64,000 nt of DNA. Origin: Tateyamaria sp. syn59 (GTDB lineage Bacteria; Pseudomonadota; Alphaproteobacteria; Rhodobacterales; Rhodobacteraceae). The position numbers were made by a program, and so were the translations under genes. The notes under the pieces are model-generated. The model did not search any database and was not told where the DNA came from. It worked only from the letters and a program-made list of their open reading frames with translations. Positions 1-64,000 of this stretch are shown here, piece after piece (position 1 is the first letter of the stretch; every line of letters begins with the position of its first letter). Where the stretch lies: assembly GCF_007995245.1 (NCBI RefSeq), contig NZ_VCBA01000002.1, forward strand, positions 1 to 64,000, written 5' to 3'.

Positions 1-774
1 AAACAATCGGCAAAGTATCGTTATCAAAAGTTGTGCCACGCCCCCGCCTGCCGCGCGAGTCGAGAGTGGCAAGCAGCCCGCCATCGGCGTATCTTTGCAA
101 AGCGCGGGTCTAAACATGGGGCCAACCGCGCCCAGAACGAGGGCGTCCCGCGCCCCGCCGCCTACCACATTCTGCCCATGACGAAAGCGACCTCAACATG
201 ATGATTTTCATCAAAAAAAATAGCGAAAATCCCGCACTGTACGGCAAGTCAATGAGCTGCAAAAAGTCTGTAAAGCAGCATGCGGATCATTGAAGGCCAC
301 GGCGGAGTTGAAATGTGTAGTGCCATAGCTGCGGCAGCCCTTAGCTAAGCGGTAAGGAATGTCGTCAATGCGCGGGCTAGAGGCCAGCGCTTTGGTCGAT
401 GGTGGGTGTCTTCTTTGGGCTGTGTTTACATGCAAAAGCGGCAAGCCACTGACGATTTCGCGCAGCCTCAAAGGTTTCTAAACATCCTTACTTAACCTCT
501 TCAGATCGTTCTGCGCGCAGCACGCGTATCGCCGCACGTGCAAAAAATGCCCTGCTGTGCGGTGATGAGGGAAATGGAAGCCCCATAACCGGCAACAACC
601 CACAATTGTTGGCAGCAGCACTTTAAAAACGCCTCCCGCATACCAACCTTATTGCAAAGGCTGCGAGGATCAGCCACGCCAATACGCTCTGCCACCTCCC
701 GCTCGCCGTGCTTGATCGACGCCATGTCTTGGTGACCTCAAGTTCAGTTTGCTTTTGACAGCAAGGAGGCAGCG
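1..774. other. Unassigned 5' region without a confident gene
   Basis: No frame here is convincing as a gene. Plus-strand frames open at the left edge stop at about 180 and 201 and resemble no known family. A minus-strand frame starting at ATG 117 runs off the left edge and could be the start of a gene outside the window. A minus-strand stretch at 211-471 could encode 86 residues but shows no recognisable motif. A short dyad TGATGA-TTT-TCATCA lies at 199-213 before an A-run. Base composition is more AT-rich around 190-260. The 3' part must contain the promoter of the SufC-like gene, but I see no clear -35/-10 pair. Confidence 0.4.
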
Positions 775-1485
775 ATGTTGGAGATACGGGGCCTTTCAGT
801 TGCGGTAGGGGATCGGCCAATCCTCACCTCGGTCAATCTCACATTGCCGGAGGGCGAGCTGCACGTCCTTCTCGGGCCCAACGGCTCAGGGAAATCAAGT
901 TTGCTTGCAACGATCATGGGCTTACCGCCTTTCGACGTTGTCGGTGGGGATATCCTCTTTGACGGACAACCGATCCAGGATCTTGCACTGGATGAACGCG
1001 CACGATTGGGGATCGGGTTGGGCTATCAACGTCCGCCACGGCTCGGCGGTGTTTCCGTACGCAGCTTTGCAGAAGCTTTAGGCGCTGGGGAGCGTTTGGA
1101 ACGCGAAGCGGCTGCACTGAACCTTGGAGACTTCTTACACCGCGACATGAATGTCGGGTTCTCAGGTGGCGAAAGCAAGCGCTGGGAAGTCCTGAAGCTG
1201 GTACTTCAGGATCCCCGCCTTTTGCTGTTTGACGAACCCGAGAGCGGCGTTGATCTGGAGCATGTGAGCGCTGTGGGCGATGCGATCGCCCGGGTTGTGC
1301 GCGCGCCCGACAAGCAAGGGCGCATATGCTCCGGTCTCGTCATCACGCATACGGGCGTGATCCTGAAATACGTGAAGGCCGATTGCGCCCATATCATGCG
1401 GGATGGGCGCATCCTGTATTCTGGCGATGCCGAAGAGGCATTCGAGCATATTCAAACCGCTGGCTACACCGCACCCGCAGCTTGA
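775..1485 (+). CDS. SufC-like ABC ATPase (orphan Fe-S scaffold ATPase)
   Basis: Cytoplasmic ABC-type ATPase of 236 residues belonging to the SufC family, which powers Fe-S cluster assembly on a SufB/SufD-type scaffold rather than transport. Walker A GPNGSGKSS lies near residue 34. The SufC-type signature FSGGESKR, Walker B LLLFDEPESGVD and the H-loop VITHTG follow. The SGGE.KR.E pattern and the DEPESGVD segment separate SufC from true transporter ATPases, and no permease gene is nearby. ATG at 775 follows a strong AGGAGG. A SufB-like gene follows 29 bp downstream, so the two probably form an operon. It is clearly diverged from the SufC encoded at 43994-44749. The partner specificity is inferred. 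Confidence 0.85.
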   Translation: MLEIRGLSVAVGDRPILTSVNLTLPEGELHVLLGPNGSGKSSLLATIMGLPPFDVVGGDILFDGQPIQDLALDERARLGIGLGYQRPPRLGGVSVRSFAEALGAGERLEREAAALNLGDFLHRDMNVGFSGGESKRWEVLKLVLQDPRLLLFDEPESGVDLEHVSAVGDAIARVVRAPDKQGRICSGLVITHTGVILKYVKADCAHIMRDGRILYSGDAEEAFEHIQTAGYTAPAA

Positions 1486-1514
1486 ACGCGCGGGTCTGAT
1501 GAGGATGTTGTGAC

Positions 1515-2642
1515 ATGATCCCGACCGAACACTCCGTTCCCACCGCGCAGGACCTGAGCAATTCTCAGAGAAACATTCTATGCGATGTAGGGTTTGATGA
1601 TCAATCGAAACGGGCAGCGACAGGTATCCTGATTGATCGTGCCATGCGCATCGCGCGCTCCAACGATGCCGGTGTCGAAATCATGCCTCTGGCCGACGCC
1701 CTTCGGACCTATGATTTCGTTCAGGACCTCATGTTTGGCCTTGTGGCACCTGACGAAAACGAGCACGTTGCCAAGGTGGCCGAGCATATGCATGATCCGC
1801 TCGGCCACTTCATTTGGGTCAAAGCGGGCGCCAAGGTGACCTTGCCGGTGCAGAGTTTCACGGTTTTGGAAACGCCCCAGGCGAGGCAATTCACGCACGA
1901 TATTACACTGATCGACGAAGGCGCGGAGGTCGAGATGATATCGGGTGCCGCGGTGCCACATACCGTGCACAGGGGACGCCATATTTCCATTGGCGAGTGT
2001 TACATGCGTGCAGGCTCCTCATGCAAATCGGTGTCGATCGAGCACTGGGGCGAAGGCATGGAGGTGTATTCCTACGGTTATTCAAAGCTCGACGAAGATG
2101 CGCGGAACCAAGCGACGTCTGTTATGATGGCCCCTATCGCACGCAGCGTCAGCTTGTCCGTCTCCAAACTGGCGGCAGGGGCAAAATCCACAAGTCAGGC
2201 CATCGTTTTCGCCCCGGACGGGACCGAACGCCGGATTGAAACGGAGACACATCTGCTGGGTGCAGGCGCGACATCCGAAGATGTGGCGCGCATGGTTGCA
2301 GCAGGGGGAACCATCATCAACGTTGCACGCCTTGTTGGCGATTCCGCGGGCACCAGTGGGTTCCTTGGGTGCGATGGGCTAAAGCTGACAGATCGCGGTG
2401 ATATTGTGGCGGTGCCCGAACTCAAGGCCCGTGCCGAGGGTGCCATGCTGAGCCATGAGGCCAGTGTCGGCATTATTGATGACGAGAAACTCAATTACCT
2501 CATGGCCACCGGCATCGATGAAGATGCTGCGCGCGGTCTTATCATCCAGGGCTTCTTGTCTCTGAACAGCGATGCCATCCCGCCAACCTTGCGAGATCGG
2601 GTTGCGCAACTCATTGCAGATTCAAAGTCGGGAGGGATGTGA
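1515..2642 (+). CDS. SufB/SufD-like scaffold protein (short, orphan)
   Basis: 375-residue SufBD-family protein, much shorter than the canonical SufB (507) or SufD (424) in this window. The C-terminal core is recognisable: Cys286 in a GCDGL motif aligns with the QCDSL cysteine of SufB, and His314-Glu315 in LSHEAS align with VEHEAT. The Cys-to-Glu spacing is 29 residues, identical to the canonical SufB here (C417/E446) and to E. coli C405/E434, so the cluster-building residues look conserved. The long N-terminal SufB extension is missing. With the preceding SufC-like ATPase it resembles a minimal SufBC (SmsCB-type) scaffold. Whether it builds general Fe-S clusters or serves a dedicated target is unknown. 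Confidence 0.82.
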   Translation: MIPTEHSVPTAQDLSNSQRNILCDVGFDDQSKRAATGILIDRAMRIARSNDAGVEIMPLADALRTYDFVQDLMFGLVAPDENEHVAKVAEHMHDPLGHFIWVKAGAKVTLPVQSFTVLETPQARQFTHDITLIDEGAEVEMISGAAVPHTVHRGRHISIGECYMRAGSSCKSVSIEHWGEGMEVYSYGYSKLDEDARNQATSVMMAPIARSVSLSVSKLAAGAKSTSQAIVFAPDGTERRIETETHLLGAGATSEDVARMVAAGGTIINVARLVGDSAGTSGFLGCDGLKLTDRGDIVAVPELKARAEGAMLSHEASVGIIDDEKLNYLMATGIDEDAARGLIIQGFLSLNSDAIPPTLRDRVAQLIADSKSGGM

Positions 2643-2786
2643 AATATGGAGGGCTTGCTTTGATGCGGAGTTTAGCGGCTCCGTCAGAATGAGGTCGAAC
2701 CAACGGCATGCCGCTCAACCCGGCTGCGTGGCCCCGGCGCAGGCCGAAATCATCCAGGGCCAAGTGCCATAGTGCTTCGAACTGCT

Positions 2787-2836
2787 TTGCGAGCCGAGTT
2801 AAGTGTAGCTTCGCACAAATTGCGAATGGTTCGCAA
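2787..2836. promoter_or_regulatory. Cluster of TTGCGAA/TTCGCAA half-sites (candidate operator)
   Basis: Four related half-sites occur within 50 bp: TTGCGA at 2787, TTCGCA at 2810, and the perfect 17-bp dyad TTGCGAA-TGG-TTCGCAA at 2820-2836. The cluster lies 60-110 bp upstream of the membrane methyltransferase gene, where a promoter is expected. The regulator cannot be named from sequence. Confidence 0.5.
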
Positions 2837-2898
2837 ATAGACTAACCTCAATAAGCACTCAGCCAGCGTCCACGCCAGCGGTTCCCGCTTCACTGGTG

Positions 2899-3552
2899 AT
2901 GATATTCATGGTCGGCAAGTTCACCCCTTATGCTATTTTGGCAATCGTCACAGCCCTCGCATTTTGGCGCGACGCGCCCTACGCCAGCCTGCCGTTTCTC
3001 GCGTTTATGACGTCTTGGTACACCATTCGGATATGGCTCACGGACTCCACCCCTCTGGACGTCTCGGAGGAGCGTGATGCGACCAGAGAGCGCCTACTTG
3101 CGGCGGCTGTGGGTTTCGGCATGATCATCTTGCCACTTTTCGCGCTCGCCACACCTGTGCTTGATTTTGCAGCCTATTCGGCCACTAGTGCGCAGTCCGT
3201 GTTGGGCGGTGTGTGCGCACTTGCGGGTCTTTTTGTCTTTTTCCGCTCGCATGCCGATCTTGGCTCATTCTGGTCAGCACACCTAGAATTGCGCGAAGGC
3301 CATGCTCTCGTGACGACGGGTATCTACAGCCGCATGCGTCATCCAATGTATACGGCAATCTTTCTCATCACGATTGCCCAGGCGCTGCTCTTGGCCAACT
3401 GGGTGGCCGGGCCCGCCGGGCTCGTGATCTTCGCATTGCTTTACGTCGTCCGGGTCGGACCCGAAGAACGCATGATGGCGGAGCGGTTTGGCGCTGAATG
3501 GGAGGGCTACGCCAGCCGTACACCCCGCCTGCTCCCTCGGCTCAGGGATTGA
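2899..3552 (+). CDS. Isoprenylcysteine carboxyl methyltransferase-family membrane protein
   Basis: About 217 residues with five or so hydrophobic membrane segments. The C-terminal half carries the signature of the ICMT/phospholipid-methyltransferase family: the pattern TTGIYSRMRHPMYTA, then a hydrophobic hairpin, then GPEERMMAERFGAEWEGYASRT, which forms the SAM-binding end of these enzymes. The substrate is unknown; bacterial members methylate small thiols, lipids or isoprenoid acceptors. GTG 2896 and ATG 2899 are adjacent; the ATG is chosen, with only a weak ribosome-binding site. A striking cluster of dyad half-sites upstream suggests dedicated regulation. It converges with the RTX protein gene. 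Confidence 0.7.
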   Translation: MIFMVGKFTPYAILAIVTALAFWRDAPYASLPFLAFMTSWYTIRIWLTDSTPLDVSEERDATRERLLAAAVGFGMIILPLFALATPVLDFAAYSATSAQSVLGGVCALAGLFVFFRSHADLGSFWSAHLELREGHALVTTGIYSRMRHPMYTAIFLITIAQALLLANWVAGPAGLVIFALLYVVRVGPEERMMAERFGAEWEGYASRTPRLLPRLRD

Positions 3553-3663
3553 AATCGCCGGCGGCGTTGGAAACACCAATTACATCTTTTTTGAGTGGGG
3601 CGCCGCGCAACGGCTCTGCACACACAGGCAGCGTCGCGCATCAAACGGCGAGAGAAAGTGAGA

Positions 3664-3691
3664 GGCGGAAGCTGCACATGCAGCTCCCGCC
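3664..3691 (-). terminator. Strong hairpin between convergent genes
   Basis: GGCGG-A-AGCTGCA-CA-TGCAGCT-C-CCGCC forms a 12-bp stem with one internal mismatch. It lies 10 bp beyond the stop of the RTX gene and about 110 bp beyond the methyltransferase stop. There is no clean T-run on either side, so it may act as a transcript-stabilising or weak bidirectional terminator hairpin. Confidence 0.5.
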
Positions 3692-3700
3692 GAAGAATTG

Positions 3701-6700
3701 TCAGACAAAACTGAACATATCGGCACTCAACTCGTCCAATTGAGTGTTGCGCAATGTCAGGCTGTCTTCTGCGCTGAACTGGAATGTCACAGCCCGTGCT
3801 GACTGACTTGCGCTGGTAACAAGAGCCTCGAAGTCGCTGGTGCCTTCGATGTCGATCACGATCTGATCGGAGGAAAGCCAATCAAACCCGGTATCGAAAT
3901 CCCGGATCAGGTCATGTCCGCCAGTGAAGACAAATGTATCGCTGCCGAAGCCGCCTGTCATCCGGTCGTCCCCAGCACCGCCATCCAGCGTGTCGTTGCC
4001 AAAGCCACCGTTCAAGCGGTCATCGCCCGCACCGCCGAACAGCACATCGTAGGACCACCCGCCATTCAGCCGGTCATTGTCTGCGCCACCATCCAGCGTG
4101 TCCTGGCCCCAACCGCCATTCAGGCGATCGCGCCCTGCGTTTCCAAGCATTTCGTCATCCCCCCAGCCACCGTTAAGTCGGTCGTTGCCTTCACCGCCTG
4201 AGATCAGGTCATCGCCCGCGCGGCCATTGATGCGGTCGTCATCCGCACCGCCGCGCAACAGATCGTCGTCGAAGGTTCCACGATAGCGATCCTCGGATGC
4301 CGCCGCCTCCTCGGACGTGATGAAGTTGAAGGTGGATGTATCGCCTTCATCAATCCCCTCGAAGGCTTGCCCCTGATCGTCCAGAAATGCCCCGTCCTCA
4401 ATCTCAACCGCATACCGTGCGTCGGTGTCCAAATGAGATGGCGGTGTGACAGTGACGGTATCACCATCAAAGCTGACAAGACGGCTGTCGGTCACGTTGA
4501 TCTCGATTCGCTCGCCTGTGTCCCGATTGACCAGCGTGATCAGCCCTTCGCCCGGCTCGACCTCTTCCGTGAAAGTCAGCGTCAGCGCCGCGTCATTTCC
4601 CACGTCGCGGCCATTGTCCGAGGGCACAGCCGACAGCAGGAAGGGCGCGGGGTCCGCGTCAAAGTCGACTTCGCGCGGGACATAAACCGAGCCATCAGTG
4701 GAATAGCCAAGGCGCCCGTCCGAGTTCGAGCCCCAGGTGAAGATGGCACCCGTATCGCTCACCGCGATGATCGAGTTGGGCCCGGTCTGGATTTCGACAA
4801 TGTGCACATCATCAAGTTCCGCGATCAGGGTGGGCAGGAAGCTGACATCGCTCTCTGCTGCCGGATCGCCATCCAGCCCACCTGTGGGACCTTCATCATT
4901 TGGCCCCCAAGCATAGACATCGCCATCTTTGGTAAGCGCAACAGACCAGCGCGCGCCGCCCTGTATGTCGATGATACCCTCGGGCAATCCGGTCAGTTCA
5001 ATCGGTTCAGCGACATCGTCGGGGTTTGGCGAGAATGTACCGTCACCGTTATCTTCGCCCTGCAACAACTGCCCATTACGGCTCTCGCCCCAGCCAAAGA
5101 TGCGGCCATCGAACGTGATAGCATAGGATGTACGTCCCTCGCCCGAGATGGCCACGATGTTGTCCGGCAACCCTTCAATCAATGTCGGTTCTATCACGCG
5201 GCGCTCGTCGGATGGGCTGACCTGATTGTCGGTATTGCCGCCGAAGCCATAGACCTCACCATCCGCCGTCAGGACCAGGGTGTGCGTCACACCTGCGGAT
5301 ACAGCCACAACGGTTTCGTTGGACAGTGCGCTGATTTCGGTTGGGACAAGACGTTCTTCCTGATCGCCTGTGCCAAGCTGGCCGTTGGTGTTGCTGCCCC
5401 AGCCATAAAGCGTGCCGTCCGCAGCAATAGCAAAGGACGTACCATTGCCGTTTTCGATGCCAATGACGTCGATGTCGTCCAAGGCTTCGATCTTTGTCGC
5501 TGTCGTCCGCGCCTCTTCGTCACCCAGGCCAAGCGGGCCGCGGTTGTTGAAGCCAAAGGCGTACACATCGCCATCATTCGTCAGGAATGTGGTGTGCAAC
5601 AGCCCGCCCGCAACCGAGGTGATTTCGGCGTCAAACCCTTCCGGCAGCGACACCGGCAGCGGCGCTTTGACATCGAATCCGGTGGTGCCGTTGCCCAATT
5701 GGCTGACCACGTTTTCGCCGGAACTGTACAGCACCCCATCCCTCAGGAAGACAGAAAAGTGGTTGCCCGCGCCCACGGTGCTGGCCACGACCTGGGCCTC
5801 GCCCTCATAGGCTTCAACCGCGCGCGGGCGGACCAACTGACCGTCATATTGATCCGAGCCGAGGATGGTCGTCTCGCCTGCGTCAAAGAAATCGCCATCA
5901 CCGTTGAGGTTGGTCAGTTGGACTACGCTTGCGTCCCCGGCAAAGCTATTGGCGGTGAGGATGAGGCCCCCATCGTCATCTGTGGCCAGTGAGAAGCCGA
6001 TCTCCGCCAGGATGCCATCCGGCATGGCGCTCGCATTCCAGACCTCGACCGCTTCGAACACGTTGTCGATCTGTCCGGACCCGTCCAGATCGTTGAGACG
6101 GTAAATCTTCAACTCTTCATCCCCGTCCGGGAACCATGTGAGGGTATAGAGCGAGCCATCGACCGACACCGCACTTGATATGTCCACCGGAGCGCCAAAG
6201 CTCATGTCGTCCGAGATGAAATTTGTCACTTCTTCAGTCTGGATTGTGCCATCACCGTTCGCGTCTTCGATCCGGTAAATGACATCCGTTCCCGTTCCAG
6301 CCAGATCGTTGAGGTAGGCGATGTCGCCGTCAAAGCTGAGATCAAAGGGTACCGAGGTGTCGATCACCGTCTGGAGGTCGAGCCACACGGTCGCTTCTCC
6401 GGCGTCGTTTGCGTCCCCGTCGTCGTTGAGGTCAATGGTGCGGTAGATCGCGTCTTGCGGTGCCGACGCGGTGCCGGCGTTTGAGATGTATATGGCACCG
6501 TCAGCGCCTTCGGCGATGCCATTGGGTGTCACTGTGGAGAGGCCACCGGCATTGTCTGCCGAAAACCAAACTGTCGCTTCGCCCTCGTCCTGTGCATCGC
6601 CGTCGGCATTGGTGTCGATCAGGCGATAGATCGCATCTGTGGTGCCATCACCGACATAGACCGATTTGTCATCAGCCTGATGCACCGTGAAGACATTGTT

Positions 6701-6868
6701 CGTTGGTGTGTCGAGGCCGCTCGCGTTGTCTGCGTCAAAGAAGACAGTCGTTTCGCCGGGCCCTCGCGCCGTTCCATCACCATCCAGATCTTGCAAAAGC
6801 AACACCTGATCCTTGCGTTGGTCTGCGACCAAAACCCCGGCTATCGTCTGTTTGGATATGCGCCCCAT
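3701..6868 (-). CDS. Secreted RCC1-repeat / RTX calcium-binding protein
   Basis: 1055 residues from ATG 6868, chosen because GGGAG precedes it by seven bases; a longer frame to 6949 lacks a site. Residues 1-360 hold several acidic, EF-hand-like segments (DLDGDG, DTNADGDAQD, DLNDDGDAND, NLNGDGDF). Residues about 362-735 form seven or so RCC1-type beta-propeller repeats (for example LYGWGSNTNGQLGTGD). Residues about 740-850 look like an Ig-like SbsA/Big domain. Residues about 866-985 carry RTX nonapeptides (GGxGxDxLx, including unusual LNGGWG variants), followed by the C-terminal tail typical of type I secretion substrates. There is no Sec signal. No type I secretion genes are adjacent. Role is unknown; calcium-dependent surface or extracellular binding is inferred. 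Confidence 0.85.
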   Translation of the reverse strand: MGRISKQTIAGVLVADQRKDQVLLLQDLDGDGTARGPGETTVFFDADNASGLDTPTNNVFTVHQADDKSVYVGDGTTDAIYRLIDTNADGDAQDEGEATVWFSADNAGGLSTVTPNGIAEGADGAIYISNAGTASAPQDAIYRTIDLNDDGDANDAGEATVWLDLQTVIDTSVPFDLSFDGDIAYLNDLAGTGTDVIYRIEDANGDGTIQTEEVTNFISDDMSFGAPVDISSAVSVDGSLYTLTWFPDGDEELKIYRLNDLDGSGQIDNVFEAVEVWNASAMPDGILAEIGFSLATDDDGGLILTANSFAGDASVVQLTNLNGDGDFFDAGETTILGSDQYDGQLVRPRAVEAYEGEAQVVASTVGAGNHFSVFLRDGVLYSSGENVVSQLGNGTTGFDVKAPLPVSLPEGFDAEITSVAGGLLHTTFLTNDGDVYAFGFNNRGPLGLGDEEARTTATKIEALDDIDVIGIENGNGTSFAIAADGTLYGWGSNTNGQLGTGDQEERLVPTEISALSNETVVAVSAGVTHTLVLTADGEVYGFGGNTDNQVSPSDERRVIEPTLIEGLPDNIVAISGEGRTSYAITFDGRIFGWGESRNGQLLQGEDNGDGTFSPNPDDVAEPIELTGLPEGIIDIQGGARWSVALTKDGDVYAWGPNDEGPTGGLDGDPAAESDVSFLPTLIAELDDVHIVEIQTGPNSIIAVSDTGAIFTWGSNSDGRLGYSTDGSVYVPREVDFDADPAPFLLSAVPSDNGRDVGNDAALTLTFTEEVEPGEGLITLVNRDTGERIEINVTDSRLVSFDGDTVTVTPPSHLDTDARYAVEIEDGAFLDDQGQAFEGIDEGDTSTFNFITSEEAAASEDRYRGTFDDDLLRGGADDDRINGRAGDDLISGGEGNDRLNGGWGDDEMLGNAGRDRLNGGWGQDTLDGGADNDRLNGGWSYDVLFGGAGDDRLNGGFGNDTLDGGAGDDRMTGGFGSDTFVFTGGHDLIRDFDTGFDWLSSDQIVIDIEGTSDFEALVTSASQSARAVTFQFSAEDSLTLRNTQLDELSADMFSFV

Positions 6869-7246
6869 ATGGCAACTCCCGAAAATGAGAGAGTGCCTCG
6901 CGAATGGCTGGGTCCTCGATTTGAAAGAGATTGGATGCTGTGCACCCACGCGTTCTTTGGACCAATTTGGGACAGAGGTGAAGCCCTCAAAAGCACCGTT
7001 TCATGACACAATGACGCAAGGCTGACCGCATGATCGACAACGAGAGAATGGTCAGCGGACCGCACCATTCAAAATAAGCCAAAAACATACAGTGCCGTAT
7101 GTCGCGTCATTTGGGCTTGATCCAGAAATTTTGCGCTCGTGATTTCACTGAAGAGCGCTAATATCAACGGCATCCAGCCGGTCATGTAGTTTGCATCAGC
7201 ACGCATGAGGCCAGACAGCATCTAAACCCAAGACGGAACGCTGCAT
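6869..7246. promoter_or_regulatory. Divergent intergenic region of RTX gene and copper island
   Basis: This 378-bp gap separates the minus-strand RTX gene from the plus-strand binding-protein gene, so it should hold both promoters. I see one clear dyad (7085-7102). I checked it for a small peptide gene with paired cysteines of the methanobactin-precursor kind and found none. Confidence 0.5.
7085..7102. promoter_or_regulatory. Dyad ACATAC-N6-GTATGT (candidate operator)
   Basis: Perfect 6-bp arms around AGTGCC, 145 bp upstream of the family-5 binding protein start and about 215 bp upstream of the RTX start. Symmetry and spacing suit a dimeric regulator. The identity of the regulator is not evident. 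Confidence 0.35.
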
Positions 7247-9007
7247 ATGGGCCTACGGCTGATCTGGTGTTGCCTGGCATTGTGTTTTCAGCTCGATACG
7301 GCCAGCGCGGATGTCGTCCGCTTCTCGCCATTTGACGATGTGGGCACGGCCAAGGGCACTTTATCCTATACCAACGCATCCGCCCCCAGCAGCGGCACTT
7401 TGCGGCTTGGCAGCACGGTCAACTTCGACAGCACGAACTTTATGCGTTTTCCTGGACGTGCCCCCCACGAAATGCGTCATGCATTCGACACACTTCTGGT
7501 GCCTGTTCGTGATCAGACGGCTGTCTTTTATGGGCTCTTGGCCAAGGACTTGGACATCGCCGACGACTTCAGTTTCGTGCGTTTCCATCTGGAACCGGTT
7601 GCGCGTTGGCATGACGGACGCGCGGTAACCGCAGAAGACGTTGCCTTCACCTTCCAAAGTCTCCGCGCGCATGGATTGCCGCGCTATCGCAACGCGCTCC
7701 GAAACATAGACATTGAAATTAAAGATGCGCACACGATCACGTTCAAAAACCGTGGTGCACGATCATGGCGGTACATCGAACTGCTGGGGACGTTTCCAAT
7801 TCAATCCAAGGCCTTTTGGTCCGCACGCGCAGTGGGTGACATCACACTTGACATTCCATTGGGCAGCGGCCCCTACCGGGTGTCGGAGTTGAGCTTCAAC
7901 AGAGAAATGGTTCTGGAGCGGGTCGAGGATTACTGGGCCGCCGATCACCCCGTCAATCAGGGGCGCTGGAACTTTGATGAGATCGTCGTCAGCTACTTCT
8001 TTGACGAGACAGCGCTCATTGAGGCGGTAAAGAGCGGACGCCTCGACGTGCGCAGGGAGTTCTCGGCCGCCGCTTGGGATGGGCGTTACGACGGCGATGC
8101 ATTGAGTTCAAACCGCATCGTTAAGACCACCCTTCCCCGCGCCGATGCAGGTGCGCTTCATACCTTGGTGATCAATCAGCGTCGTCCGCCTTTTGATGAC
8201 ATCAGGGTCCGGGAAGCACTTGGACTGCTGTTTGACACGCAGTGGTATCTTGATCTGTTTGGCGGTGCATATGATGCGCCCGGTAGCTTTTACGGTGATA
8301 CACCCTTTGCGGCTATTGGTTCGGCGTCCGCAGCAGAACGCACGTTGCTTGCGCAATTCGCGGAGCAGTCTCCACAAGGCGCTGTAGACAGTCCTGCGCC
8401 CCAGTGGCCAGAACAGCGACGGCAGCGCATGCGGAGGGCTAACGCCCTTTTGGATGAAGCGGAATTTGAACTTCGCGGCGGTGTGCGGATCAATCCGATT
8501 ACGGGTGACCCTTGGACCGTTGAATTCGTAACGGCACACCGCGCCTCTGTGGAACGTCTTGAGCCGTACCGCAAAGCACTTGAACAGGTCGGCATCCAGC
8601 TTGACTTACGCGCATATGACTATGTGTCGGGGCGCCGATTGATCCTTGATCACGAATATGACCTCACACTTCTCACGTGGCAGGCTTCCATTCCTCCGGG
8701 TGTGCAGGAAACCTGGTTCTGGCATAGCGATCAGGCCGGGCCACACGGTTACGGGTTGGGTGGGCTCAACAACCCGGCTGTCGATTACATGATCGACCAA
8801 ATGCAGGTGGCAAAGGATCTGGAGGACCTGCAAGCAGCGGCACGGGCGTTTGACCGGTTGATGCGGTGGGGGCACTACGTCGTACCGATGTGGCACAATG
8901 CCAGTCTTTGGTATGTGCATGGATCCGATCTTCGCATCCCCGTGGGTGGACATGTGGAAACCGACCCGATTGTTCACTGGTGGCGCGCACCTCCTCCTGA
9001 CAACTGA
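7247..9007 (+). CDS. Family-5 extracellular solute-binding protein (YejA/MbnE-like)
   Basis: Periplasmic binding protein of 586 residues, with an N-terminal Sec signal ending near TASA (residue 21). The family-5 (oligopeptide/nickel) hallmarks are present: LRLGSTVNFD near the start, VARWHDGRAVTAEDVAFTFQSL near residue 120, the GSGPYRV segment, and a C-terminal NPAVDYMIDQM block. The length and the RFPGRAPHEM segment fit the YejA-like subgroup that binds modified peptides; the methanobactin binder MbnE also belongs to family 5. No permease or ATPase gene is adjacent, so the protein must share a transporter encoded elsewhere. It precedes a TonB-dependent receptor by 89 bp, suggesting uptake of a peptide-like chelate. 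The substrate is inferred from context only. Confidence 0.82.
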   Translation: MGLRLIWCCLALCFQLDTASADVVRFSPFDDVGTAKGTLSYTNASAPSSGTLRLGSTVNFDSTNFMRFPGRAPHEMRHAFDTLLVPVRDQTAVFYGLLAKDLDIADDFSFVRFHLEPVARWHDGRAVTAEDVAFTFQSLRAHGLPRYRNALRNIDIEIKDAHTITFKNRGARSWRYIELLGTFPIQSKAFWSARAVGDITLDIPLGSGPYRVSELSFNREMVLERVEDYWAADHPVNQGRWNFDEIVVSYFFDETALIEAVKSGRLDVRREFSAAAWDGRYDGDALSSNRIVKTTLPRADAGALHTLVINQRRPPFDDIRVREALGLLFDTQWYLDLFGGAYDAPGSFYGDTPFAAIGSASAAERTLLAQFAEQSPQGAVDSPAPQWPEQRRQRMRRANALLDEAEFELRGGVRINPITGDPWTVEFVTAHRASVERLEPYRKALEQVGIQLDLRAYDYVSGRRLILDHEYDLTLLTWQASIPPGVQETWFWHSDQAGPHGYGLGGLNNPAVDYMIDQMQVAKDLEDLQAAARAFDRLMRWGHYVVPMWHNASLWYVHGSDLRIPVGGHVETDPIVHWWRAPPPDN

Positions 9008-9096
9008 CAGTTGTCTATTGCCTTTCAGCCGGTCGCTGCTAACTTTTTCCGGGACCCACCGTTTTGGCAGGCAGGACAAAACGCTCGGGGGCTATC

Positions 9097-11283
9097 ATGA
9101 AGATATCGGTTTCATTCGTTTGGGCACGCACTCTGTCCATGCAGGTCAGTTGTGTGGCATTGCTCGCCTCAACAGCGCATGCACAACAAGGCAATCAAGA
9201 ACCTTTCCAACTGCCAGATCTGATCTTTGAATCAAACCGGGACGCGACACCGATTGATGAGGTGCCACGTGCCGTCAAAAGCATCGACCAGACCGAAGTC
9301 GAAGATGCGGGCAAGACCAGCACGAATTTCTCTCAGACACTGCCACAGATAATCCCCGGCTTCGGCACACCGGTTTTCCAGAATGCGACACGCGGATTAA
9401 CGCTGCGCGGGCGCGATCCTCTGTTTCTTGTGGATGGCATTCCCCTGTCCAGCGCCTTTGGCGTCCAGTTCCAATATTTTGATCAACGGTCTATCGACAG
9501 CATCGAAGTGCTGTACGGACCCACAGCACTTTACGGTCAGGGCGCATCCGGTGGCGTCATCCAGTTTTTTACCAAGGATCCGACAGAGGAGCAGGTCAAC
9601 CGGATCACCACGGGCTTTACGACGTCGCTGGCAGATGGGAGCGCCTTCGATAATGAAAGCTTCAGCTACCGGTTCAGCGCGGAAACGTCGGGCCGGGTCG
9701 AGGACTTTGGATATGTCGGTGTGCTGAGCCTCGAACGGCACGGTGCCCATTTCCAGTCCGACGGTCAGCGGATCGCGCCAACACGGCTCGATGATTTCGA
9801 TGATGCCAGCGTGTTCGGCAAGTTTGTCTACGACATCGATGCCACGCAATCCGTCGAGGGCCTGTTGAGCTACGCGCGCTCCACCGCGCGTGCCACGGAC
9901 TTTACCAACACGGCTTCCGAAGGTCCGGATCCGACCGCAGTCGCACTTTTTGCCCCTCAACAATACAACGATGAGCCAAGGCAAGAAGGCACGTTTGCGT
10001 CATTCAGTTATCTCAACTCAGACCTGGCAGGCGGCGATTTCAAGTTTCAGCTTTACTACTCGAGCGAGGAACTCACACAGATCGGCGGCGATATTCGCGC
10101 AGCGCAGGGCCCGGGCCCCAACGATCTCCCGGAGTTTTGGCCAGGTTTGTTTCAGACCAACGGCGCCACCGAAGCCATCGGTGTGCGCGTCGATTACAGC
10201 ATTGATGTCAGCGACACGTTCAAGCTTAATGTCGGCGCGGATTATCGGGACGAAAGTGAGGTGTTGACTGTCGGCATTTCGGACCCTGCGGTGTTTGACG
10301 CAACCGGTCTCTTTGATGCCTCGGACAGCGGCCCACAAGCGCCGCCCGTCGACATTGAGTCCTTTGGCCTTTTTGTGCAGGGCGCCTGGGATGTGGCGGA
10401 CCGCGTCACCCTGACAGGCGGCGTCAGGTACGACAGTTTTGACTTCTCGGTCGGTCCCGCAGAGCCCGTGTTCTCAAGAGACCCGGGCTTCAGACCGGGC
10501 GGCGATGGAAGTTCGGACGGTTTTTCGTACAACCTTGGCGTTCTTTATGACCTGAACCCAAACACCACGCTCTTCGCAAGTTTCGCCCAGGGCTTTTCCT
10601 TGCCGACCATCAATTTCGCAGCAGGATCCGTCGCACCAGGCGTACCGCTATCTGGGACGAACCTGCTCGAACCAATTGTCGTCGACAGTTACGAGGTCGG
10701 GGTACGCGGAGCGATTGGACTGACGGACTATTCATTCGCAGCATTCTACGCTGAGTCAGATCTGGGCTCATCAGTTCGCGTGGACGCGGCCACCGGCGGA
10801 GGGCGGCTGGAACGGGCACCGCAACGCAACTACGGCTTTGAGTTCGAAGCAGCGCGGCCCATTTCGGAAACGGTCAACCTTGGCCTAGGTGTGTCCTGGA
10901 ACGATGGTGAGAACGACGCCGATAATGATGGTGAGTACCTCGCCCTCTCCAGCCTGACTGTGCTGCCTTTGAAGGTCTCACTGAGTGCCGACTGGCAAGT
11001 CACGCCAAACATGAAACTGGACGCGATTATCTTCTACCTCGGTGACCGAGACAGGGCATTTGACGATGGCGTCGATAGTTTTGAAGCCGAAGGATATGTG
11101 ACAGCGGACCTGGGTCTGACCTATTCCTTCGATAATGGATCAGAGCTTGCCGTTCGTGCCACCAATATCTTCAATGAAGCGTACATCCCCCTGGAAAGTC
11201 AGTCACGATTTGGCGTAACCGCCGACCGGCGCTTTGCAGGTCCGGGACGAGAGCTGTCAGTAAACTATTCATTCTCTTTCTAA
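9097..11283 (+). CDS. TonB-dependent outer-membrane receptor
   Basis: 728 residues from ATG 9097, which has GGGG five bases upstream; a TTG 33 bp earlier opens the same frame but is less likely. A signal peptide ends at AHAQ. The plug domain is clear: VPRAVKSIDQTEVE, LTLRGRDPLFLVDGIPL, and IEVLYGPTALYGQGASGGVI. The remaining 550 residues are amphipathic beta-strand, ending in the terminal Phe of an outer-membrane barrel (VNYSFSF). It resembles siderophore receptors. Its place between a family-5 binding protein and copper genes suggests it imports a metal chelate, possibly a copper complex, but iron chelates cannot be excluded. Confidence 0.88.
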   Translation: MKISVSFVWARTLSMQVSCVALLASTAHAQQGNQEPFQLPDLIFESNRDATPIDEVPRAVKSIDQTEVEDAGKTSTNFSQTLPQIIPGFGTPVFQNATRGLTLRGRDPLFLVDGIPLSSAFGVQFQYFDQRSIDSIEVLYGPTALYGQGASGGVIQFFTKDPTEEQVNRITTGFTTSLADGSAFDNESFSYRFSAETSGRVEDFGYVGVLSLERHGAHFQSDGQRIAPTRLDDFDDASVFGKFVYDIDATQSVEGLLSYARSTARATDFTNTASEGPDPTAVALFAPQQYNDEPRQEGTFASFSYLNSDLAGGDFKFQLYYSSEELTQIGGDIRAAQGPGPNDLPEFWPGLFQTNGATEAIGVRVDYSIDVSDTFKLNVGADYRDESEVLTVGISDPAVFDATGLFDASDSGPQAPPVDIESFGLFVQGAWDVADRVTLTGGVRYDSFDFSVGPAEPVFSRDPGFRPGGDGSSDGFSYNLGVLYDLNPNTTLFASFAQGFSLPTINFAAGSVAPGVPLSGTNLLEPIVVDSYEVGVRGAIGLTDYSFAAFYAESDLGSSVRVDAATGGGRLERAPQRNYGFEFEAARPISETVNLGLGVSWNDGENDADNDGEYLALSSLTVLPLKVSLSADWQVTPNMKLDAIIFYLGDRDRAFDDGVDSFEAEGYVTADLGLTYSFDNGSELAVRATNIFNEAYIPLESQSRFGVTADRRFAGPGRELSVNYSFSF

Positions 11284-11613
11284 GCCTTCGTCCGGATAAG
11301 CGGTTTGGCACGACGGGGAAGCATTTGCGGCTGGATGACCATGGTCGAGTGACCGCCAAGTGCCTCCCTTAGTTCGTCAAGAAGCGCTGAAGATGAGGTG
11401 TGGCCCGCCTCTGATCTGATATTCAGAGGCGCGCATGCTGCTGCTTCTCATACCGATGAGATAGCTGATATCGACATAGCCCGCGCCGAGGTCGAATGCG
11501 ACTCGCCAATGCTCGGTCCGCTCTATTTACCCGACTGCGCGCAAGGCATTTCCGCCCGGCTGCGACACTCTAAGCCTAGTGCTGTGTGGACAGTTGGTGG
11601 TATTCTCTTGCCA
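11284..11613. other. Gap with possible degenerate minus-strand coding remnant
   Basis: 330 bp between the receptor gene and the DUF2946 gene. Two overlapping minus-strand frames read like protein but are broken by stops: one ends at 11280-11282 with LLDELREALGGHSTMVI, the other holds a stretch reading DLGAGYVDISYLIGMRSS. A single frameshift near 11440 would join them, so this could be a decayed gene tail. I cannot name the family. The plus frame of the downstream gene stays open here but lacks a start with a ribosome-binding site. Confidence 0.25.
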
Positions 11614-11970
11614 ATGATTAAAGCGCTCCGCCAAATTTGGTTCAAAGGACTGCTCGCAACTATTTTGGTTGTCGCGAGCATGCACTTTGCGGGCCATTCG
11701 GTCCGGGCGGAAGCGAACGACCCCGAGCTCGCAGCCTTTCTTGCCATGGGCGGCACATCCGACGATCTGTGCCTGATCAGTGAGCGTGCGCACGATCATT
11801 CGCACTGCCCGTTTTGCCGCGAGTTGGACGTCTTTGTCCTGGCAGATCAGAATGTGGCTCCGGCGCTTATTGCTGCTGTGGGTTTCACAACTGTTCTGCC
11901 CTCGAAACACGTCTTTGCGAATGCCATGCGCGACGTCCGACCACCGGCGCGCGCACCTCCAACAGCATAG
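11614..11970 (+). CDS. DUF2946-like small protein, probable copper-locus accessory
   Basis: 118 residues from ATG 11614, chosen because it directly precedes a hydrophobic N-terminal segment (LLATILVVASMHFAGHSVRAEA) that looks like a signal or membrane anchor. The open frame extends upstream to 11398 without a good start. The conserved part is HDHSHCPFCREL, the His/Cys-rich CPxC motif typical of DUF2946, a family repeatedly found beside copper chaperones and TonB receptors. The motif could bind copper in the periplasm. It sits between the TonB receptor and mbnP, supporting a metal-related role. Function is not experimentally defined in this family as far as I know. Confidence 0.65.
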   Translation: MIKALRQIWFKGLLATILVVASMHFAGHSVRAEANDPELAAFLAMGGTSDDLCLISERAHDHSHCPFCRELDVFVLADQNVAPALIAAVGFTTVLPSKHVFANAMRDVRPPARAPPTA

Positions 11971-12039
11971 TCTCCCTCAAACCTGACTGACACATTCCGC
12001 AACTCCGACAGCTGCGGGCGACTTTCTTTTGGAGGACCT

Positions 12040-12924
12040 ATGACACGGTATCTTTTGGCTGCCGCAATGCTGGCAGCGCATCCCGCATGGGCGGATCAAT
12101 CCGTCGAAATCACATTCGCGGCCGAGCTTGATGGCCAGCAATTCTCCTGCCTCGAGACCTATGAAGGTGTCGGGGCCGGCCCACTCCCCATCCAGGTGCT
12201 GGACTACAGGATGTTTGTGTCCGAACCCGCGCTTCTGAAAGCCGATGGTACGGCCGTGCCCATGGCGCTGGAACAAGACGGCGCATGGCAGGTCGAAAAC
12301 ATCGCGCTTCTCGATTTCGAAAACGCAACCGGCTCTTGTACCAATGGTACAGCCGATACCAATATGACACTGCGCGGAACGGTGCCCGAGGGCACATACG
12401 CCGGCCTCAGCTTCGCGATTGGTGTGCCGTTTGACTGGAACCATGGCGATCCTACGGTCGCGCCCTCCCCTTTGAACCTGACGGCTATGTTCTGGAACTG
12501 GCGCGCGGGCTACAAATTCATAAAGTTCGAAACCAGCCCGGTCATGGGCGACGGGATGAACATGGCGTCGACGACCCACAGCGAGAGCGATGGCCATGGC
12601 GATACTGCGGCGTCGGGCTGGTTCTTGCACCTCGGATCGACCATGTGCCCGGCTCCGTCCCGGACTGAGGCGCCGACAGAAGCTTGCGCCAATCCCAACG
12701 TCATGCAGGTCGTTTTTGACGACTTCGATCCGGCCAATCATGTGGTTGTCATTGATCCCGCGCCGGTCATCGCAGGTGCCGATCTGGCCACAAACGCACC
12801 GGAGACGAGCCCCGGTTGCATGTCGTTCCCCAACGATATCGACTGCAACACTGTGCTGCCTCGGCTCGGATTGGCATTCAATGAATTCGATGCTGAAGAC
12901 CAGCTTCTTGCATCGGTCAGGTAG
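12040..12924 (+). CDS. mbnP: MbnP-family copper-binding periplasmic protein
   Basis: 294 residues with a Sec signal (AHPAWA). It matches the four-Cys member of the so-called metallo-mystery pair: Cys37, Cys100, Cys203 and Cys216, plus Cys260 and Cys269, and the diagnostic block FWNWRAGYKF (Trp152, Trp154, Tyr158, Lys159) followed by FLHLGS with His197. In characterised MbnP a tryptophan is oxidised to kynurenine by the partner MbnH and the protein binds copper. A His/Asp/Met-rich insert (about residues 168-190) is seen here. ATG 12040 follows GGAGG. The mbnH gene starts 6 bp after the stop, so they are cotranscribed. Confidence 0.88.
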   Translation: MTRYLLAAAMLAAHPAWADQSVEITFAAELDGQQFSCLETYEGVGAGPLPIQVLDYRMFVSEPALLKADGTAVPMALEQDGAWQVENIALLDFENATGSCTNGTADTNMTLRGTVPEGTYAGLSFAIGVPFDWNHGDPTVAPSPLNLTAMFWNWRAGYKFIKFETSPVMGDGMNMASTTHSESDGHGDTAASGWFLHLGSTMCPAPSRTEAPTEACANPNVMQVVFDDFDPANHVVVIDPAPVIAGADLATNAPETSPGCMSFPNDIDCNTVLPRLGLAFNEFDAEDQLLASVR

Positions 12925-12930
12925 GCCGCC

Positions 12931-14118
12931 ATGGCTTTGCGATATGCTTTGCTGAGGCCAATCGCGGGTCTGGCACTGGCGGTGACGCCCGCCAGTGCCG
13001 ATCAGAGCGATCTGGGCTTTCGCTGGTTGATGCCCGCATGGCTGGCGCCGCCGCCGGTGCCGGACGACAATCCGATGAGCGTCGAGAAGGTCGAGCTTGG
13101 GCGACACCTGTTCTATGATGCCCGGCTGTCCGCGGATGGCACGGTTGGGTGCGTGTCGTGTCACGTGCAGGAGCGTGCATTTACCGATGGGCGTGCGCTT
13201 TCAGTTGGCGTCTTTGGGACTGCGGCCGCACACAATGCACCGAGCCTTGCAAACGTCGGCTACAACCCGGCGCTGACATGGGCCAACCCGCACGCCGATA
13301 CGCTGGAGTTTCAGGCCCTCTTTCCGCTCTTCGGGACCGGTCCTGTCGAGATGGGCATGGCCGGAAAAGAGCAGGAACTGTTCGCGCGTCTGACCGCTGA
13401 TGACTACTACCCGGATGCTTTTTCTGCGGCGTTTCCAGAACGCGACGGCGCGATCGACCTGTTTACGATCACCCGGGCCTTGGGCGCGTTCCAAAGATCC
13501 ATGATTTCGGTCGACAGCCCTTATGACCGCTACAAGTACGGCGGCGACCGCTCGGCGATGACGGAGGCCGCATTGCGGGGCGAGCAGCTGTTCTTTGACC
13601 ATCGGTTTGAATGCTACCACTGCCATCTTGGTGTGATGTTCACAGACAACCTGCAGACCGCTCGCTCCCCCTTTGTCGAGACTGCGTTCCACAACAACGG
13701 GCTCTACAATATCGGTGGAACAGGTGCCTATCCACCAGGGGCGCAAGGGCTGGCCGAGTTTACCGGGCGCGAGCAGGACATTGGCATGTTCCGCACGCCG
13801 TCCTTGCGCAATGTCGCTGTCACCGCCCCGTACATGCATGACGGTTCCATCGAGACGCTGCGCGAGGTGATCGAACACTATGCGGTGGGCGGTCGGACAT
13901 TCAATGACGGACCCTTCGCAGGTGTTGGCGCGAACCATCCCAACAAAAGCGGACTGCTCATTGGGTTCAAAGCGACGGAGCAAGAGGTGGAAGACCTGAT
14001 CGCATTCCTCGAAAGCCTGACGGACGAAACGTTTCTGGAAAAGCCCGCTTACGCCGACCCGTGGCCGGAGGATCATCCAGCGCGTGCAATCCGCGCGATG
14101 CCGGAGGTTGTCAACTGA
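12931..14118 (+). CDS. mbnH: MbnH-family dihaem cytochrome c peroxidase-like enzyme
   Basis: 395 residues with a Sec signal (TPASA). Two c-type haem sites are visible: CVSCH at residues 74-78 and CYHCH at 228-232. The fold order is that of the MauG/bacterial cytochrome c peroxidase superfamily. MbnH enzymes use a bis-Fe(IV) state to oxidise a tryptophan of MbnP to kynurenine. Supporting blocks include RTPSLRNVAVTAPYMHDG and the late LIAFLESLTDE. Short length and the pairing with mbnP distinguish it from detoxifying peroxidases. The stop overlaps the next start by one base (TGATG), indicating translational coupling. Confidence 0.9.
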   Translation: MALRYALLRPIAGLALAVTPASADQSDLGFRWLMPAWLAPPPVPDDNPMSVEKVELGRHLFYDARLSADGTVGCVSCHVQERAFTDGRALSVGVFGTAAAHNAPSLANVGYNPALTWANPHADTLEFQALFPLFGTGPVEMGMAGKEQELFARLTADDYYPDAFSAAFPERDGAIDLFTITRALGAFQRSMISVDSPYDRYKYGGDRSAMTEAALRGEQLFFDHRFECYHCHLGVMFTDNLQTARSPFVETAFHNNGLYNIGGTGAYPPGAQGLAEFTGREQDIGMFRTPSLRNVAVTAPYMHDGSIETLREVIEHYAVGGRTFNDGPFAGVGANHPNKSGLLIGFKATEQEVEDLIAFLESLTDETFLEKPAYADPWPEDHPARAIRAMPEVVN

Positions 14119-14939
14119 TGCAGAGGATCCTGTTTCTCATCCTGGCAATGTCGTGTGCAGCGCCTGCTATTACCCACGAGTATCTCGTCGGCACACTCGC
14201 AATCATTCATCCCAACACGCACCCCACCGGGCCAAACGGCGACTTGGCAAAAGGGTATATGGAATTGTTTAACGGTGGATCAGAACCTGAGCGTCTGCTT
14301 GCAGTACGCTCGGGGATTGCCGATGTCTCCTTCTTCGATCCAAACGCGGATGATGGGCACGGGGCGCGGGTTGGAGACGCGATTGAGATTGCGCCCGGTC
14401 AATCGGTTCTTTTGAGACCAGACACGTTGCAAATCCGCTTTGCGGGATTGGTCGATCCTCTAAGGGTCGGAGACAAGTTCCTGACAACTCTCGTTTTCGA
14501 AAGTGTCGGTGAGGTGACTGTGGAGTTCTGGGTTGAAGGTATCGCCGAAACGCAGCCTGACCCGATCCCCGCTGCTGTTCCGAACACTCGCCCAGAACAG
14601 GTGGCGGAGGCGGCCATCACCGCGCAACTTCTTGCGCGTCTGGGTGCCGACACCGATGTCGTAACTGTTTCAGTTGCCGGTTCGGCGGCGGTTGCAGGAT
14701 GGATGCAGGGCGAGGACGCGGGACGCGCCTTTCTGCGGCAACATGAGGAAGACTGGCAGCTGATGCTTTTATCCGGGGGCAGCCTCGTGAGCCCGGCGGG
14801 CTTGCGCGCTCAGGGGTTGTCACCGCGTCTCGCAAACGAGCTTCTCGAGACGATTCAAGGCGATGACGCAAAACTGCCCATTGAAACACGACACCAAATC
14901 GACTCCTTCGAAGGCACGCTGATCCTCACAAATGAATGA
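14118..14939 (+). CDS. Degenerate PCuAC domain fused to copper-uptake-associated domain
   Basis: 273 residues from ATG 14118, which overlaps the mbnH stop; a signal peptide ends near ITHE. Residues 20-142 follow the PCuAC (DUF461) fold: GYMELFNGGSEPERLLAV, IEIAPGQSVLL, GDKFLTTLVFE. However, the copper ligands are lost: the His of VTLH is Phe73, and the HxM pair is replaced by Gln105 and Arg107. Residues about 155-273 (VAGWMQGEDAGRAFLRQ and the SPAGLRAQG segment) resemble proteins annotated as copper-uptake-system associated. The fusion suggests a structural or partner-binding role rather than copper carriage. It is followed 45 bp later by an intact PCuAC gene. Confidence 0.65.
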   Translation: MQRILFLILAMSCAAPAITHEYLVGTLAIIHPNTHPTGPNGDLAKGYMELFNGGSEPERLLAVRSGIADVSFFDPNADDGHGARVGDAIEIAPGQSVLLRPDTLQIRFAGLVDPLRVGDKFLTTLVFESVGEVTVEFWVEGIAETQPDPIPAAVPNTRPEQVAEAAITAQLLARLGADTDVVTVSVAGSAAVAGWMQGEDAGRAFLRQHEEDWQLMLLSGGSLVSPAGLRAQGLSPRLANELLETIQGDDAKLPIETRHQIDSFEGTLILTNE

Positions 14940-14984
14940 ACGCGGCGCTACCGGCGCTCCGCACCAAGTCAGAAGGAACACGAC

Positions 14985-15458
14985 ATGAAACGTTTGATAC
15001 TCGCATCCGCCCTAACCCTTTGTGCCACCGCGGCCCTCTCACACGACTTTAAAAGCGGTTCTCTGATCGTTGATCATCCGATGGCCTTCCCGACGATGGC
15101 GACTGCCATGTCCGGCGCCGGATACTTTTCGGTCACCAACACGGGCACTGAAGACGACCGGCTTATCGGCATCCGCGCCGACTTTCCGCGAGTGACGCTC
15201 CACGGAACCACAAACGAAGATGGTGTGATGAGGATGTTCGACATCGACGCGATTGATATCCCCGCAGGTGAAACTGTCGGCCTCGAACCGGGCGGCAAAC
15301 ACATCATGTTCATGGGACTGAGCGGCGATACTTTTGAAGTCGGCGATGAAATCCCTGCGACGCTGGTCTTCGAAAAAGCAGGCGAGATAGACGTTGTCTT
15401 CTACGTGGAGCCTCGCGGCGGCGCATCAGATGAGGTGGATCATTCCGCGCATAATTGA
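14985..15458 (+). CDS. PCuAC periplasmic copper(I) chaperone
   Basis: 157 residues with signal peptide (TAALSH). The family copper motif H-X10-M-X21-H-X-M is matched exactly: His73, Met84, His106, Met108. Other features are GAGYFSVTNTG and the terminal beta-strand LVFEKAGEIDVVFYV. PCuAC proteins accept Cu(I) in the periplasm and help load the CuA or CuB site of cytochrome oxidase. A short His-containing tail (DHSAHN) follows the domain. ATG 14985 is preceded by AGAAGGA. It ends the copper island, and its intact ligands contrast with the degenerate PCuAC domain encoded just upstream. Confidence 0.92.
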   Translation: MKRLILASALTLCATAALSHDFKSGSLIVDHPMAFPTMATAMSGAGYFSVTNTGTEDDRLIGIRADFPRVTLHGTTNEDGVMRMFDIDAIDIPAGETVGLEPGGKHIMFMGLSGDTFEVGDEIPATLVFEKAGEIDVVFYVEPRGGASDEVDHSAHN

Positions 15459-15497
15459 GCGGGTAACTCAAGCAGGTGAGTCTTCATTTCGGAGTAC

Positions 15498-15534
15498 ATG
15501 CGGTCGGCTGCATTCAGGCGGTTGTAGACCGCAT
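15498..15534. repeat. Inverted repeat ATGCGGTC...GACCGCAT
   Basis: Perfect 8-bp arms separated by 21 bases, in the 242-bp gap between two convergent genes. It could be a hairpin in the 3' end of the copper operon transcript. There is no T-run, so it is not a standard terminator. Confidence 0.35.
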
Positions 15535-15700
15535 ATCCGGTTTAGCCGTCCGCACCGAGAAGAGCGCACGAACCTGTCGGTTTTAACAATCACCGATCAG
15601 TTCGTGTTCTCGCGAAGCCAGGACTGACCCGCGAGGACATGCACATATTCGACGATGCGTAGCATAGGTTTGCAGTGCGATTCATCGCGCGATGCTCCGG

Positions 15701-16252
15701 TTAACTTGGAACAATAGGCTGTACCGGTTCGTCCTGCGCCTGCATCAAGGCTTCAAATTCCGGCAAACCCAGAGTTCCCAGCGTCTCGCCATTTGGTCCC
15801 AGGATTTCATAGATCACACTGTCGGTGCCTTTATTGCTGAACCAGGCGATGCAGTCTTCGTCCCCGCCGCCTTCGGTGTGTGGCGGGCCGCCGGCAGACT
15901 TCTGCACATAGCTCGCGGTTGGACGGATTTCGGTCAATTCACCCTCGGCATTGTACAGACGCAACTCCCCTTGGATAATAAACGTGCTGTAGTCAGCGTG
16001 ATGCTTGTGCAGTATGACCTTTTCATTGGCGGCAAACTTCAGAAGCGCATCGACGACTTTCATGTCCCGATCCACGTTGAGAACATGATACGACAGATGC
16101 TCGATACCTTCGAGCGTGTTCCATTTGATATTCGATTGATCAAATGAAGCGGCGACCAAGGTCGCGGCCTTGCTTGCGTTGGCACCCAAGGCAACAGCTG
16201 CGACGGTTGTTCCGATGGCGGCCAGGCCCTCACGGCGTGTCAGTTTACTCAT
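15701..16252 (-). CDS. Cupin-domain protein with probable Tat signal
   Basis: 183 residues. ATG 16252 is preferred over the adjacent ATG 16255 because AAGGAAG then lies at a proper distance. The N-terminus LTRREGLAAIGTTVAAVALG has twin arginines and a hydrophobic stretch, suggesting Tat export. The cupin core has HKHHADYSTFIIQGELRLY (about residues 75-95) and GGPPHTEGG further on, giving three or four potential metal-binding histidines, similar to ChrR-like cupins. It is the last gene of a minus-strand set with a Sel1 protein and a membrane-bound regulator. The reaction is unknown. Confidence 0.65.
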   Translation of the reverse strand: MSKLTRREGLAAIGTTVAAVALGANASKAATLVAASFDQSNIKWNTLEGIEHLSYHVLNVDRDMKVVDALLKFAANEKVILHKHHADYSTFIIQGELRLYNAEGELTEIRPTASYVQKSAGGPPHTEGGGDEDCIAWFSNKGTDSVIYEILGPNGETLGTLGLPEFEALMQAQDEPVQPIVPS

Positions 16253-16363
16253 CATCTCTTCCTTTTTAAGATATTTGCGCGACGGCAGCATGGGTCTGCG
16301 CGGCGGCATGTCCGGCGCAGACCGCGCGCCAGACGGTCAATGGACGTTTCGTTCCAGTGCTGC

Positions 16364-16945
16364 TCAGAACAGCTTTTTCTCGTACTTCCATTCGTCGGCA
16401 TCGGGCGTGACGCTATCGAGGTCAAAGTCATTGTCGATCAGATGCTGCGCTGAACTGTCTCCCAGTTCAGCCGCGCGTTGGATGATCCTGCGACCAAGTT
16501 CCTCGTCGTAGGTGACACCACGGCCGCGCAGAATGTCCAAGCCATAGTTGAATGCACCGACCGAACTGCCCGCCTCCATGGACCGGCGGTCCCACTCCGC
16601 GGCGGCGGCCGCATCCTCGGGCCCGCCCAGACCGTTGTCTTCCATCCAGGCCATCCAGGTCATTGCCGGAATATTGCCCGCGTCAGCCAGTGTGCTGAAA
16701 ATCTCGCGCGCCGTGTCGTGGTTTCCAGCCTTTGACTCGACATAGCCGATGAAGCCCAACACCGGATGCGTCTCGCCTTGCCGCATACGGTCGATATGGC
16801 CGCAAAGTGTGAGCTCTTCGGGGTTGTGGGTTCCATACGCGTCAGACTTGTGTTTGCCGCATTGCCCCATGGTTTGAGCAAACGCAGGCGACACAAGGAC
16901 GGTAAAGAGTGCAACACTCGGCACGATAAATGAATTTAGACGCAT
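16364..16945 (-). CDS. Periplasmic Sel1-like repeat protein
   Basis: 193 residues from ATG 16945, chosen for its AGGCGAG site and because a clean signal peptide follows (FTVLVSPAFA). Two Sel1/TPR-like repeats are visible in the middle and C-terminal part (GNIPAMTWMAWMEDNGLGG, SSVGAFNYGLDILRGRG). Two cysteines lie in the mature N-terminus (GQCGKH, LTLCGH) and may form a disulfide. Sel1 proteins usually mediate protein contacts. It is followed by a cupin gene and preceded by the winged-helix regulator, each with about 110-bp gaps. Confidence 0.65.
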   Translation of the reverse strand: MRLNSFIVPSVALFTVLVSPAFAQTMGQCGKHKSDAYGTHNPEELTLCGHIDRMRQGETHPVLGFIGYVESKAGNHDTAREIFSTLADAGNIPAMTWMAWMEDNGLGGPEDAAAAAEWDRRSMEAGSSVGAFNYGLDILRGRGVTYDEELGRRIIQRAAELGDSSAQHLIDNDFDLDSVTPDADEWKYEKKLF

Positions 16946-17055
16946 CAGGATCTCGCCTTTCGGTCTTGGTTTCGACTGAGGCCAGACTTGAACAAGCATC
17001 CCAAGCGGTGTGCGAATTTCCCGCAAAAAACATGCAAAAATTCTGCAAAAAAACA

Positions 17056-17901
17056 CTATTCCAGCAGTCGATACCCAACACCGCGCACGGTTTCGATGAC
17101 CGGAGACCGAGACTTGTCGGGGTCCAGCTTCTTTCGCAAGTTGATCATGTGCTGATCCAGCGCCCGTGAGTTGGGCATGAAATTGCGGCCCCATCCTGCA
17201 TCGTAAAGTTCATCCTTGGTGACGACTTTGCCCTGCCGCGTTTGAAGGAATTCCAGCAATCGAAAGTCGCGTGGCGTGAGGGCAACCTCAAGCGTGCCGC
17301 GGCGCGCACTGTGCTGTTCAGGCAGCAGGATAAGCTGATCGTCATGTTTGGCGGACGTCCCACGCCGCAAGAACAATAAAAAGCTCAGCACCCCCGCAGT
17401 TGCCAGCAATCCTATCACACCCCGACTGACACCGTTCAGAGAGACGCCAAGTGCGTTCTGCAGCTCAATGCGGGCATAGATCAAACACATCCGAGGTGCG
17501 GGCTGGCAATAAAGAAGCTGTTTCCCGTCCCTGTCATAGTTTGACCAATTGGCGTAAAAATCTCCGGACGTCAGGCGTGTGAGATCCTCCAAATCCTCCA
17601 CTGAAAGATCAAACCGTGTGGGCGCATATATGCCTGGGCCGGGATACAGAACCGACCCTGCTTCTGACCAAGCCACTGCTTTCAAAAGAGCGGGATCCTT
17701 ACTCAGCAAAAAGCCGATGCGGTCGGGCTGATTTTGAACCTCGTGTATCGAATGCACGTCCGCCGAACTCTTCAAAGTTGCCAGCTTCCAGGCGTCACCG
17801 GTCACCCATAGGTAGCCAGCCCCTACAAGGCTGGTGAGCCCGATCAACAAAAACCAAGGTCGCAACATGGTATGAGAATGCATGAAATGGCAGTTTTTCA
17901 A
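17056..17901 (-). CDS. Membrane-anchored winged-helix transcription regulator
   Basis: 281 residues. Two membrane helices (about 12-34 and 160-178) flank a periplasmic domain of 125 residues, and a C-terminal OmpR/PhoB-type winged helix occupies 203-281 (LTPRDFRLLEFLQTRQGKVV, HMINLRKKLD, VIETVRGVGYRLL). This gives a one-component sensor with the DNA-binding domain at the C-terminus, the reverse of CadC/ToxR. The periplasmic domain has Cys132 and Cys139 (YCQPAPRMC), which could act as a redox or metal switch. No receiver domain or kinase is present. It probably controls the downstream Sel1 and cupin genes. Start could also be ATG 17883 or 17868. Confidence 0.72.
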   Translation of the reverse strand: MKNCHFMHSHTMLRPWFLLIGLTSLVGAGYLWVTGDAWKLATLKSSADVHSIHEVQNQPDRIGFLLSKDPALLKAVAWSEAGSVLYPGPGIYAPTRFDLSVEDLEDLTRLTSGDFYANWSNYDRDGKQLLYCQPAPRMCLIYARIELQNALGVSLNGVSRGVIGLLATAGVLSFLLFLRRGTSAKHDDQLILLPEQHSARRGTLEVALTPRDFRLLEFLQTRQGKVVTKDELYDAGWGRNFMPNSRALDQHMINLRKKLDPDKSRSPVIETVRGVGYRLLE

Positions 17902-18320
17902 ATGAGACGTTCGTCAGAGGGTGTGAGCCATGGCGTCGACTGAATGACACGTTGGCGCAGCGACATTTGAGTTTGCTGGGTCTCCGACTGTGCGATCGCA
18001 GCGGTTGGCGGCCAATCGGACAGCTTCCGCTGCGTCTTGACTAAGTGATAAAGGTAGGACCTCGTCGTTCTTCTTAGTCCCTTGTCATGGTGTTGTATGC
18101 TGGTCCCAGTCAGAACATCACCGGTGATCCTGCAAGAAACTGACTCCGTGAGTTAAATTCGAAGCCACGAGCTTTGCCGGGCTCCCGGTATCTCCGCCAT
18201 TTCCCGACCGCCAAGACAAATGCACGGTCACTTGCTTCTGCCAACCCATTCGGCGCCACTTGCCTTTGCCTGACAAAACAGGTGCGATACCTCCAACCGA
18301 ACCCAAAGGAACGTTTAGGA
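17902..18320. other. Intergenic region without a recognised gene
   Basis: 419 bp between the divergent regulator and ion-channel genes. It must hold both promoters. Open frames on both strands are short and unconvincing. A stretch around 18140-18240 contains TTCGAA flanked by pyrimidine-rich DNA and superficially recalls a tRNA T-loop, but the flanks do not pair. I see no RNA gene or repeat. Confidence 0.4.
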
Positions 18321-18761
18321 ATGACGACCGCCGCAGAAATCGCATTTGGAAGCCTGTTGCTGGTGGTGTGTGCCATCGTCCATGTCGGCATCGTCACGGC
18401 TGCGATACCGGTGATTATGAGGGTCGCTTCAGTCCTTCACGGTGCACGGACGGCGTTGAGTGTTTTGCTGCTGCTGAGCTTTGGTGTGACTGTCATCCTG
18501 TTCGCGCACACGGTCCAGGTCTGGTCCTGGGCCTTCGTCTTTCTGATGATTGACGCGTTCGAGGGATTTGCAGAAGCGTTCTATTTCGCGATGGCGACCT
18601 ATACGACGGTTGGCTACGGCGACATCATTCTTGAACCCGGAATGCGCATCTTTGCTACCTTTGCCGCCGTCACGGGGTTTCTAACCTTCGGGATCAGCAC
18701 CGCCTTTCTGATGACAGTCATCAGCGCTCTGTTTCCAAAGATCCATGGGCGTGAACCCTAA
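18321..18761 (+). CDS. Two-TM potassium-channel-like protein
   Basis: 146 residues from ATG 18321 with AAAGGA ten bases upstream. Four hydrophobic segments are present; the last two flank a pore helix and the K+ selectivity filter TVGYGD (sequence MATYTTVGYGDIILEPGMR). This is the Ion_trans_2 pore domain of a KcsA/Kch-like channel. There is no RCK or other ligand-binding domain, so gating cannot be predicted. Two extra N-terminal segments set it apart from minimal two-TM channels. Neighbours give no hint of the physiological role. Confidence 0.75.
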   Translation: MTTAAEIAFGSLLLVVCAIVHVGIVTAAIPVIMRVASVLHGARTALSVLLLLSFGVTVILFAHTVQVWSWAFVFLMIDAFEGFAEAFYFAMATYTTVGYGDIILEPGMRIFATFAAVTGFLTFGISTAFLMTVISALFPKIHGREP

Positions 18762-18839
18762 AAGGTTTCGTTCCGCGCGATCCGCGACCTTTTGACGGGG
18801 ACAATGGAAACCTGAGCCGCGCTGGCTAATTGGCCGCTC

Positions 18840-19691
18840 ATGCAAAGCAATGGCCCATCTCCGTTTCAGCGTCTTTGGACGCTTGCCTTGGGCACCTTGC
18901 GTCCGCCGCCGGGACGCGCGCGGATCGCGCTGGCGTTTGCTTATGGGGCGGTCTGTCATGCGCTCTTTGCCGCGGCGGTACTTGCAATGATCGCAGTGAT
19001 GTTCTTTGGCATGAGCATCAGCCTGGGCACCCTGCCCGCGCCCTGGTCTTATGCCGCCAACGCGCTTTTGCTGCTGCAGTTTCCACTGGTGCATTCACTG
19101 CTTTTGACGCGGCGCGGCCGGCGTAAACTGTCGCGCCTTGCGCCGTCGCCGCATGGTCGCACCTTGGCAACCACGACCTATGCCATCGTCGCGTCTGTCC
19201 AATTGCTGTTGCTGTTCGTGCTATGGACGCCAAGCGGCACGATATGGTGGCGGGCTGAGGGCGCGGCCTTTGCCGTTCTATGCGCCGCCTACACGGCAAG
19301 CTGGGTGCTGCTGATCAAGGCCAGTTATGACGCGGGCGCCGAGGTGCAGTCGGGTGCGTTGGGCTGGATGTCGCTGGCGCAGGACAAGAAGCCTGAGTTT
19401 CCAGACATGCCGACGGGCGGGCTCTTCCGCTACATCCGCCAGCCCATTTATGTCGCATTTGCCCTGACCACGTGGACCGTCCCGGTCTGGACCCCGGATC
19501 AGTTAGCCGTTGCTGCGACCCTCACTGCGTATTGCCTGCTGGCGCCGATCCTAAAAGAACGCCGCTTTGCCGACCGCTACGGCGACAGGTTTGCCGCCTA
19601 CAAAGCACGCGTGCCATACGCCCTTCCCCTTCCCCTTCCCTGGACCCGAACAGATGACACAGACAGAACGCAACAACCTTCAGATCTATGA
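18840..19691 (+). CDS. Isoprenylcysteine methyltransferase-like integral membrane protein
   Basis: 283 residues with six or so membrane segments. The C-terminal part has the family hallmark GLFRYIRQPIYVAF followed by KERRFADRYGDRFAAYKARV, the SAM-binding end of ICMT/NnrU-like methyltransferases. The longer N-terminus recalls methanethiol S-methyltransferase-type proteins, but the substrate cannot be assigned. The last 38 bases overlap the start of the next gene, a soluble SAM methyltransferase, which suggests coupling. It is a distant paralogue of the methyltransferase at 2899-3552. Confidence 0.62.
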   Translation: MQSNGPSPFQRLWTLALGTLRPPPGRARIALAFAYGAVCHALFAAAVLAMIAVMFFGMSISLGTLPAPWSYAANALLLLQFPLVHSLLLTRRGRRKLSRLAPSPHGRTLATTTYAIVASVQLLLLFVLWTPSGTIWWRAEGAAFAVLCAAYTASWVLLIKASYDAGAEVQSGALGWMSLAQDKKPEFPDMPTGGLFRYIRQPIYVAFALTTWTVPVWTPDQLAVAATLTAYCLLAPILKERRFADRYGDRFAAYKARVPYALPLPLPWTRTDDTDRTQQPSDL

Positions 19692-20376
19692 CGATGTGGC
19701 GGCCCAATGGTGGTCGGATGACATCAAATGGGTGCGCACGCTGAAAAACATGGTGCCCGGGCGACTGAAATGGTTTGACCGGCACATCGACTGGTCGGGC
19801 AAGGACGTGCTTGATCTGGGATGCGCGGGCGGCTTCATGGCCGAGGCGCTGGCCGAACGCGGCGCGCAGGTGACCGGAATCGACCCAGCCGCGCAAGCCA
19901 TAGAAGCCGCGCGCGTCCATGCGCAGGCATCGGGCAAAGAAATCCGCTACGACACCGGCGTGGGCGACGACATGCCCTACCCCGATGCCAGCTTTGATGC
20001 GGTGGTGTGCGTCGACGTGCTTGAGCATGTTTCTGATCTGGCACAGGTGCTGACCGAAGTGGCGCGCGTTCTGCGTCCCGGCGGTCTGTTCCTTTTCGAT
20101 ACGATCAATCGCAACCCCGTGGCGCGGCTCGCCACGATTACAATCGCAGAGGATGTCATCGGCCTATTGCCCAAGGGCACACATGACCCCGGGATGTTCA
20201 TCAAGCCCGCGGAACTCACGACAGCCTTGAAACAAGCCGGGTTTGATGTCGGGCCGCAAACCGGGCTTGGCCCGCGCGGCTTGACCCGTCAGCTTGATTT
20301 CACCTTCGGCCCACTTCCCAGCAAGGCGATCATCTACATGGGTGTCGCCGCACTGCCAGGCCGGACGCCATCGTGA
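19654..20376 (+). CDS. UbiG-like class I SAM-dependent methyltransferase
   Basis: 240 residues from ATG 19654, inside the end of the preceding gene. The SAM-binding motif VLDLGCAGGFMAEAL, the acidic loop VTGIDPAA, and VDVLEHVSDL with LRPGGLFLFDTINRN match the UbiG/Coq3 group of ubiquinone O-methyltransferases. The N-terminal YDDVAAQWWSDDIKW differs from classical UbiG (which has WW-DP-GE-KPLH), so this is likely a UbiG paralogue with another or unproven substrate. The stop overlaps the GTG start of the next small gene. Confidence 0.72.
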   Translation: MTQTERNNLQIYDDVAAQWWSDDIKWVRTLKNMVPGRLKWFDRHIDWSGKDVLDLGCAGGFMAEALAERGAQVTGIDPAAQAIEAARVHAQASGKEIRYDTGVGDDMPYPDASFDAVVCVDVLEHVSDLAQVLTEVARVLRPGGLFLFDTINRNPVARLATITIAEDVIGLLPKGTHDPGMFIKPAELTTALKQAGFDVGPQTGLGPRGLTRQLDFTFGPLPSKAIIYMGVAALPGRTPS

Positions 20377-20675
20377 CCGACCCGGTGGCCCGCTACCTCA
20401 TGCTGACGCGCGAAGTTTTGCCCGGACTGGCCGCTGAACCGGGGCGCGGATGGCCGGTGCGCAACGATCACTGCTTTCAGCGGATCGTATTGGACGCGGT
20501 CTGCGGTGGGGTCTGGTACAACCACTTACAACGCCCGGCCTACAAGCACCTCACACAGGATCAGGCGCAACGCGCCGTCGACGTGTGCGAAGACATTATG
20601 GCAGGTCGCGCGGACCTGCACGCCCTGAACAGGCAATCGCTGGCCTGGCGCGGGAAACTAAGGGTCAGGGCCTGA
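20373..20675 (+). CDS. Conserved hypothetical protein, 100 aa
   Basis: Starts at GTG 20373, overlapping the stop of the methyltransferase gene (GTGA), a classic coupled arrangement. Mostly helical and charged, with LMLTREVLPGLAAE, NDHCFQRIVLDAVCGGVWY and a C-terminal LNRQSLAWRGKLR. Two cysteines but no known motif. The overlap and codon use support a real gene, but I cannot assign a function. Confidence 0.6.
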   Translation: MTDPVARYLMLTREVLPGLAAEPGRGWPVRNDHCFQRIVLDAVCGGVWYNHLQRPAYKHLTQDQAQRAVDVCEDIMAGRADLHALNRQSLAWRGKLRVRA

Positions 20676-20677
20676 GC

Positions 20678-20869
20678 ATGCCGAAACGCACCTCTCCCAA
20701 GGACGCGCGGCGAGTCGAAGTGGCCGATGATCTGGACGAAATCGTCACGGACAAGCGCGAAGGTTGGCGCGCAACTTCGGCCAAGGCGCGGCGCAGGCAG
20801 CGCCGATATGCCAAACAGTTGACGCATGAACTGACGCGCATGGCGCGCGACGACGACGAAGACACTTAA
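20678..20869 (+). CDS. Small highly charged hypothetical protein, 63 aa
   Basis: ATG 20678 starts 2 bp after the preceding stop. The protein is Arg/Lys-rich in the middle (KARRRQRRYAK) with an acidic tail (ARDDDEDT), suggesting a nucleic-acid-associated or disordered protein. It overlaps by three bases the end of the convergent VOC gene. Too short for firm assignment. Confidence 0.5.
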   Translation: MPKRTSPKDARRVEVADDLDEIVTDKREGWRATSAKARRRQRRYAKQLTHELTRMARDDDEDT

Positions 20870-21246
20870 TCAGAAACGAAATCCACATGGATGTGATTGC
20901 CATCGGGATCCCAGATGTTGAACGCGACCAGCTTCATTGCGTCGATCTTCGACTTGCGAAAGGGTATACAGTGCTTTTGCAATCGGTCCTGAAAATCCGC
21001 AGCATCCCCGCGCGCGCGAAAGGCAAAATGCTCCAGCTTCAAAGGTTGGTCTGATCCGACAGCGCCATCGTCCTCGACCGCGACAAGATGAACGGCTGCC
21101 GAATCTCCAGCATAGAGCCACGCGCCATCCATACTGAAGTCAGGACGCGCGCCTGCGGACAGCCCAAGAACCTCTTCGTACCATCGGGTCATCTCTGCCA
21201 GACGGGTTGTCCGCAGGTTGACGTGATCCAGACGCGTGATGGTCAT
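20866..21246 (-). CDS. VOC (glyoxalase/bleomycin resistance) family protein
   Basis: 126 residues in a single VOC module. The beginning ITRLDHVNLRTTRLAEMTRWY and the end VAFNIWDPDGNHIHVDF are the two typical metal-ligand edges: His8, the Glu in LEHFAF, and the DPDGN loop. Such proteins are glyoxalase-like lyases, dioxygenases or drug-binding proteins; the substrate is unknown. The 3' end overlaps the convergent small gene by four bases. Confidence 0.8.
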   Translation of the reverse strand: MTITRLDHVNLRTTRLAEMTRWYEEVLGLSAGARPDFSMDGAWLYAGDSAAVHLVAVEDDGAVGSDQPLKLEHFAFRARGDAADFQDRLQKHCIPFRKSKIDAMKLVAFNIWDPDGNHIHVDFVSD

Positions 21247-21287
21247 AGGTGCCCTCCTTGTTCAAAGCGCACCCTAACCGTGATCGT

Positions 21288-22376
21288 TCAGCGCGTCATC
21301 CGGTAGACGGTTCCATTGCCCACGGAAATAAACAGGATACTGCCGTCCGGTGCCTCGACAATGTCGCGCACGCGCAAGGTTTCGTCACCTTCGATCTGCT
21401 CAACCTCGCGCACGGTGTCGCCATCCATGTCCAGCCGCGAGATATAGCTGAATTTCAGAGAACCCACGAACATGTCGCCACGCCACTCCGGGAACATGTC
21501 GCCCTGGTAGATCATCAGCCCGGATGGCGCCATGGACGGGTCCCAGTAAAAGGCAGGCTGCTCCATCCCCTCCTGCGCGGTGCCTTCCCCGATGCTGCGC
21601 CCGGAGTAATGCACGCCATAGGAAATGACAGGCCAGCCGAAATTGGCCGCCCTCTGCACCCTATTCACCTCGTCGCCGCCGCGTGCTCCGTGTTCTGCCG
21701 TCCACAGGTCACCCTGCGCGTCCAGCCCTGCGCCCTGCGGGTTGCGATGGCCGTAGGACCAGATATGCGGCTGAATGCCGTCCTGCCCGACAAAAGGGTT
21801 GTCGGCAGGCACCCTGCCATCGCGCGTGACGCGGACAATGGCGCCGTTGTGATTACTGCGGTCCTGCGCCGACGGGCGATCGCCGCGATCTCCGATCGTG
21901 ACGTACAGCGTACCGTCCGGGGCCTCGACCACGCGGCTGCCATAATGCCGCCCCGTCCGCCCGGCGGGCGCGCTTTCAAACAGATCGCGCAGGTTCTCAA
22001 GCTGCGTTCCGTCCGCGCTTAACTCTGCCGCCGCCAAAGCGGTGCCCGATCCACCGCCCTGCGGCTTTGAATAGGTCAGAAATAACGTGCGAGAGGTGGC
22101 AAAGTCGCTGGCAAGCGTGATGTCCAGCAGGCCGCCTTGGCCCTGTGCTGCGACTCGCGGCGTGCCAGCCACCTGCTGCGTCGCGCCGCCCCGCGCCAGG
22201 ACAAGCTGCCCATTCCGCTCGGTCACCAGAAACGATCCGTCGGGAAGCTCTGCAACACCCCATGGCGCATCAAGCCCAGTGACCACCGGAGTGACAGTAA
22301 TGGTGCCCCTTTCGGTGTCGAGAGCGAGGGCAGCACATGGTGTCAAAGCAAGGGCAAGAGCGGCAAAACGGTGCAT
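21288..22376 (-). CDS. PQQ-dependent aldose sugar dehydrogenase-like protein
   Basis: 362 residues with a Sec signal (TPCAALA). It is a six-bladed beta-propeller of the soluble glucose/sorbosone dehydrogenase group: DAPWGVAELPDGSFLVTER, YGSRVVEAPDGTLYVTIGDRG, the block IWSYGHRNPQGAGLD, and EHGARGGDEVNR. These residues contribute to PQQ and calcium binding in the E. coli YliI-type enzymes, which oxidise aldoses in the periplasm. No pqq biosynthesis gene is in the window. It appears monocistronic. Confidence 0.85.
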   Translation of the reverse strand: MHRFAALALALTPCAALALDTERGTITVTPVVTGLDAPWGVAELPDGSFLVTERNGQLVLARGGATQQVAGTPRVAAQGQGGLLDITLASDFATSRTLFLTYSKPQGGGSGTALAAAELSADGTQLENLRDLFESAPAGRTGRHYGSRVVEAPDGTLYVTIGDRGDRPSAQDRSNHNGAIVRVTRDGRVPADNPFVGQDGIQPHIWSYGHRNPQGAGLDAQGDLWTAEHGARGGDEVNRVQRAANFGWPVISYGVHYSGRSIGEGTAQEGMEQPAFYWDPSMAPSGLMIYQGDMFPEWRGDMFVGSLKFSYISRLDMDGDTVREVEQIEGDETLRVRDIVEAPDGSILFISVGNGTVYRMTR

Positions 22377-22531
22377 GAGGCGTCCTCCTAAATCGCTTGA
22401 GGATTACGTAGGCATCGCGACCATCCCTTCCACCCACATTCCCGTGGGCACGCGCATCTATTCGCCTTTTCTTTTTTCAAGGCCGCGCATAGGCTTTGCC
22501 GCAGGACAGCAGATCCACAGGGAGTAAACAC

Positions 22532-23719
22532 ATGAAAAAACTGCTTACGGCTACGGCTGCAACGGCTCTGATGGCGGGAACGGCCTTTGCGGAGGACGTC
22601 AAGATCGGCGTCATTCTCGGCTTCACCGGCCCGATTGAATCGCTTACACCTTCGATGGCTGATGGTGCAGAACTGGCGATGCAAGAAGTAACAGATAGCG
22701 GTCTGCTGCTCGATGGCGCGTCGGTGTCGTCTGTGCGCGCGGATTCGACATGTGTCGATGCCGGCGCTGCAACCGCTGCGGCCGAACGCCTGATCACCTC
22801 CGACCAGGTCGATGCGATCATGGGTGCCGACTGCTCCGGTGTGACCGGCGCGATCCTGAACAACGTGGCGGTTGCCAACGGCGTCGTGATGATCTCGCCC
22901 TCGGCCACATCGCCCGGCCTGTCGCACAACGACAACGAAGACAACGGCCTGTTTTTCCGCACAGCCCCCTCTGACGCGCGCCAGGGCGTCGTGATGACCG
23001 AAGTGCTGATGGAAGAAGGGATCAAGGAAGTCGCAGTCACCTACACCAACAACGACTACGGCAAGGGTCTGGCCGACAGCTTCCAGGCCGCGTTTGAGGC
23101 CGCAGGCGGCACAGTGACGATCAACGCCGCACACGAAGACGGCAAAGCAGACTATTCCGCCGAAGTCGGCGCGCTTGCGGCTGCGGGCGGTGAGCGTCTG
23201 GTGGTTGCAGGCTACGTAGACCAGGGTGGCTCGGGCATCGTGCGCGCAGCCATCGACTCGGGCGCATTCGACACGTTCCACTTCCCCGACGGCATGATCG
23301 GCGCGAAGCTGGCTGAAAACTTCGGGGACGAAATCGAAGGCTCCACCGGTCAGCACCCCGGCACCGACAGCGAAGGCGCTGCCATGTTTGCCGAAATGGT
23401 CGGCGACGCCTTCGACGCCACCTCGCCCTTCACACCCGAAAGCTATGACGCAGCTGCCCTGATCATGCTGGCGATGGAAGCTGCAGGCTCCAAAGACAGC
23501 AATGTCTTCAAAGAGCACGTGATGGACGTGGCCAACGCACCCGGCGAACAGATCTTCCCCGGTGAGCTGGCCAAAGCACTGCAGATCCTCAAGGACGGTG
23601 GCGACATCGACTATGTGGGCGCAACGGCTGTCGAACTCATCGGCGCCGGTGAATCTGCGGGCAACTACCGCCAGATCGTCATCGAAGGCGGCGAAATCAC
23701 GACGGCGAAGTACCGCTAA
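22532..23719 (+). CDS. livJ: Branched-chain amino acid/amide ABC transporter binding protein
   Basis: 395 residues from ATG 22532 (AGGGAG upstream), with a Sec signal ending at TAFA. It is a family-4 (LivJ/AmiC-type) periplasmic binding protein: VKIGVILGFTGPIESL, ADSTCVDAGAATAAAERLI, GVTGAILNNVAVANGVVMISPSA and TNNDYGKGLADSF. Two cysteines (ADSTC, MGADC) probably form the conserved disulfide. It heads an operon with two ATPases and two permeases. The substrate may be a branched-chain amino acid, an amide or a related compound. Confidence 0.88.
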   Translation: MKKLLTATAATALMAGTAFAEDVKIGVILGFTGPIESLTPSMADGAELAMQEVTDSGLLLDGASVSSVRADSTCVDAGAATAAAERLITSDQVDAIMGADCSGVTGAILNNVAVANGVVMISPSATSPGLSHNDNEDNGLFFRTAPSDARQGVVMTEVLMEEGIKEVAVTYTNNDYGKGLADSFQAAFEAAGGTVTINAAHEDGKADYSAEVGALAAAGGERLVVAGYVDQGGSGIVRAAIDSGAFDTFHFPDGMIGAKLAENFGDEIEGSTGQHPGTDSEGAAMFAEMVGDAFDATSPFTPESYDAAALIMLAMEAAGSKDSNVFKEHVMDVANAPGEQIFPGELAKALQILKDGGDIDYVGATAVELIGAGESAGNYRQIVIEGGEITTAKYR

Positions 23720-23809
23720 ACGTCATTTGACTTGACCAGACAGCCCGTGGCGCAATCCTCGGGCTGATTCAATTTGCCAAGACTGTCCCAAGACAGCACG
23801 GGGAAGTAC

Positions 23810-24592
23810 ATGATCGTCGTTGACGACATCCACAAGCAATTCGGCGGCTTCCACGCCGTGGACGGCGCATCGCTGTCCATCGAACCGGGGGCGATTACCG
23901 GCCTCATCGGACCGAATGGAGCCGGAAAAACCACCCTTTTCAACGTGATCGCAGGCGTTCTTCAACCAACTTCCGGTCGCGTGACCATGGATGGCGAAGA
24001 CATCACTGGCCTGCCGCCGCACACGCTCTTCCACAAGGGGCTTCTACGCACCTTCCAGATCGCGCATGAATTCTCCTCCATGTCATGCCGCGAGAACCTA
24101 ATGATGGTGCCCGGCGACCAATCAGGCGAGACGCTGTGGAACACGTGGTTCGGACGCAAACGCATCGCCGATGAAGAACGCGCGCTGGCCGCCAAAGCCG
24201 ACGAGGTGCTCGAATTCCTGACCATCGAGCATCTGTCCGACCACAAGGCGGGCCAGGTGTCCGGTGGCCAGAAAAAGCTGCTGGAACTTGGCCGCACCAT
24301 GATGGTCGATGCCAAGATCGTCTTTCTGGACGAGGTCGGCGCAGGCGTGAACCGCACACTTCTGAACACCATCGGCGACGCCATCCTGCGCCTGAACAAA
24401 GAGCGCAACTACACTTTTGTTGTGATCGAACACGACATGGATTTCATCGGCAAGATCTGCGACCCGGTCATCTGCATGGCCGAGGGCAAGGTGCTGGCCG
24501 AGGGCACGCTGGACGAGATCAAGGCCAACGAACAGGTGATCGAGGCGTATCTGGGCACCGGCCTCAAGAACAAGGACAAGGTGGGCGCATGA
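23810..24592 (+). CDS. livG: ABC transporter ATP-binding protein LivG-type
   Basis: 260 residues from ATG 23810, chosen for the GGGGAAG upstream; a TTG 36 bp earlier is in frame. Walker A GPNGAGKTT, signature VSGGQKKLLELGR, Walker B IVFLDEVGAGVN (Val instead of the usual Pro after DE) and H-loop VIEHDMDFIG are present. The C-terminal tail VIEAYLG is the LivG hallmark. It energises the LivHM permease. The stop overlaps the next gene (ATGA), which is an unrelated secreted protein, not livF. Confidence 0.9.
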   Translation: MIVVDDIHKQFGGFHAVDGASLSIEPGAITGLIGPNGAGKTTLFNVIAGVLQPTSGRVTMDGEDITGLPPHTLFHKGLLRTFQIAHEFSSMSCRENLMMVPGDQSGETLWNTWFGRKRIADEERALAAKADEVLEFLTIEHLSDHKAGQVSGGQKKLLELGRTMMVDAKIVFLDEVGAGVNRTLLNTIGDAILRLNKERNYTFVVIEHDMDFIGKICDPVICMAEGKVLAEGTLDEIKANEQVIEAYLGTGLKNKDKVGA

Positions 24593-25209
24593 TCCATCGC
24601 CAAACGCGTGTCGTTTCCTTATTGAGCGTGCGGATATTGCTCTCTTTGTCCCTGCTTTTCACTGGTGCAACGACACAAGCCAGAGAACTCATGCTCCAAG
24701 ACACCGTTCAAGATCAAAAGGTATTGATCTTTGACGATGGCTTCTGGCGTTTCAGTGACAGTGGCGGCAAACGCTGCACGAAAGTCGCTTTCGTCGGTGA
24801 GCTATGTGCTTTGCCATCTTCCTGGGCACCCTTTCCGCAGGCTGACACAAAAGCGCTCCGCCCGCGGTTTGTCCGTGCAGCGTTCGAAGGTTTTGTGACC
24901 TCTTTGACGCCTGTTGACGGACCCGTCGAAGCTGACTCAGTGAACAGGACCTTGACCGATTTGGCCGACTTTGACGGTGAAGCCCCAACGGTGCTCCAAA
25001 AAAAAAGTGCGCGATTGGGCGAACTCCAGGGTCAGCAAATTGTATATGCGCACGGAAATAGGGTCGTCGCGTTCAGCGTTTTTGATCAAAATGGGCGGAT
25101 TTTGTTTTTTCAAAGCCAAAGACGTGGTTTCACCCTGTTTCACAAAGATCACGAGACGGCGCATCAAGATCTGATCAACGCTGTAGTGTTGGAGGCATTC
25201 GATGGCTGA
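24589..25209 (+). CDS. Secreted hypothetical protein inserted between livG and livF
   Basis: 206 residues with a Sec signal ending near TTQA. The mature protein has a motif FDDGFWRFSDSGGKRCTKV with two cysteines (Cys at RCTKV and ELCAL), and a C-terminal stretch GNRVVAFSVFDQNGRILFF. I recognise no family. It overlaps livG by 4 bp and livF by 8 bp, so it is translationally coupled into the transporter operon. Its base composition is visibly lower in GC than the flanking ATPase genes, suggesting later insertion. A periplasmic accessory role for the transporter is possible but unproven. Confidence 0.65.
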   Translation: MIHRQTRVVSLLSVRILLSLSLLFTGATTQARELMLQDTVQDQKVLIFDDGFWRFSDSGGKRCTKVAFVGELCALPSSWAPFPQADTKALRPRFVRAAFEGFVTSLTPVDGPVEADSVNRTLTDLADFDGEAPTVLQKKSARLGELQGQQIVYAHGNRVVAFSVFDQNGRILFFQSQRRGFTLFHKDHETAHQDLINAVVLEAFDG

Positions 25210-25915
25210 GCCGTTTCTGATCGGGGATGCGATGACGGGCGGGTACGGGGCCGGGCCGGATATCCTGCACGACTGCACCGTGGCCGTGGACCCGGGCGAG
25301 ATTGCAGTGATCGTTGGCCCCAATGGCGCGGGCAAGTCCACCGCGATGAAGGCTGTATTTGGTATGCTGGACGTGCGCCAAGGGTCTGTGCGGCTGGACG
25401 GAGAGGACATCACCGCCCTCAGCCCGCAGGACCGTGTCGGCAAGGGCATGGGGTTTGTGCCACAGACGTCGAACATCTTCACCTCCATGATGGTCGAAGA
25501 AAACCTTGAGATGGGTGCGTTCATCCGGCGCGACGATTTCTCGGACACGATGGCGCAGGTCTATGACCTGTTCCCGATCCTCAAGGAAAAGCGCCGCCAG
25601 CCTGCGGGTGAGTTGTCGGGCGGCCAGCGCCAGCAGGTCGCCGTGGGTCGCGCGCTGATGACCCAGCCCAAGGTGCTGATGCTGGACGAGCCCACCGCCG
25701 GGGTCAGCCCTATCGTCATGGACGAGCTTTTTGACCGCATCATCGAGGTCGCCCGCACCGGCATCCCGATCCTGATGGTCGAACAGAACGCCCGCCAAGC
25801 GCTTGAGATTGCAGATAAAGGCTATGTGCTGGTGCAGGGCCGAAATGCGTATACGGGGACGGGCAAGGAACTGCTGGCCGATCCTGAAGTGCGCAAGAGT
25901 TTCTTGGGGGGTTAG
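25202..25915 (+). CDS. livF: ABC transporter ATP-binding protein LivF-type
   Basis: 237 residues. Walker A GPNGAGKST, signature ELSGGQRQQVAVGRAL, Walker B VLMLDEPTAGVSP, H-loop MVEQNARQAL and the LivF tail (YVLVQGRNAYTGTGKELL) are all present. It pairs with the LivG ATPase to drive the permease. The start lies inside the end of the preceding secreted gene. Only one base separates the stop from the next start. Confidence 0.92.
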   Translation: MAEPFLIGDAMTGGYGAGPDILHDCTVAVDPGEIAVIVGPNGAGKSTAMKAVFGMLDVRQGSVRLDGEDITALSPQDRVGKGMGFVPQTSNIFTSMMVEENLEMGAFIRRDDFSDTMAQVYDLFPILKEKRRQPAGELSGGQRQQVAVGRALMTQPKVLMLDEPTAGVSPIVMDELFDRIIEVARTGIPILMVEQNARQALEIADKGYVLVQGRNAYTGTGKELLADPEVRKSFLGG

Positions 25916-25916
25916 G

Positions 25917-26273
25917 ATGGTGCGCTCGATCTTAACGATTGTTTTGATTTGCGCTCCAATGGCGCTGTCAGCCAAGACCTTTCAACGCTCGTGCTTGTTC
26001 AAGACGCAAGTACTCCCGGATGGGCAATACCCGGTACAACTGCCAGTCAATGTCGCGAGCAATGGCACACGCGCCAAAATCGCTGTTGGCGCCAGTGGCA
26101 CCTATAACGGCACCGTGCGACGCACAAATGCAGGCGGCCAAGAATACTTTTTTCGCACAGCTGTGTCACGCGAAGTGATAACAGTCGGTCCAGACGGTGA
26201 AACTGCATGGCAGATAGACTTCAACGATGGCAGCGTCCGCGGGTACTTCGGTATGTGCGGCGCTGAAAGGTAG
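25917..26273 (+). CDS. Small secreted hypothetical protein between livF and livH
   Basis: 118 residues from ATG 25917, preceded by GGGGGGTTAGG. A signal peptide ends near ALSA. The mature part contains an even number of cysteines (RSCLF and FGMCG near the ends), suggesting a disulfide-linked small beta-rich domain. No family is recognised. It is the second foreign gene in the liv operon and again has lower GC than its neighbours. It is unrelated in sequence to the one at 24589-25209. Confidence 0.6.
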   Translation: MVRSILTIVLICAPMALSAKTFQRSCLFKTQVLPDGQYPVQLPVNVASNGTRAKIAVGASGTYNGTVRRTNAGGQEYFFRTAVSREVITVGPDGETAWQIDFNDGSVRGYFGMCGAER

Positions 26274-26279
26274 TTAAGA

Positions 26280-27290
26280 ATGGACTTCCTCAACGCCTTC
26301 ATCACCCTCTCCAACTTCGTCCTGATCCCCGCCATCGCCTACGGCAGCCAACTCGCTCTCGGCGCGCTCGGGGTCACGCTCATCTACGGTATCCTCAGGT
26401 TCTCCAACTTCGCCCATGGCGACACGATGGCCTTTGGCACCATGGCGACGATCCTCATCACCTGGGCCTTCCAGGGGCTGGGCATCTCCGCCGCCCCCCT
26501 GCCGACCGCCCTGCTCGCCCTGCCCTTCGGTATCGGCGTTTGTGCCCTGCTCGTCCTCGCCACCGACCGGGGCGTCTACCGCTTCTACCGGGGCCAAAAG
26601 GCGAAACCGATCATCTTCGTCATGGTCTCGCTTGGCGTCATGTTCATCATGAACGGCCTCGTCCGCTTCATCATCGGCCCCGACGACCAGCGGTTCTCGG
26701 ACGGCGAACGCTTCATCATCTCAGTACGCCAGTTCAAGGCGCTGACCGGCCTCGACGAAGGATTGGCGATCAAGACGACCCAAGGCATCACGGTCATCAC
26801 CGCGATCATCGTCGTGGTTCTGCTCTTCTACTTCCTGAACCGTACCCGCACCGGCAAATCCATGCGCGCCTATTCGGACAACGAAGACCTCGCGCTCCTG
26901 TCCGGCATCAACCCCGAACGGGTGGTCATGGTCACATGGCTGATCGTCGCGGCCCTCGCAACGGTGGCAGGCGTGCTCTACGGACTCGACAAATCCTTCA
27001 AACCCTTCGTCTATTTCCAGCTGCTGCTACCCATCTTCGCCTCCGCCATCGTGGGCGGCCTCGGCAACCCACTGGGCGCCATCGCGGGCGGCTTCACCAT
27101 CGCATTCTCCGAGGTGATGATCACCTACGCCTGGAAAAAGGTCGCAGGTTACGCCCTGCCCGACAGCCTCGCTCCTGACGGCCTCGCCCAGCTTCTGTCG
27201 ACCGACTACAAATTCGCCGTCAGCTTCGTAATCCTGCTGATCGTGCTTCTGTTCAAGCCCACCGGCCTCTTCTCGGGGAAAGCGGTATGA
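26280..27290 (+). CDS. livH: Branched-chain amino acid ABC permease LivH-type
   Basis: 336 residues with eight or so membrane helices. LALGALGVTLIYGILRFSNFAHGD near residue 20-45 and the C-terminal block VYFQLLLPIFASAIVGGLGNPLGAIAGG are family hallmarks; the latter is the contact loop for the ATPases. It forms the transmembrane pore with LivM. Length is slightly above the usual 300. The stop overlaps the livM start by 4 bp. Confidence 0.9.
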   Translation: MDFLNAFITLSNFVLIPAIAYGSQLALGALGVTLIYGILRFSNFAHGDTMAFGTMATILITWAFQGLGISAAPLPTALLALPFGIGVCALLVLATDRGVYRFYRGQKAKPIIFVMVSLGVMFIMNGLVRFIIGPDDQRFSDGERFIISVRQFKALTGLDEGLAIKTTQGITVITAIIVVVLLFYFLNRTRTGKSMRAYSDNEDLALLSGINPERVVMVTWLIVAALATVAGVLYGLDKSFKPFVYFQLLLPIFASAIVGGLGNPLGAIAGGFTIAFSEVMITYAWKKVAGYALPDSLAPDGLAQLLSTDYKFAVSFVILLIVLLFKPTGLFSGKAV

Positions 27291-28591
27291 CTGACACCAC
27301 ACGCAACGTCTTCTACTTCGGCTGTATCGCCGCGCTGCTGATCGGCACCGGGATCATGACGTCCTGGAACCTCGCCATCACGATCCTGAACTTCGGCCTG
27401 ATCTCGGCGATCATGGCGCTGGGGGTGAACCTGCAATGGGGCTTCGCGGGGCTTTTTAACGTGGGCATCATGGGGTTCGTTGCGCTCGGCGGCCTCGCTA
27501 CTGTACTCGTCGCCATGCCCCCGGTGGGCGAGGCATGGGCCGCAGGCGGCCTGCGCGTCATCACGGCCCTCGTCCTCGGTGCAGCGACAATCGTCGGCGC
27601 AATCCTCGCCTACAACGCCCTGCCCAAAGGGCGCATGCGCACCCTCGGCCTGCTCGCCATCCTCATCGTGGGCTTCTTCATCTACCGCGCCGTGTTCGAC
27701 AGCGGCGTACAAGCGGTAGAGGCCATAAACCCCGCCACAGCGGGCTATCTCGGCGGCCTCGGCCTGCCCGTGCTGCTCGCTTGGCCCGTGGGCGGGCTGC
27801 TCGCCGCAGGGGCCGCGTGGATCATCGGCAAAACCGCCCTTGGCCTGCGCTCCGACTACCTCGCCATCGCCACGCTCGGCATCGCGGAGATCATCATCGC
27901 CATCCTCAAGAACGAGGACTGGCTCGCACGCGGCGTCAAGAACGTCGTCGGCCTACCCCGCCCCGCGCCCTACGAGATCGACCTGCAAAACAGCGACACC
28001 TTCGTCGAACGCGCCACCAGCCTCGGCATCGACCCGGTCACGGCCTCCACCCTCTGGGTCAAGGCGATCTATGCAGGCCTCTTCACCGTCGTCCTGCTGA
28101 TCCTCTTCATGCTCGCCCAACGCGCCCTGCACTCGCCCTGGGGCCGCATGATGCGCGCGATCCGCGACAACGAGGTTGCGGCCGAAGCCATGGGCAAGGA
28201 CGTCACAGCCCGCCACCTGCAAATCTTCGTCCTCGGCTCCGCCATCTGCGGCATCGCAGGGGCGATGATGACCACCCTCGACGGGCAACTCACACCCGGC
28301 ACCTACCAGCCCCTGCGCTTCACCTTCCTTGTCTGGGTCATGGTGATCGTGGGCGGCTCCGGCAACAACCTCGGCGCGGTCTTAGGCGGCTTCCTGATCT
28401 GGTGGCTTTGGGTCATGGTCGAACCGATCGGCCTATGGCTGATGCAAGTTGTCACCTCCGGCATGGCCGACGGGTTCTGGCTGCGCGAGCACCTGCTCGA
28501 CTCGGCTGCGCACATGCGGCTTCTGACGATGGGTGTTGTACTGCTTCTCGTGCTGCGGTTTAGTCCTAGAGGGCTGATACCGGAGAAATAG
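27287..28591 (+). CDS. livM: Branched-chain amino acid ABC permease LivM-type
   Basis: 434 residues with about ten membrane helices. The segment LGLRSDYLAIATLGIAEI and the later GRMMRAIRDNEVAAEAMGKD, followed by VMVIVGGSGNNLGAVLGG, are typical LivM features including the ATPase-coupling loop. The N-terminal half carries an additional hydrophobic region (residues about 90-170), making it longer than many LivM proteins. Codon use is strongly C-ended, which also keeps long antisense frames open here. Confidence 0.9.
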   Translation: MTDTTRNVFYFGCIAALLIGTGIMTSWNLAITILNFGLISAIMALGVNLQWGFAGLFNVGIMGFVALGGLATVLVAMPPVGEAWAAGGLRVITALVLGAATIVGAILAYNALPKGRMRTLGLLAILIVGFFIYRAVFDSGVQAVEAINPATAGYLGGLGLPVLLAWPVGGLLAAGAAWIIGKTALGLRSDYLAIATLGIAEIIIAILKNEDWLARGVKNVVGLPRPAPYEIDLQNSDTFVERATSLGIDPVTASTLWVKAIYAGLFTVVLLILFMLAQRALHSPWGRMMRAIRDNEVAAEAMGKDVTARHLQIFVLGSAICGIAGAMMTTLDGQLTPGTYQPLRFTFLVWVMVIVGGSGNNLGAVLGGFLIWWLWVMVEPIGLWLMQVVTSGMADGFWLREHLLDSAAHMRLLTMGVVLLLVLRFSPRGLIPEK

Positions 28592-28592
28592 A

Positions 28593-29297
28593 ATGCAGCG
28601 CGCAGCGCGCCTGAGATGGGGACCAATCGTCGGGTTGGTCACACTATTTGTCCTGATCCAGGGCTGTGTCTGGCACTCGGCCTATCGTGGAGCCACGGGA
28701 CTGTCAGGGAACCCGTCGGCGATCGAAATGCTCACAGGACCTACGGCAAGCGTCATGATCCTGTTCAGCCATATGGTACTGGGCGCGTTGGTCACCGTTC
28801 TGGCTGTCGTTCAGCTTGCCGGACCTATTCGAAAACGGTGGCCGCGTGTGCACCGCATGTCCGGACGGGTCATGGCCATTTTGGCGCTGCTGACCGGGTT
28901 AGGAGGACTGGCCTATATCGCTGCCAGTGGCACAATTGGCGGGCCGCTGATGTCCGTGGCGTTTGCCGGATATGGGCTGCTTATGGTCGTTGCCGCCGTC
29001 CAAACGCCGCGCTTTGCCATGGCCCGCGACTACGACAGGCACCGCCGCTGGGGTCTGCGCCTGATCGTGCTCGGCTTGGGCTCGTGGCTCTACCGTCTGC
29101 ACTACGGGCTTTGGTATGGAACCACCTGCAGCCTCAGCGACACCCTGTGCGGTATTGCAGCCGAACCGGATTTCTCTGGCCTCTTCGACCAGATCAATCT
29201 CTTTGCGTTTTACCTGCCCTATCTGCTGGTGCTGGAGTGGTACTTACGACGCACACCAAAGCAGCGCGTGGACAGCCCACCCTACGCCCGTTCATAA
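28593..29297 (+). CDS. DUF2306-like integral membrane protein
   Basis: 234 residues with seven or so hydrophobic segments. It fits DUF2306: SHMVLGALVTVLAVVQLAGPIRKRWPRVHRMSGRV near residue 60-95 and the pair YDRHRRWGLRLIV. Conserved His residues in membrane segments suggest haem or metal contact as in related membrane cytochromes, but this is inference. It starts one base after livM and probably shares its transcript. No transport role is known. Confidence 0.65.
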   Translation: MQRAARLRWGPIVGLVTLFVLIQGCVWHSAYRGATGLSGNPSAIEMLTGPTASVMILFSHMVLGALVTVLAVVQLAGPIRKRWPRVHRMSGRVMAILALLTGLGGLAYIAASGTIGGPLMSVAFAGYGLLMVVAAVQTPRFAMARDYDRHRRWGLRLIVLGLGSWLYRLHYGLWYGTTCSLSDTLCGIAAEPDFSGLFDQINLFAFYLPYLLVLEWYLRRTPKQRVDSPPYARS

Positions 29298-29304
29298 GGC
29301 TGCA

Positions 29305-29604
29305 TCAGAACGCGATGTCAGCGGCCACGCGCATGTCCCGCAGCGGGCGTACGATGTCGATGGACTGCTGATAGAGCGGATGCGCCTTGTAATCCGCCAG
29401 CGCCTGGCCGTCCCGAAACTCGGCATAGACTACCACATCAACCTCATCCGAAAGCGCGTCGGAATGCGTGTTGCGGCGGACGGAGATCACATCCGCATGC
29501 GGGTTCGCCTCCAGTATGGACAGCCCGTCATACACACGGTCCACATCGGCGCGATTTCGGGCGCGAAAAAACACGACATGGCGCAGGCGTTCGGCGTCGG
29601 ACAT
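29305..29604 (-). CDS. Dabb-type (stress-responsive A/B barrel) protein
   Basis: 99 residues from ATG 29604 (start uncertain; an in-frame ATG at 29655 is also possible, only 10 bp after the upstream gene). The opening LRHVVFFRARNRADVDRVYDGL and VDVVVYAEFRDGQALADYKAHPLYQQ match the Dabb ferredoxin-like fold. Such small dimeric proteins often bind hydrophobic ligands. It lies downstream of the HerA-like ATPase and may be cotranscribed. Confidence 0.72.
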   Translation of the reverse strand: MSDAERLRHVVFFRARNRADVDRVYDGLSILEANPHADVISVRRNTHSDALSDEVDVVVYAEFRDGQALADYKAHPLYQQSIDIVRPLRDMRVAADIAF

Positions 29605-29664
29605 TGGCACGGTCCTCAAATTAGGTCTGAAAGCTTCGGCCCTCGCCCTCGACATAGAGCCGGA

Positions 29665-31206
29665 TCATCGACCTTTGAAGAGGCCGCCGAGAATACCACG
29701 CACCATGCGACGACCGGTCGTACCAGTCAGTTCCTTGACCACCATCTTGGTCATCGCCTCGCCAAAACTGGCGCCGCGCCGGGTGGACCGGGACGTCGAC
29801 CGCGACACACGGGCACCGGAATAGCGTCGCCCGGCATTGAACTCACGCAATACCGGTTCCATCTCCTCCGCCTTTTCCTCTGCCGCAGCCGCCTCGGCGG
29901 CTGCTTTCTCTGCCCGCGCCTGCAAGATCTCGAAGGCGGAGGTGCGATCAAGCGGTGCGTCGTACTTCCCGGCCATATCGCTGGCGGCCAAATGCGCCTT
30001 GCGCTCTGCCGCCGTGATTGGCCCCAATTGCGACGATGGCGGGCGGATCAGCGTCCGCTCGACGATCCCCGGCACACCCTTTTTCTGCAGCATCGACGTC
30101 ACCGCCTCGCCCACACCGACCTCGCGGATGGCCTCTTCCGTCTTGAAACGCGGGTTCTCGCGATAGGTCTCCGCCGCCATCCGCAACTCCTTGCGGTCCT
30201 TAGCAGTAAAGGCACGCAGGGCATGTTGGAACCGATTGCCCAGCTGCCCCAGGATATCCTCGGGCACGTCCGCCGGATTCTGCGTGATAAAGTACACACC
30301 AACACCTTTAGAGCGGATCAATCGGGCCACTTGTTCGACCTTGTCGACGAGTGCCTTGGGTGCGTCCTCGAACAGCAGGTGCGCTTCGTCAAAGAAAAAG
30401 ACCAGCTTGGGTTTGTCCGGATCGCCCACTTCGGGCAATTCCTCGAAAAGCTCACTCAGCAACCACAAGAGGAATGTGGCATAGAGTTTGGGCGAGCCCA
30501 TCAGCTTGTCGGCGGCAAGGACGTTGACCATGCCCTTTCCAGTCGTATCCGTGCGCATCAAGTCAGACAATTCCAGTGCGGGTTCGCCAAAAAGCTGGCT
30601 CGCCCCCTGGTTTTCCAGAACCAGCAAGCGCCGCTGGATGGCCCCGATGGACTGTGCCGACACGTTGCCGTAGCGCAGCGAAAGTGTCTTGGCATTCTCG
30701 CCCACCCAAACCAACAGAGCCTGCAGATCCTTGAGGTCCAGAAGCGGCATGCCTTCCTCGTCCGCGAGGCGAAAGGCGATGTTCAGGATGCCCTCTTGCG
30801 CTTCGGTCAACTCCAACAGTTGGGCCAGCAACAGCGGCCCCATCTCGGACACGGTGGTGCGCACTGGATGGCCCTGCTGACCGAACATGTCCCAGAAGGT
30901 CACCGGGCAGGCGTGATAGGCGTAGTCGGAAAAGCCAATCTTTTCGGCGCGTTCCGTAAATGGGCCGTGCAGCTTATGATCCGCGGTGCCCGACTTGGCC
31001 AACCCCGACAGATCCCCCTTCACGTCCGACAGGAACACCGGAACGCCCGCATTCGAAAACCCTTCCGCCAGGATTTGCAGCGTCACGGTCTTGCCCGTCC
31101 CGGTCGCACCTGCCACCAAACCGTGTCGGTTGGCGTACTTCAGCGTCAGTCCCTGTTTTTCGGCATAGTCGACCCCGCCCCCACCGATAAAAATGTGATC
31201 TTCCAT
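29665..31206 (-). CDS. HerA-like ATPase (DUF853/YjgR family)
   Basis: 513 residues from ATG 31206 with AAAGG upstream. Walker A GATGTGKT is near residue 34 and Walker [10 protein letters not shown] near residue 245; [14 protein letters not shown] follows as the sensor region. It belongs to the DUF853 (YjgR) branch of HerA/FtsK-type hexameric ATPases. The C-terminal third is Ala/Glu-rich coiled coil, then basic Arg/Ser-rich ([11 protein letters not shown]). No NurA nuclease partner is nearby. Cellular role is not established; DNA or protein translocation is inferred from the fold. Confidence 0.85.
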
Positions 31207-31280
31207 GCCGTTAACCTTTTGTCCATTGGGGCCTTCGGCGCGACCATACAAAGTTAACCATTGGGTGCCATAGTGTTTTT

Positions 31281-31359
31281 GTTCCTGCCGAGAGTCCTCC
31301 TGGCATGGAACACTTCCTCCCTGTCAGACTGGGCCGCGCTTCGTGCGCGGCCTTTTTTT
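31281..31359 (+). ncRNA. Candidate small RNA with two anti-SD stretches
   Basis: A 79-base segment ends in a perfect intrinsic terminator (31332-31359). Upstream it contains two C-rich anti-Shine-Dalgarno-like stretches, TCCTCCT at about 31295 and TTCCTCCC at about 31314. This recalls alphaproteobacterial small RNAs carrying CCUCC loops, but no DUF1127 gene accompanies it. No convincing promoter was found; TTGTCC at 31219 has poor spacing. It could instead end a transcript from elsewhere. Confidence 0.4.
31332..31359 (+). terminator. Rho-independent terminator
   Basis: GGCCGCGC-TTCGT-GCGCGGCC followed by seven Ts. It has no protein gene upstream on the same strand within 2 kb, which implies a non-coding transcript ending here. 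Confidence 0.8.
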
Positions 31360-31423
31360 GTCCAGAGCAGCGGAACGGTTTAGTCGCTGATTTCACGATG
31401 TTTTCTTTTTCACATATTCCCGG

Positions 31424-31452
31424 TTGACCGCCGCGCGGGCCTTGCGTAACCT
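31424..31452 (+). promoter_or_regulatory. Sigma-70-type promoter for candidate small RNA
   Basis: TTGACC and TAACCT with a 17-bp spacer, predicting transcription from about 31459. This is the best -35/-10 match in the gap. Confidence 0.5.
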
Positions 31453-31458
31453 TCGCGC

Positions 31459-31529
31459 AATAAGTCGGCCAGTCCGACGGGGAGAGAAAAAAGACGTGTG
31501 AAAAAGGGGGCTTTGGGGTCCCCTTTTTT
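31459..31529 (+). ncRNA. Candidate 71-nt small RNA upstream of ialB-like gene
   Basis: The predicted transcript has a first hairpin GTCGG-CCAGT-CCGAC (31464-31478), a purine-rich single strand (GGGGAGAG then A-rich), and a terminator AAAAAGGGG-N10-CCCCTTTTTT (31501-31529). The promoter-to-terminator layout is compact. Alternatively it is a leader attenuator of the IalB-family gene starting at 31628. No good coding frame exists on the plus strand. Confidence 0.5.
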
Positions 31530-31627
31530 GCTGTCTGCCGCCGGTCACGAAAACTTTGCGCTTTGGCCCTGACACTGGTTGCAGTCCGTGCTAGCAGTTT
31601 GCGAAACGAAACAAGAGCGGAACCGAT

Positions 31628-32245
31628 ATGCGCACGTCCCTGATTGCCCTTTCCGTCGCCCTACTGATGCCAATTAGCGTCATGGCGCAAGACACGGACA
31701 CGACAACCGAAGACGCAACCGATGCCCCAGGCGCCGGGACATCCATCGAAGACCAATTGAGCCTTGGCGAAGACGCCTCGGCCCCCCAGGTCGGCCAGAC
31801 CTACACAGCCGAGACGCTCGGCGACTGGGAACTGCGCTGCATCAAAGGCGAAGAAGGTCAGGAAGAGCCCTGCCAGATGTATCAGCTAATGCAGGATGCA
31901 GAAGGCACGCCTGTGGCTGAGATTTCGATCTTCCGCCTGCCCGAAGGTGGCCGTGCGATGGCCGGTGCAACGATCATCGTTCCGCTGGAAACCTCGCTGA
32001 CGCAGCAACTGACCCTCGAGATTGATGGCGGTCAGGCCCGTCGCTACCCCTATGCGTTCTGCAATCCGATCGGTTGCTACTCACGCGTCGGTCTGGTGGC
32101 GGAAGAGGTTGCGCAGTTCCGGCGTGGCGCCAACGCCAAGCTGACGATTGTGCCCGCCCTGGCACCCGATCAGAAGGTCGAGCTGAACATGTCACTCAAC
32201 GGCTTCACCGCAGCTTTTGAAAAGACATCTGTCGCACAGTTCTGA
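31628..32245 (+). CDS. Invasion-associated locus B (IalB) family protein
   Basis: 205 residues with signal peptide (SVMA). An acidic, low-complexity linker (DTDTTTEDATDAPGAG) precedes the IalB domain, marked by GDWELRCIKGE, a CQMYQL segment, and RYPYAFCNPIGCYSRVGL. The four cysteines are probably disulfide-bonded. IalB proteins are periplasmic and common in Rhodobacterales, where no invasion role is implied. It ends 20 bp before a strong terminator. Confidence 0.85.
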   Translation: MRTSLIALSVALLMPISVMAQDTDTTTEDATDAPGAGTSIEDQLSLGEDASAPQVGQTYTAETLGDWELRCIKGEEGQEEPCQMYQLMQDAEGTPVAEISIFRLPEGGRAMAGATIIVPLETSLTQQLTLEIDGGQARRYPYAFCNPIGCYSRVGLVAEEVAQFRRGANAKLTIVPALAPDQKVELNMSLNGFTAAFEKTSVAQF

Positions 32246-32265
32246 TAGGTCACCAGATCAACGAC

Positions 32266-32292
32266 AAAAGCCGCCTTCGGGCGGCTTTTTTT
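32266..32292 (+). terminator. Rho-independent terminator
   Basis: GCCGCC-TTCG-GGCGGC with a preceding A-run and seven Ts after it. It ends the IalB-family transcript and, by the A-run, may work in both directions, also closing the convergent ketosynthase operon. Confidence 0.88.
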
Positions 32293-32293
32293 G

Positions 32294-33502
32294 TCAGCTC
32301 TTGCGCAACGCAAGCACCGCGTTCATGCCACCGAACGCAAATGCATTCGACAGCGCAACATCGACGGTCGCCTCCCGCGCCTCGTTCGGAACCACATCCA
32401 GCGCGCATTCCGGGTCAGGCTCCTCATACCCTATGGTCGGTGCCACGACGCCATCCCGTAGGGCCATGATGCACGCCAGCAGCTCCACCGCGCCGGTCCC
32501 GCCAATCAAATGCCCATGCATCGACTTGGTGGACGAAATCATCAACTTGTCCGCATGCGGTCCGAACACATCCGCCACAGCCGCGCATTCGGTCTTGTCA
32601 TTGGCCGCCGTGCCAGTGCCATGTGCATTTATATACCCGACATCATCCGCATTCACCCGCGCATCGGACAAGGCACCGGCCATCGCGCGCGCCGCCCCAT
32701 TCTTTGATGGCATCACGATGTCGGCAGCATCCGACGACATGGCAAACCCGATCACCTCACACAGGATGTCGGCACCACGTGACCGGGCATGTTCATATTC
32801 TTCAAACACGAAAATGCCCGCACCTTCGCCCTGCACCATACCGTTGCGGTTGGCCGAAAACGGGCGGCACGCATCCTTGGACATTACGCGCAAGCCTTCC
32901 CACGCCTTTACGCCACCAAAGCACAGCATCGATTCCGATCCACCCGTGATCATCACCGGCGCCATGCCTGTCCGCACCATCTGAAACGCTTGCGCCATGG
33001 CGTGGTTGGAGGACGCGCACGCCGTCGCGACGGTAAAGGACGGCCCTTTGAGGTTCCATTCCATCGAGACGTGGCTGGCGGCCGCATTGTTCATCAGCTT
33101 GGGCACGACAAAAGGGTGAACCCGGTTCTTCCCTTCCTCGTATACCAGGCGGTAGTTTTGATCCCACGTGCTGACACCGCCCGCTGCGGTGCCCAGAATT
33201 ACGCCCGATTTCGCGGCCTCTTCCCCGGCAAAGGTCAGCCCTGCCTGTTCAATCGCTTCCTTGGCGGCAGCGAGTGTGAACTGCGTGAACCGGTCATAAA
33301 GGCTCATCTGCTGACGGTTGTATCGCCCTTCGGCCTCAAAGCCGCGGACCTGGCCGCCGATCTTGATGGCCAGCCGGTCGACGTCCTGAAATTCCAGCGG
33401 GCCAATACCGCAGCGGCCCTCGCGCATGGCCTCCAGCGTTTCGGGCACATCGTGACCGAGGGCATTGACGGTGCCCGCTCCGGTAATGACAACGCGGTGC
33501 AT
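32294..33502 (-). CDS. Beta-ketoacyl-ACP synthase II (FabF-like)
   Basis: 402 residues. The KAS catalytic triad is present: Cys162 in TACASSNHA, His294 in INAHGTGT and His331 in STKSMHGHL. It condenses malonyl-ACP with acyl-ACP to extend fatty acids. FGGMNAVL closes the fold. The gene follows a dedicated acyl carrier protein gene with a one-base overlap, and an lpxD-like gene precedes that. This suggests a specialised KAS, perhaps for lipid A or another acylated product, rather than the bulk fatty-acid FabF. Confidence 0.85.
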   Translation of the reverse strand: MHRVVITGAGTVNALGHDVPETLEAMREGRCGIGPLEFQDVDRLAIKIGGQVRGFEAEGRYNRQQMSLYDRFTQFTLAAAKEAIEQAGLTFAGEEAAKSGVILGTAAGGVSTWDQNYRLVYEEGKNRVHPFVVPKLMNNAAASHVSMEWNLKGPSFTVATACASSNHAMAQAFQMVRTGMAPVMITGGSESMLCFGGVKAWEGLRVMSKDACRPFSANRNGMVQGEGAGIFVFEEYEHARSRGADILCEVIGFAMSSDAADIVMPSKNGAARAMAGALSDARVNADDVGYINAHGTGTAANDKTECAAVADVFGPHADKLMISSTKSMHGHLIGGTGAVELLACIMALRDGVVAPTIGYEEPDPECALDVVPNEAREATVDVALSNAFAFGGMNAVLALRKS

Positions 33503-33762
33503 CAGGTTTTCTGTTCTGCGATCAGCCGCTCAATGCCCGCAATGATCGTTTGCACATTCGAAATGTCAAAGTCACTTTCGGTCGGGGCGTTCGCGTTGAA
33601 GGGGACCTGAATGTCGAACTCTTCCTCGATGGCAAAGATGCTTTCGACGAGGCCCAGACTGTCGATGCCAAGATCTTCAAGCGTGTTGGTCAGGCCGACA
33701 TCCGACGGTTCCAACACCGCCTGCTCTGCGACAATCTCAATGACCTTGTCCTTGATGCTCAC
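33502..33762 (-). CDS. Acyl carrier protein (specialised)
   Basis: 86 residues with the phosphopantetheine site Ser35 in LGIDSLGLVESI. The C-terminal half is longer and different from the housekeeping AcpP (an insertion NANAPTESDFDISNVQ), a feature shared with dedicated ACPs such as AcpXL. It overlaps the ketosynthase gene by one base and follows the lpxD-like gene by 33 bp. Confidence 0.85.
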   Translation of the reverse strand: MSIKDKVIEIVAEQAVLEPSDVGLTNTLEDLGIDSLGLVESIFAIEEEFDIQVPFNANAPTESDFDISNVQTIIAGIERLIAEQKT

Positions 33763-33795
33763 GACACCTGCCCCCTTGCCTGACTTGGCGTTGAT

Positions 33796-34887
33796 TTAGT
33801 CACTGCCATCCGACTTGAAAACAGCTTTCTTCAACTCCGCGACGTCGCGCAGGATGCGCGGCAGGCGCTTGGTGTTCTTGTACATGTCGAGATTTGTTTT
33901 CATCTCATTGGCGGGATAGCCCAGCATCACCTTGCCATCCTTGACCGAACTCATGACCTTGCAGGCCGCAGCCAGGACGACGTTGTTGCCGATGGTCAGG
34001 TTGTCCGACACGCCGACCTGCCCCGCCATGACGACGAAATTGCCAACCGTGACCGAGCCTGCCAAGCCGACCTGTCCGCAGATCAGGTTGTCCTCGCCGA
34101 TGACGCAGTTGTGGCCAATATGAACCATGTTGTCGATTTTGGTGCGATGCCCGACCTGCGTGGGGCGGATCGTGCCGTTGTCGATCACGGAATTACTGCC
34201 GATCTCGACATCGTCGCCAATCACCACGGCGCCAAGGCTGGCGATCCGCGCCCAAGGTTGTCCACCTGCCTCGCCCTGCTCGCCCAGCGTTTCACGCACA
34301 TTCTCGACAGCGCTTTTTTCCGGCGTGACAAAGGAAAACCCGTCTCCGCCAAGGCGGGCGCCCGGGTTGCAGATAAAGTTGGCGCCAACGCGCACGCGCG
34401 CACCGATGCTGACATGTTCCCGCAAAAAGGCGTTCGGACCGAGCACGGCGCGCCAGCCCACGAAACACAGCGGCCCGATGATCGACCCTGCGCCGATCTC
34501 GGCCTCCGGCCCAATGACAGCGCCGGCACCAACAGTCACGTCTGCGCCCAGCTTGGCGGTCGGATCAATCGACGCGCTGGGGTGAATGCCCTGTCCGAAC
34601 CCGTGCCCCGGATCCGCCATCGCGGTCAGGCGCGACATCGCAAATCGGGGGCGTTTGGGCAGGATGGCGGCACGCAGACCGAGGGCTTGCCAATCAGCGC
34701 TGTCCCACAGCAGTGCTGCCCGCGCCGCACCGACCGCAAGGCTGTCCGCGTATTTCGGGTTGCTTGCCAGCGCCAGATCATCGGCACCGGCGTGTGCAGG
34801 CTCTGCCAGCCCGGTCACCACCGTTGCGGTGTCACCAACAGCCTCAGCCTCTAGCGCACGGGCAAGCTCGGCAACAGTGTAACGCAT
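33796..34887 (-). CDS. lpxD: UDP-3-O-acylglucosamine N-acyltransferase (LpxD-like)
   Basis: 363 residues from ATG 34887 with AAAGGGG seven bases upstream. The N-terminal uridine-binding domain is followed by left-handed beta-helix hexapeptide repeats (for example LGADVTVGAGAVIGPEAEIGAG). The VHIGHNCVIGEDNLICGQVG region contains the catalytic His. LpxD adds the second 3-hydroxyacyl chain to lipid A precursor. Here it is not in the usual lpxD-fabZ-lpxA-lpxB context but with an ACP and a ketosynthase, so it may be a second copy for a special acyl chain. Confidence 0.82.
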   Translation of the reverse strand: MRYTVAELARALEAEAVGDTATVVTGLAEPAHAGADDLALASNPKYADSLAVGAARAALLWDSADWQALGLRAAILPKRPRFAMSRLTAMADPGHGFGQGIHPSASIDPTAKLGADVTVGAGAVIGPEAEIGAGSIIGPLCFVGWRAVLGPNAFLREHVSIGARVRVGANFICNPGARLGGDGFSFVTPEKSAVENVRETLGEQGEAGGQPWARIASLGAVVIGDDVEIGSNSVIDNGTIRPTQVGHRTKIDNMVHIGHNCVIGEDNLICGQVGLAGSVTVGNFVVMAGQVGVSDNLTIGNNVVLAAACKVMSSVKDGKVMLGYPANEMKTNLDMYKNTKRLPRILRDVAELKKAVFKSDGSD

Positions 34888-34923
34888 GGCAGGCCCCTTT
34901 GGCATATCGCTCAGGGCCGGGAT

Positions 34924-36531
34924 TTACCCCTGAACAGCGCGCAGTGCCACCCCCGCATTGGCCAGCGCATTCCAAACCTTGGCATCGCGGCCATAGATGT
35001 CGCGGCGGTACTGGGTGTGCCCCTTGGGCGTGGTAAAGGCCGTACGGTAGATGATGTGCACAGGCACGGGCGCCTTGAGATCCACGCGGGTCTCGCGCCC
35101 TGTGGCCAGAACCGACTGGAAATACTCCTGCGGGTTGGCCTCCTGCTTGGCCAGCAGCGCATAGGCAAAGTCGAACGGATCGGCCAGACGAACGCACCCG
35201 TGGCTATAGGCGCGCACTTCCCGACCAAACAGGTTCTTGGCGGGCGTGTCATGCAGATAGATATTGTGCACGTTGGGGAACATGAACTTGACCAGACCCA
35301 GTGCATTGCCCTTGCTGGGCGGCTGGCGCATGGCGAAGGGGAACGTCCGTGCCGTGTACTGATTGAAATTCACCGCCGCGCGGTTCACCTTGCGCCCACG
35401 GCTGTCGGTGATCTCAATGTGACGGACGGCATTGCGGTTGCGCTTGAGCGCGGGCAGATATTCCTTGGTCACGATCGAGCGTGGGACATACCAGCTCGGG
35501 TTGATCACCATGAACTCCATCACGTCCGAAAATTCAGGTGTTGGGCGGTCATCCTTGTTGGCCCCCACGACCGACCGCGTCTCGAACGTGACCTTGCCAT
35601 TGTCGACAACCTTGGCGGTGAAGTCTGGAATGTTCACGAGGATATGCCGCTTGCCGCGTTCCTGATTGACCCAACGCTCCCGCTCCATCGCGACGATGAT
35701 CGAGCGCAGGCGATCCTGCACGGATTTGTTCATCTCGGTGATTGTTGCCTGCCCGGCAACACCGTCGGCTGTCATACCGTGGGCCAACTGGAACTGTTGG
35801 ACAGCGGCCTGAATGTCGGCGTCGTAGACCTGAGTGTTCGTGCGTTTCAGGAATCCCATGACCATCAAACGGTTGCGCATGATTGCGACCGCATCGCCCG
35901 ATTGGCCGGGCTTGAGGCTGCTAACCGGCACCTGCTGGCCCCACCCGCCATTGGCAAGCAGACGCTCCATGCGCAGTTTTTCCTTCATCAGCGCGGTGTA
36001 TTCCATGGTCTTCGGCGCAAGCGCCTTGAAGAACCCCGATGGCGAGGATTTGGAGAAATTCACGAGGTATGAGGTTCGGTCGCGGTACGGTATCTGCCGT
36101 ACGATGGCCCGGTCCACGCGCGACGGCACCAGCACACCGGTCTGCAAGTCTCGCGAAAACTGCAGGAAAGTGCGGCTCATTTCGACCTCGACGAGCCCGC
36201 GGTCGCGCTGTGTCTTGGCCGCCTTCATCTTGGCCTGAAGCCCAGCCGCATCATAGCGCGCTGCAGGCAGACCGTGGTTGCCCGCCTGATCCAGCGCCTT
36301 AAACAGCGCGACACGACGCTGACGCTCACGGCCCGACCGACCGGTCCAAAGGCTCTCATACCCGTTGCCTTTATAGAATGCAGCGATATCGGCGTCTCTC
36401 GCGGCGGCTTCGGCCACGGCTTGCTTGAAGGCTGTCACTTGCGCCGACACCCCCTGCGGCGCGGCCCATAAAACCGCCGTCAGCGCCAGGCCCAAAGCCA
36501 CCATCCAAGATCTGAAATATGCCACCGTCAT
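34924..36531 (-). CDS. L,D-transpeptidase (YkuD/YcbB-like)
   Basis: 535 residues from ATG 36531. A signal peptide ends near VSAQ. Residues about 200-275 form a peptidoglycan-binding domain (LKPGQSGDAVAIMRNRLMVMGF, VQQFQLAHGMTADGVAGQAT). The YkuD domain follows, with the catalytic Cys446 in SHGCVRL and upstream His in NIYLHDTP. It makes 3-3 crosslinks or anchors proteins to peptidoglycan. Divergent from a DUF882 cell-wall gene, and upstream of the lipid A genes, which supports an envelope function. A longer frame to 36585 lacks a better start. Confidence 0.88.
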   Translation of the reverse strand: MTVAYFRSWMVALGLALTAVLWAAPQGVSAQVTAFKQAVAEAAARDADIAAFYKGNGYESLWTGRSGRERQRRVALFKALDQAGNHGLPAARYDAAGLQAKMKAAKTQRDRGLVEVEMSRTFLQFSRDLQTGVLVPSRVDRAIVRQIPYRDRTSYLVNFSKSSPSGFFKALAPKTMEYTALMKEKLRMERLLANGGWGQQVPVSSLKPGQSGDAVAIMRNRLMVMGFLKRTNTQVYDADIQAAVQQFQLAHGMTADGVAGQATITEMNKSVQDRLRSIIVAMERERWVNQERGKRHILVNIPDFTAKVVDNGKVTFETRSVVGANKDDRPTPEFSDVMEFMVINPSWYVPRSIVTKEYLPALKRNRNAVRHIEITDSRGRKVNRAAVNFNQYTARTFPFAMRQPPSKGNALGLVKFMFPNVHNIYLHDTPAKNLFGREVRAYSHGCVRLADPFDFAYALLAKQEANPQEYFQSVLATGRETRVDLKAPVPVHIIYRTAFTTPKGHTQYRRDIYGRDAKVWNALANAGVALRAVQG

Positions 36532-36844
36532 ATTGCACCCATTATTATAAACTTCGCACCGGGTACGAGTATCCCAAGCGCGCACTGCGCCTGTCTATTC
36601 ACATTGACGACACACCGGCAAGAAGCACATGCGTGATGCGCGTCTGCATCGCGTCGCGGCCCTTGCGCCACACAAGTCCGAATTTGCGCAAAAATCTGCC
36701 TAAATCTCTTGCGAGGTTTTTTCACGCAGATTCAGAGCTTGGTAAACGAATCGAGCTATGCAATAAAAATGTTGCATCTGGGGATGAGATGGCAAAATCC
36801 GTGTAACATCACGGACAGGCAGGCGTACGGGACGGCGCAGTGAT
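36532..36844. promoter_or_regulatory. Divergent promoter region of L,D-transpeptidase and DUF882 genes
   Basis: 313 bp with no credible gene. It must contain both promoters. The only distinct feature is the dyad TCCGTG-TAACAT-CACGGA at 36799-36816, 29 bp upstream of the DUF882 start, which could be an operator or leader hairpin. Confidence 0.5.
36799..36816. promoter_or_regulatory. Dyad TCCGTG-TAACAT-CACGGA
   Basis: Perfect 6-bp arms with a 6-base spacer, close to the DUF882 start. Either an operator overlapping the transcription start or a short leader hairpin. Confidence 0.35.
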
Positions 36845-37411
36845 ATGAATGATACCTCTACGGGCATGACCCGCCGAGCCTTACTTGGCGCATTCGCGGC
36901 AACGGCAGTAACGGCGGCACCAACTTTCTCAAATGCAGCAGGATTTTTGCGAGGTGCGGGCGACATCCGACGCCTCCGTATGTATTCCGGTCGAACGGGC
37001 GAACGGATCGACATGATCTACTGGATCGAAGGGCATTACATCAAAGACGCGGTCAAGGAAGTGAACCATTTCATGCGTGATTGGCGGACCGATGACGTAA
37101 AGTCCATGGATCTTCGCAATGTTGACATCATGGCCGCAGCCCACAACCTGATGCAAACCGACGAACCATACATGCTGCTTTCGGGTTACCGCAGCCCGAA
37201 AACTAATGCCATGCTCCGCTCTCGCAGCCGCGGCGTGGCCAAAAACTCGCTTCACCTGAAAGGTCAAGCTGCCGATTTGCGCCTGTCCTCACGTTCCGTC
37301 AGCCAGATGGCACGCGCCGCACAGGCCTGCCGCGGCGGTGGGGTCGGCAAGTATTCCGGGTCCAACTTTGTGCATATGGACTGCGGCGTCGTTCGGTCTT
37401 GGGGCCGGTAA
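36845..37411 (+). CDS. DUF882 peptidase M15-like cell-wall protein (YcbK-like)
   Basis: 188 residues with a Tat signal (TRRALLGAFAATAVTA). The domain has the zinc-binding pattern of M15A/DUF882: LSGYRSPKTN, SLHLKGQAADLRL (His and Asp ligands), and FVHMDCG (second His). It probably cleaves or binds peptidoglycan in the periplasm. Divergent from the L,D-transpeptidase. In E. coli the homologous ycbK lies next to the L,D-transpeptidase ycbB, a parallel arrangement. An intrinsic terminator follows. Confidence 0.85.
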   Translation: MNDTSTGMTRRALLGAFAATAVTAAPTFSNAAGFLRGAGDIRRLRMYSGRTGERIDMIYWIEGHYIKDAVKEVNHFMRDWRTDDVKSMDLRNVDIMAAAHNLMQTDEPYMLLSGYRSPKTNAMLRSRSRGVAKNSLHLKGQAADLRLSSRSVSQMARAAQACRGGGVGKYSGSNFVHMDCGVVRSWGR

Positions 37412-37441
37412 GACCGGCCCTCTTGATTGGTTTCAGCAAAT

Positions 37442-37462
37442 GGGCGCTTCGGCGCCCTTTTT
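37442..37462 (+). terminator. Rho-independent terminator
   Basis: GGGCGC-TTCG-GCGCCC with five Ts, 31 bp after the DUF882 stop. Confidence 0.85.
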
Positions 37463-37667
37463 CGTTGGCGGCGCGCACTGGGGGATGCCGCACACCACCA
37501 ACATGGAACGGTTGCTGTTCGCAACGTGCGGTTAACGGCGAAAAGGACAGCATGGTTCCCCGACCAGCAAAGAAAATGTGCAACCTTCCGCCGAACCTGA
37601 CATCAAACTGTGACATCCGGCTCTTACCCGCCTAGCGTGAAACGATCTGATATCCCGGGGGACCCAT

Positions 37668-39626
37668 ATGACACACCTGATTTCGCGCCGCAAATTTCTG
37701 GCGACAACGGCCACCTTTGCGGCCATGCATCCGTTCTCGCTGCGCGCCAGCACCAACCAAGCACACCTGCGGATCATGGAAACCACTGACCTGCACGTCC
37801 ACGTCTTTCCTTACGACTATTACGCTGATCGCCCCCGCGACACGGTGGGCCTGTCGCGCACCGCGTCCATCATCGAAAGCATCCGGGCGGAGGCCACCAA
37901 CTCCATGCTGATCGACAATGGAGACTTCCTTCAGGGCAATCCGATGGGAGACTACATCGCCTACGAACGCGGCATGAAAGAGGGCGACTCCCACCCGATC
38001 ATCACCGCGATGAACACCGTGGGCTTTGACGCGGCCACCTTGGGCAACCACGAATTCAACTACGGCCTGGACTTCCTGATGAAGTCGCTCGCGGGCGCCG
38101 ACTTCCCCGTCGTCTGCGCCAATGTCTCCACCAAACAGGGTGCCGACGCGTCCGCTGACACAACCCTCCTGCCCCCCTTCGTCATCCTCGACCATACGGT
38201 TACCGATGGTGCGGGCGACATCCACCCGATAAAGGTCGGCCTCATCGGCTTTGTCCCGCCCCAGATCATGACCTGGGATCGCCGCCACCTTGAGGGCAGC
38301 GTGCAAACCCGTGATATCGTGGACACGGCCAAGACGCTCGTGCCGCTGATGAAGGAGCAAGGCGCTGACATCATCATCGCGCTCAACCACTCGGGCATCG
38401 GGGCAGCAGACCACACGGACGGCATGGAAAACGCCTCTGTCCCCCTCGCCGCTGTGGACGGAATCGACGCAATCCTGACAGGCCACCACCACCAGGTCTT
38501 CCCCTCTAACACCTACGCCGACATGCCCGCCGTTGACGTTGCTGCGGGCACGATACACGGCAAACCGGCCGCCATGGGCGGGTTCTGGGGCTCGCATCTT
38601 GGTGTCATCGACCTGATGCTTGAACGCGACGGCTCTGACTGGCGGATCACAGGCTTTGGGTCCGAAGCTCGACCCATCTCTCAACGAAATGAAGACCGCT
38701 CTGTCACTGCGCTGGTCGAAGACAATCAAGAGGTGCTCGACAGCGTTCAGGACGAACACGACGCCACCTTGGTCTATGTCCGACGCGCGGTGGGCAAGAC
38801 AGACGCGCCACTGCACAGCTACTTTGCCCTCGTCGCTGACGACCCGTCAGTTCAGATCGTGTCGATAGCCCAAAGCTGGTACATCGCCCAGATGATGCAG
38901 GGCACTGAATACGAGGGGCTGCCAATCTTGTCGGCCGCCGCCCCGTTCAAGGCAGGTGGTCGCGGAGGTCCGGAGTATTTCACCGATGTGCCCAAGGGCG
39001 ATGTCGCGATCAAGAACGTGTCCGACCTCTACCTATATCCCAACACCGCGCGCGCGGTTCTGGTCACGGGCGAACAGGTCAAGGACTGGCTCGAACGCTC
39101 TGCAGGTATGTTCAATCAGATCGAACCCGGCAGCACCGACGCGCCCCTCCTGAACCCCGATTTCCCGAGCTACAATTTCGACGTGATCGACGGAGTGACG
39201 TACCAGATCGACCTCAGTCAGCCGTCCAAATTTGACAGCGACGGCGCGGTCATCAACGCGGATGCCGGCCGGATCATTAACCTGAAGTACAACGGCGAAC
39301 CAATTGACCCTGCGGCACAATTCATCATTGCCACCAACAACTACCGCGCGGGTGGCGGCGGCAACTTCCCGGGCGCCAACAGCGACACGGTCATCTTCGA
39401 AGGGCCCGACACCAACCGCGACGTGATCGTACGCTACATCGTTGAACAGGGCACGATCAGCCCCCGCGCCGACGCCAACTGGTCCTTTGCGCCGCTGGAC
39501 GGCACAAGCGTGTTGTTCGAAACCGGACCCAAGGCCAAGGACTACATCGACGACGTCAAAGGGGTCACAATCGAACCGGCAGGCGACGGCCCCGATGGCT
39601 TTGCGCAATTCCGCATCTCGCTCTGA
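37668..39626 (+). CDS. cpdB: 2',3'-cyclic-nucleotide 2'-phosphodiesterase/3'-nucleotidase (CpdB-like)
   Basis: 652 residues with a Tat-like signal ([16 protein letters not shown]). The metallophosphoesterase motifs are [36 protein letters not shown] and GHHHQVFP, binding two metal ions. The C-terminal 5'-nucleotidase domain follows, with [16 protein letters not shown] and [13 protein letters not shown]. It hydrolyses cyclic and 3'-nucleotides in the periplasm for phosphate and nucleoside scavenging. Length fits CpdB (about 650). A tRNA gene follows 83 bp downstream. Confidence 0.9.
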
Positions 39627-39709
39627 CGGACCAAGGCGCGGAGCACCCCCCGTGCCTTACGATTTAGCAATTGCAGGGCGCGGGTGGCACCGCTATACCG
39701 CGCCTCAAT

Positions 39710-39786
<77 letters not shown>

Positions 39787-39825
39787 TTTCCACCATCCAC
39801 TTGAAGGGCGAGTGCTCAAACGCGC

Positions 39826-40323
39826 ATGACGCTTATTCGGGATCTCAAAAGATCAGACCACGATGCCGCGCGCCTCCACCTTGCGCGGTGTTGGCGCGCG
39901 GCTTACGGGCCGCTTTTGAGCGCTCAACAGTTCGAAAACCTTCTCGCGACACTCGACGCGCCGGACCTGGGCCTTTTGGCACCGGATGGTATGGCTCTTG
40001 CAGCACTTGACCACAACCGGGGCCAAAACCCGCGCATGGTCGGCACTGTGATGGCAGCAGAACGTGGCGACACCGCTTACCTTTGGGGGATGTACGTAGC
40101 ACCGGATGCCATACGACGCGGGATTGGTACGCAGCTTTTCAACGCTGTCCTCACGCGCATATCAACAAGCGACATCTCACTTGTCGTGCTGGAAAGCAGT
40201 TACGCCGCGCGGGCATTCTATGCGTCGCTCGGGTTCCGCGCGAACGGATCTCTCAGCATGGATTTTGGTTCGGGACAGGAGTTACCCGCTATCAAAATGA
40301 CATGTCCTTGCTATGAGAGGTAA
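39826..40323 (+). CDS. GNAT family N-acetyltransferase
   Basis: 165 residues. The acetyl-CoA binding motif YLWGMYVAPDAIRRGIGTQLF (R-R-G-I-G-T) is clear, followed by LVVLESSYAARAFYASLGF. The substrate cannot be inferred. It lies directly after the tRNA-Arg and converges on the suf operon. Confidence 0.8.
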   Translation: MTLIRDLKRSDHDAARLHLARCWRAAYGPLLSAQQFENLLATLDAPDLGLLAPDGMALAALDHNRGQNPRMVGTVMAAERGDTAYLWGMYVAPDAIRRGIGTQLFNAVLTRISTSDISLVVLESSYAARAFYASLGFRANGSLSMDFGSGQELPAIKMTCPCYER

Positions 40324-40418
40324 ACGGCCCTTTGAGTAATCGGAACACCGACTGATCAGATTTGTCGCGCCAAACTGCAACACAGTCTCCAGCATGGTCT
40401 TCCCTAAAGGGGAACGGT

Positions 40419-41639
40419 TCAAGCGAACAGATCGTGCGCCAACTCCAGCGCGTCAACCAGCACGTCCACTTCTTCCTTGGTGTTGTACATCCCAAACGAC
40501 GCGCGGCATGTCGCGTTCAACCCCATATGCTCCATCAGTGGCCCAACACAATGCTGCCCCGCACGCACCGCGACCCCCTTCTTGTCGAGGATCGTCGAGA
40601 TATCGTGCGCGTGCCCGGCCCCGTCCAAAGTGAACGAAAAAATCGCGCCCTTGTCCGGCGTCGTGCCCTGCACCTGCAACCAGTTCAGACCGCCGAGTTT
40701 TTCTACAGTGTAGTCCCGGAGAGAATCCTCATGCGCCGCGATGGCGTCCATCCCCTGGCTCATCATGTAATCCAGCGCGACACCCAAGCCGATCATCTGT
40801 ACGATGCCGGGCGTGCCCGCCTCGAATTTATGGGGTGGGTCGTTGTAGACAACGCCGTCCTTGCTGACTTCCTTGATCATGTCGCCGCCACCGATAAACG
40901 GACGCATCTCTGCCATCCGTTCGGCTTTACAATAGATGGCACCAGAGCCTGACGGACCATAGAGTTTGTGACCCGTGATGGCGTAGAAGTCGGCGCCCAG
41001 ATCCTGCACGTCCACCGGCATATGCACCGCCGCCTGAGAGCCATCGACCATCACCGGAACGCCCTTGGCATGGGCACCTTCGCAGATCGTCTTGATGTCC
41101 ACCTTGGTGCCCAACACGTTGGACATATGGGTAACGGCAACCAGCTTGGTCTTGGGGCCGACAGCGTCAATGACCTTTTGCGGGTCAAGCGCGCCAGTGC
41201 TGTCCACATCGACCCATTTCAGCACCACACCCTGTCGTTCGCGCAGATAGTGCCAGGGCACGATGTTGGCGTGATGTTCCATGACCGACAGGACAATCTC
41301 GTCGCCCGCCTCCATCCGCGGCATGGCCCAGGCATAGGCGACCATGTTGATACCCTCGGTCGTGCCCGAGTTCATCACGATCTCATCTTCGGAGGCTGCG
41401 TTCAGAAACCGGGCGAGCTTGCCGCGGACCGCCTCGTAATTCTCAGTCGCGAGATTAGAAAGGTAGTGCAAACCCCTGTGAACATTCGAATATTCTTCGG
41501 AATATGACTTGGAAATCGCATCAATCACCACTTGCGGCTTCTGCGCCGACGCGCCGTTGTCGAGATAGACCAGCGGCTTCCCGTTCACCTCTCGCGACAG
41601 GATCGGAAAGTCCCCGCGGATGGCGTTCACATCATACAT
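40419..41639 (-). CDS. sufS: Cysteine desulfurase SufS (group II)
   Basis: 406 residues. PLP lysine in ITGHKLYGPSG, and the active-site Cys364 in RAGQHCVGPL, the same position number as E. coli SufS. It removes sulfur from cysteine as a persulfide for Fe-S assembly on SufBCD. It is the last gene of the suf operon, preceded by two Yip1-like genes. No sufE is seen in the window. Confidence 0.95.
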   Translation of the reverse strand: MYDVNAIRGDFPILSREVNGKPLVYLDNGASAQKPQVVIDAISKSYSEEYSNVHRGLHYLSNLATENYEAVRGKLARFLNAASEDEIVMNSGTTEGINMVAYAWAMPRMEAGDEIVLSVMEHHANIVPWHYLRERQGVVLKWVDVDSTGALDPQKVIDAVGPKTKLVAVTHMSNVLGTKVDIKTICEGAHAKGVPVMVDGSQAAVHMPVDVQDLGADFYAITGHKLYGPSGSGAIYCKAERMAEMRPFIGGGDMIKEVSKDGVVYNDPPHKFEAGTPGIVQMIGLGVALDYMMSQGMDAIAAHEDSLRDYTVEKLGGLNWLQVQGTTPDKGAIFSFTLDGAGHAHDISTILDKKGVAVRAGQHCVGPLMEHMGLNATCRASFGMYNTKEEVDVLVDALELAHDLFA

Positions 41640-41640
41640 C

Positions 41641-42237
41641 TCACAATCCTCCTGCCGTCACGCCGGTCAGCGTCACAAGCATCATCAATCCAATAAACAG
41701 GCCTGCCAGCACCACAAGCAAAAGGCCGAAAGCCCGAAAGAGCGAGTCGAAGCGTAGGGCTGCGCTGATGAAGTGCAACAGCAGCCAGAAGGCTACAATT
41801 GCCACACCCAACGCAACCAACCCGGCGATGGCCGGAACCACCATGCTCAGCACCAGAACCAGAAGCTGCGCAGCGGCGCGCAGTGCCTGAAGCCAGGTAA
41901 GAAGCGCCAGCATGTCAGTAAATTCGCCCTGCCCGCCCAAAGCCCGACCGGCCCAGACCAGACCGTGTACCATTACCAGCAGCCCGCCAGCGATGATCGC
42001 AAACAGCGCGATGGGCCGTTCGAGCAACCCAAGAATGGGCATGGCCGCGCGCGCGGCGGCGTCCACCTGCCCATCGAACAGCACAACCGGCGCCGAGGCC
42101 AGTACGGCGTTCACCGCAGCCACCGCAAACAAGGCCGTATAAAGCGTCGCCCGATCCAACTGCCATCCGATGATCTGGGCTGCCACCTGCTTGGGGTCGC
42201 GCAGCGTATCGACGGCGAGGTCTGACACAGCACTCAT
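41641..42237 (-). CDS. Yip1-family membrane protein
   Basis: 198 residues from ATG 42237; the frame stays open to 42603 but that part is in the shadow of the next gene. Five hydrophobic segments fit the Yip1 domain, with the N-terminus VDTLRDPKQVAAQIIGWQ typical of bacterial members. Function is unknown. Adjacent to sufS with a 1-bp gap and to another Yip1-like gene by a 4-bp overlap. Confidence 0.72.
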   Translation of the reverse strand: MSAVSDLAVDTLRDPKQVAAQIIGWQLDRATLYTALFAVAAVNAVLASAPVVLFDGQVDAAARAAMPILGLLERPIALFAIIAGGLLVMVHGLVWAGRALGGQGEFTDMLALLTWLQALRAAAQLLVLVLSMVVPAIAGLVALGVAIVAFWLLLHFISAALRFDSLFRAFGLLLVVLAGLFIGLMMLVTLTGVTAGGL

Positions 42238-42716
42238 TCCGAACGCTCCTGAGCGATGGATCCACCGATCCAGAACCACATGAAAACGAGAAACCAGATG
42301 AGGCCCACAGCCTGCTTTTCCATGCCCGGCCCTATAAAGCCGGACACAAGACCATGAAGCAGGATCAGCGGCGACGATGCCAGCAGAGCCCAGAACAGCG
42401 CCAACCGTGCACCGTAAGCCGTGCCCGTGCCGCCAAAGACGCGCCCGACGACACGCGCTAAAAGTGCGATCGCATAGAACAAGAGCGGCGCGATGAAGAT
42501 CAGCGCCATAAGTGACGCGCCCATCAGCATGTTCAGGTCTTCGCCCGTCAGATGTGCCTCGCGCGCCAGACGCGGCAGTTGCGCGATAAAGATTAGCACG
42601 CAAGACGCCATGAGGTAGGCCAGCGCGCGGTCCTCCCGCTCGCCCAGCGAAAGGAGTTGCCGCACGACACGACCAGGCCCCCGATAGGTGGCGCCGATGT
42701 TCCGTGTGATCGCCAT
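42234..42716 (-). CDS. Yip1-like membrane protein
   Basis: 160 residues with four or five hydrophobic segments. It overlaps the following Yip1 gene by 4 bp (ATGA) and starts 3 bp after the sufD stop, so it is embedded in the suf operon. Its role in Fe-S metabolism, if any, is unknown; these genes recur in suf operons of the order by my recollection. Confidence 0.68.
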   Translation of the reverse strand: MAITRNIGATYRGPGRVVRQLLSLGEREDRALAYLMASCVLIFIAQLPRLAREAHLTGEDLNMLMGASLMALIFIAPLLFYAIALLARVVGRVFGGTGTAYGARLALFWALLASSPLILLHGLVSGFIGPGMEKQAVGLIWFLVFMWFWIGGSIAQERSE

Positions 42717-42719
42717 GGC

Positions 42720-43994
42720 CTAGCCTCGGTGCCGCTCCAGCCAGCCTTGCAGGCGTTCAACAAGCGCATCGCGCAGGGTCTCGTTTTCGATCTCTTCCAC
42801 CGCTTCAGCGAGGAAGGCGAGCGTCAACAAGTCGGTCGCCACATTGGCAGGCACGCCGCGCGAGCGCAGGTAGAACAGCGCCTCTTCGTCGATGGCACCC
42901 GAGGTCGAGCCGTGCGAACAGGCCACATCATCGGCATAGATCTCAAGCTCGGGCTTGGCGAGGAACTGGCTGTCATCGTCCAGCAGAAGCGACTGGCTGA
43001 TCTGGTAGCCGTCTGTTTTCTGAGCACCTTCCTTGACCAAGATCTTACCCTGGAACACGCCGACAGCGCCGTTGCGCAGCACCTTCTTGAACACCTGCCG
43101 GCTTTCGCAGCGCAGCGCATCATGGGTGACAAATACGGTGTCGTCGTGGTGGAAATCACCGTCGCCCACGCAGGCTCCAGCCACATGCGCCACCGCATCG
43201 TCACCGGTCAACTCAACCACGCATTCGTTGCGGGTCAGGCGCCCGTTCACGGTCAGCGTGAAGGTTTTGAACACCGATTCAGTGCCAAGGCGCGCAAAGA
43301 TATGCGTCGCGGCCCGGCGTTCATGATCGCGTCCCTGCGCGCGCACGTGGTGGAAGTTGGCGGTGTCGGCCACGTCCACTTCCATGCACTTGTTGAACCG
43401 CGCCGCCGCGGGGCCGGTTTCAAGCAAAGTGAGTTCGGCGCCGGGGTCCAGTTTAACCACATGGTGCAGAATGGCATCCGACGTTTCATTCTCGTGCAAG
43501 TAAATGAAGTTGATCGGCTTCTCCGCCTTGCCCGTTACGTGGATCAAAACCCCGTCTGTAGCATAGGCCGTGTTCAGCGCAGCCAACGGGCGTGGCACGT
43601 AGTGACCGTTCGCCTCAAGCGCACCGTAAAGGTCGGAGGCCCAGTGGATGTCTGCGCTGTCAGCCAAGCGGTCGATGCGCACACCCGAAAGCGTCAGATC
43701 GTCAGATTGTTTGGGATCGAACACACCGTCGACAAACACGATCTTGAGCCGATCCATCTCACCGAACAGAGGGCCCTCTTCATTATGAAAAAGGGCCGCC
43801 TGAGGTGCGTCCGCTTGCACCAACGTGTCCGGGCGCGTGAACTTCCAGTATTCGTCGCGACGACCCGGCAAGCCCATTTCACGCACGCGGGCCAAAGCAG
43901 CCTTGCGTGCGGCATCCGCCCAACCGTTTTCGGGCATGGACAGCGTCGCCAACCGGTCCTCGGTCGGGTTTGGTTTGGTTGCAGCTTCGCCCAT
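42720..43994 (-). CDS. sufD: Fe-S assembly scaffold subunit SufD
   Basis: 424 residues. The SufBD beta-helix core and the functional His361 in CSHGSTSGAIDEEALFYLRSRG (equivalent to E. coli His360) are present. SufD forms the SufBC2D complex, needed for iron acquisition. It overlaps sufC by one base. Confidence 0.94.
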   Translation of the reverse strand: MGEAATKPNPTEDRLATLSMPENGWADAARKAALARVREMGLPGRRDEYWKFTRPDTLVQADAPQAALFHNEEGPLFGEMDRLKIVFVDGVFDPKQSDDLTLSGVRIDRLADSADIHWASDLYGALEANGHYVPRPLAALNTAYATDGVLIHVTGKAEKPINFIYLHENETSDAILHHVVKLDPGAELTLLETGPAAARFNKCMEVDVADTANFHHVRAQGRDHERRAATHIFARLGTESVFKTFTLTVNGRLTRNECVVELTGDDAVAHVAGACVGDGDFHHDDTVFVTHDALRCESRQVFKKVLRNGAVGVFQGKILVKEGAQKTDGYQISQSLLLDDDSQFLAKPELEIYADDVACSHGSTSGAIDEEALFYLRSRGVPANVATDLLTLAFLAEAVEEIENETLRDALVERLQGWLERHRG

Positions 43995-44749
43995 TACGCC
44001 ACCTCGGCCAGAATGTCGGCGTAGCCGTTGTTCTCGACCTCAAGTGCCAGTTCCGGCCCGCCGGTTTTGACGATCTTGCCATCCGCCATGATGTGCACGA
44101 CGTCGGGTTTGATGTGATCCAGCAGACGCTGGTAGTGGGTAATCACAAGGAACCCGCGCCCTTCATTGCGCAGGGCGTTCACACCTTCGGCAACCAGCTT
44201 CATCGCATCAACGTCAAGGCCGGAGTCGGTTTCGTCCAAGATGCACATCTTGGGTTCCAGCATCGCCATCTGCAGGATCTCGTTGCGCTTTTTCTCACCG
44301 CCCGAGAAGCCTACGTTCACCGGTCGCTTCAGCATGTCGGCGTCAATTTTCAGTGCCTTGGCCCGCTCGCGGATGATCTTGAGGAAGTCGGCCGCGCTCA
44401 GTTCCTCTTCCCCGCGCGCCTTGCGTTGCGCGTTCACGGCGGTGCGTAGGAAGGTCATGTTGCCCACACCAGGGATTTCAACCGGGTATTGGAAGGCGAG
44501 GAACAGGCCCGCTGCGGCACGCTCTTCAGGCTCCATGTCGAGCAGATCTTCTCCATCCAGCGTCGCTTCGCCGCCGGTCACTTCGTACCCGTCGCGGCCG
44601 GACAGCACATAGCTGAGTGTGGACTTGCCCGATCCGTTGGGTCCCATGATCGCATGCACCTTGCCCGCCTCGACGGTCAGGTCAACGCCCTTTAGGATCT
44701 GCTTGTCTTCTTCTTCCAGTTGCACGTGCAAGTTTTTGATATTCAACAT
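43994..44749 (-). CDS. sufC: Fe-S assembly ATPase SufC
   Basis: 251 residues. Walker A GPNGSGKST, SufC signature GFSGGEKKRNEILQMA and Walker B CILDETDSGLD with VITHYQRLL. The DETDSGLD segment is the canonical SufC form. It drives conformational change in SufBC2D. Compare the divergent SufC-like protein at 775-1485. Confidence 0.96.
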   Translation of the reverse strand: MLNIKNLHVQLEEEDKQILKGVDLTVEAGKVHAIMGPNGSGKSTLSYVLSGRDGYEVTGGEATLDGEDLLDMEPEERAAAGLFLAFQYPVEIPGVGNMTFLRTAVNAQRKARGEEELSAADFLKIIRERAKALKIDADMLKRPVNVGFSGGEKKRNEILQMAMLEPKMCILDETDSGLDVDAMKLVAEGVNALRNEGRGFLVITHYQRLLDHIKPDVVHIMADGKIVKTGGPELALEVENNGYADILAEVA

Positions 44750-44854
44750 GATACGTTCCTCGTCCTGCGCGATACCGCGCGTTATTTCAATTTGATGGCT
44801 CTGTCGTGGGCAGTGGCCGTTTACACTGAGCCGTCCACTATCCGGTGGTCTTGA

Positions 44855-45184
44855 TCATTCCGGGTCCCCGCATCGCTGATTGCAACGGGGGCAGACGCAG
44901 TCACCGGCTCGTGCGCGTTGCAGCATCGTCATCAGCCGGTAGGTCAATGCGCCCCAGCACACGAACAGAACAAGACCGAAGAGAAGCTCGAATTGCTCGG
45001 CAAAACGGGCAAAGATCCAACCATCCGCGACCATCTCGGCCACGATCTCGTCATGTCCAATAGACAGCAGAAAGACGATCACGTGGCCCAGAATGAGCAT
45101 GGTGAGCGTTCGGGTTTCCTGCGCCAAACGCCAATGATGGCCAAAGCGGGCAATGCCGGGTTTGCGTGGCGTGTCTGGTGCCAT
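44855..45184 (-). CDS. Small membrane protein with C-terminal Cys cluster
   Basis: 109 residues with two membrane helices and a C-terminal CVCPRCNQRC, a cysteine cluster of CxCxxCxxxC type that could bind zinc or an Fe-S cluster. ATG 45184 follows GGAG at nine bases. It lies between sufB and sufC in the suf operon. No known family. Confidence 0.6.
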   Translation of the reverse strand: MAPDTPRKPGIARFGHHWRLAQETRTLTMLILGHVIVFLLSIGHDEIVAEMVADGWIFARFAEQFELLFGLVLFVCWGALTYRLMTMLQRARAGDCVCPRCNQRCGDPE

Positions 45185-45220
45185 CGGGTCAGGCTCCGCT
45201 CTTGTGGGTGGGTGTCTCGG

Positions 45221-45463
45221 TCATTCCGCATCCTCCACCGTCTCACGGGAAAAGAGTTGCTGAACGCCCAAGCCCACCGTGATCGCCATGAACAGCAGCA
45301 CGCACCAGACCCAAAACGATGTGAGCGCACCGGGCGCCAAAGACGCGGCCGCAATCATTCCGCCCAACACTGCAATAACAAAGGCGAGCCCGCCCTGCTG
45401 CGTGCCATCGAGGTCAGAGACAGTGTGACGCTTGATCGATTTGCGTTCGCTCACTTCGATCAT
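45221..45463 (-). CDS. Small two-helix membrane protein in suf operon
   Basis: 80 residues with two hydrophobic helices (GGLAFVIAVLGGMIAAASL and FWVWCVLLFMAITVGLGV) after a charged N-terminus. Its start overlaps the stop of the preceding small gene by four bases. No family recognised. Confidence 0.55.
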   Translation of the reverse strand: MIEVSERKSIKRHTVSDLDGTQQGGLAFVIAVLGGMIAAASLAPGALTSFWVWCVLLFMAITVGLGVQQLFSRETVEDAE

Positions 45464-45630
45464 TTTTTCCTCGCCTGTATGTCCGCAAGTGCTTGTATTG
45501 ATTGTCTGTTGGTTTGGATGATGGCTTGAGAGTGATTATTAGTGTTGCGCGTGTTGCACCAGTTCAGCGCCCAGAGGTCGTGTGCGCCTATGCGCGCATT
45601 CCCCTCGATGTTGGACCCGTAGTCATCCAT
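45460..45630 (-). CDS. Tiny soluble hypothetical protein in suf operon
   Basis: 56 residues from ATG 45630, which overlaps the stop of the upstream small gene by eight bases; it also overlaps the next start by four. The N-terminal half holds MDDYGSNIEGNARIGAHDLW, the rest is Asn/Gln-rich. Coupled overlaps on both sides are the main support. It may not be a real protein. Confidence 0.4.
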   Translation of the reverse strand: MDDYGSNIEGNARIGAHDLWALNWCNTRNTNNHSQAIIQTNRQSIQALADIQARKK

Positions 45631-45808
45631 CTTGAAACAACATCCATGCAACCGCGATGGCACCTGTCATCATCGCACCGCCAATGGCCAGGGCCGCAGC
45701 AAAATCCGGTAGCACAGCAACACCCAACCCGCCGCCCAAGGCCGCACCCGAAAGCACGGACAAGGCCATGGTCACGAAGGCGGATCGGGATTTTTGCTCG
45801 CCGGACAT
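45623..45808 (-). CDS. Small membrane protein downstream of sufB
   Basis: 61 residues, with a polar start (SGEQKSRSAF) and two Ala/Gly-rich helices (LSVLSGAALGGGLGVAVL, LAIGGAMMTGAIAVAWML). It starts three bases after the sufB stop. Likely cotranscribed with the suf genes; no family recognised. Confidence 0.55.
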   Translation of the reverse strand: MSGEQKSRSAFVTMALSVLSGAALGGGLGVAVLPDFAAALAIGGAMMTGAIAVAWMLFQDG

Positions 45809-45811
45809 CTG

Positions 45812-47335
45812 CTAGCCCACTGAACCTTCGAGGGAGATGGCGACCAACTGCTGCGCTTCCATCGCAAACTCCATGGGCAGCGCTTGCAGCACGTCTTTAC
45901 AGAAGCCGTTGACGACGAGGGCCACGGCCTCTTCCTCGTCCATGCCACGGCTGCGGCAGTAGAACAGCTGGTCATCATCCACTTTGGACGTCGTCGCCTC
46001 GTGTTCCACACGGGACGAGTTGTTCTTGACCTCAATATACGGAACCGTGTGGGCGCCGCATTTGTCGCCGATCAACAAGCTGTCGCATTGCGTGTAGTTG
46101 CGGCTGTCCTTCGCCTTGGGGTGCATCGAAACCAGCCCGCGATAGGTGTTTTGCGCCTTACCGGCACTGATCCCCTTGGACACAATCCGTGACTTGGTGT
46201 TCTTGCCCAGGTGCACCATCTTGGTGCCGGTATCCGCCTGCTGCATGTTGTTTGCGATGGCGATGGAGTAGAACTCGCCCTGGCTGTCATCGCCGCGCAG
46301 GATGCAGGACGGGTATTTCCAGGTCACGGCAGATCCGGTCTCGACCTGTGTCCACATCACCTTGGCCCGGTCACCGCGACAGTCGGCGCGCTTGGTCACG
46401 AAGTTATAGATGCCGCCCTTGCCGTTCTCGTCTCCGGGATACCAGTTCTGAACGGTCGAGTACTTCACCTCGGCGTCTTCTTCGATGATGATTTCGACCA
46501 CGGCGGCGTGCAGCTGTGACGTGTCCCGCTGAGGTGCGGTGCAACCTTCTAGGTAGGACACGTAGCTGCCTTTGTCCGCAATGATCAGCGTGCGCTCAAA
46601 CTGGCCGGTGTTCTCGGCGTTGATACGGAAGTAAGTCGACAATTCCATCGGGCAGCGCACACCGGGCGGGACGTAGACAAACGATCCGTCCGAGAAAACC
46701 GCGCTGTTAAGCGTCGCATAGAAGTTGTCCGACACCGGAACGACCGAGCCAAGATACTTTTTCACAAGCTCGGGATGCTCTTTGATGGCCTCGGAAATCG
46801 AGCAGAAGATCACGCCCGCTTTCTTCAGTTCAGCCTGGAAGGTCGTGCCAACCGACACGGAATCAAACACCGCATCCACAGCGACCTTGCGGCCCTCGGC
46901 AGGCGCATCTTCGGCCCCCTCGACACCGGCAAGGATCATCTGTTCCTTCAGCGGAATGCCCAGCTTTTCATAGGTGGCAAGCAGCTTGGGATCGACCTCA
47001 TCCAGCGACTTCGGTTTCACTTCCATGCTCTTGGGACGGGCGTAATAATACTGATCCTGAAAGTCGATCTCCGGGTAGTCGACCATCGCCCAGTCGGGCT
47101 CTTCCTTTTGCAGCCAGCGCTCGTAGGCTTGCAGACGCCATTCGGTCATCCACTCCGGCTCTTCATTCTTTTCCGAGATCAGGCGCACGATGTCCGGGGT
47201 CAGCCCTTTGGGGGCATATTCCATCTCGATGTCGGTTTCCCAGCCGTATTTATACGTGCTGACGTCCCGCACGGCATCGACTGTTTCCTGATCGACGCCG
47301 TCCTTGACGACCACATCTTCTACAACATTGTCCAT
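45812..47335 (-). CDS. sufB: Fe-S assembly scaffold SufB
   Basis: 507 residues from ATG 47335 with GAGAGGAAAG upstream; the open frame extends to 47407 without a good site. Key residues are Cys417 in TQCDSL and Glu446 in VEHEATTSK, equivalent to E. coli C405 and E434, on which the cluster is built. It receives sulfur from the desulfurases and assembles with SufC and SufD. Confidence 0.96.
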
Positions 47336-47364
47336 GTCAGACTTTCCTCTCGCATCTGAGCGGT

Positions 47365-48408
47365 TCACGCCGCCCGGCACCAGTGTTTCTTCAGTTTTTG
47401 CGCCCAAACCTCGGCAAAGCGCATCACATCGTCTTCTGTCGTCTCAAGCCCGAGCGACACCCGCACGGCGGATGAGGCCTCAAGCTCCGAATACCCCATG
47501 GCGCCCAGTACCCGGCTTGCCTTCACCTTGCCAGACGAGCAGGCAGAGCCCGCCGAGATGGCGAAACCCGCCAAATCCATCTGCATCACCTGTGTCTCGC
47601 CCTTCCACCCGGGCGTGATGAAACAGGAGGTGTTTGGCAGACGTCGCACGCCTTTCCCGACAAAAATAGTTGTCTTTGAGGCGGCAGCAAGAGCGTTTTC
47701 TAGAATATTTCTAAGTTTCTCGACACGGCTCCATTTTCCGTCCGCAATATCACGCTGCGCGGCCTCGGCCGCAGCCCCGAATCCAGCGATGCCAATGACG
47801 TTTTCGGTGCCGGAGCGGCGCCCCATTTCCTGCCCACCGCCGCGCACCTGCGCCTGCACATCCAGCCCTTGGCGCAGGACCAGCGCACCAACACCCTTCG
47901 GCCCGCCCAGCTTGTGGGCCGAGATCAGCCCCATCTCGATCCCCAGCCAGTCGAAACCAAAGGGCAGCTTGCCAAAGCCCTGCGTCAGATCGCTCAGCGC
48001 CAACCCTCGCGGCACATCCTGCACCACACCGGTTTCGGAGTTGGCGTATTGCAATGTGGATGCAGCCGGCGTCACAGTGGCAACCAGACCCTGAGCATCC
48101 GCGCACAAAACAGGATCGACCCAAGCGCCCACTGCGTCATGCTCAACCTCAGCGCCATGCAGTGACCGGCCTGCGCAAGCGAGCGCCGCGGCCTCCGTCG
48201 CACTTGCCGTAAACACGATATCGGCACCAGAGGCACCTAGAGCCTCTGATATCTGCCCACGCGCTTTTTCGACAATCGCCTTCGCCGCCCGCCCCTCTGC
48301 ATGAATCGACGACGGATTGCCCACAACATCCATGGCGCGCAGCATCGCCTCCCGCGCCTCGGGCCTCAGGGGTGTCGTTGCGTTATGATCCAGATAGACC
48401 CGGCCCAT
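47365..48408 (-). CDS. Group I cysteine desulfurase (IscS/NifS-like)
   Basis: 347 residues from ATG 48408 (a GTG directly precedes it). PLP lysine in [14 protein letters not shown] and the catalytic Cys290 in the mobile loop [17 protein letters not shown] identify group I. It is shorter than housekeeping IscS (about 400). It sits between iscR and sufB, so the operon has two desulfurase types (compare sufS at 40419-41639). Confidence 0.9.
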
Positions 48409-48475
48409 CACTTCCCTGTTTCAAAAAAAATGCCGGGGGAGTCGCGCCAGCGACGGGGGCTGGCCCCCTCGGGCA

Positions 48476-48937
48476 TCAAGCATCATCGACCACCGCAAAG
48501 AGGTTGGGCACCGCCGGACAAGGCGCCAGATCATTTGCAATCACGTCCGACAATCTCGTCTGGTGCAAGAACACATAGACATGCGCACTCAGCCCCTCCC
48601 ACAAGCGGTTTGTCAGTGACTGCGCCTTGGATCCGGACGCGGCTCCAGAGGCACCCGCCCCCTTGTGCATCGCATCCACCTTTTCATCCACGGCAGCCAA
48701 CACATCGGCCACGCGGATCTCAGAAGCCGACCGCGCGAGGCGATATCCGCCACCGGGCCCACGCACGGACACCACCAGATCGGCCCGCCGCAGCTTGACG
48801 AAAAGCTGCTCCAGATACGGTAGCGAAATGTCCTGCCGGCCGGAGATATCGCTCAGGCTCACCAGCTTATCCACGGGCTGCATGGCGATGTCCGCAAGTG
48901 CCACCATCGCGTAGCGCCCTTTCGTCGACAGTTTCAT
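48476..48937 (-). CDS. iscR: Rrf2-family regulator IscR lacking classical cluster ligands
   Basis: 153 residues from ATG 48937 with GGGGG upstream. The winged helix is intact (MKLSTKGRYAMVALADIAMQ, SLPYLEQLFVKLRRADLV, RGPGGGYRLA). In E. coli IscR the cluster is held by three Cys and His107; here the corresponding stretch (about residues 87-108) has none, with Asn in place of the His. The only cysteine is Cys140 near the C-terminus. Rhodobacter IscR has been described as an atypical Fe-S protein, which agrees. It heads the suf operon and probably represses it. Confidence 0.9.
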   Translation of the reverse strand: MKLSTKGRYAMVALADIAMQPVDKLVSLSDISGRQDISLPYLEQLFVKLRRADLVVSVRGPGGGYRLARSASEIRVADVLAAVDEKVDAMHKGAGASGAASGSKAQSLTNRLWEGLSAHVYVFLHQTRLSDVIANDLAPCPAVPNLFAVVDDA

Positions 48938-48972
48938 CGCAAAGCCCCCAATTGACGTTACCCGCCCAAACC

Positions 48973-49002
48973 CATACATCCGTGACCACTGCAGGATGTA
49001 TG
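48973..49002. repeat. Inverted repeat CATACATCC-N12-GGATGTATG
   Basis: Perfect 9-bp arms 36 bp upstream of iscR. It may be the target of a dimeric regulator (for example IscR itself) or a leader hairpin in the suf mRNA. Confidence 0.5.
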
Positions 49003-49015
49003 CCTGCGCCTTAAG

Positions 49016-49030
49016 TTAGAACCGTTCTAA
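49016..49030. promoter_or_regulatory. Irr/ICE-type box TTAGAACCGTTCTAA
   Basis: A perfect 15-bp palindrome 79 bp upstream of iscR and 65 bp upstream of the plus-strand hydrolase gene. It matches the core of the alphaproteobacterial iron-control element (TTTRGAAYRNTTCYAAA) bound by Irr. It likely controls the suf operon in response to iron or haem. An IscR site is the main alternative. Confidence 0.6.
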
Positions 49031-49094
49031 GGTAACCGATCAATTCCGTCAAGAAATCGGATGCCGAAAAGACGCGACAAGGACAGTACCGCAT

Positions 49095-49748
49095 ATGCCC
49101 GAGGTCATTTTTCCCGGACCCGAAGGCCGCCTGGAAGGCCGCTACCACCCTCAAAAAGAGCGTGACGCCCCCATCGCCATCGTGCTGCATCCACACCCGC
49201 AATTCGGCGGGACGATGAATCACAAGGTGGTGCATGCGCTGCACTATGCGTTTTTCAACATGGGCTTCACGGTTTTGCGCTTCAACTTCCGGGGCGTTGG
49301 TCGCAGCCAGGGCGAGTACGATCAGGGCATTGGTGAGCTGAGCGACGCAGCCTCGGCCCTCGACTACCTCCAGTCGATGAACAACAATTCCAAGCATTGC
49401 TGGGTCGCGGGCTTCAGCTTTGGCGCGTGGATCGGTATGCAGCTTTTGATGCGCCGGCCCGAAATCACCGGCTTCATTTCGGTTTCGCCCCCCGCCAACA
49501 TGTACGACTTTTCGTTTCTGGCGCCCTGCCCATCTTCTGGCCTGATCATCAACGGCACAAACGACCGTGTGGCCCCGCCTGCAGACACGGAATCACTGGT
49601 GTCCAAGCTGCATGATCAGAAGGGCATCACGATCACCCACACGCAGGTTGAAGGTGCAGGCCACTTCTTTGAAGAGCCGCATCTCGACACGCTGATTAGC
49701 AACACGACCGACTACGTCAAACGGCGTTTGACCGAGACAACCCGCTAA
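49095..49748 (+). CDS. Alpha/beta hydrolase (dienelactone hydrolase-like)
   Basis: 217 residues. Opening LHPHPQFGGTMNHKVV, nucleophile Ser in GFSFGAW, Asp in NGTNDRVAPP and His in EGAGHFF give a full triad. NFRGVGRSQG is the oxyanion region. This subgroup of small alpha/beta hydrolases has no known substrate. Diverges from iscR across the Irr-type box. Confidence 0.85.
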   Translation: MPEVIFPGPEGRLEGRYHPQKERDAPIAIVLHPHPQFGGTMNHKVVHALHYAFFNMGFTVLRFNFRGVGRSQGEYDQGIGELSDAASALDYLQSMNNNSKHCWVAGFSFGAWIGMQLLMRRPEITGFISVSPPANMYDFSFLAPCPSSGLIINGTNDRVAPPADTESLVSKLHDQKGITITHTQVEGAGHFFEEPHLDTLISNTTDYVKRRLTETTR

Positions 49749-49749
49749 C

Positions 49750-49989
49750 ATGGCCGACCCCGTCGTCATCGAGATGGCCAACAAACTGGCCGAGGAATGC
49801 CTTGCCGTGCAGAACGAGATCGGGAACGATCGGCTGTTCATGGAAGTCGGCGACGTGCTGGGCGCGTCGTCGCAAACATTGGAAGAGGCGTTCCTGACAG
49901 CGATCCGCACACGGATGGCCAATGATCAGGGGCGCCGGTTCCTTGCCCAGAAGATCAAGGCGCACAGGGCCGCGCAGGGGTCCGAGTGA
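49750..49989 (+). CDS. Conserved hypothetical protein, 79 aa
   Basis: Helical, charged 79-residue protein (VIEMANKLAEECLAVQNEIG, RTRMANDQGRRFLAQKIKAH). Starts one base after the hydrolase stop and its own stop overlaps the GTG of the HD gene (GTGA), giving a coupled three-gene set. No known domain. Confidence 0.65.
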   Translation: MADPVVIEMANKLAEECLAVQNEIGNDRLFMEVGDVLGASSQTLEEAFLTAIRTRMANDQGRRFLAQKIKAHRAAQGSE

Positions 49990-50564
49990 CGAGGCTCGAC
50001 CAACAAATCGCCTTTCTGAACGAGGCGGACAAGCTGAAATCGGTCAACCGCGCAACGACCCTGGCAGATGGCAGCCGGGCCGAGAACAGCGCCGAGCATT
50101 CTTGGCACCTCACGCTCTATGCCCTCGTTCTGGCCGATCAGGCTGGACCGAATGTGGACATCAACCGCGTCATCAAGATGCTGATCCTGCATGATCTGGT
50201 CGAGATTGACGCGGGCGACACACCCATATTCGAAAACTTCGATGCTGCCGATGTCGCGGCCAAGGAACAAAAAGCCGCCGACCGCATCTTTGGCCTGCTG
50301 CCCGCAGACATCGCAACGGCCCTGCGGCCGATCTGGGAGGAGTTCGAAGCGGCCCTTACCCCAACTGCGCAATTCGCGCGTGCGCTCGACCGGTTCCAAC
50401 CGCCGATGCTGAACCTCGCCTCGGGCGGTGGCAGCTGGACCGACTACAACGTGACCGAGGACATGGTCGCCGCCCGTGTCGGCACCAAGATCGAGCGCGG
50501 AGCGCCCGGTTTGTGGGCCTATGCCTGCGAACGCATCGCTGCGTTCTTCGCGTCGGTTTCATAG
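49986..50564 (+). CDS. HD-domain hydrolase (YfbR-like nucleotidase family)
   Basis: 192 residues from GTG 49986. The HD metal motifs are [11 protein letters not shown], the doublet [11 protein letters not shown], and the late [11 protein letters not shown]. The family includes 5'-deoxynucleotidases such as YfbR. The same operon as the 79-residue protein and hydrolase. Substrate unproven. Confidence 0.82.
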
Positions 50565-50577
50565 ATCACTTTTTATT

Positions 50578-50595
50578 TGTATACCATTGCATACA
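50578..50595. promoter_or_regulatory. Imperfect dyad TGTATAC-CATT-GCATACA upstream of icd
   Basis: 13 of 14 arm positions are symmetric. It lies 68-85 bp upstream of icd, where a promoter or operator is expected. It resembles GntR-type operators but the regulator is unknown. Confidence 0.4.
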
Positions 50596-50662
50596 CTCTT
50601 TCCAAACCGGTCCTGAGACGCTAAGCGACGCGCAAGCTACACCTGTGCGCAAAGGACCCCCC

Positions 50663-51877
50663 ATGAGCAAGATCAAGGTAGAGAACCCCATCGTCGAAAT
50701 GGACGGGGACGAGATGACCCGCATCATGTGGGACTTCATAAAGAAGAAGCTGATTGAGCCCTATCTGGACGTTGATTTACTCTACTACGATCTGGGGATC
50801 GAGGAACGGGACAGGACCGAGGACCAGATCACCATCGATGCCGCGGAAAAGACGAAGGAAGTGGGCGTGGCCGTCAAATGTGCCACCATCACGCCGGATG
50901 AGGCGCGGGTCGAAGAGTTTGGCCTTAAGAAGATGTGGCGCAGCCCGAACGGCACCATCCGCAACATCCTCGGCGGTGTGATCTTCCGCCAGCCGATCAT
51001 CTGCCGCAACGTGCCACGCCTTGTTCCCGGCTGGACCCGGCCAATCGTCGTGGGCCGCCACGCCTTTGGCGACCAGTACAAGGCGACGGACATGAAATTC
51101 CCGGGCGCGGGCACGCTGACCATGAAGTTCGTGGGCGAGGACGGGACGGAGATTGAACACGAGGTCTACAAGGCCGATAGCGCGGGCGTGTTCATGTCCA
51201 TGTATAACATCGACAAATCGATCTACGACTTCGCGCGCGCCTCCTTCAACTACGGGCTAAACCTCGGCTGGCCAGTGTATCTTTCGACCAAAAACACCAT
51301 CCTCAAGCAATACGACGGGCGCTTCCTTGAGATTTTCCAAGAGGTCTATGACGCCGAGTTCAAGGAACAGTTCGAGGCCAAGAATATCTGGTACGAACAC
51401 CGCCTGATCGACGACATGGTCGCCTGTGCGATCAAATGGAATGGCGGCTTTGTCTGGGCCTGCAAGAACTACGACGGCGACGTGCAGTCTGACGTAGTGG
51501 CGCAAGGATTCGGCAGTTTGGGCATGATGACCAGCCAGCTGATGACCCCCGATGGCAAGATCGTTGAGGCCGAGGCCGCCCACGGCACCGTCACCCGCCA
51601 TTATCGCCAGCACCAGGCGGGCGAGCAGACCTCCACCAATTCCATCGCGTCGATCTATGCTTGGACTGGCGGACTAAAGCATCGGGCCAAGCTGGACGAC
51701 AACGCGGCCCTCAAGAACTTTGCCGAAACGCTGGAAAAGGTCATTGTGCAGACCGTGGAGAGCGGTCATATGACCAAGGATCTAGCCCTGCTCGTCGGCC
51801 CTGATCAGGGCTGGCTGACGACGATGGGTTTCCTTGAAAAGATCGATGAGAACCTGAACGCCGCTTTGGCGGGCTGA
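50663..51877 (+). CDS. icd: NADP-dependent isocitrate dehydrogenase
   Basis: 404 residues from ATG 50663 with AAAGGA upstream. Homodimeric eukaryote-like [27 protein letters not shown] at the start, [19 protein letters not shown] for isocitrate binding, and [17 protein letters not shown]. It converts isocitrate to 2-oxoglutarate with NADP in the TCA cycle. Confidence 0.95.
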
Positions 51878-51980
51878 TCCGCGCAAAATCCATGCACATG
51901 GCGTAGGCCCGCGATGCGCAGGCCTGCTGCCACACTGCGGCGACTGGAAGTTAATGCGGCGCTGTCCTAGCTGTGGCCGC

Positions 51981-52595
51981 ATGGTGACAATTGATGAAAC
52001 CAAGGTGCGGCACACCGCGTTGGATGACGCACAGGGCCTTGGGCTAGGCGTATTTCTCTGCGGCCTTGGGATGCACTTCCTGACGCATGTTGGCCTGATC
52101 ACCGGACAAACAGCAGGCATTGCTGTCATCACCAGTTATATGACGGGCTGGTCCTTTGGCGCGGTGTTTTTTGTGATCAACCTGCCCTTTTATGTGCTGG
52201 CCTACCGGCGTCTTGGGCTGGAGTTCACGGTGAAATCGCTTGTGTCCGTTACGGCGCTATCGCTGATCGCAGACCTGCTGCCGTTCGGTTTTACCATCGA
52301 CACGCTCCATCCAGCGCTGGGCGCCGTGATCTTTGGCGCGACCGTGGGCACCGGCCTGCTTGCGATGTTCCGGCACAACGGATCGCTTGGCGGCCTTGGG
52401 GTCGTTGCATTGCTGGTGCAAGACAAGACCGGGTTCAAGGCAGGCTACGTGCAGCTGATCTCTGACGCCGTGATCTTTGCCGTTGCAGCCCTGCTGTTTC
52501 CACTCAGCGTGGTGGGGTGGTCACTGCTGGGTGCAGTCATTTTGAATATGATCATTACATTCAACCACCGCCGGGACAGATACATCGCCACCTGA
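51981..52595 (+). CDS. YitT-family membrane protein
   Basis: About 204 residues from ATG 51981; a start at 51954 with GGAAG three bases away is the alternative and would add nine residues with CPSC. Five hydrophobic segments with the family pattern LGLGVFLCGLGMHFLTHVGL, ITGQTAGIAV, and GTGLLAMFRHNGSLGG. Function unknown. Its 3' end overlaps the convergent DUF6356 gene by 75 bp. Confidence 0.75.
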   Translation: MVTIDETKVRHTALDDAQGLGLGVFLCGLGMHFLTHVGLITGQTAGIAVITSYMTGWSFGAVFFVINLPFYVLAYRRLGLEFTVKSLVSVTALSLIADLLPFGFTIDTLHPALGAVIFGATVGTGLLAMFRHNGSLGGLGVVALLVQDKTGFKAGYVQLISDAVIFAVAALLFPLSVVGWSLLGAVILNMIITFNHRRDRYIAT

Positions 52596-52799
52596 CCCAC
52601 CACGGTCTTGGATCGTGGCGTGCATCCTGGCAATCATTTGGCTGGCCGTCTTCTCAAACAGCGACGGCACAAGGGCATGGACAGCTGCTGCGCCTGCTGC
52701 CAACGCCAGTTGCGCTGCAAATCTACTTGCAAAAACAGCGTGTTGAACATAGGTCTCATCCACGCTGCGCGGGTGGCTCAGAAAGATACGTGTAAACAT
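52521..52799 (-). CDS. DUF6356-like small protein
   Basis: 92 residues. It begins with the family pattern IFLSHPRSVDETYVQHAVFA, then a hydrophobic helix (LALAAGAAAVHALVPSLF) and FEKTAS. These fit the small one-helix membrane family DUF6356 as I recall it. The C-terminal 30 residues are unrelated, reading into the YitT gene. The likely native end is before this extension. Confidence 0.6.
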   Translation of the reverse strand: MFTRIFLSHPRSVDETYVQHAVFASRFAAQLALAAGAAAVHALVPSLFEKTASQMIARMHATIQDRGGSGGDVSVPAVVECNDHIQNDCTQQ

Positions 52800-52914
52800 G
52801 GGGCCTCGTGCTTATTTGTCATGACGGTACGGCACAGCGAGTGGTAAATGTTCCCAAATACCTCCCAGTAGAGCAGTTTTTAGATGAGATTATCCCGCCC
52901 TTCGGAGAAGTAAG

Positions 52915-53370
52915 ATGACTTTTGATGCAATCGACGTAAAAATAATGAATGCGCTTCAGCGCGATGCGGGGCAATCGCTGGAAACGCTCGGCGCAGATGT
53001 CGGGCTAAGCCGCAATGCGTGTTGGCGCCGGGTGAAATCGCTGGAGGAAGCTGGTGCAATTACGTCGCGCGTGGCTCTGGTCGATGCCAAGGCGGTGGGC
53101 TTAGGCCTGATGGTGTTTATGCAACTCAAAATGCACAACCATGACCCCGACTGGCACGCGCAGTTCAAGCGGGCCGCCTGCACCATTCCGGGGATCCTGA
53201 GCGTGTACCGCATGACGGGCGATCTGGACTATCTGATCCGCGCACGTGTACCTGACATGGATGGATATGATGCGCTGTATCAGCAATTGATCAGCCAAGT
53301 GCCGATTGCGGATGTATCGGCCAGTTTTGTTATGGAAGAGATTAAGGACAGCACCGCGCTGCCCCTTTGA
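52915..53370 (+). CDS. Lrp/AsnC-family transcription regulator
   Basis: 151 residues. N-terminal HTH (IDVKIMNALQRDAGQSLETL, SRNACWRRVKSLEEAGAI) and C-terminal RAM/AsnC ligand domain (VFMQLKMHNHD, GDLDYLIRARV). It follows GGAGAAGTAAG. The SMR transporter gene begins 12 bp after its stop, suggesting it regulates that efflux pump and its ligand. Confidence 0.88.
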   Translation: MTFDAIDVKIMNALQRDAGQSLETLGADVGLSRNACWRRVKSLEEAGAITSRVALVDAKAVGLGLMVFMQLKMHNHDPDWHAQFKRAACTIPGILSVYRMTGDLDYLIRARVPDMDGYDALYQQLISQVPIADVSASFVMEEIKDSTALPL

Positions 53371-53382
53371 AGGACGTCCCAG

Positions 53383-53718
53383 ATGCCCCTGCACTACATC
53401 TACCTTATCGTGGCCGTCGCCGCGGAAACCATTGGCACGACCGCGCTGCAGGCCAGCAGTCAGTTTACGCGGGTCGGTCCAACGGTTCTGGTTGTTGTGG
53501 CATATGGCTTTGCTTTTTACTTCCTCGGCATCGCACTGAAGTACATTCCGGTGGGTATCGCCTATGCGCTGTGGTCGGGGCTTGGCATCGTGCTGATTGC
53601 CCTTATCGGCTTTGCCATCTTCGGCCAGCGGCTTGATATGCCTGCAGTGCTGGGGCTCGCCATGATCATCGGTGGGATTGTGGTGATCCAGCTCTTCTCG
53701 AAAACGGCGACGCACTAG
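53383..53718 (+). CDS. Small multidrug resistance (SMR) family transporter
   Basis: 111 residues, four membrane helices. The essential Glu15 sits in helix 1 (VAVAAETIGTTAL), equivalent to EmrE Glu14, and IPVGIAYALWSGLGIV is the family signature. A proton-coupled exporter of cations or small metabolites, partnered with the Lrp regulator. Confidence 0.9.
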   Translation: MPLHYIYLIVAVAAETIGTTALQASSQFTRVGPTVLVVVAYGFAFYFLGIALKYIPVGIAYALWSGLGIVLIALIGFAIFGQRLDMPAVLGLAMIIGGIVVIQLFSKTATH

Positions 53719-53790
53719 AGGCGCCTTGGGGGGTTCCTTTCTGCACTGCGGCGCTATATGGGCCGGGCAACAATCATTGAGGCTTGTTTT

Positions 53791-55608
53791 ATGGATCTGC
53801 GCAACATCGCCATCATCGCACACGTTGACCACGGCAAGACCACGCTGGTGGACGAGCTGCTGAAGCAGTCGGGCACGTTCCGCGACAACCAGGCCACGAC
53901 CGAACGGGCGATGGACAGTAACGATCTTGAGCGCGAGCGCGGGATCACCATTCTGGCCAAGGCGACGTCCGTGGAATGGAAAGGCACGCGCATCAACATC
54001 GTGGACACCCCCGGCCACGCTGATTTCGGCGGCGAGGTGGAGCGCATCCTGTCGATGGTGGACGGTGTTGTCCTGCTGGTCGATGCGGCTGAGGGTCCAA
54101 TGCCTCAGACCAAGTTTGTGACGTCGAAGGCGCTGGCGCTTGGCCTGCGCCCCATCGTGGTGCTGAACAAGGTGGACAAGCCTGACGGCGAACCCGACCG
54201 CGCACTGGACGAGTGCTTTGACCTCTTCGCAAACCTGGGCGCTGACGACGACCAACTGGACTTCCCTGCCATGTACGCATCGGGCCGATCCGGCTGGGCG
54301 GATATGGAACTGGACGGGCCGCGCAAGGACCTGTCGGCGCTCTTTGACCTGATCGTGGACCACGTGCCCGCGCCGAAACAGTTGGATGCCAAGGATGAAC
54401 CCTTCCGCATGTTGGCCACGACCCTCGGCTCTGATCCGTTCATCGGCCGCATCCTGACGGGCCGGGTCGAATCCGGCACTTTGAAAGCAGGTGAAACGGT
54501 AAAAGCGCTATCGCGGGACGGCACGCTGATCGAAAACTTCCGCTGCACCAAGATTCTCGCCTTCCGCGGCCTGGGCCAGCAGCCAATCGACCTTGCAGAA
54601 GCAGGTGACATTGTCACGCTGGCAGGCATGTCCAAGGCAACCGTAGCGGACAGCATCGTGGCCACGTCGGTAAACGACGCCCTGCCGGCGCAACCTATCG
54701 ACCCGCCCACCATTACCGTGACTTTCGGCATCAACGACTCACCGCTTGCGGGTCGTGATGGCAAAAAGGTGCAATCCCGCGTCATCCGCGACCGTCTGAT
54801 GAAAGAGGCGGAATCGAACGTCGCCATCAAAATCACCGACACGCCAGGCGGCGACGCCTTTGAAGTGGCCGGACGCGGCGAACTGCAGATGGGCGTTCTG
54901 ATCGAAAACATGCGTCGCGAAGGGTTCGAGTTGAGCATTTCACGCCCGCAGGTCCTGTTCCAGGAGATCCACGGCGTGCGCCACGAGCCCATCGAAGAAG
55001 CAACGATTGACGTGGATGACGAATACTCGGGCACTGTCATCGAAAAGCTGACCGGCGCGCGCAAGGGCAACCTGGTCGAGATGAAGCCCGCCGGTGCAGG
55101 CAAGACACGGATCGTGGCGCATGTCCCGTCGCGCGGGTTGATCGGCTATCACGGCGAATTCCTGACCGACACGCGCGGCACTGGCGTGCTAAACCGCGTG
55201 TTCCACGAGTGGGCGCCGCACAAGGGACCGATCCCGGGCCGTCGCGCTGGTGTGTTGATTTCGATGGAAAACGGTCAATCCGTCGCCTTCGCCCTCTGGA
55301 ACCTGGAAGAGCGTGGGCGCATGTTCATCGGAGCGCAAGCAGACGTCTATACCGGCATGATCATCGGCGAACACAGCCGCGACAACGATCTGGAGGTGAA
55401 CCCGCTCAAGGGCAAGAAGCTGACCAACGTACGCGCGTCGGGTTCGGACGAAGCCGTACGCCTAACCACACCTGTCACAATGTCGCTGGAAGAGGCGATT
55501 GCCTATATTGATGACGACGAGCTGGTCGAAGTCACACCCAACGCAGTGCGGCTGCGTAAGCGGTATCTGGATCCGCATGAACGCAAGCGGATGGCGCGGG
55601 CATCATAG
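53791..55608 (+). CDS. typA: GTP-binding translation factor TypA/BipA
   Basis: 605 residues from ATG 53791. G1 AHVDHGKTT, the switch region [13 protein letters not shown] and NKVD motifs, followed by the EF-G-like beta barrels and the BipA-specific C-terminal domain ([18 protein letters not shown]). A ribosome-associated GTPase involved in stress and ribosome assembly. Confidence 0.95.
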
Positions 55609-55615
55609 GATAGGA

Positions 55616-55640
55616 CTGGGGCCCGCCCCCAGACCCCCGT
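55616..55640 (+). terminator. Terminator-like hairpin after typA
   Basis: CTGGGG-CCCGC-CCCCAG, with ACCCCCGTCGTATTTTT after it. The T-run is delayed, so this is a weak candidate. Confidence 0.4.
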
Positions 55641-55663
55641 CGTATTTTTCGTCAGAAGAAGAC

Positions 55664-55951
55664 CTATTCGGTGGTCTCGACGATCAGAAGCTCGCGATCG
55701 GATGCGCCGCGGGCGTGTTCGAGTGCGGCCTGATATGCGTCCGAATGGTAGCAACGCTCCGCCGTTTCTACGTCCGGAAAGCGGGCCACGACATTGCGCG
55801 GACGGTCTTTGCCCTCAAGCTGTACGTAACGCCCGCCTCGGGCAATAAACGTACCGCCATGCTCGGCTATGGCGACTGTCGCACCGGCGGCGTATTTCTT
55901 ATACGCCTCTTCGTCCGTTACCGTGACATGCGCAATCCAGAGTGCTGGCAT
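55664..55951 (-). CDS. DUF1330 family protein
   Basis: 95 residues from ATG 55951 with GGGAGGGTAAG upstream. Dimeric alpha/beta barrel: LWIAHVTVTDEEAYKKYAAG, GGTFIARGGRYVQLEG, FPDVETAERCYHSDAYQAAL. It starts one base after alaS, so the two genes share a transcript. Function unknown. Confidence 0.8.
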   Translation of the reverse strand: MPALWIAHVTVTDEEAYKKYAAGATVAIAEHGGTFIARGGRYVQLEGKDRPRNVVARFPDVETAERCYHSDAYQAALEHARGASDRELLIVETTE

Positions 55952-55952
55952 C

Positions 55953-58607
55953 TTACCCTCCCATTGCGGCTTTGGCCGCCGCGATGGCAGCGTCCGCGTT
56001 GCTTGCATCCCTAGCGCCGCCCTGCGCCATATCCGGGCGGCCGCCGCCACCCTTGCCACCCAACTCGACCACGGCGGCCTTGACCAGATCAACCGCATTG
56101 ACGCTGTCGGTCTTGTCCTGCGTCACACCGGCTGCCACGGCAACTTTACCATCGGCATCCGCGATCAACAGGATTGCGCCAGAACCGATGCGGCCCTTGT
56201 GCTCGTCAATGAGCGCAGGCAGGTCCTTGCCCGTCACGCCGTTCAGCACTTGGGCAAGGAAGGGCGTGCCGTTCACGTCCTCCGCCTCGGGCGCGGCCTG
56301 ACCGCCGCCTGCCATGGCCAGATCACGGCGCAACTGTGCCACCTCGGCTGCCAGGGCTTTGCGTTCATCCATCAGCGCCTTAACGCGGGCCGGTACGTCC
56401 TGCGCCTGCGCTTTCAACTCGGCCGCCGTCTCGACCAACAGGTGATCCTGACCGCGCAGATAGTCCATTGCCGCCTGTCCGGTCAGCGCCTCAATCCGGC
56501 GGACACCAGCGCTCGACGCGCTGTCTCCCAGCGTGACAAACGCCCCAATATCGCCCGTCTGCCGCACATGCGTGCCGCCGCAAAGCTCCAGCGAATAGGT
56601 ATCACCGCTCGTACCCTTACCGGACCCAGCCTGCGTGCCCATAGAAACCACGCGCACCTCATCACCGTACTTCTCACCAAACAGCGCCTGTGCCCCGAGC
56701 GCGCGCGCATCGTCCGGTGTCATGATCCGCGTCTCAACCGGCGCGTTCTGGCGAATATAGGCGTTTACTTCGGCCTCGACCGTGTTCAGGTCCTCAAGGC
56801 TGAGCGCCTTGCCGTGGCTGAAGTCAAAGCGCAGCCGGTCCGGTGCATTGAGCGACCCGCGCTGAGCGACGTGATCCCCCAAGGCGCCCCGCAGCGCCTC
56901 ATGCAGCAAGTGCGTTGCCGAGTGGTTCGCCCGGATGTTTGTCCGGCGCGCGTGATCTACTTCAAGAACAGCTGCTTCCCCTTTGGAAAGGCTCCCTTTT
57001 GTGACCTCAGCCACATGCAGGAACACATCCGCCGTCTTGCGTGTATCAGTCACACGCGCTTCACCACTCTCGGTGCGGATGAGGCCGGTATCACCCACCT
57101 GACCACCGCTTTCGGCGTAGAAGGGCGTCTGGTTCAGAGCAATCTGCACTTTCGCGCCTTCACCCGCGCTGTCAGCCTGCGCCCCGTCGACTACAAGCGC
57201 AACGATCTGGCCTTCAGCCGTTTCACTGTCATAGCCCAAAAACTCAGTCGTGCCATGGGCCTCAGCAACGTCAAACCAAACAGTCGCGTCCGCCGCCTCG
57301 CCGGATCCTGACCAAGCCGCGCGCGCCTTCGCCTTCTGCTCAGCCATGGCGGCATCGAAGCCATCGGTATCGACGCCAAGCCCCTTCTCACGCAGCGCAT
57401 CCTGCGTCAGATCCAGCGGAAAACCATAGGTGTCATAAAGCTTGAACGCCGCTTCGCCAGGCAGGTCGGCACCCTCACCCAGCCCGGCCACCTCGTCATC
57501 AAGCAGCTTCAGACCACGGTCCAGCGTCTGCTTGAACCGCGTCTCCTCCGCCTGCAGCGTTTCTGTGATCAGGGCCTGCGCCTGCCCCAGTTCCGGGTAG
57601 GCCGCGCCCATCTGCTGCACAAGCGCGGGCACCAGACGGTACATGACAGGATCCTTGGCCCCCAACAGATGCGCATGGCGCATGGCCCGCCGCATGATCC
57701 GGCGCAGCACGTACCCACGGCCGTCATTCGATGGCATCACCCCATCCGCAATCAGGAAAGAGGTCGAGCGCAGGTGATCCGCAATTACCCTATGATGCAC
57801 GTTCTGATCGCCGTAAGGGTCAACACCCGTCGCATCCGCAGACGCCTCGATCAGCGACTTGAACAGATCAGTGTCATAGTTGTCGTGGCTGCCCTGCAAG
57901 AGCGCGCCAATCCGCTCCAGCCCCATACCAGTATCAATGGACTGCATATCCAGATCGACCATCGAGCCATCCTCGAACTGCTCGTTCTGCATGAAAACGA
58001 TGTTCCAGATCTCGATAAACCGGTCGCCATCTTCCTCAGGCGATCCGGGCGGGCCACCCCAGATATGATCGCCGTGGTCATAGAAAATCTCGGTGCACGG
58101 ACCGCAGGGCCCTGTCGGTCCCATCTGCCAGAAGTTGTCAGATGTGGCGATACGGATGATCCGATCCTCCGGCACACCAACCTTCTTCCAGATATCGAAC
58201 GCCTCGTCATCCGTATGGTAGACGGTGACATACAACCGATCCTTCGGGATGCCGAACTCACCCGTGATCAGGTTCCACGCAAAGGGGATTGCCTCATGCT
58301 TGAAGTAGTCGCCGAAGCTGAAATTCCCCAGCATCTCAAAAAACGTGTGGTGACGCGCGGTGTAGCCAACATTGTCGAGGTCATTGTGCTTGCCGCCCGC
58401 CCGCACACATTTCTGCGCCGTCGTCGCGCGGGTGTAGTCGCGTTTCTCAAGCCCTGTGAACAGGTTCTTGAACTGCACCATCCCGGAGTTGACGAACATC
58501 AGCGTCGGGTCGTTGCGCGGCACCAGCGGGCTGGACGGCACAACCGCATGCCCTTGTTTTTCAAAGTAATTCAGAAAGGTCGAGCGGATGTCGTTGAGCG
58601 ATGGCAT
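55953..58607 (-). CDS. alaS: Alanyl-tRNA synthetase
   Basis: 884 residues from ATG 58607. Class II catalytic core opens with [20 protein letters not shown]; the editing domain shows [12 protein letters not shown] and [11 protein letters not shown]; the C-terminal oligomerisation domain carries [12 protein letters not shown]. Charges tRNA-Ala. DUF1330 follows one base downstream. Confidence 0.97.
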
Positions 58608-58670
58608 GGCCGTGGTCCCGGGCGTCTGATTGGTCGCACTGACATAGCGCTGCGCCGCGGCGCTGTCTAC

Positions 58671-58704
58671 AAACGAAACGGGGTGCCGCCGTCGCGACAC
58701 CCCG
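58671..58704 (-). terminator. Rho-independent terminator of recA
   Basis: On the minus strand: CGGGGTG stem, CACCCCG, then TTTCGTTT. It lies about 70 bp after the recA stop and 70 bp before alaS. Confidence 0.7.
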
Positions 58705-58775
58705 CCTCCGGTATTGTCCGCACCACGTCTGGCGCGCCGGGGACGTTCCGGGCCCAGTCCCCCGTGCAGGACCGA

Positions 58776-59855
58776 TCAGGCCTCCAGGATATCATCATCC
58801 TCGGTCTGTTCGTGCTTAGGCATATCGAAATCGAGACCGTGCGCGGCGCGGATCTTATCCTCGATATCCAGTGCGATGCGGCTGTTTTCCTTCAGGAAGG
58901 TCTTGGCGTTCTCACGCCCCTGCCCGATCCGTTCATCGCCATAGCTGAACCAAGAGCCCGACTTTTCTACCACGCCCGCCTTGACGCCCAGATCCAGCAG
59001 CTCGCCCATTTTCGAGATGCCTTCGCCGTACATTATGTCAAACTCGACCTGCTTGAAGGGCGGCGCCACCTTGTTCTTGACGACCTTCACACGGGTTGCG
59101 TTGCCGACGACCTCGTCGCGGTCCTTCAGCGCGCCGATGCGGCGAATATCAAGGCGAACGGACGAGTAGAACTTCAACGCGTTGCCGCCCGTGGTCGTCT
59201 CGGGCGAGCCGAACATCACGCCGATCTTCATCCGGATCTGGTTGATGAAGATCACCATGCAGTTCGAACGGCTGATCGAACCCGTCAGCTTGCGCATCGC
59301 CTGGCTCATCAGGCGAGCCTGCACACCGACGCTGGAATCACCCATGTCCCCCTCAAGTTCGGATTTAGGCGTCAGTGCCGCGACCGAATCCACGATGACC
59401 ATATTCACTGCACCGGATCGCACCAGAGTGTCAGTGATCTCAAGGGCCTGCTCACCCGTGTCGGGCTGCGAAATCAGCAATTCATCCAGGTTCACGCCCA
59501 GTTTGCGCGCATATTGTGGGTCAAGCGCGTGCTCGGCATCGACAAAGGCGCAGACGCCACCGGCTTTTTGTTGTTCGGCCACGCAATGCAGCGTCAGCGT
59601 GGTTTTACCGGAAGATTCAGGGCCATAGATCTCCACGATCCGGCCCATCGGCAACCCGCCAATGCCAAGTGCAATATCCAGACCCAGCGACCCGGTCGAG
59701 CTTGCCTTGATATCCTGAATAGCGTTCTCGTCGCCCAGCTTCATGATCGAGCCTTTGCCGAACTGCCGTTCGATCTGGGCCAGCGCGCTGTCGAGCGCCT
59801 TTTGTTTGTCTGCCGATTTCTTGTCTGTCATGGTCAAAAGGTCTGCCGTTGCCAT
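58776..59855 (-). CDS. recA: Recombinase RecA
   Basis: 359 residues from ATG 59855 with AAAGGA upstream. Walker [29 protein letters not shown] and the DNA-binding loops [20 protein letters not shown]. Strand exchange, SOS activation. Preceded by a perfect LexA box at 59918-59932. Confidence 0.97.
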
Positions 59856-59917
59856 TGCTTTGGTCCTTTGTGTCATACCCGCCGGGGGGCGGCAATCACT
59901 GCCGCAGCTGCGTCGAT

Positions 59918-59932
59918 GTTCCCCTTGCGTTC
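59918..59932. promoter_or_regulatory. LexA (SOS) box GTTC-N7-GTTC
   Basis: Exact match to the alphaproteobacterial LexA operator, 63-77 bp upstream of recA, supporting SOS control and alphaproteobacterial affiliation. Confidence 0.85.
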
Positions 59933-60052
59933 CTTATGAGATCAAATGGAGAACATTTCAATAAATTTCTACACACCTACCTTTTGTGATGATGGGTTAA
60001 AGAGTAGTTTACGCCGCAACGAGAAGACGCAAAAAATGGATTGGGGCAGGAC

Positions 60053-60652
60053 ATGTTGGTGTTTTACAAGGCCAGGCTGGCCTTCCTCTCTGTCCCTAAA
60101 ACTGGCACATCCGCGTACGAGACGGCACTGCGCCCGCATGCGGATCTGGTGATTTCCGAACCACCCGATCTCAAGCACGCGCCGGTCTACCGCTACAATC
60201 GTTTCATCCGGCCGATGTTTGAAAAGGTTTGCGATGTTGAACTTGAGGTGATGGCGGTGATGCGCGAACCCATTAGCTGGTTGGGCAGTTGGTGGCGCTA
60301 CCGCCAACGGCCCTTTATGCAGGGCAAGCCCAATGCCACACACCACATCAGCTTTGATGAGTTTGTGCTGGCCTATATGAAGGGACGGCGCCCCGGCTTT
60401 GCCAATGTAGGCAGCCAATTCAAGTTTCTCGAGCGCCAACCGAATGGCACGGGTGTCACGCACCTTTTCCGCTACGAAGACCAGACGCGGTTGCAGTCGT
60501 TTTTATTCGACCGTGTCGGTGTGACTTTTGAGTTGGGCCGCGAAAACGTGTCGCCCGAGCGCGCGGTTGAACTCTCGGAAGATGTCGAGCGTCGGTTCCG
60601 CCGCAAGTTTGCTGAAGAGTTTGCGCTGTATGACAGTATCGGTTCCGGCTGA
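60053..60652 (+). CDS. Sulfotransferase-family protein
   Basis: 199 residues from ATG 60053 (GGGG six bases upstream). The 5'-phosphosulfate loop is FLSVPKTGTSAYETAL and the 3'-phosphate motif MREPISWLGSWWRYR, as in PAPS-dependent sulfotransferases. FRYEDQTRLQSFLFDRVG marks the later conserved part. The acceptor substrate is unknown. Diverges from recA and converges on cckA. Confidence 0.78.
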   Translation: MLVFYKARLAFLSVPKTGTSAYETALRPHADLVISEPPDLKHAPVYRYNRFIRPMFEKVCDVELEVMAVMREPISWLGSWWRYRQRPFMQGKPNATHHISFDEFVLAYMKGRRPGFANVGSQFKFLERQPNGTGVTHLFRYEDQTRLQSFLFDRVGVTFELGRENVSPERAVELSEDVERRFRRKFAEEFALYDSIGSG

Positions 60653-60654
60653 CG

Positions 60655-62973
60655 TTAGTGCAGTTGCTGGTGCACCGTTTCGGCAAGATCGTTCAATGAA
60701 AACGGCTTGGGCAGGAATACTGAATTGGGGATTTCGCGCTGCTGATCACTCAACCGGTCCTCTGCATAGCCCGAGACAAAGACGACGCGCACATCCGGTC
60801 GGTCCTGCAACGCTTCGCGTACCCAGGACGGGCCATCCTTGCCCGGCATGACGACATCCGTGACAAACAGATCCACGTTCAGCGTAGCATCCTCAAGCGT
60901 CTTGAGCGCGGCTTCAGCTGAATCCGCCTCAAGCACAGTATAGCCCCGCAAACGCAGGGCCCTGCTGGCAAAGGCACGCACGGGCGCTTCGTCTTCGACC
61001 AAAAGGATCACGCCGTCGCCGTGTTTCGGTTCGGCAAGCTTCGCTGGCGCCTTGGGCGCGGGGGCTTTTGCGGCCGGCGCCTCGAGCACGGGGAAGATGA
61101 TGGAAAAGCACGTCCCCTGCCCCAAAGTGCTGTCGACAAAAATAAATCCGCCCGTCTGTTTGACGATGCCGTAGGCCGTGGACAGGCCCAAGCCGGTGCC
61201 CTCGCCTGTTTTTTTGGTGGTATAGAACGGCTCGAACACCTTCTGCAGCTTGTCAGGCGAGATGCCGACGCCCTGATCAACGACGCGCAGACAAATGTAT
61301 TCGCCAGCAGGTACGTTGACGCGGTCCCGTTCCAGCGGCTCCGTCAGGGTCATGCTTTCAGTCTGGATCTGAATTTCGCCACCTTCCGGCATCGCGTCGC
61401 GGGCATTCACAACCAGGTTCATCAAAACCTGCTCCAACTGGCGCTTGTCGGCCCGGATCGGCTTGAGGATCGGGTCGTGTGATAGGGTCAGAGTCACCTT
61501 CTCACCCACCAGACGGTTCAGCAGGTGGGTCAGGTCTGACATCGTGTCGCGCAGGTCCAATTCTTCAGGGCGCAAGGTCTGTTTGCGTGAAAAGGCCAGC
61601 AATTGCCCGACAAGGGCCGCGGCGCGGTTGGCATTCTGGTTGATCTGCACAAGGTCGCTGTAGTCTGGGTCGCCTTGGTCGTGCCGCAAGAGCAGCAGGT
61701 CACAGTGCCCGGAAATCGCTGTGAGCAGGTTGTTGAAATCATGCGCAACACCGCCCGCAAGCTGTCCAATGGCCTGCATTTTCTGGCTCTGCACGAATTG
61801 GGCTTCGAGCGTCTTCAGTTCCGTCGCATCCGCCAGAACCGCGATGACAGATACTTCGCCATCGTCCTGCATCCGGTTTAGCGCCACCTGCACGAACATC
61901 TCCTTGTCCGCCCGGCTTAGCCGCAAGAATTCGGATTGCTGGACAGCCCGGTCCGACACCGTTTCCTCAAGCCAATCGGTGATGGGCCGCCCCAACCCGG
62001 CCATGAGGTCGGAGATATGCTCGCCCGCGGCCAGTGCCGGGCCGATGAGATCTGCGGCGCTGCGGTTGAAACTGCGCACCTCGCCATCGGGCGAGAAGCG
62101 CACCAGCGGGACGGGCAAATCCTCGAAAGAGGCCCAGCTGCCCGTTGTCCCGACACCGTTTTCAGGCGGGGGCAGCAGGTAATAGGCTTGGCGCCCGGCC
62201 CCGGCATCAATTTGCGTGACAAGCACGTCAACGGACCCGTCATTCGTGCTGACTGGACTGACCGCGCCCGACGTCACGGGCACGCGGTCAAACACGGACT
62301 CAAGTGTTTTGACCCGCGACCCGATCAGTTTACGGGCGCTTTCATTCATATAAAGGATCGCCCCGGTGCGACCGACCATCAGCATTGGCAAGCCTGGACC
62401 GTCCGCGCCGCGCCCCTGGCCTGTGTCGGGTGCCGCCTCCAGCCGCCACAGAAGGGTGTCGTCGTCCATATGGTGAACAGCGAGGCGCATATGCCCGCGC
62501 CGCGTCACAATATCTTCGCGCGCCGCACCCTCGACAGACGCCTGACCTTTCAATCGGAACAGGATACCGCCCGGGTTTGCAAACGTGTTGCGCAATGTCC
62601 CGGCGAGTGTCTCACCACGCCGCGTGGCATAGGCCTGCCGCGCGGCTGCATTGGCGCGCAGCACTTCGCCATCTGCCGTGCAGACAAAACTGGGCGAGGC
62701 GTCTTTTTCGATAAACGCCCCAATATTAGAGAGTGCCGCATCCTTCATCGCCTGGGACCTTCGCGCCGACAGTAGAAAGGTGAGGCCCAAGCCAAAAAAG
62801 GTAAGCGCAGCGGCGAGCAGTCCGAGCTGGATCAACCGCTCAGGCGCCAACGCACCCATAACGCCCAACAAAGCGGATGCCCCCAACAGGCTGACGGCGC
62901 GGTTGGACCCACGCCGTTCGGGACGGATCAAGCTAAAGGGCGTTTGCACGCTGTCGGGCACCAGACACCTCAC
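60655..62973 (-). CDS. cckA: Hybrid histidine kinase CckA
   Basis: 772 residues from GTG 62973 (a GTG four codons later is also possible). Two membrane helices (about 26-70), PAS-like region, the phospho-accepting His411 in GGVAHDFNNLL, HATPase motifs (VNARDAMPEGG, GTGLGLSTAYGIV) and a C-terminal receiver with Asp706 in FVTDVVMPG. It feeds phosphate via ChpT to CtrA. A TTAA-N7-TTAA site lies upstream. Confidence 0.95.
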   Translation of the reverse strand: MRCLVPDSVQTPFSLIRPERRGSNRAVSLLGASALLGVMGALAPERLIQLGLLAAALTFFGLGLTFLLSARRSQAMKDAALSNIGAFIEKDASPSFVCTADGEVLRANAAARQAYATRRGETLAGTLRNTFANPGGILFRLKGQASVEGAAREDIVTRRGHMRLAVHHMDDDTLLWRLEAAPDTGQGRGADGPGLPMLMVGRTGAILYMNESARKLIGSRVKTLESVFDRVPVTSGAVSPVSTNDGSVDVLVTQIDAGAGRQAYYLLPPPENGVGTTGSWASFEDLPVPLVRFSPDGEVRSFNRSAADLIGPALAAGEHISDLMAGLGRPITDWLEETVSDRAVQQSEFLRLSRADKEMFVQVALNRMQDDGEVSVIAVLADATELKTLEAQFVQSQKMQAIGQLAGGVAHDFNNLLTAISGHCDLLLLRHDQGDPDYSDLVQINQNANRAAALVGQLLAFSRKQTLRPEELDLRDTMSDLTHLLNRLVGEKVTLTLSHDPILKPIRADKRQLEQVLMNLVVNARDAMPEGGEIQIQTESMTLTEPLERDRVNVPAGEYICLRVVDQGVGISPDKLQKVFEPFYTTKKTGEGTGLGLSTAYGIVKQTGGFIFVDSTLGQGTCFSIIFPVLEAPAAKAPAPKAPAKLAEPKHGDGVILLVEDEAPVRAFASRALRLRGYTVLEADSAEAALKTLEDATLNVDLFVTDVVMPGKDGPSWVREALQDRPDVRVVFVSGYAEDRLSDQQREIPNSVFLPKPFSLNDLAETVHQQLH

Positions 62974-63010
62974 CGTTGCGATTCGATGTGCCTTTCTGCG
63001 AGGAAAACGG

Positions 63011-63025
63011 TTAATTGCCGCTTAA
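63011..63025. promoter_or_regulatory. CtrA-type site TTAA-N7-TTAA upstream of cckA
   Basis: Exact full-length CtrA consensus, symmetric on both strands, 38-52 bp upstream of the cckA GTG. Suggests feedback of CtrA on its own kinase. Confidence 0.6.
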
Positions 63026-63110
63026 CCGGCACCCCGTCACCTGCATGCGATGTCACCAAATCAAGGCGAAACATCTGGCAGCTATAAACCTGAGGTTGAG
63101 TAAAGCCCGC

Positions 63111-64000
63111 TCAATCGGCTCGCGTCAAGTGCGCGCTGTAAAACCCGTCGCCCCATTGATCGACTGGCTGAGTTTTTTCATGGCGCGCCACAAAAGATGA
63201 ACCTTGCCCCGCAAACCATTCCATTTGCGCGTTATTTTCACATCCCAAGATCGAGCATGTTGCGTAAACCAGTGTTCCACCGGGCGCGACAAGCGATGCG
63301 GCTTTGGTCAGGACATCGCGCTGCATAGCGCAGAATTCTTCAAGCCGCGCGGGCGTAAGCGCCCATTTCGCCTCTGGTGTGCGCCGCCAAGTTCCCGCGC
63401 CGGAGCATGGCGCATCGACAAAAACCAAATCAAACGGCGCGTGCGTGTCCACCTCTGATGCCTGGCAGATGTCAATCTTGTGCCGCCCGCGCGCGGCGCG
63501 CTCTGGCAGGTCTTTCATCCGATTGGGATCAATATCACTGGCAACGACCGCCCAGCCGCGCGCAGCCAGGGCAAGGGCCTTGCCGCCACCACCCGCGCAC
63601 AGATCCAGCGCGCGGCCCGGCTGTCCCAAGGCAGCAACGGCGGCCTGGCTCGACGCGTCCTGGATTTCGACCCACCCTTCGCGAAAAGCCGCGCTGTTGC
63701 GCAGATGTCGCGCGCCTTCGGTCACGGTCAAGGCCGTGTCGGCGCGCGGGTTTGGTACAGCCTCGATGCCCTCTTGCGCCAAAAGTGCGCGTGCTTCGGA
63801 CATGTCGCAGACGCCCAGGTTTACGCGCACCGTCACCGGGGCGCGGCCAGTCAATGCAAGCGCCATTGCCTCGGCCCGTGCACCAAGACTGTCCTCGAAT
63901 AGTGGCACCAGCCAATCGGGCAAATCCCACGCGGTTCCCTGATCGTCCGGCAGGTCATGCACAGCCCGTTCGGCGTCCGACAACGGCGCGGGCGCGTGTC
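63111..64000 (-). CDS. RsmB-like 16S rRNA m5C methyltransferase (partial)
   Basis: The C-terminal 296 residues; the start lies beyond the window. SAM motif LDLCAGGGGKALALAARG, the PCS loop VDAPCSGAGTWRRTPEAKW and the second catalytic Cys in VYATCSIL are typical of NOL1/NOP2/RsmB. It methylates a cytosine in rRNA. Upstream frame stays open to the right edge. Confidence 0.85.
   Translation of the reverse strand, partial: HAPAPLSDAERAVHDLPDDQGTAWDLPDWLVPLFEDSLGARAEAMALALTGRAPVTVRVNLGVCDMSEARALLAQEGIEAVPNPRADTALTVTEGARHLRNSAAFREGWVEIQDASSQAAVAALGQPGRALDLCAGGGGKALALAARGWAVVASDIDPNRMKDLPERAARGRHKIDICQASEVDTHAPFDLVFVDAPCSGAGTWRRTPEAKWALTPARLEEFCAMQRDVLTKAASLVAPGGTLVYATCSILGCENNAQMEWFAGQGSSFVARHEKTQPVDQWGDGFYSAHLTRAD

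Follow-up and report, generated by a model that had tools for sequence, protein, structure and literature searches.

Does a TonB-dependent receptor that lies ahead of copper genes import copper for them? A run of genes at positions 7247-15458 of the window, the 64,000-nucleotide stretch analyzed here, raises this question. The sequence-only reading took the run for a single copper-chelate island, in which an MbnT-like receptor and an MbnE-like binding protein serve MbnP, MbnH, and PCuAC. Its description of the genes held: translations of the open reading frames confirmed seven co-directional genes on the plus strand; the families stood for the binding protein, the receptor, MbnP, MbnH, the NF033672 protein, and PCuAC; and no gene for a permease was observed next to the seven. 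The single-island interpretation was not supported. We consider it quite likely that the run represents two neighboring transcription units, one a copper starvation operon and the other a receptor and binder, most likely for import of the iron-siderophore type, with the binder probably working on a YejBEF-type permease. The gene content, the boundary, the leader motifs, and the relatives are observed; from them we infer the regulation, the substrates, and the permease partner.

Gene content and the boundary between the units

The seven genes probably divide into unit 1 (7247-11283) and unit 2 (11614-15458). Unit 1 begins with a 586-residue SBP_bac_5 (family 5) binding protein that is YejA/MbnE-like (7247-9007; Pfam, 189 bits), followed by a TonB-dependent receptor of the RhtA/IutA-like siderophore receptor group (9064-11283; Pfam barrel, 134 bits, and plug, 52 bits). 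Judging from the translations, the receptor probably starts at the ATG at 9097 and not at 9064. A gap of 330 bp lies between its stop codon and the ATG at 11614 that opens unit 2. Synteny with Tateyamaria sp. ANG-S1 breaks at 11282-11283, inside the receptor stop codon, where a blastn block ends. A sigma-70 promoter scan was uninformative (1 site in 12 kb versus 5.1 expected from shuffles). Since the units are co-directional, read-through from unit 1 into unit 2 is possible.

By gene order, a leader open reading frame is the first gene of unit 2, and MbnP, MbnH, and PCuAC come after it. MbnP, a copper-binding protein (12040-12924), scored 266.9 bits with TIGR04052 (cut-off, 140) and matched PDB entry 7l6g (E = 1.5e-36) in an alignment that includes the WNW region. 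MbnH, a MauG-like di-heme enzyme (12931-14118), scored 467.8 bits with TIGR04039 (cut-off, 362.85), matched PDB entry 6e1c (E = 1.5e-112), and carries two CxxCH heme sites, CVSCH and CYHCH. In the MbnP/MbnH family, MbnH converts a tryptophan of MbnP to kynurenine. The next protein (14118-14939, with 14118 the probable start from the translations) fuses a PCuAC-like domain (PF04314, 48 bits) to the NF033672 "copper uptake system-associated" domain (70 bits; cut-off, 50). A motif scan found no Hx10Mx21HxM copper-ligand motif in its PCuAC domain, and the last protein, an intact PCuAC copper chaperone (14985-15458; PF04314, 105 bits), fits this motif exactly. The copper role previously assigned to MbnP, MbnH, and PCuAC fits these data and is strengthened by the CruR-like leader described below.

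The window pair resembles other MbnP-MbnH pairs (TIGR04052/TIGR04039) in that the two genes are adjacent and both score above cut-off. Unlike methanobactin-linked pairs, it has no methanobactin genes found nearby. The Methylocystis parvus OBBP methanobactin operon (L048) shares with the window a receptor, MbnP, and MbnH on one strand, whereas MbnB and MbnC were not found in the window and the receptors belong to different clades; a search of L048 gave no match to the CXXC-RAPP leader pattern. The absence of MbnB, claimed from the window, extended to the genome, where the sole PF05114 (MbnB/TglH/ChrH, DUF692) match is a bufferin-like gene beside a Cys-containing small open reading frame, DUF2063, and DoxX. 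As the only DUF692 gene is bufferin-like by its neighbors, we rejected the idea that the genome hides a methanobactin locus outside the window. The claim for MbnC stood less firmly: TIGR04160 had no match in the genome, but this profile was also silent in all 14 controls, so the absence is weak.

The receptor and binding protein of unit 1

The two best NCBIfam scores of the receptor were both under cut-off (TIGR01783, 169.4 versus 223.5; RhtA, 148.2 versus 1100), so a siderophore is a putative ligand. A tree of 20 rows placed the receptors of the window, ANG-S1, and Shimia in a nine-row clade (support, 100/100) together with receptors from Leptolyngbya, Picosynechococcus, Thalassospira, and Diaphorobacter, a second Shimia receptor, and one from genome G033. 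Iron-siderophore transport genes adjoin three of the four plasmid relatives examined (Leptolyngbya, Picosynechococcus, and Thalassospira, not Diaphorobacter). The M. parvus MbnT, the sole MbnT in the tree, fell in a separate 97/94 clade, where a 99/96 group joins it to an FhuA/FoxA-type receptor of the source genome and to two Trichormus receptors. Blastp aligned 81 residues of the window receptor with MbnT. Four of the five receptors linked to MbnP-MbnH formed their own 100/100 clade (the placement of the fifth, L090, on a long branch, is unsure), and the two that were scanned are of the TonB-hemin type (444 and 436 bits).

By these comparisons, the window receptor groups with siderophore receptors and not with MbnT or the MbnP-MbnH-linked receptors. 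The earlier assignment of the receptor as MbnT-like is thus rejected by the tree, in which the two lie in separate starred clades (with one MbnT sampled). The RhtA/IutA-type siderophore receptors are its best-scoring families and its tree neighbors; unlike them, it scores below every NCBIfam cut-off and is partnered by a YejA-like binder.

We found the pair elsewhere. Scanning genome contigs with a few short peptide patterns gave at least three receptor loci; those in Tateyamaria sp. ANG-S1 (92%) and in a Shimia MAG (81%) are close. The binder is 94% identical in ANG-S1 (L044) and 73% identical in the Shimia MAG (L045). Window positions 573-11282 match L044 positions 500-11219 at 90.1% DNA identity over 10,729 columns (blastn), and this block stops one base before the end of the receptor open reading frame. 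Upstream of the pair, ANG-S1 has the same genes as the window (SufC- and SufD-like genes, named by eye, and an RTX/RCC1 protein). Downstream of the receptor, it has opposite-strand genes resembling sugar transport and catabolism genes (by eye; one binding-protein domain was confirmed), and the window DNA after unit 2, from 18247 on, matches a different ANG-S1 contig. MbnP had no match in the ANG-S1 or Shimia MAG genomes with a profile that was also silent in the 14 controls of that search and that scores 267 bits on the window MbnP; none was found within the two fetched 20-kb loci either.

In the Shimia MAG, two siderophore-interacting reductases precede the pair, a second siderophore-like receptor follows it (214 bits; cut-off, 223.5), and a FecCD permease is encoded 8 kb downstream; the non-iron genes between the receptors and FecCD encode an aldo/keto reductase, a SnoaL-like protein, and LysR. 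Receptor relatives are rare at 1e-40, at two of 390 genomes of the order and two of 372 of the class, counting the source genome in each and with at most two candidates per genome scored among those shown. A motif scan of three regions upstream of the binder found no iron-responsive TGA-N9-TCA box, so iron control of unit 1 is putative. Unit 1 most likely imports an iron-siderophore-type chelate, which is probably ferric.

YejA and MbnE are about equally near relatives of the binder. At full length, a PDB search gave 285 bits for YejA (1e-83) and 270 bits for MbnE (4e-79); its C-terminal half scored 126 bits with 3lvu, 116 with MbnE, 113 with 4ony, and 112 with YejA. A half-length tree set MbnE beside the window binder clade with weak support (73/77). 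MbnE is nearer to other YejA-like proteins (42% identity to a second binder encoded in this genome) than to the window binder (30%). The binder may be of either the YejA or the MbnE kind, the grouping being weak and the two scores about equal, and its description as specifically MbnE-like was not supported. Elsewhere, the genome encodes a YejA-permease-permease-ATPase operon (L064, G000:C6; permeases and ATPase named by eye) and, at C2, an apparently orphan YejA-like gene. YepA is an alternative binder that feeds YejBEF (PMC10128002). By analogy, the window binder probably docks on a YejBEF-type permease encoded in the genome.

A CruR-like leader at the head of unit 2

The gene called DUF2946 in the sequence-only reading is present as a DUF2946-like leader, but its Pfam score is under the gathering cut-off (19.4 versus 23.7 bits), and we therefore named it CruR-like. 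Only one of seven other MbnP-MbnH leaders scanned (L096) exceeds that cut-off. The open frame spans 11398-11970, and the likely start at ATG 11614 gives 118 residues (11614-11970). The protein contains CPFC, 44 residues, and then RAPP, TA, and the stop codon, in keeping with the motifs reported for the family (PMC9426467); the corresponding spacing in CruR is 45. The CXXC-RAPP pattern (spacing of 40 to 50) occurs once in the window and occurred once in 50 mononucleotide shuffles. With a leader profile built without the window, 11398-11970 was the sole match among 369 window open reading frames (E = 3e-8).

Beside MbnP-MbnH, 13 of 15 leader candidates have CXXC and R[A/G]PP 44 to 46 residues apart, a count that is not blind, as candidates were chosen by a CxxC-type filter or by eye. 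R[A/G]PP is also present in the other two, from P. seriniphilus (L047) and L095, which failed the CXXC spacing pattern. When stretches were scanned systematically, 14 of 26 that bear MbnH gave a match. In 12, including three that are near identical (L096 to L098), the pattern comes before MbnP or its importer; in L049 and L073 it comes after MbnP-MbnH. Two of 21 control stretches matched (L022 and L024), both NF033672 loci and not clean negatives.

Previous work showed that CruR, a DUF2946 protein, senses copper through CXXC (Roy et al. 2022, PMC9426467), and stalling at its C-terminal RAPP was inferred to keep the operon on at low copper. CruR-headed operons with MbnP-MbnH, with PCuAC also among the followers, were published there. 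CruR arrest was later demonstrated in vitro, the P and A sites being occupied by the two prolines, and RGPP also stalls in other arrest peptides (PMC12992588). Like Bordetella pertussis cruR-bfrG-bp2921 (PMC9426467), unit 2 has a DUF2946-like first gene, CXXC, about 45 residues, RAPP, and copper genes after it. The two differ in that mbnP directly follows the leader in the window, where B. pertussis has a receptor; that the stretch to the next gene is 69 bp versus 162 bp; and that Shine-Dalgarno pairing is predicted in the window. By these features, unit 2 is a member of the published kind of CruR-headed MbnP-MbnH copper operon. Its first gene is probably a copper-responsive leader, and low copper probably switches the unit on through a leader peptide that stalls its own translation.

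The content of unit 2 is patchy among relatives. Among 390 genomes of the order, 11 contain NF033672 and 8 contain MbnH (1e-80 or better), each count including the source genome, and neither is in the eight other genomes of the genus listed. Because of this patchy occurrence, unit 2 has probably moved horizontally. In the stretches covering nine other Rhodobacterales MbnH loci (seven from the order search and two plasmids; 14.8 to 21 kb each), a receptor profile found no TonB receptor. P. seriniphilus has the order MbnP-MbnH-NF033672-PCuAC-SCO-SCO, with MbnH misnamed MbnM.

MbnH occurs in 12 of 385 genomes of the class sample, the source genome included. Five of the 11 other class loci have a receptor in the stretch: four lie directly before MbnP on the same strand (three from one genus), and the fifth is BtuB-like, under cut-off, and on the other strand. 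Peripla_BP_2, FecCD, and ABC genes lie directly before MbnP in L095, as do Peripla_BP_2 and FecCD-like genes in L021. Family 5 binders at other MbnH loci comprise a YejA-like protein at L038, encoded on the opposite strand with a single gene intervening, and weak matches at L039 and L094; we count these neither for nor against an association. The MbnP profile detected no MbnP at the MbnH loci L051, L099, and L100, nor at L072. Isolated MbnP-MbnH pairs are known far beyond methanobactin producers, some near MbnT-like receptors (Kenney and Rosenzweig 2013, PMC3621798). The neighborhood search proposed earlier gave a split result: no TonB receptor was found at the nine Rhodobacterales loci, and a receptor of another type directly precedes MbnP-MbnH in other Alphaproteobacteria. 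Since operons joining a receptor, or a binder and FecCD, to MbnP-MbnH exist elsewhere, an importer next to the pair is not odd in itself; as judged from these genes, importers do join MbnP-MbnH, but they are of kinds other than unit 1.

Predicted leader RNA pairing and competing explanations

In the window RNA, one folding model pairs UUGGAGG, the segment containing the mbnP Shine-Dalgarno sequence, with CCUCCAA, which covers both proline codons of RAPP (predicted stem at 11956-12035, plus strand). The fold of 11930-12050 has a z score of -2.6, and 2 of 200 shuffles were as stable. We scored the pairing on the 7 of 15 leaders that have a Shine-Dalgarno sequence within 90 nt; in the other 8, no such sequence with a start codon was found in that distance. 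The next gene is MbnP in the window, L040, L041, and L047 and a binding protein in L021b and L095. Pairing was strong in five of the seven, with expected paired Shine-Dalgarno bases (of 6) of 5.8 in L047, 5.2 in L021b, 5.0 in the window, and 4.0 in both L041 and L091; L095 reached about half (2.9), and L040 failed (0.3). The sum, 27.1, exceeded the means for synonymous recoding (11.6) and dinucleotide shuffling (4.4), and 0 of 200 copies were as high in either case. Singly, just three of the seven leaders reach 0.05 under recoding: the fraction of copies as high was 0.020 for the window, 0.005 for L047, 0.050 for L021b, 0.110 for L041, 0.155 for both L091 and L095, and 0.190 for L040. The shuffled fractions were 0.040, 0.005, 0.025, 0.030, 0.060 (L091), 0.030 (L095), and 0.200, respectively.

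A stem that hides a Shine-Dalgarno sequence has been published for CutF (PMC9973294) and SecM (PMC10987492). As in SecM-secA regulation, a C-terminal arrest motif lies upstream of a hidden Shine-Dalgarno sequence; unlike there, the signal would be copper, and the arrest codons themselves are the predicted anti-Shine-Dalgarno. We put forward tentatively, at somewhat less than even confidence, that alphaproteobacterial MbnP-MbnH operons are governed by CruR-like copper leaders whose stall codons (CCU CCN of RAPP, or the tail that follows it) serve the next gene as its anti-Shine-Dalgarno. Stalling at low copper would place the ribosome over them and open mbnP, joining the response direction of CruR to an RNA switch of the SecM/CutF type and not relying on Rho alone. 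The parts of the CruR, CutF, and SecM literature surveyed contain no report of arrest codons acting in this way in CruR leaders, and this pairing detail may be new.

According to this model, low copper would make ribosomes stall at RAPP and turn on the downstream genes, with the stall keeping the mbnP ribosome-binding site open, blocking Rho, or both; copper bound to CPFC would release the stall. MbnH would oxidize the MbnP tryptophan to form the MbnP copper site, and PCuAC would hand copper to periplasmic cuproenzymes. If the leader instead acted like Rhodobacter capsulatus CutF, copper would raise expression and unit 2 would serve copper tolerance. CutF is a DUF2946-like protein from Rhodobacter whose stem-loop hides the next Shine-Dalgarno sequence (PMC9973294), but the window leader has CXXC and RAPP at CruR spacing, whereas in CutF the cysteine motif is CxxxC and the proline-rich tail is a different one, and what follows here is not a multicopper oxidase gene but MbnP, MbnH, and chaperone genes. 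We regard CutF-like action as improbable.

In unit 1, the outer membrane receptor and periplasmic binder would import a siderophore-like, probably ferric chelate. A different cargo, either a metallophore for a metal other than iron or a compound resembling a peptide, passed by the YejA-like binder to YejBEF, seems rather unlikely: the YejABEF-type operon at G000:C6 and the implication of YejABEF in antimicrobial peptide sensitivity (PMC10924461) agree with it, but the receptor is of siderophore type and sits near iron genes in Shimia. Still harder to credit is the single island, in which receptor and binder feed foreign chelates to MbnP-MbnH-PCuAC. The adjacency of the units on one strand agrees with it, and it has precedents in the receptor-MbnP-MbnH runs of L092, L096 to L098, and M. 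parvus, in published CruR-receptor copper operons (PMC9426467), and in a second receptor that takes up foreign methanobactin (PMC9601215). MbnE is a related family 5 binder, and the weak tree grouping with it (73/77) is not rejected. Against this, the pair occurs in two genomes where MbnP had no match (by a profile silent in 14 controls too), no TonB receptor was found at the nine Rhodobacterales MbnH loci, MbnP-MbnH-linked receptors form another clade and are of the TonB-hemin type in the two scanned, the leader comes after and not before the receptor, and synteny breaks between the units. Iron genes neighbor the receptor's relatives, and neighborhoods differ among relatives, which also counts in part against one system.

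The two-unit organization corrects the tempting, probably wrong reading of this locus as a copper-chelate importer. If stall codons do double as an anti-Shine-Dalgarno, the design would be a compact one, and it may be common to other metal-sensing arrest peptides. The widespread MbnP-MbnH pair gains a directly testable candidate regulator, a stalled copper leader.

Importers within MbnP-MbnH operons at other loci

In the fetched stretches L092 and L096-L098, we observed a co-directional run of a CruR-like leader, a TonB-hemin-type receptor, MbnP and MbnH, in that order, and we noticed no methanobactin genes with it. As candidates for the uptake of copper chelates, we rate these runs above the window. 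At L095 (2989-8453, + strand), a CruR-like gene is found with Peripla_BP_2, FecCD, an ABC ATPase, MbnP and MbnH, and at L021 (3909-10183, - strand) with Peripla_BP_2, FecCD, MbnP and MbnH. Judged from gene content, each is an MbnP-MbnH operon with a predicted ABC importer incorporated. CbiM/HupE-looking genes were also recognised by eye upstream at L021.

Leader-like matches and MbnH labels

A pattern scan for CXXC-RAPP matched two Methylocystis iwaonis plasmids (L049 and L073, 13288-13677, + strand), and the match sits between MbnH and a sigma-factor/methanobactin-precursor gene. It may have arisen by chance, or it may be a leader for the methanobactin genes. At L041, a second, weak DUF2946-like ORF (8756-9124, - strand; 17.8 bits) lies downstream of PCuAC, and a separate leader stands upstream of MbnP in the same locus. 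Several plasmid records label MbnH di-haem proteins "methanobactin export MATE transporter MbnM"; this label is an annotation error.

Other genes of the window and its genome

The window encodes a 1082-aa RCC1-repeat protein with RTX calcium-binding repeats (3701-6949, - strand), which the relative ANG-S1 also carries. Reading the translations by eye, we recognised Suf/Isc-like genes for iron-sulphur assembly as two sets, at 775-2642 and at 40419-48979 of this single window. Of the seven Plug-domain (TonB receptor) matches in the syn59 genome (G000), six share a single contig, where they span about 66 kb (C9, about 32.9-99.0 kb; L065-L068).

By gene content, L030 5351-8025 (- strand; G000:C1, about 113.3-116.0 kb) holds a bufferin-like operon with a small exported-looking ORF containing four cysteines, a DUF692 enzyme, DUF2063 and DoxX. 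The small ORF is presumably the bufferin precursor. With this bufferin-like operon, the genome would carry a second RiPP system related to copper.
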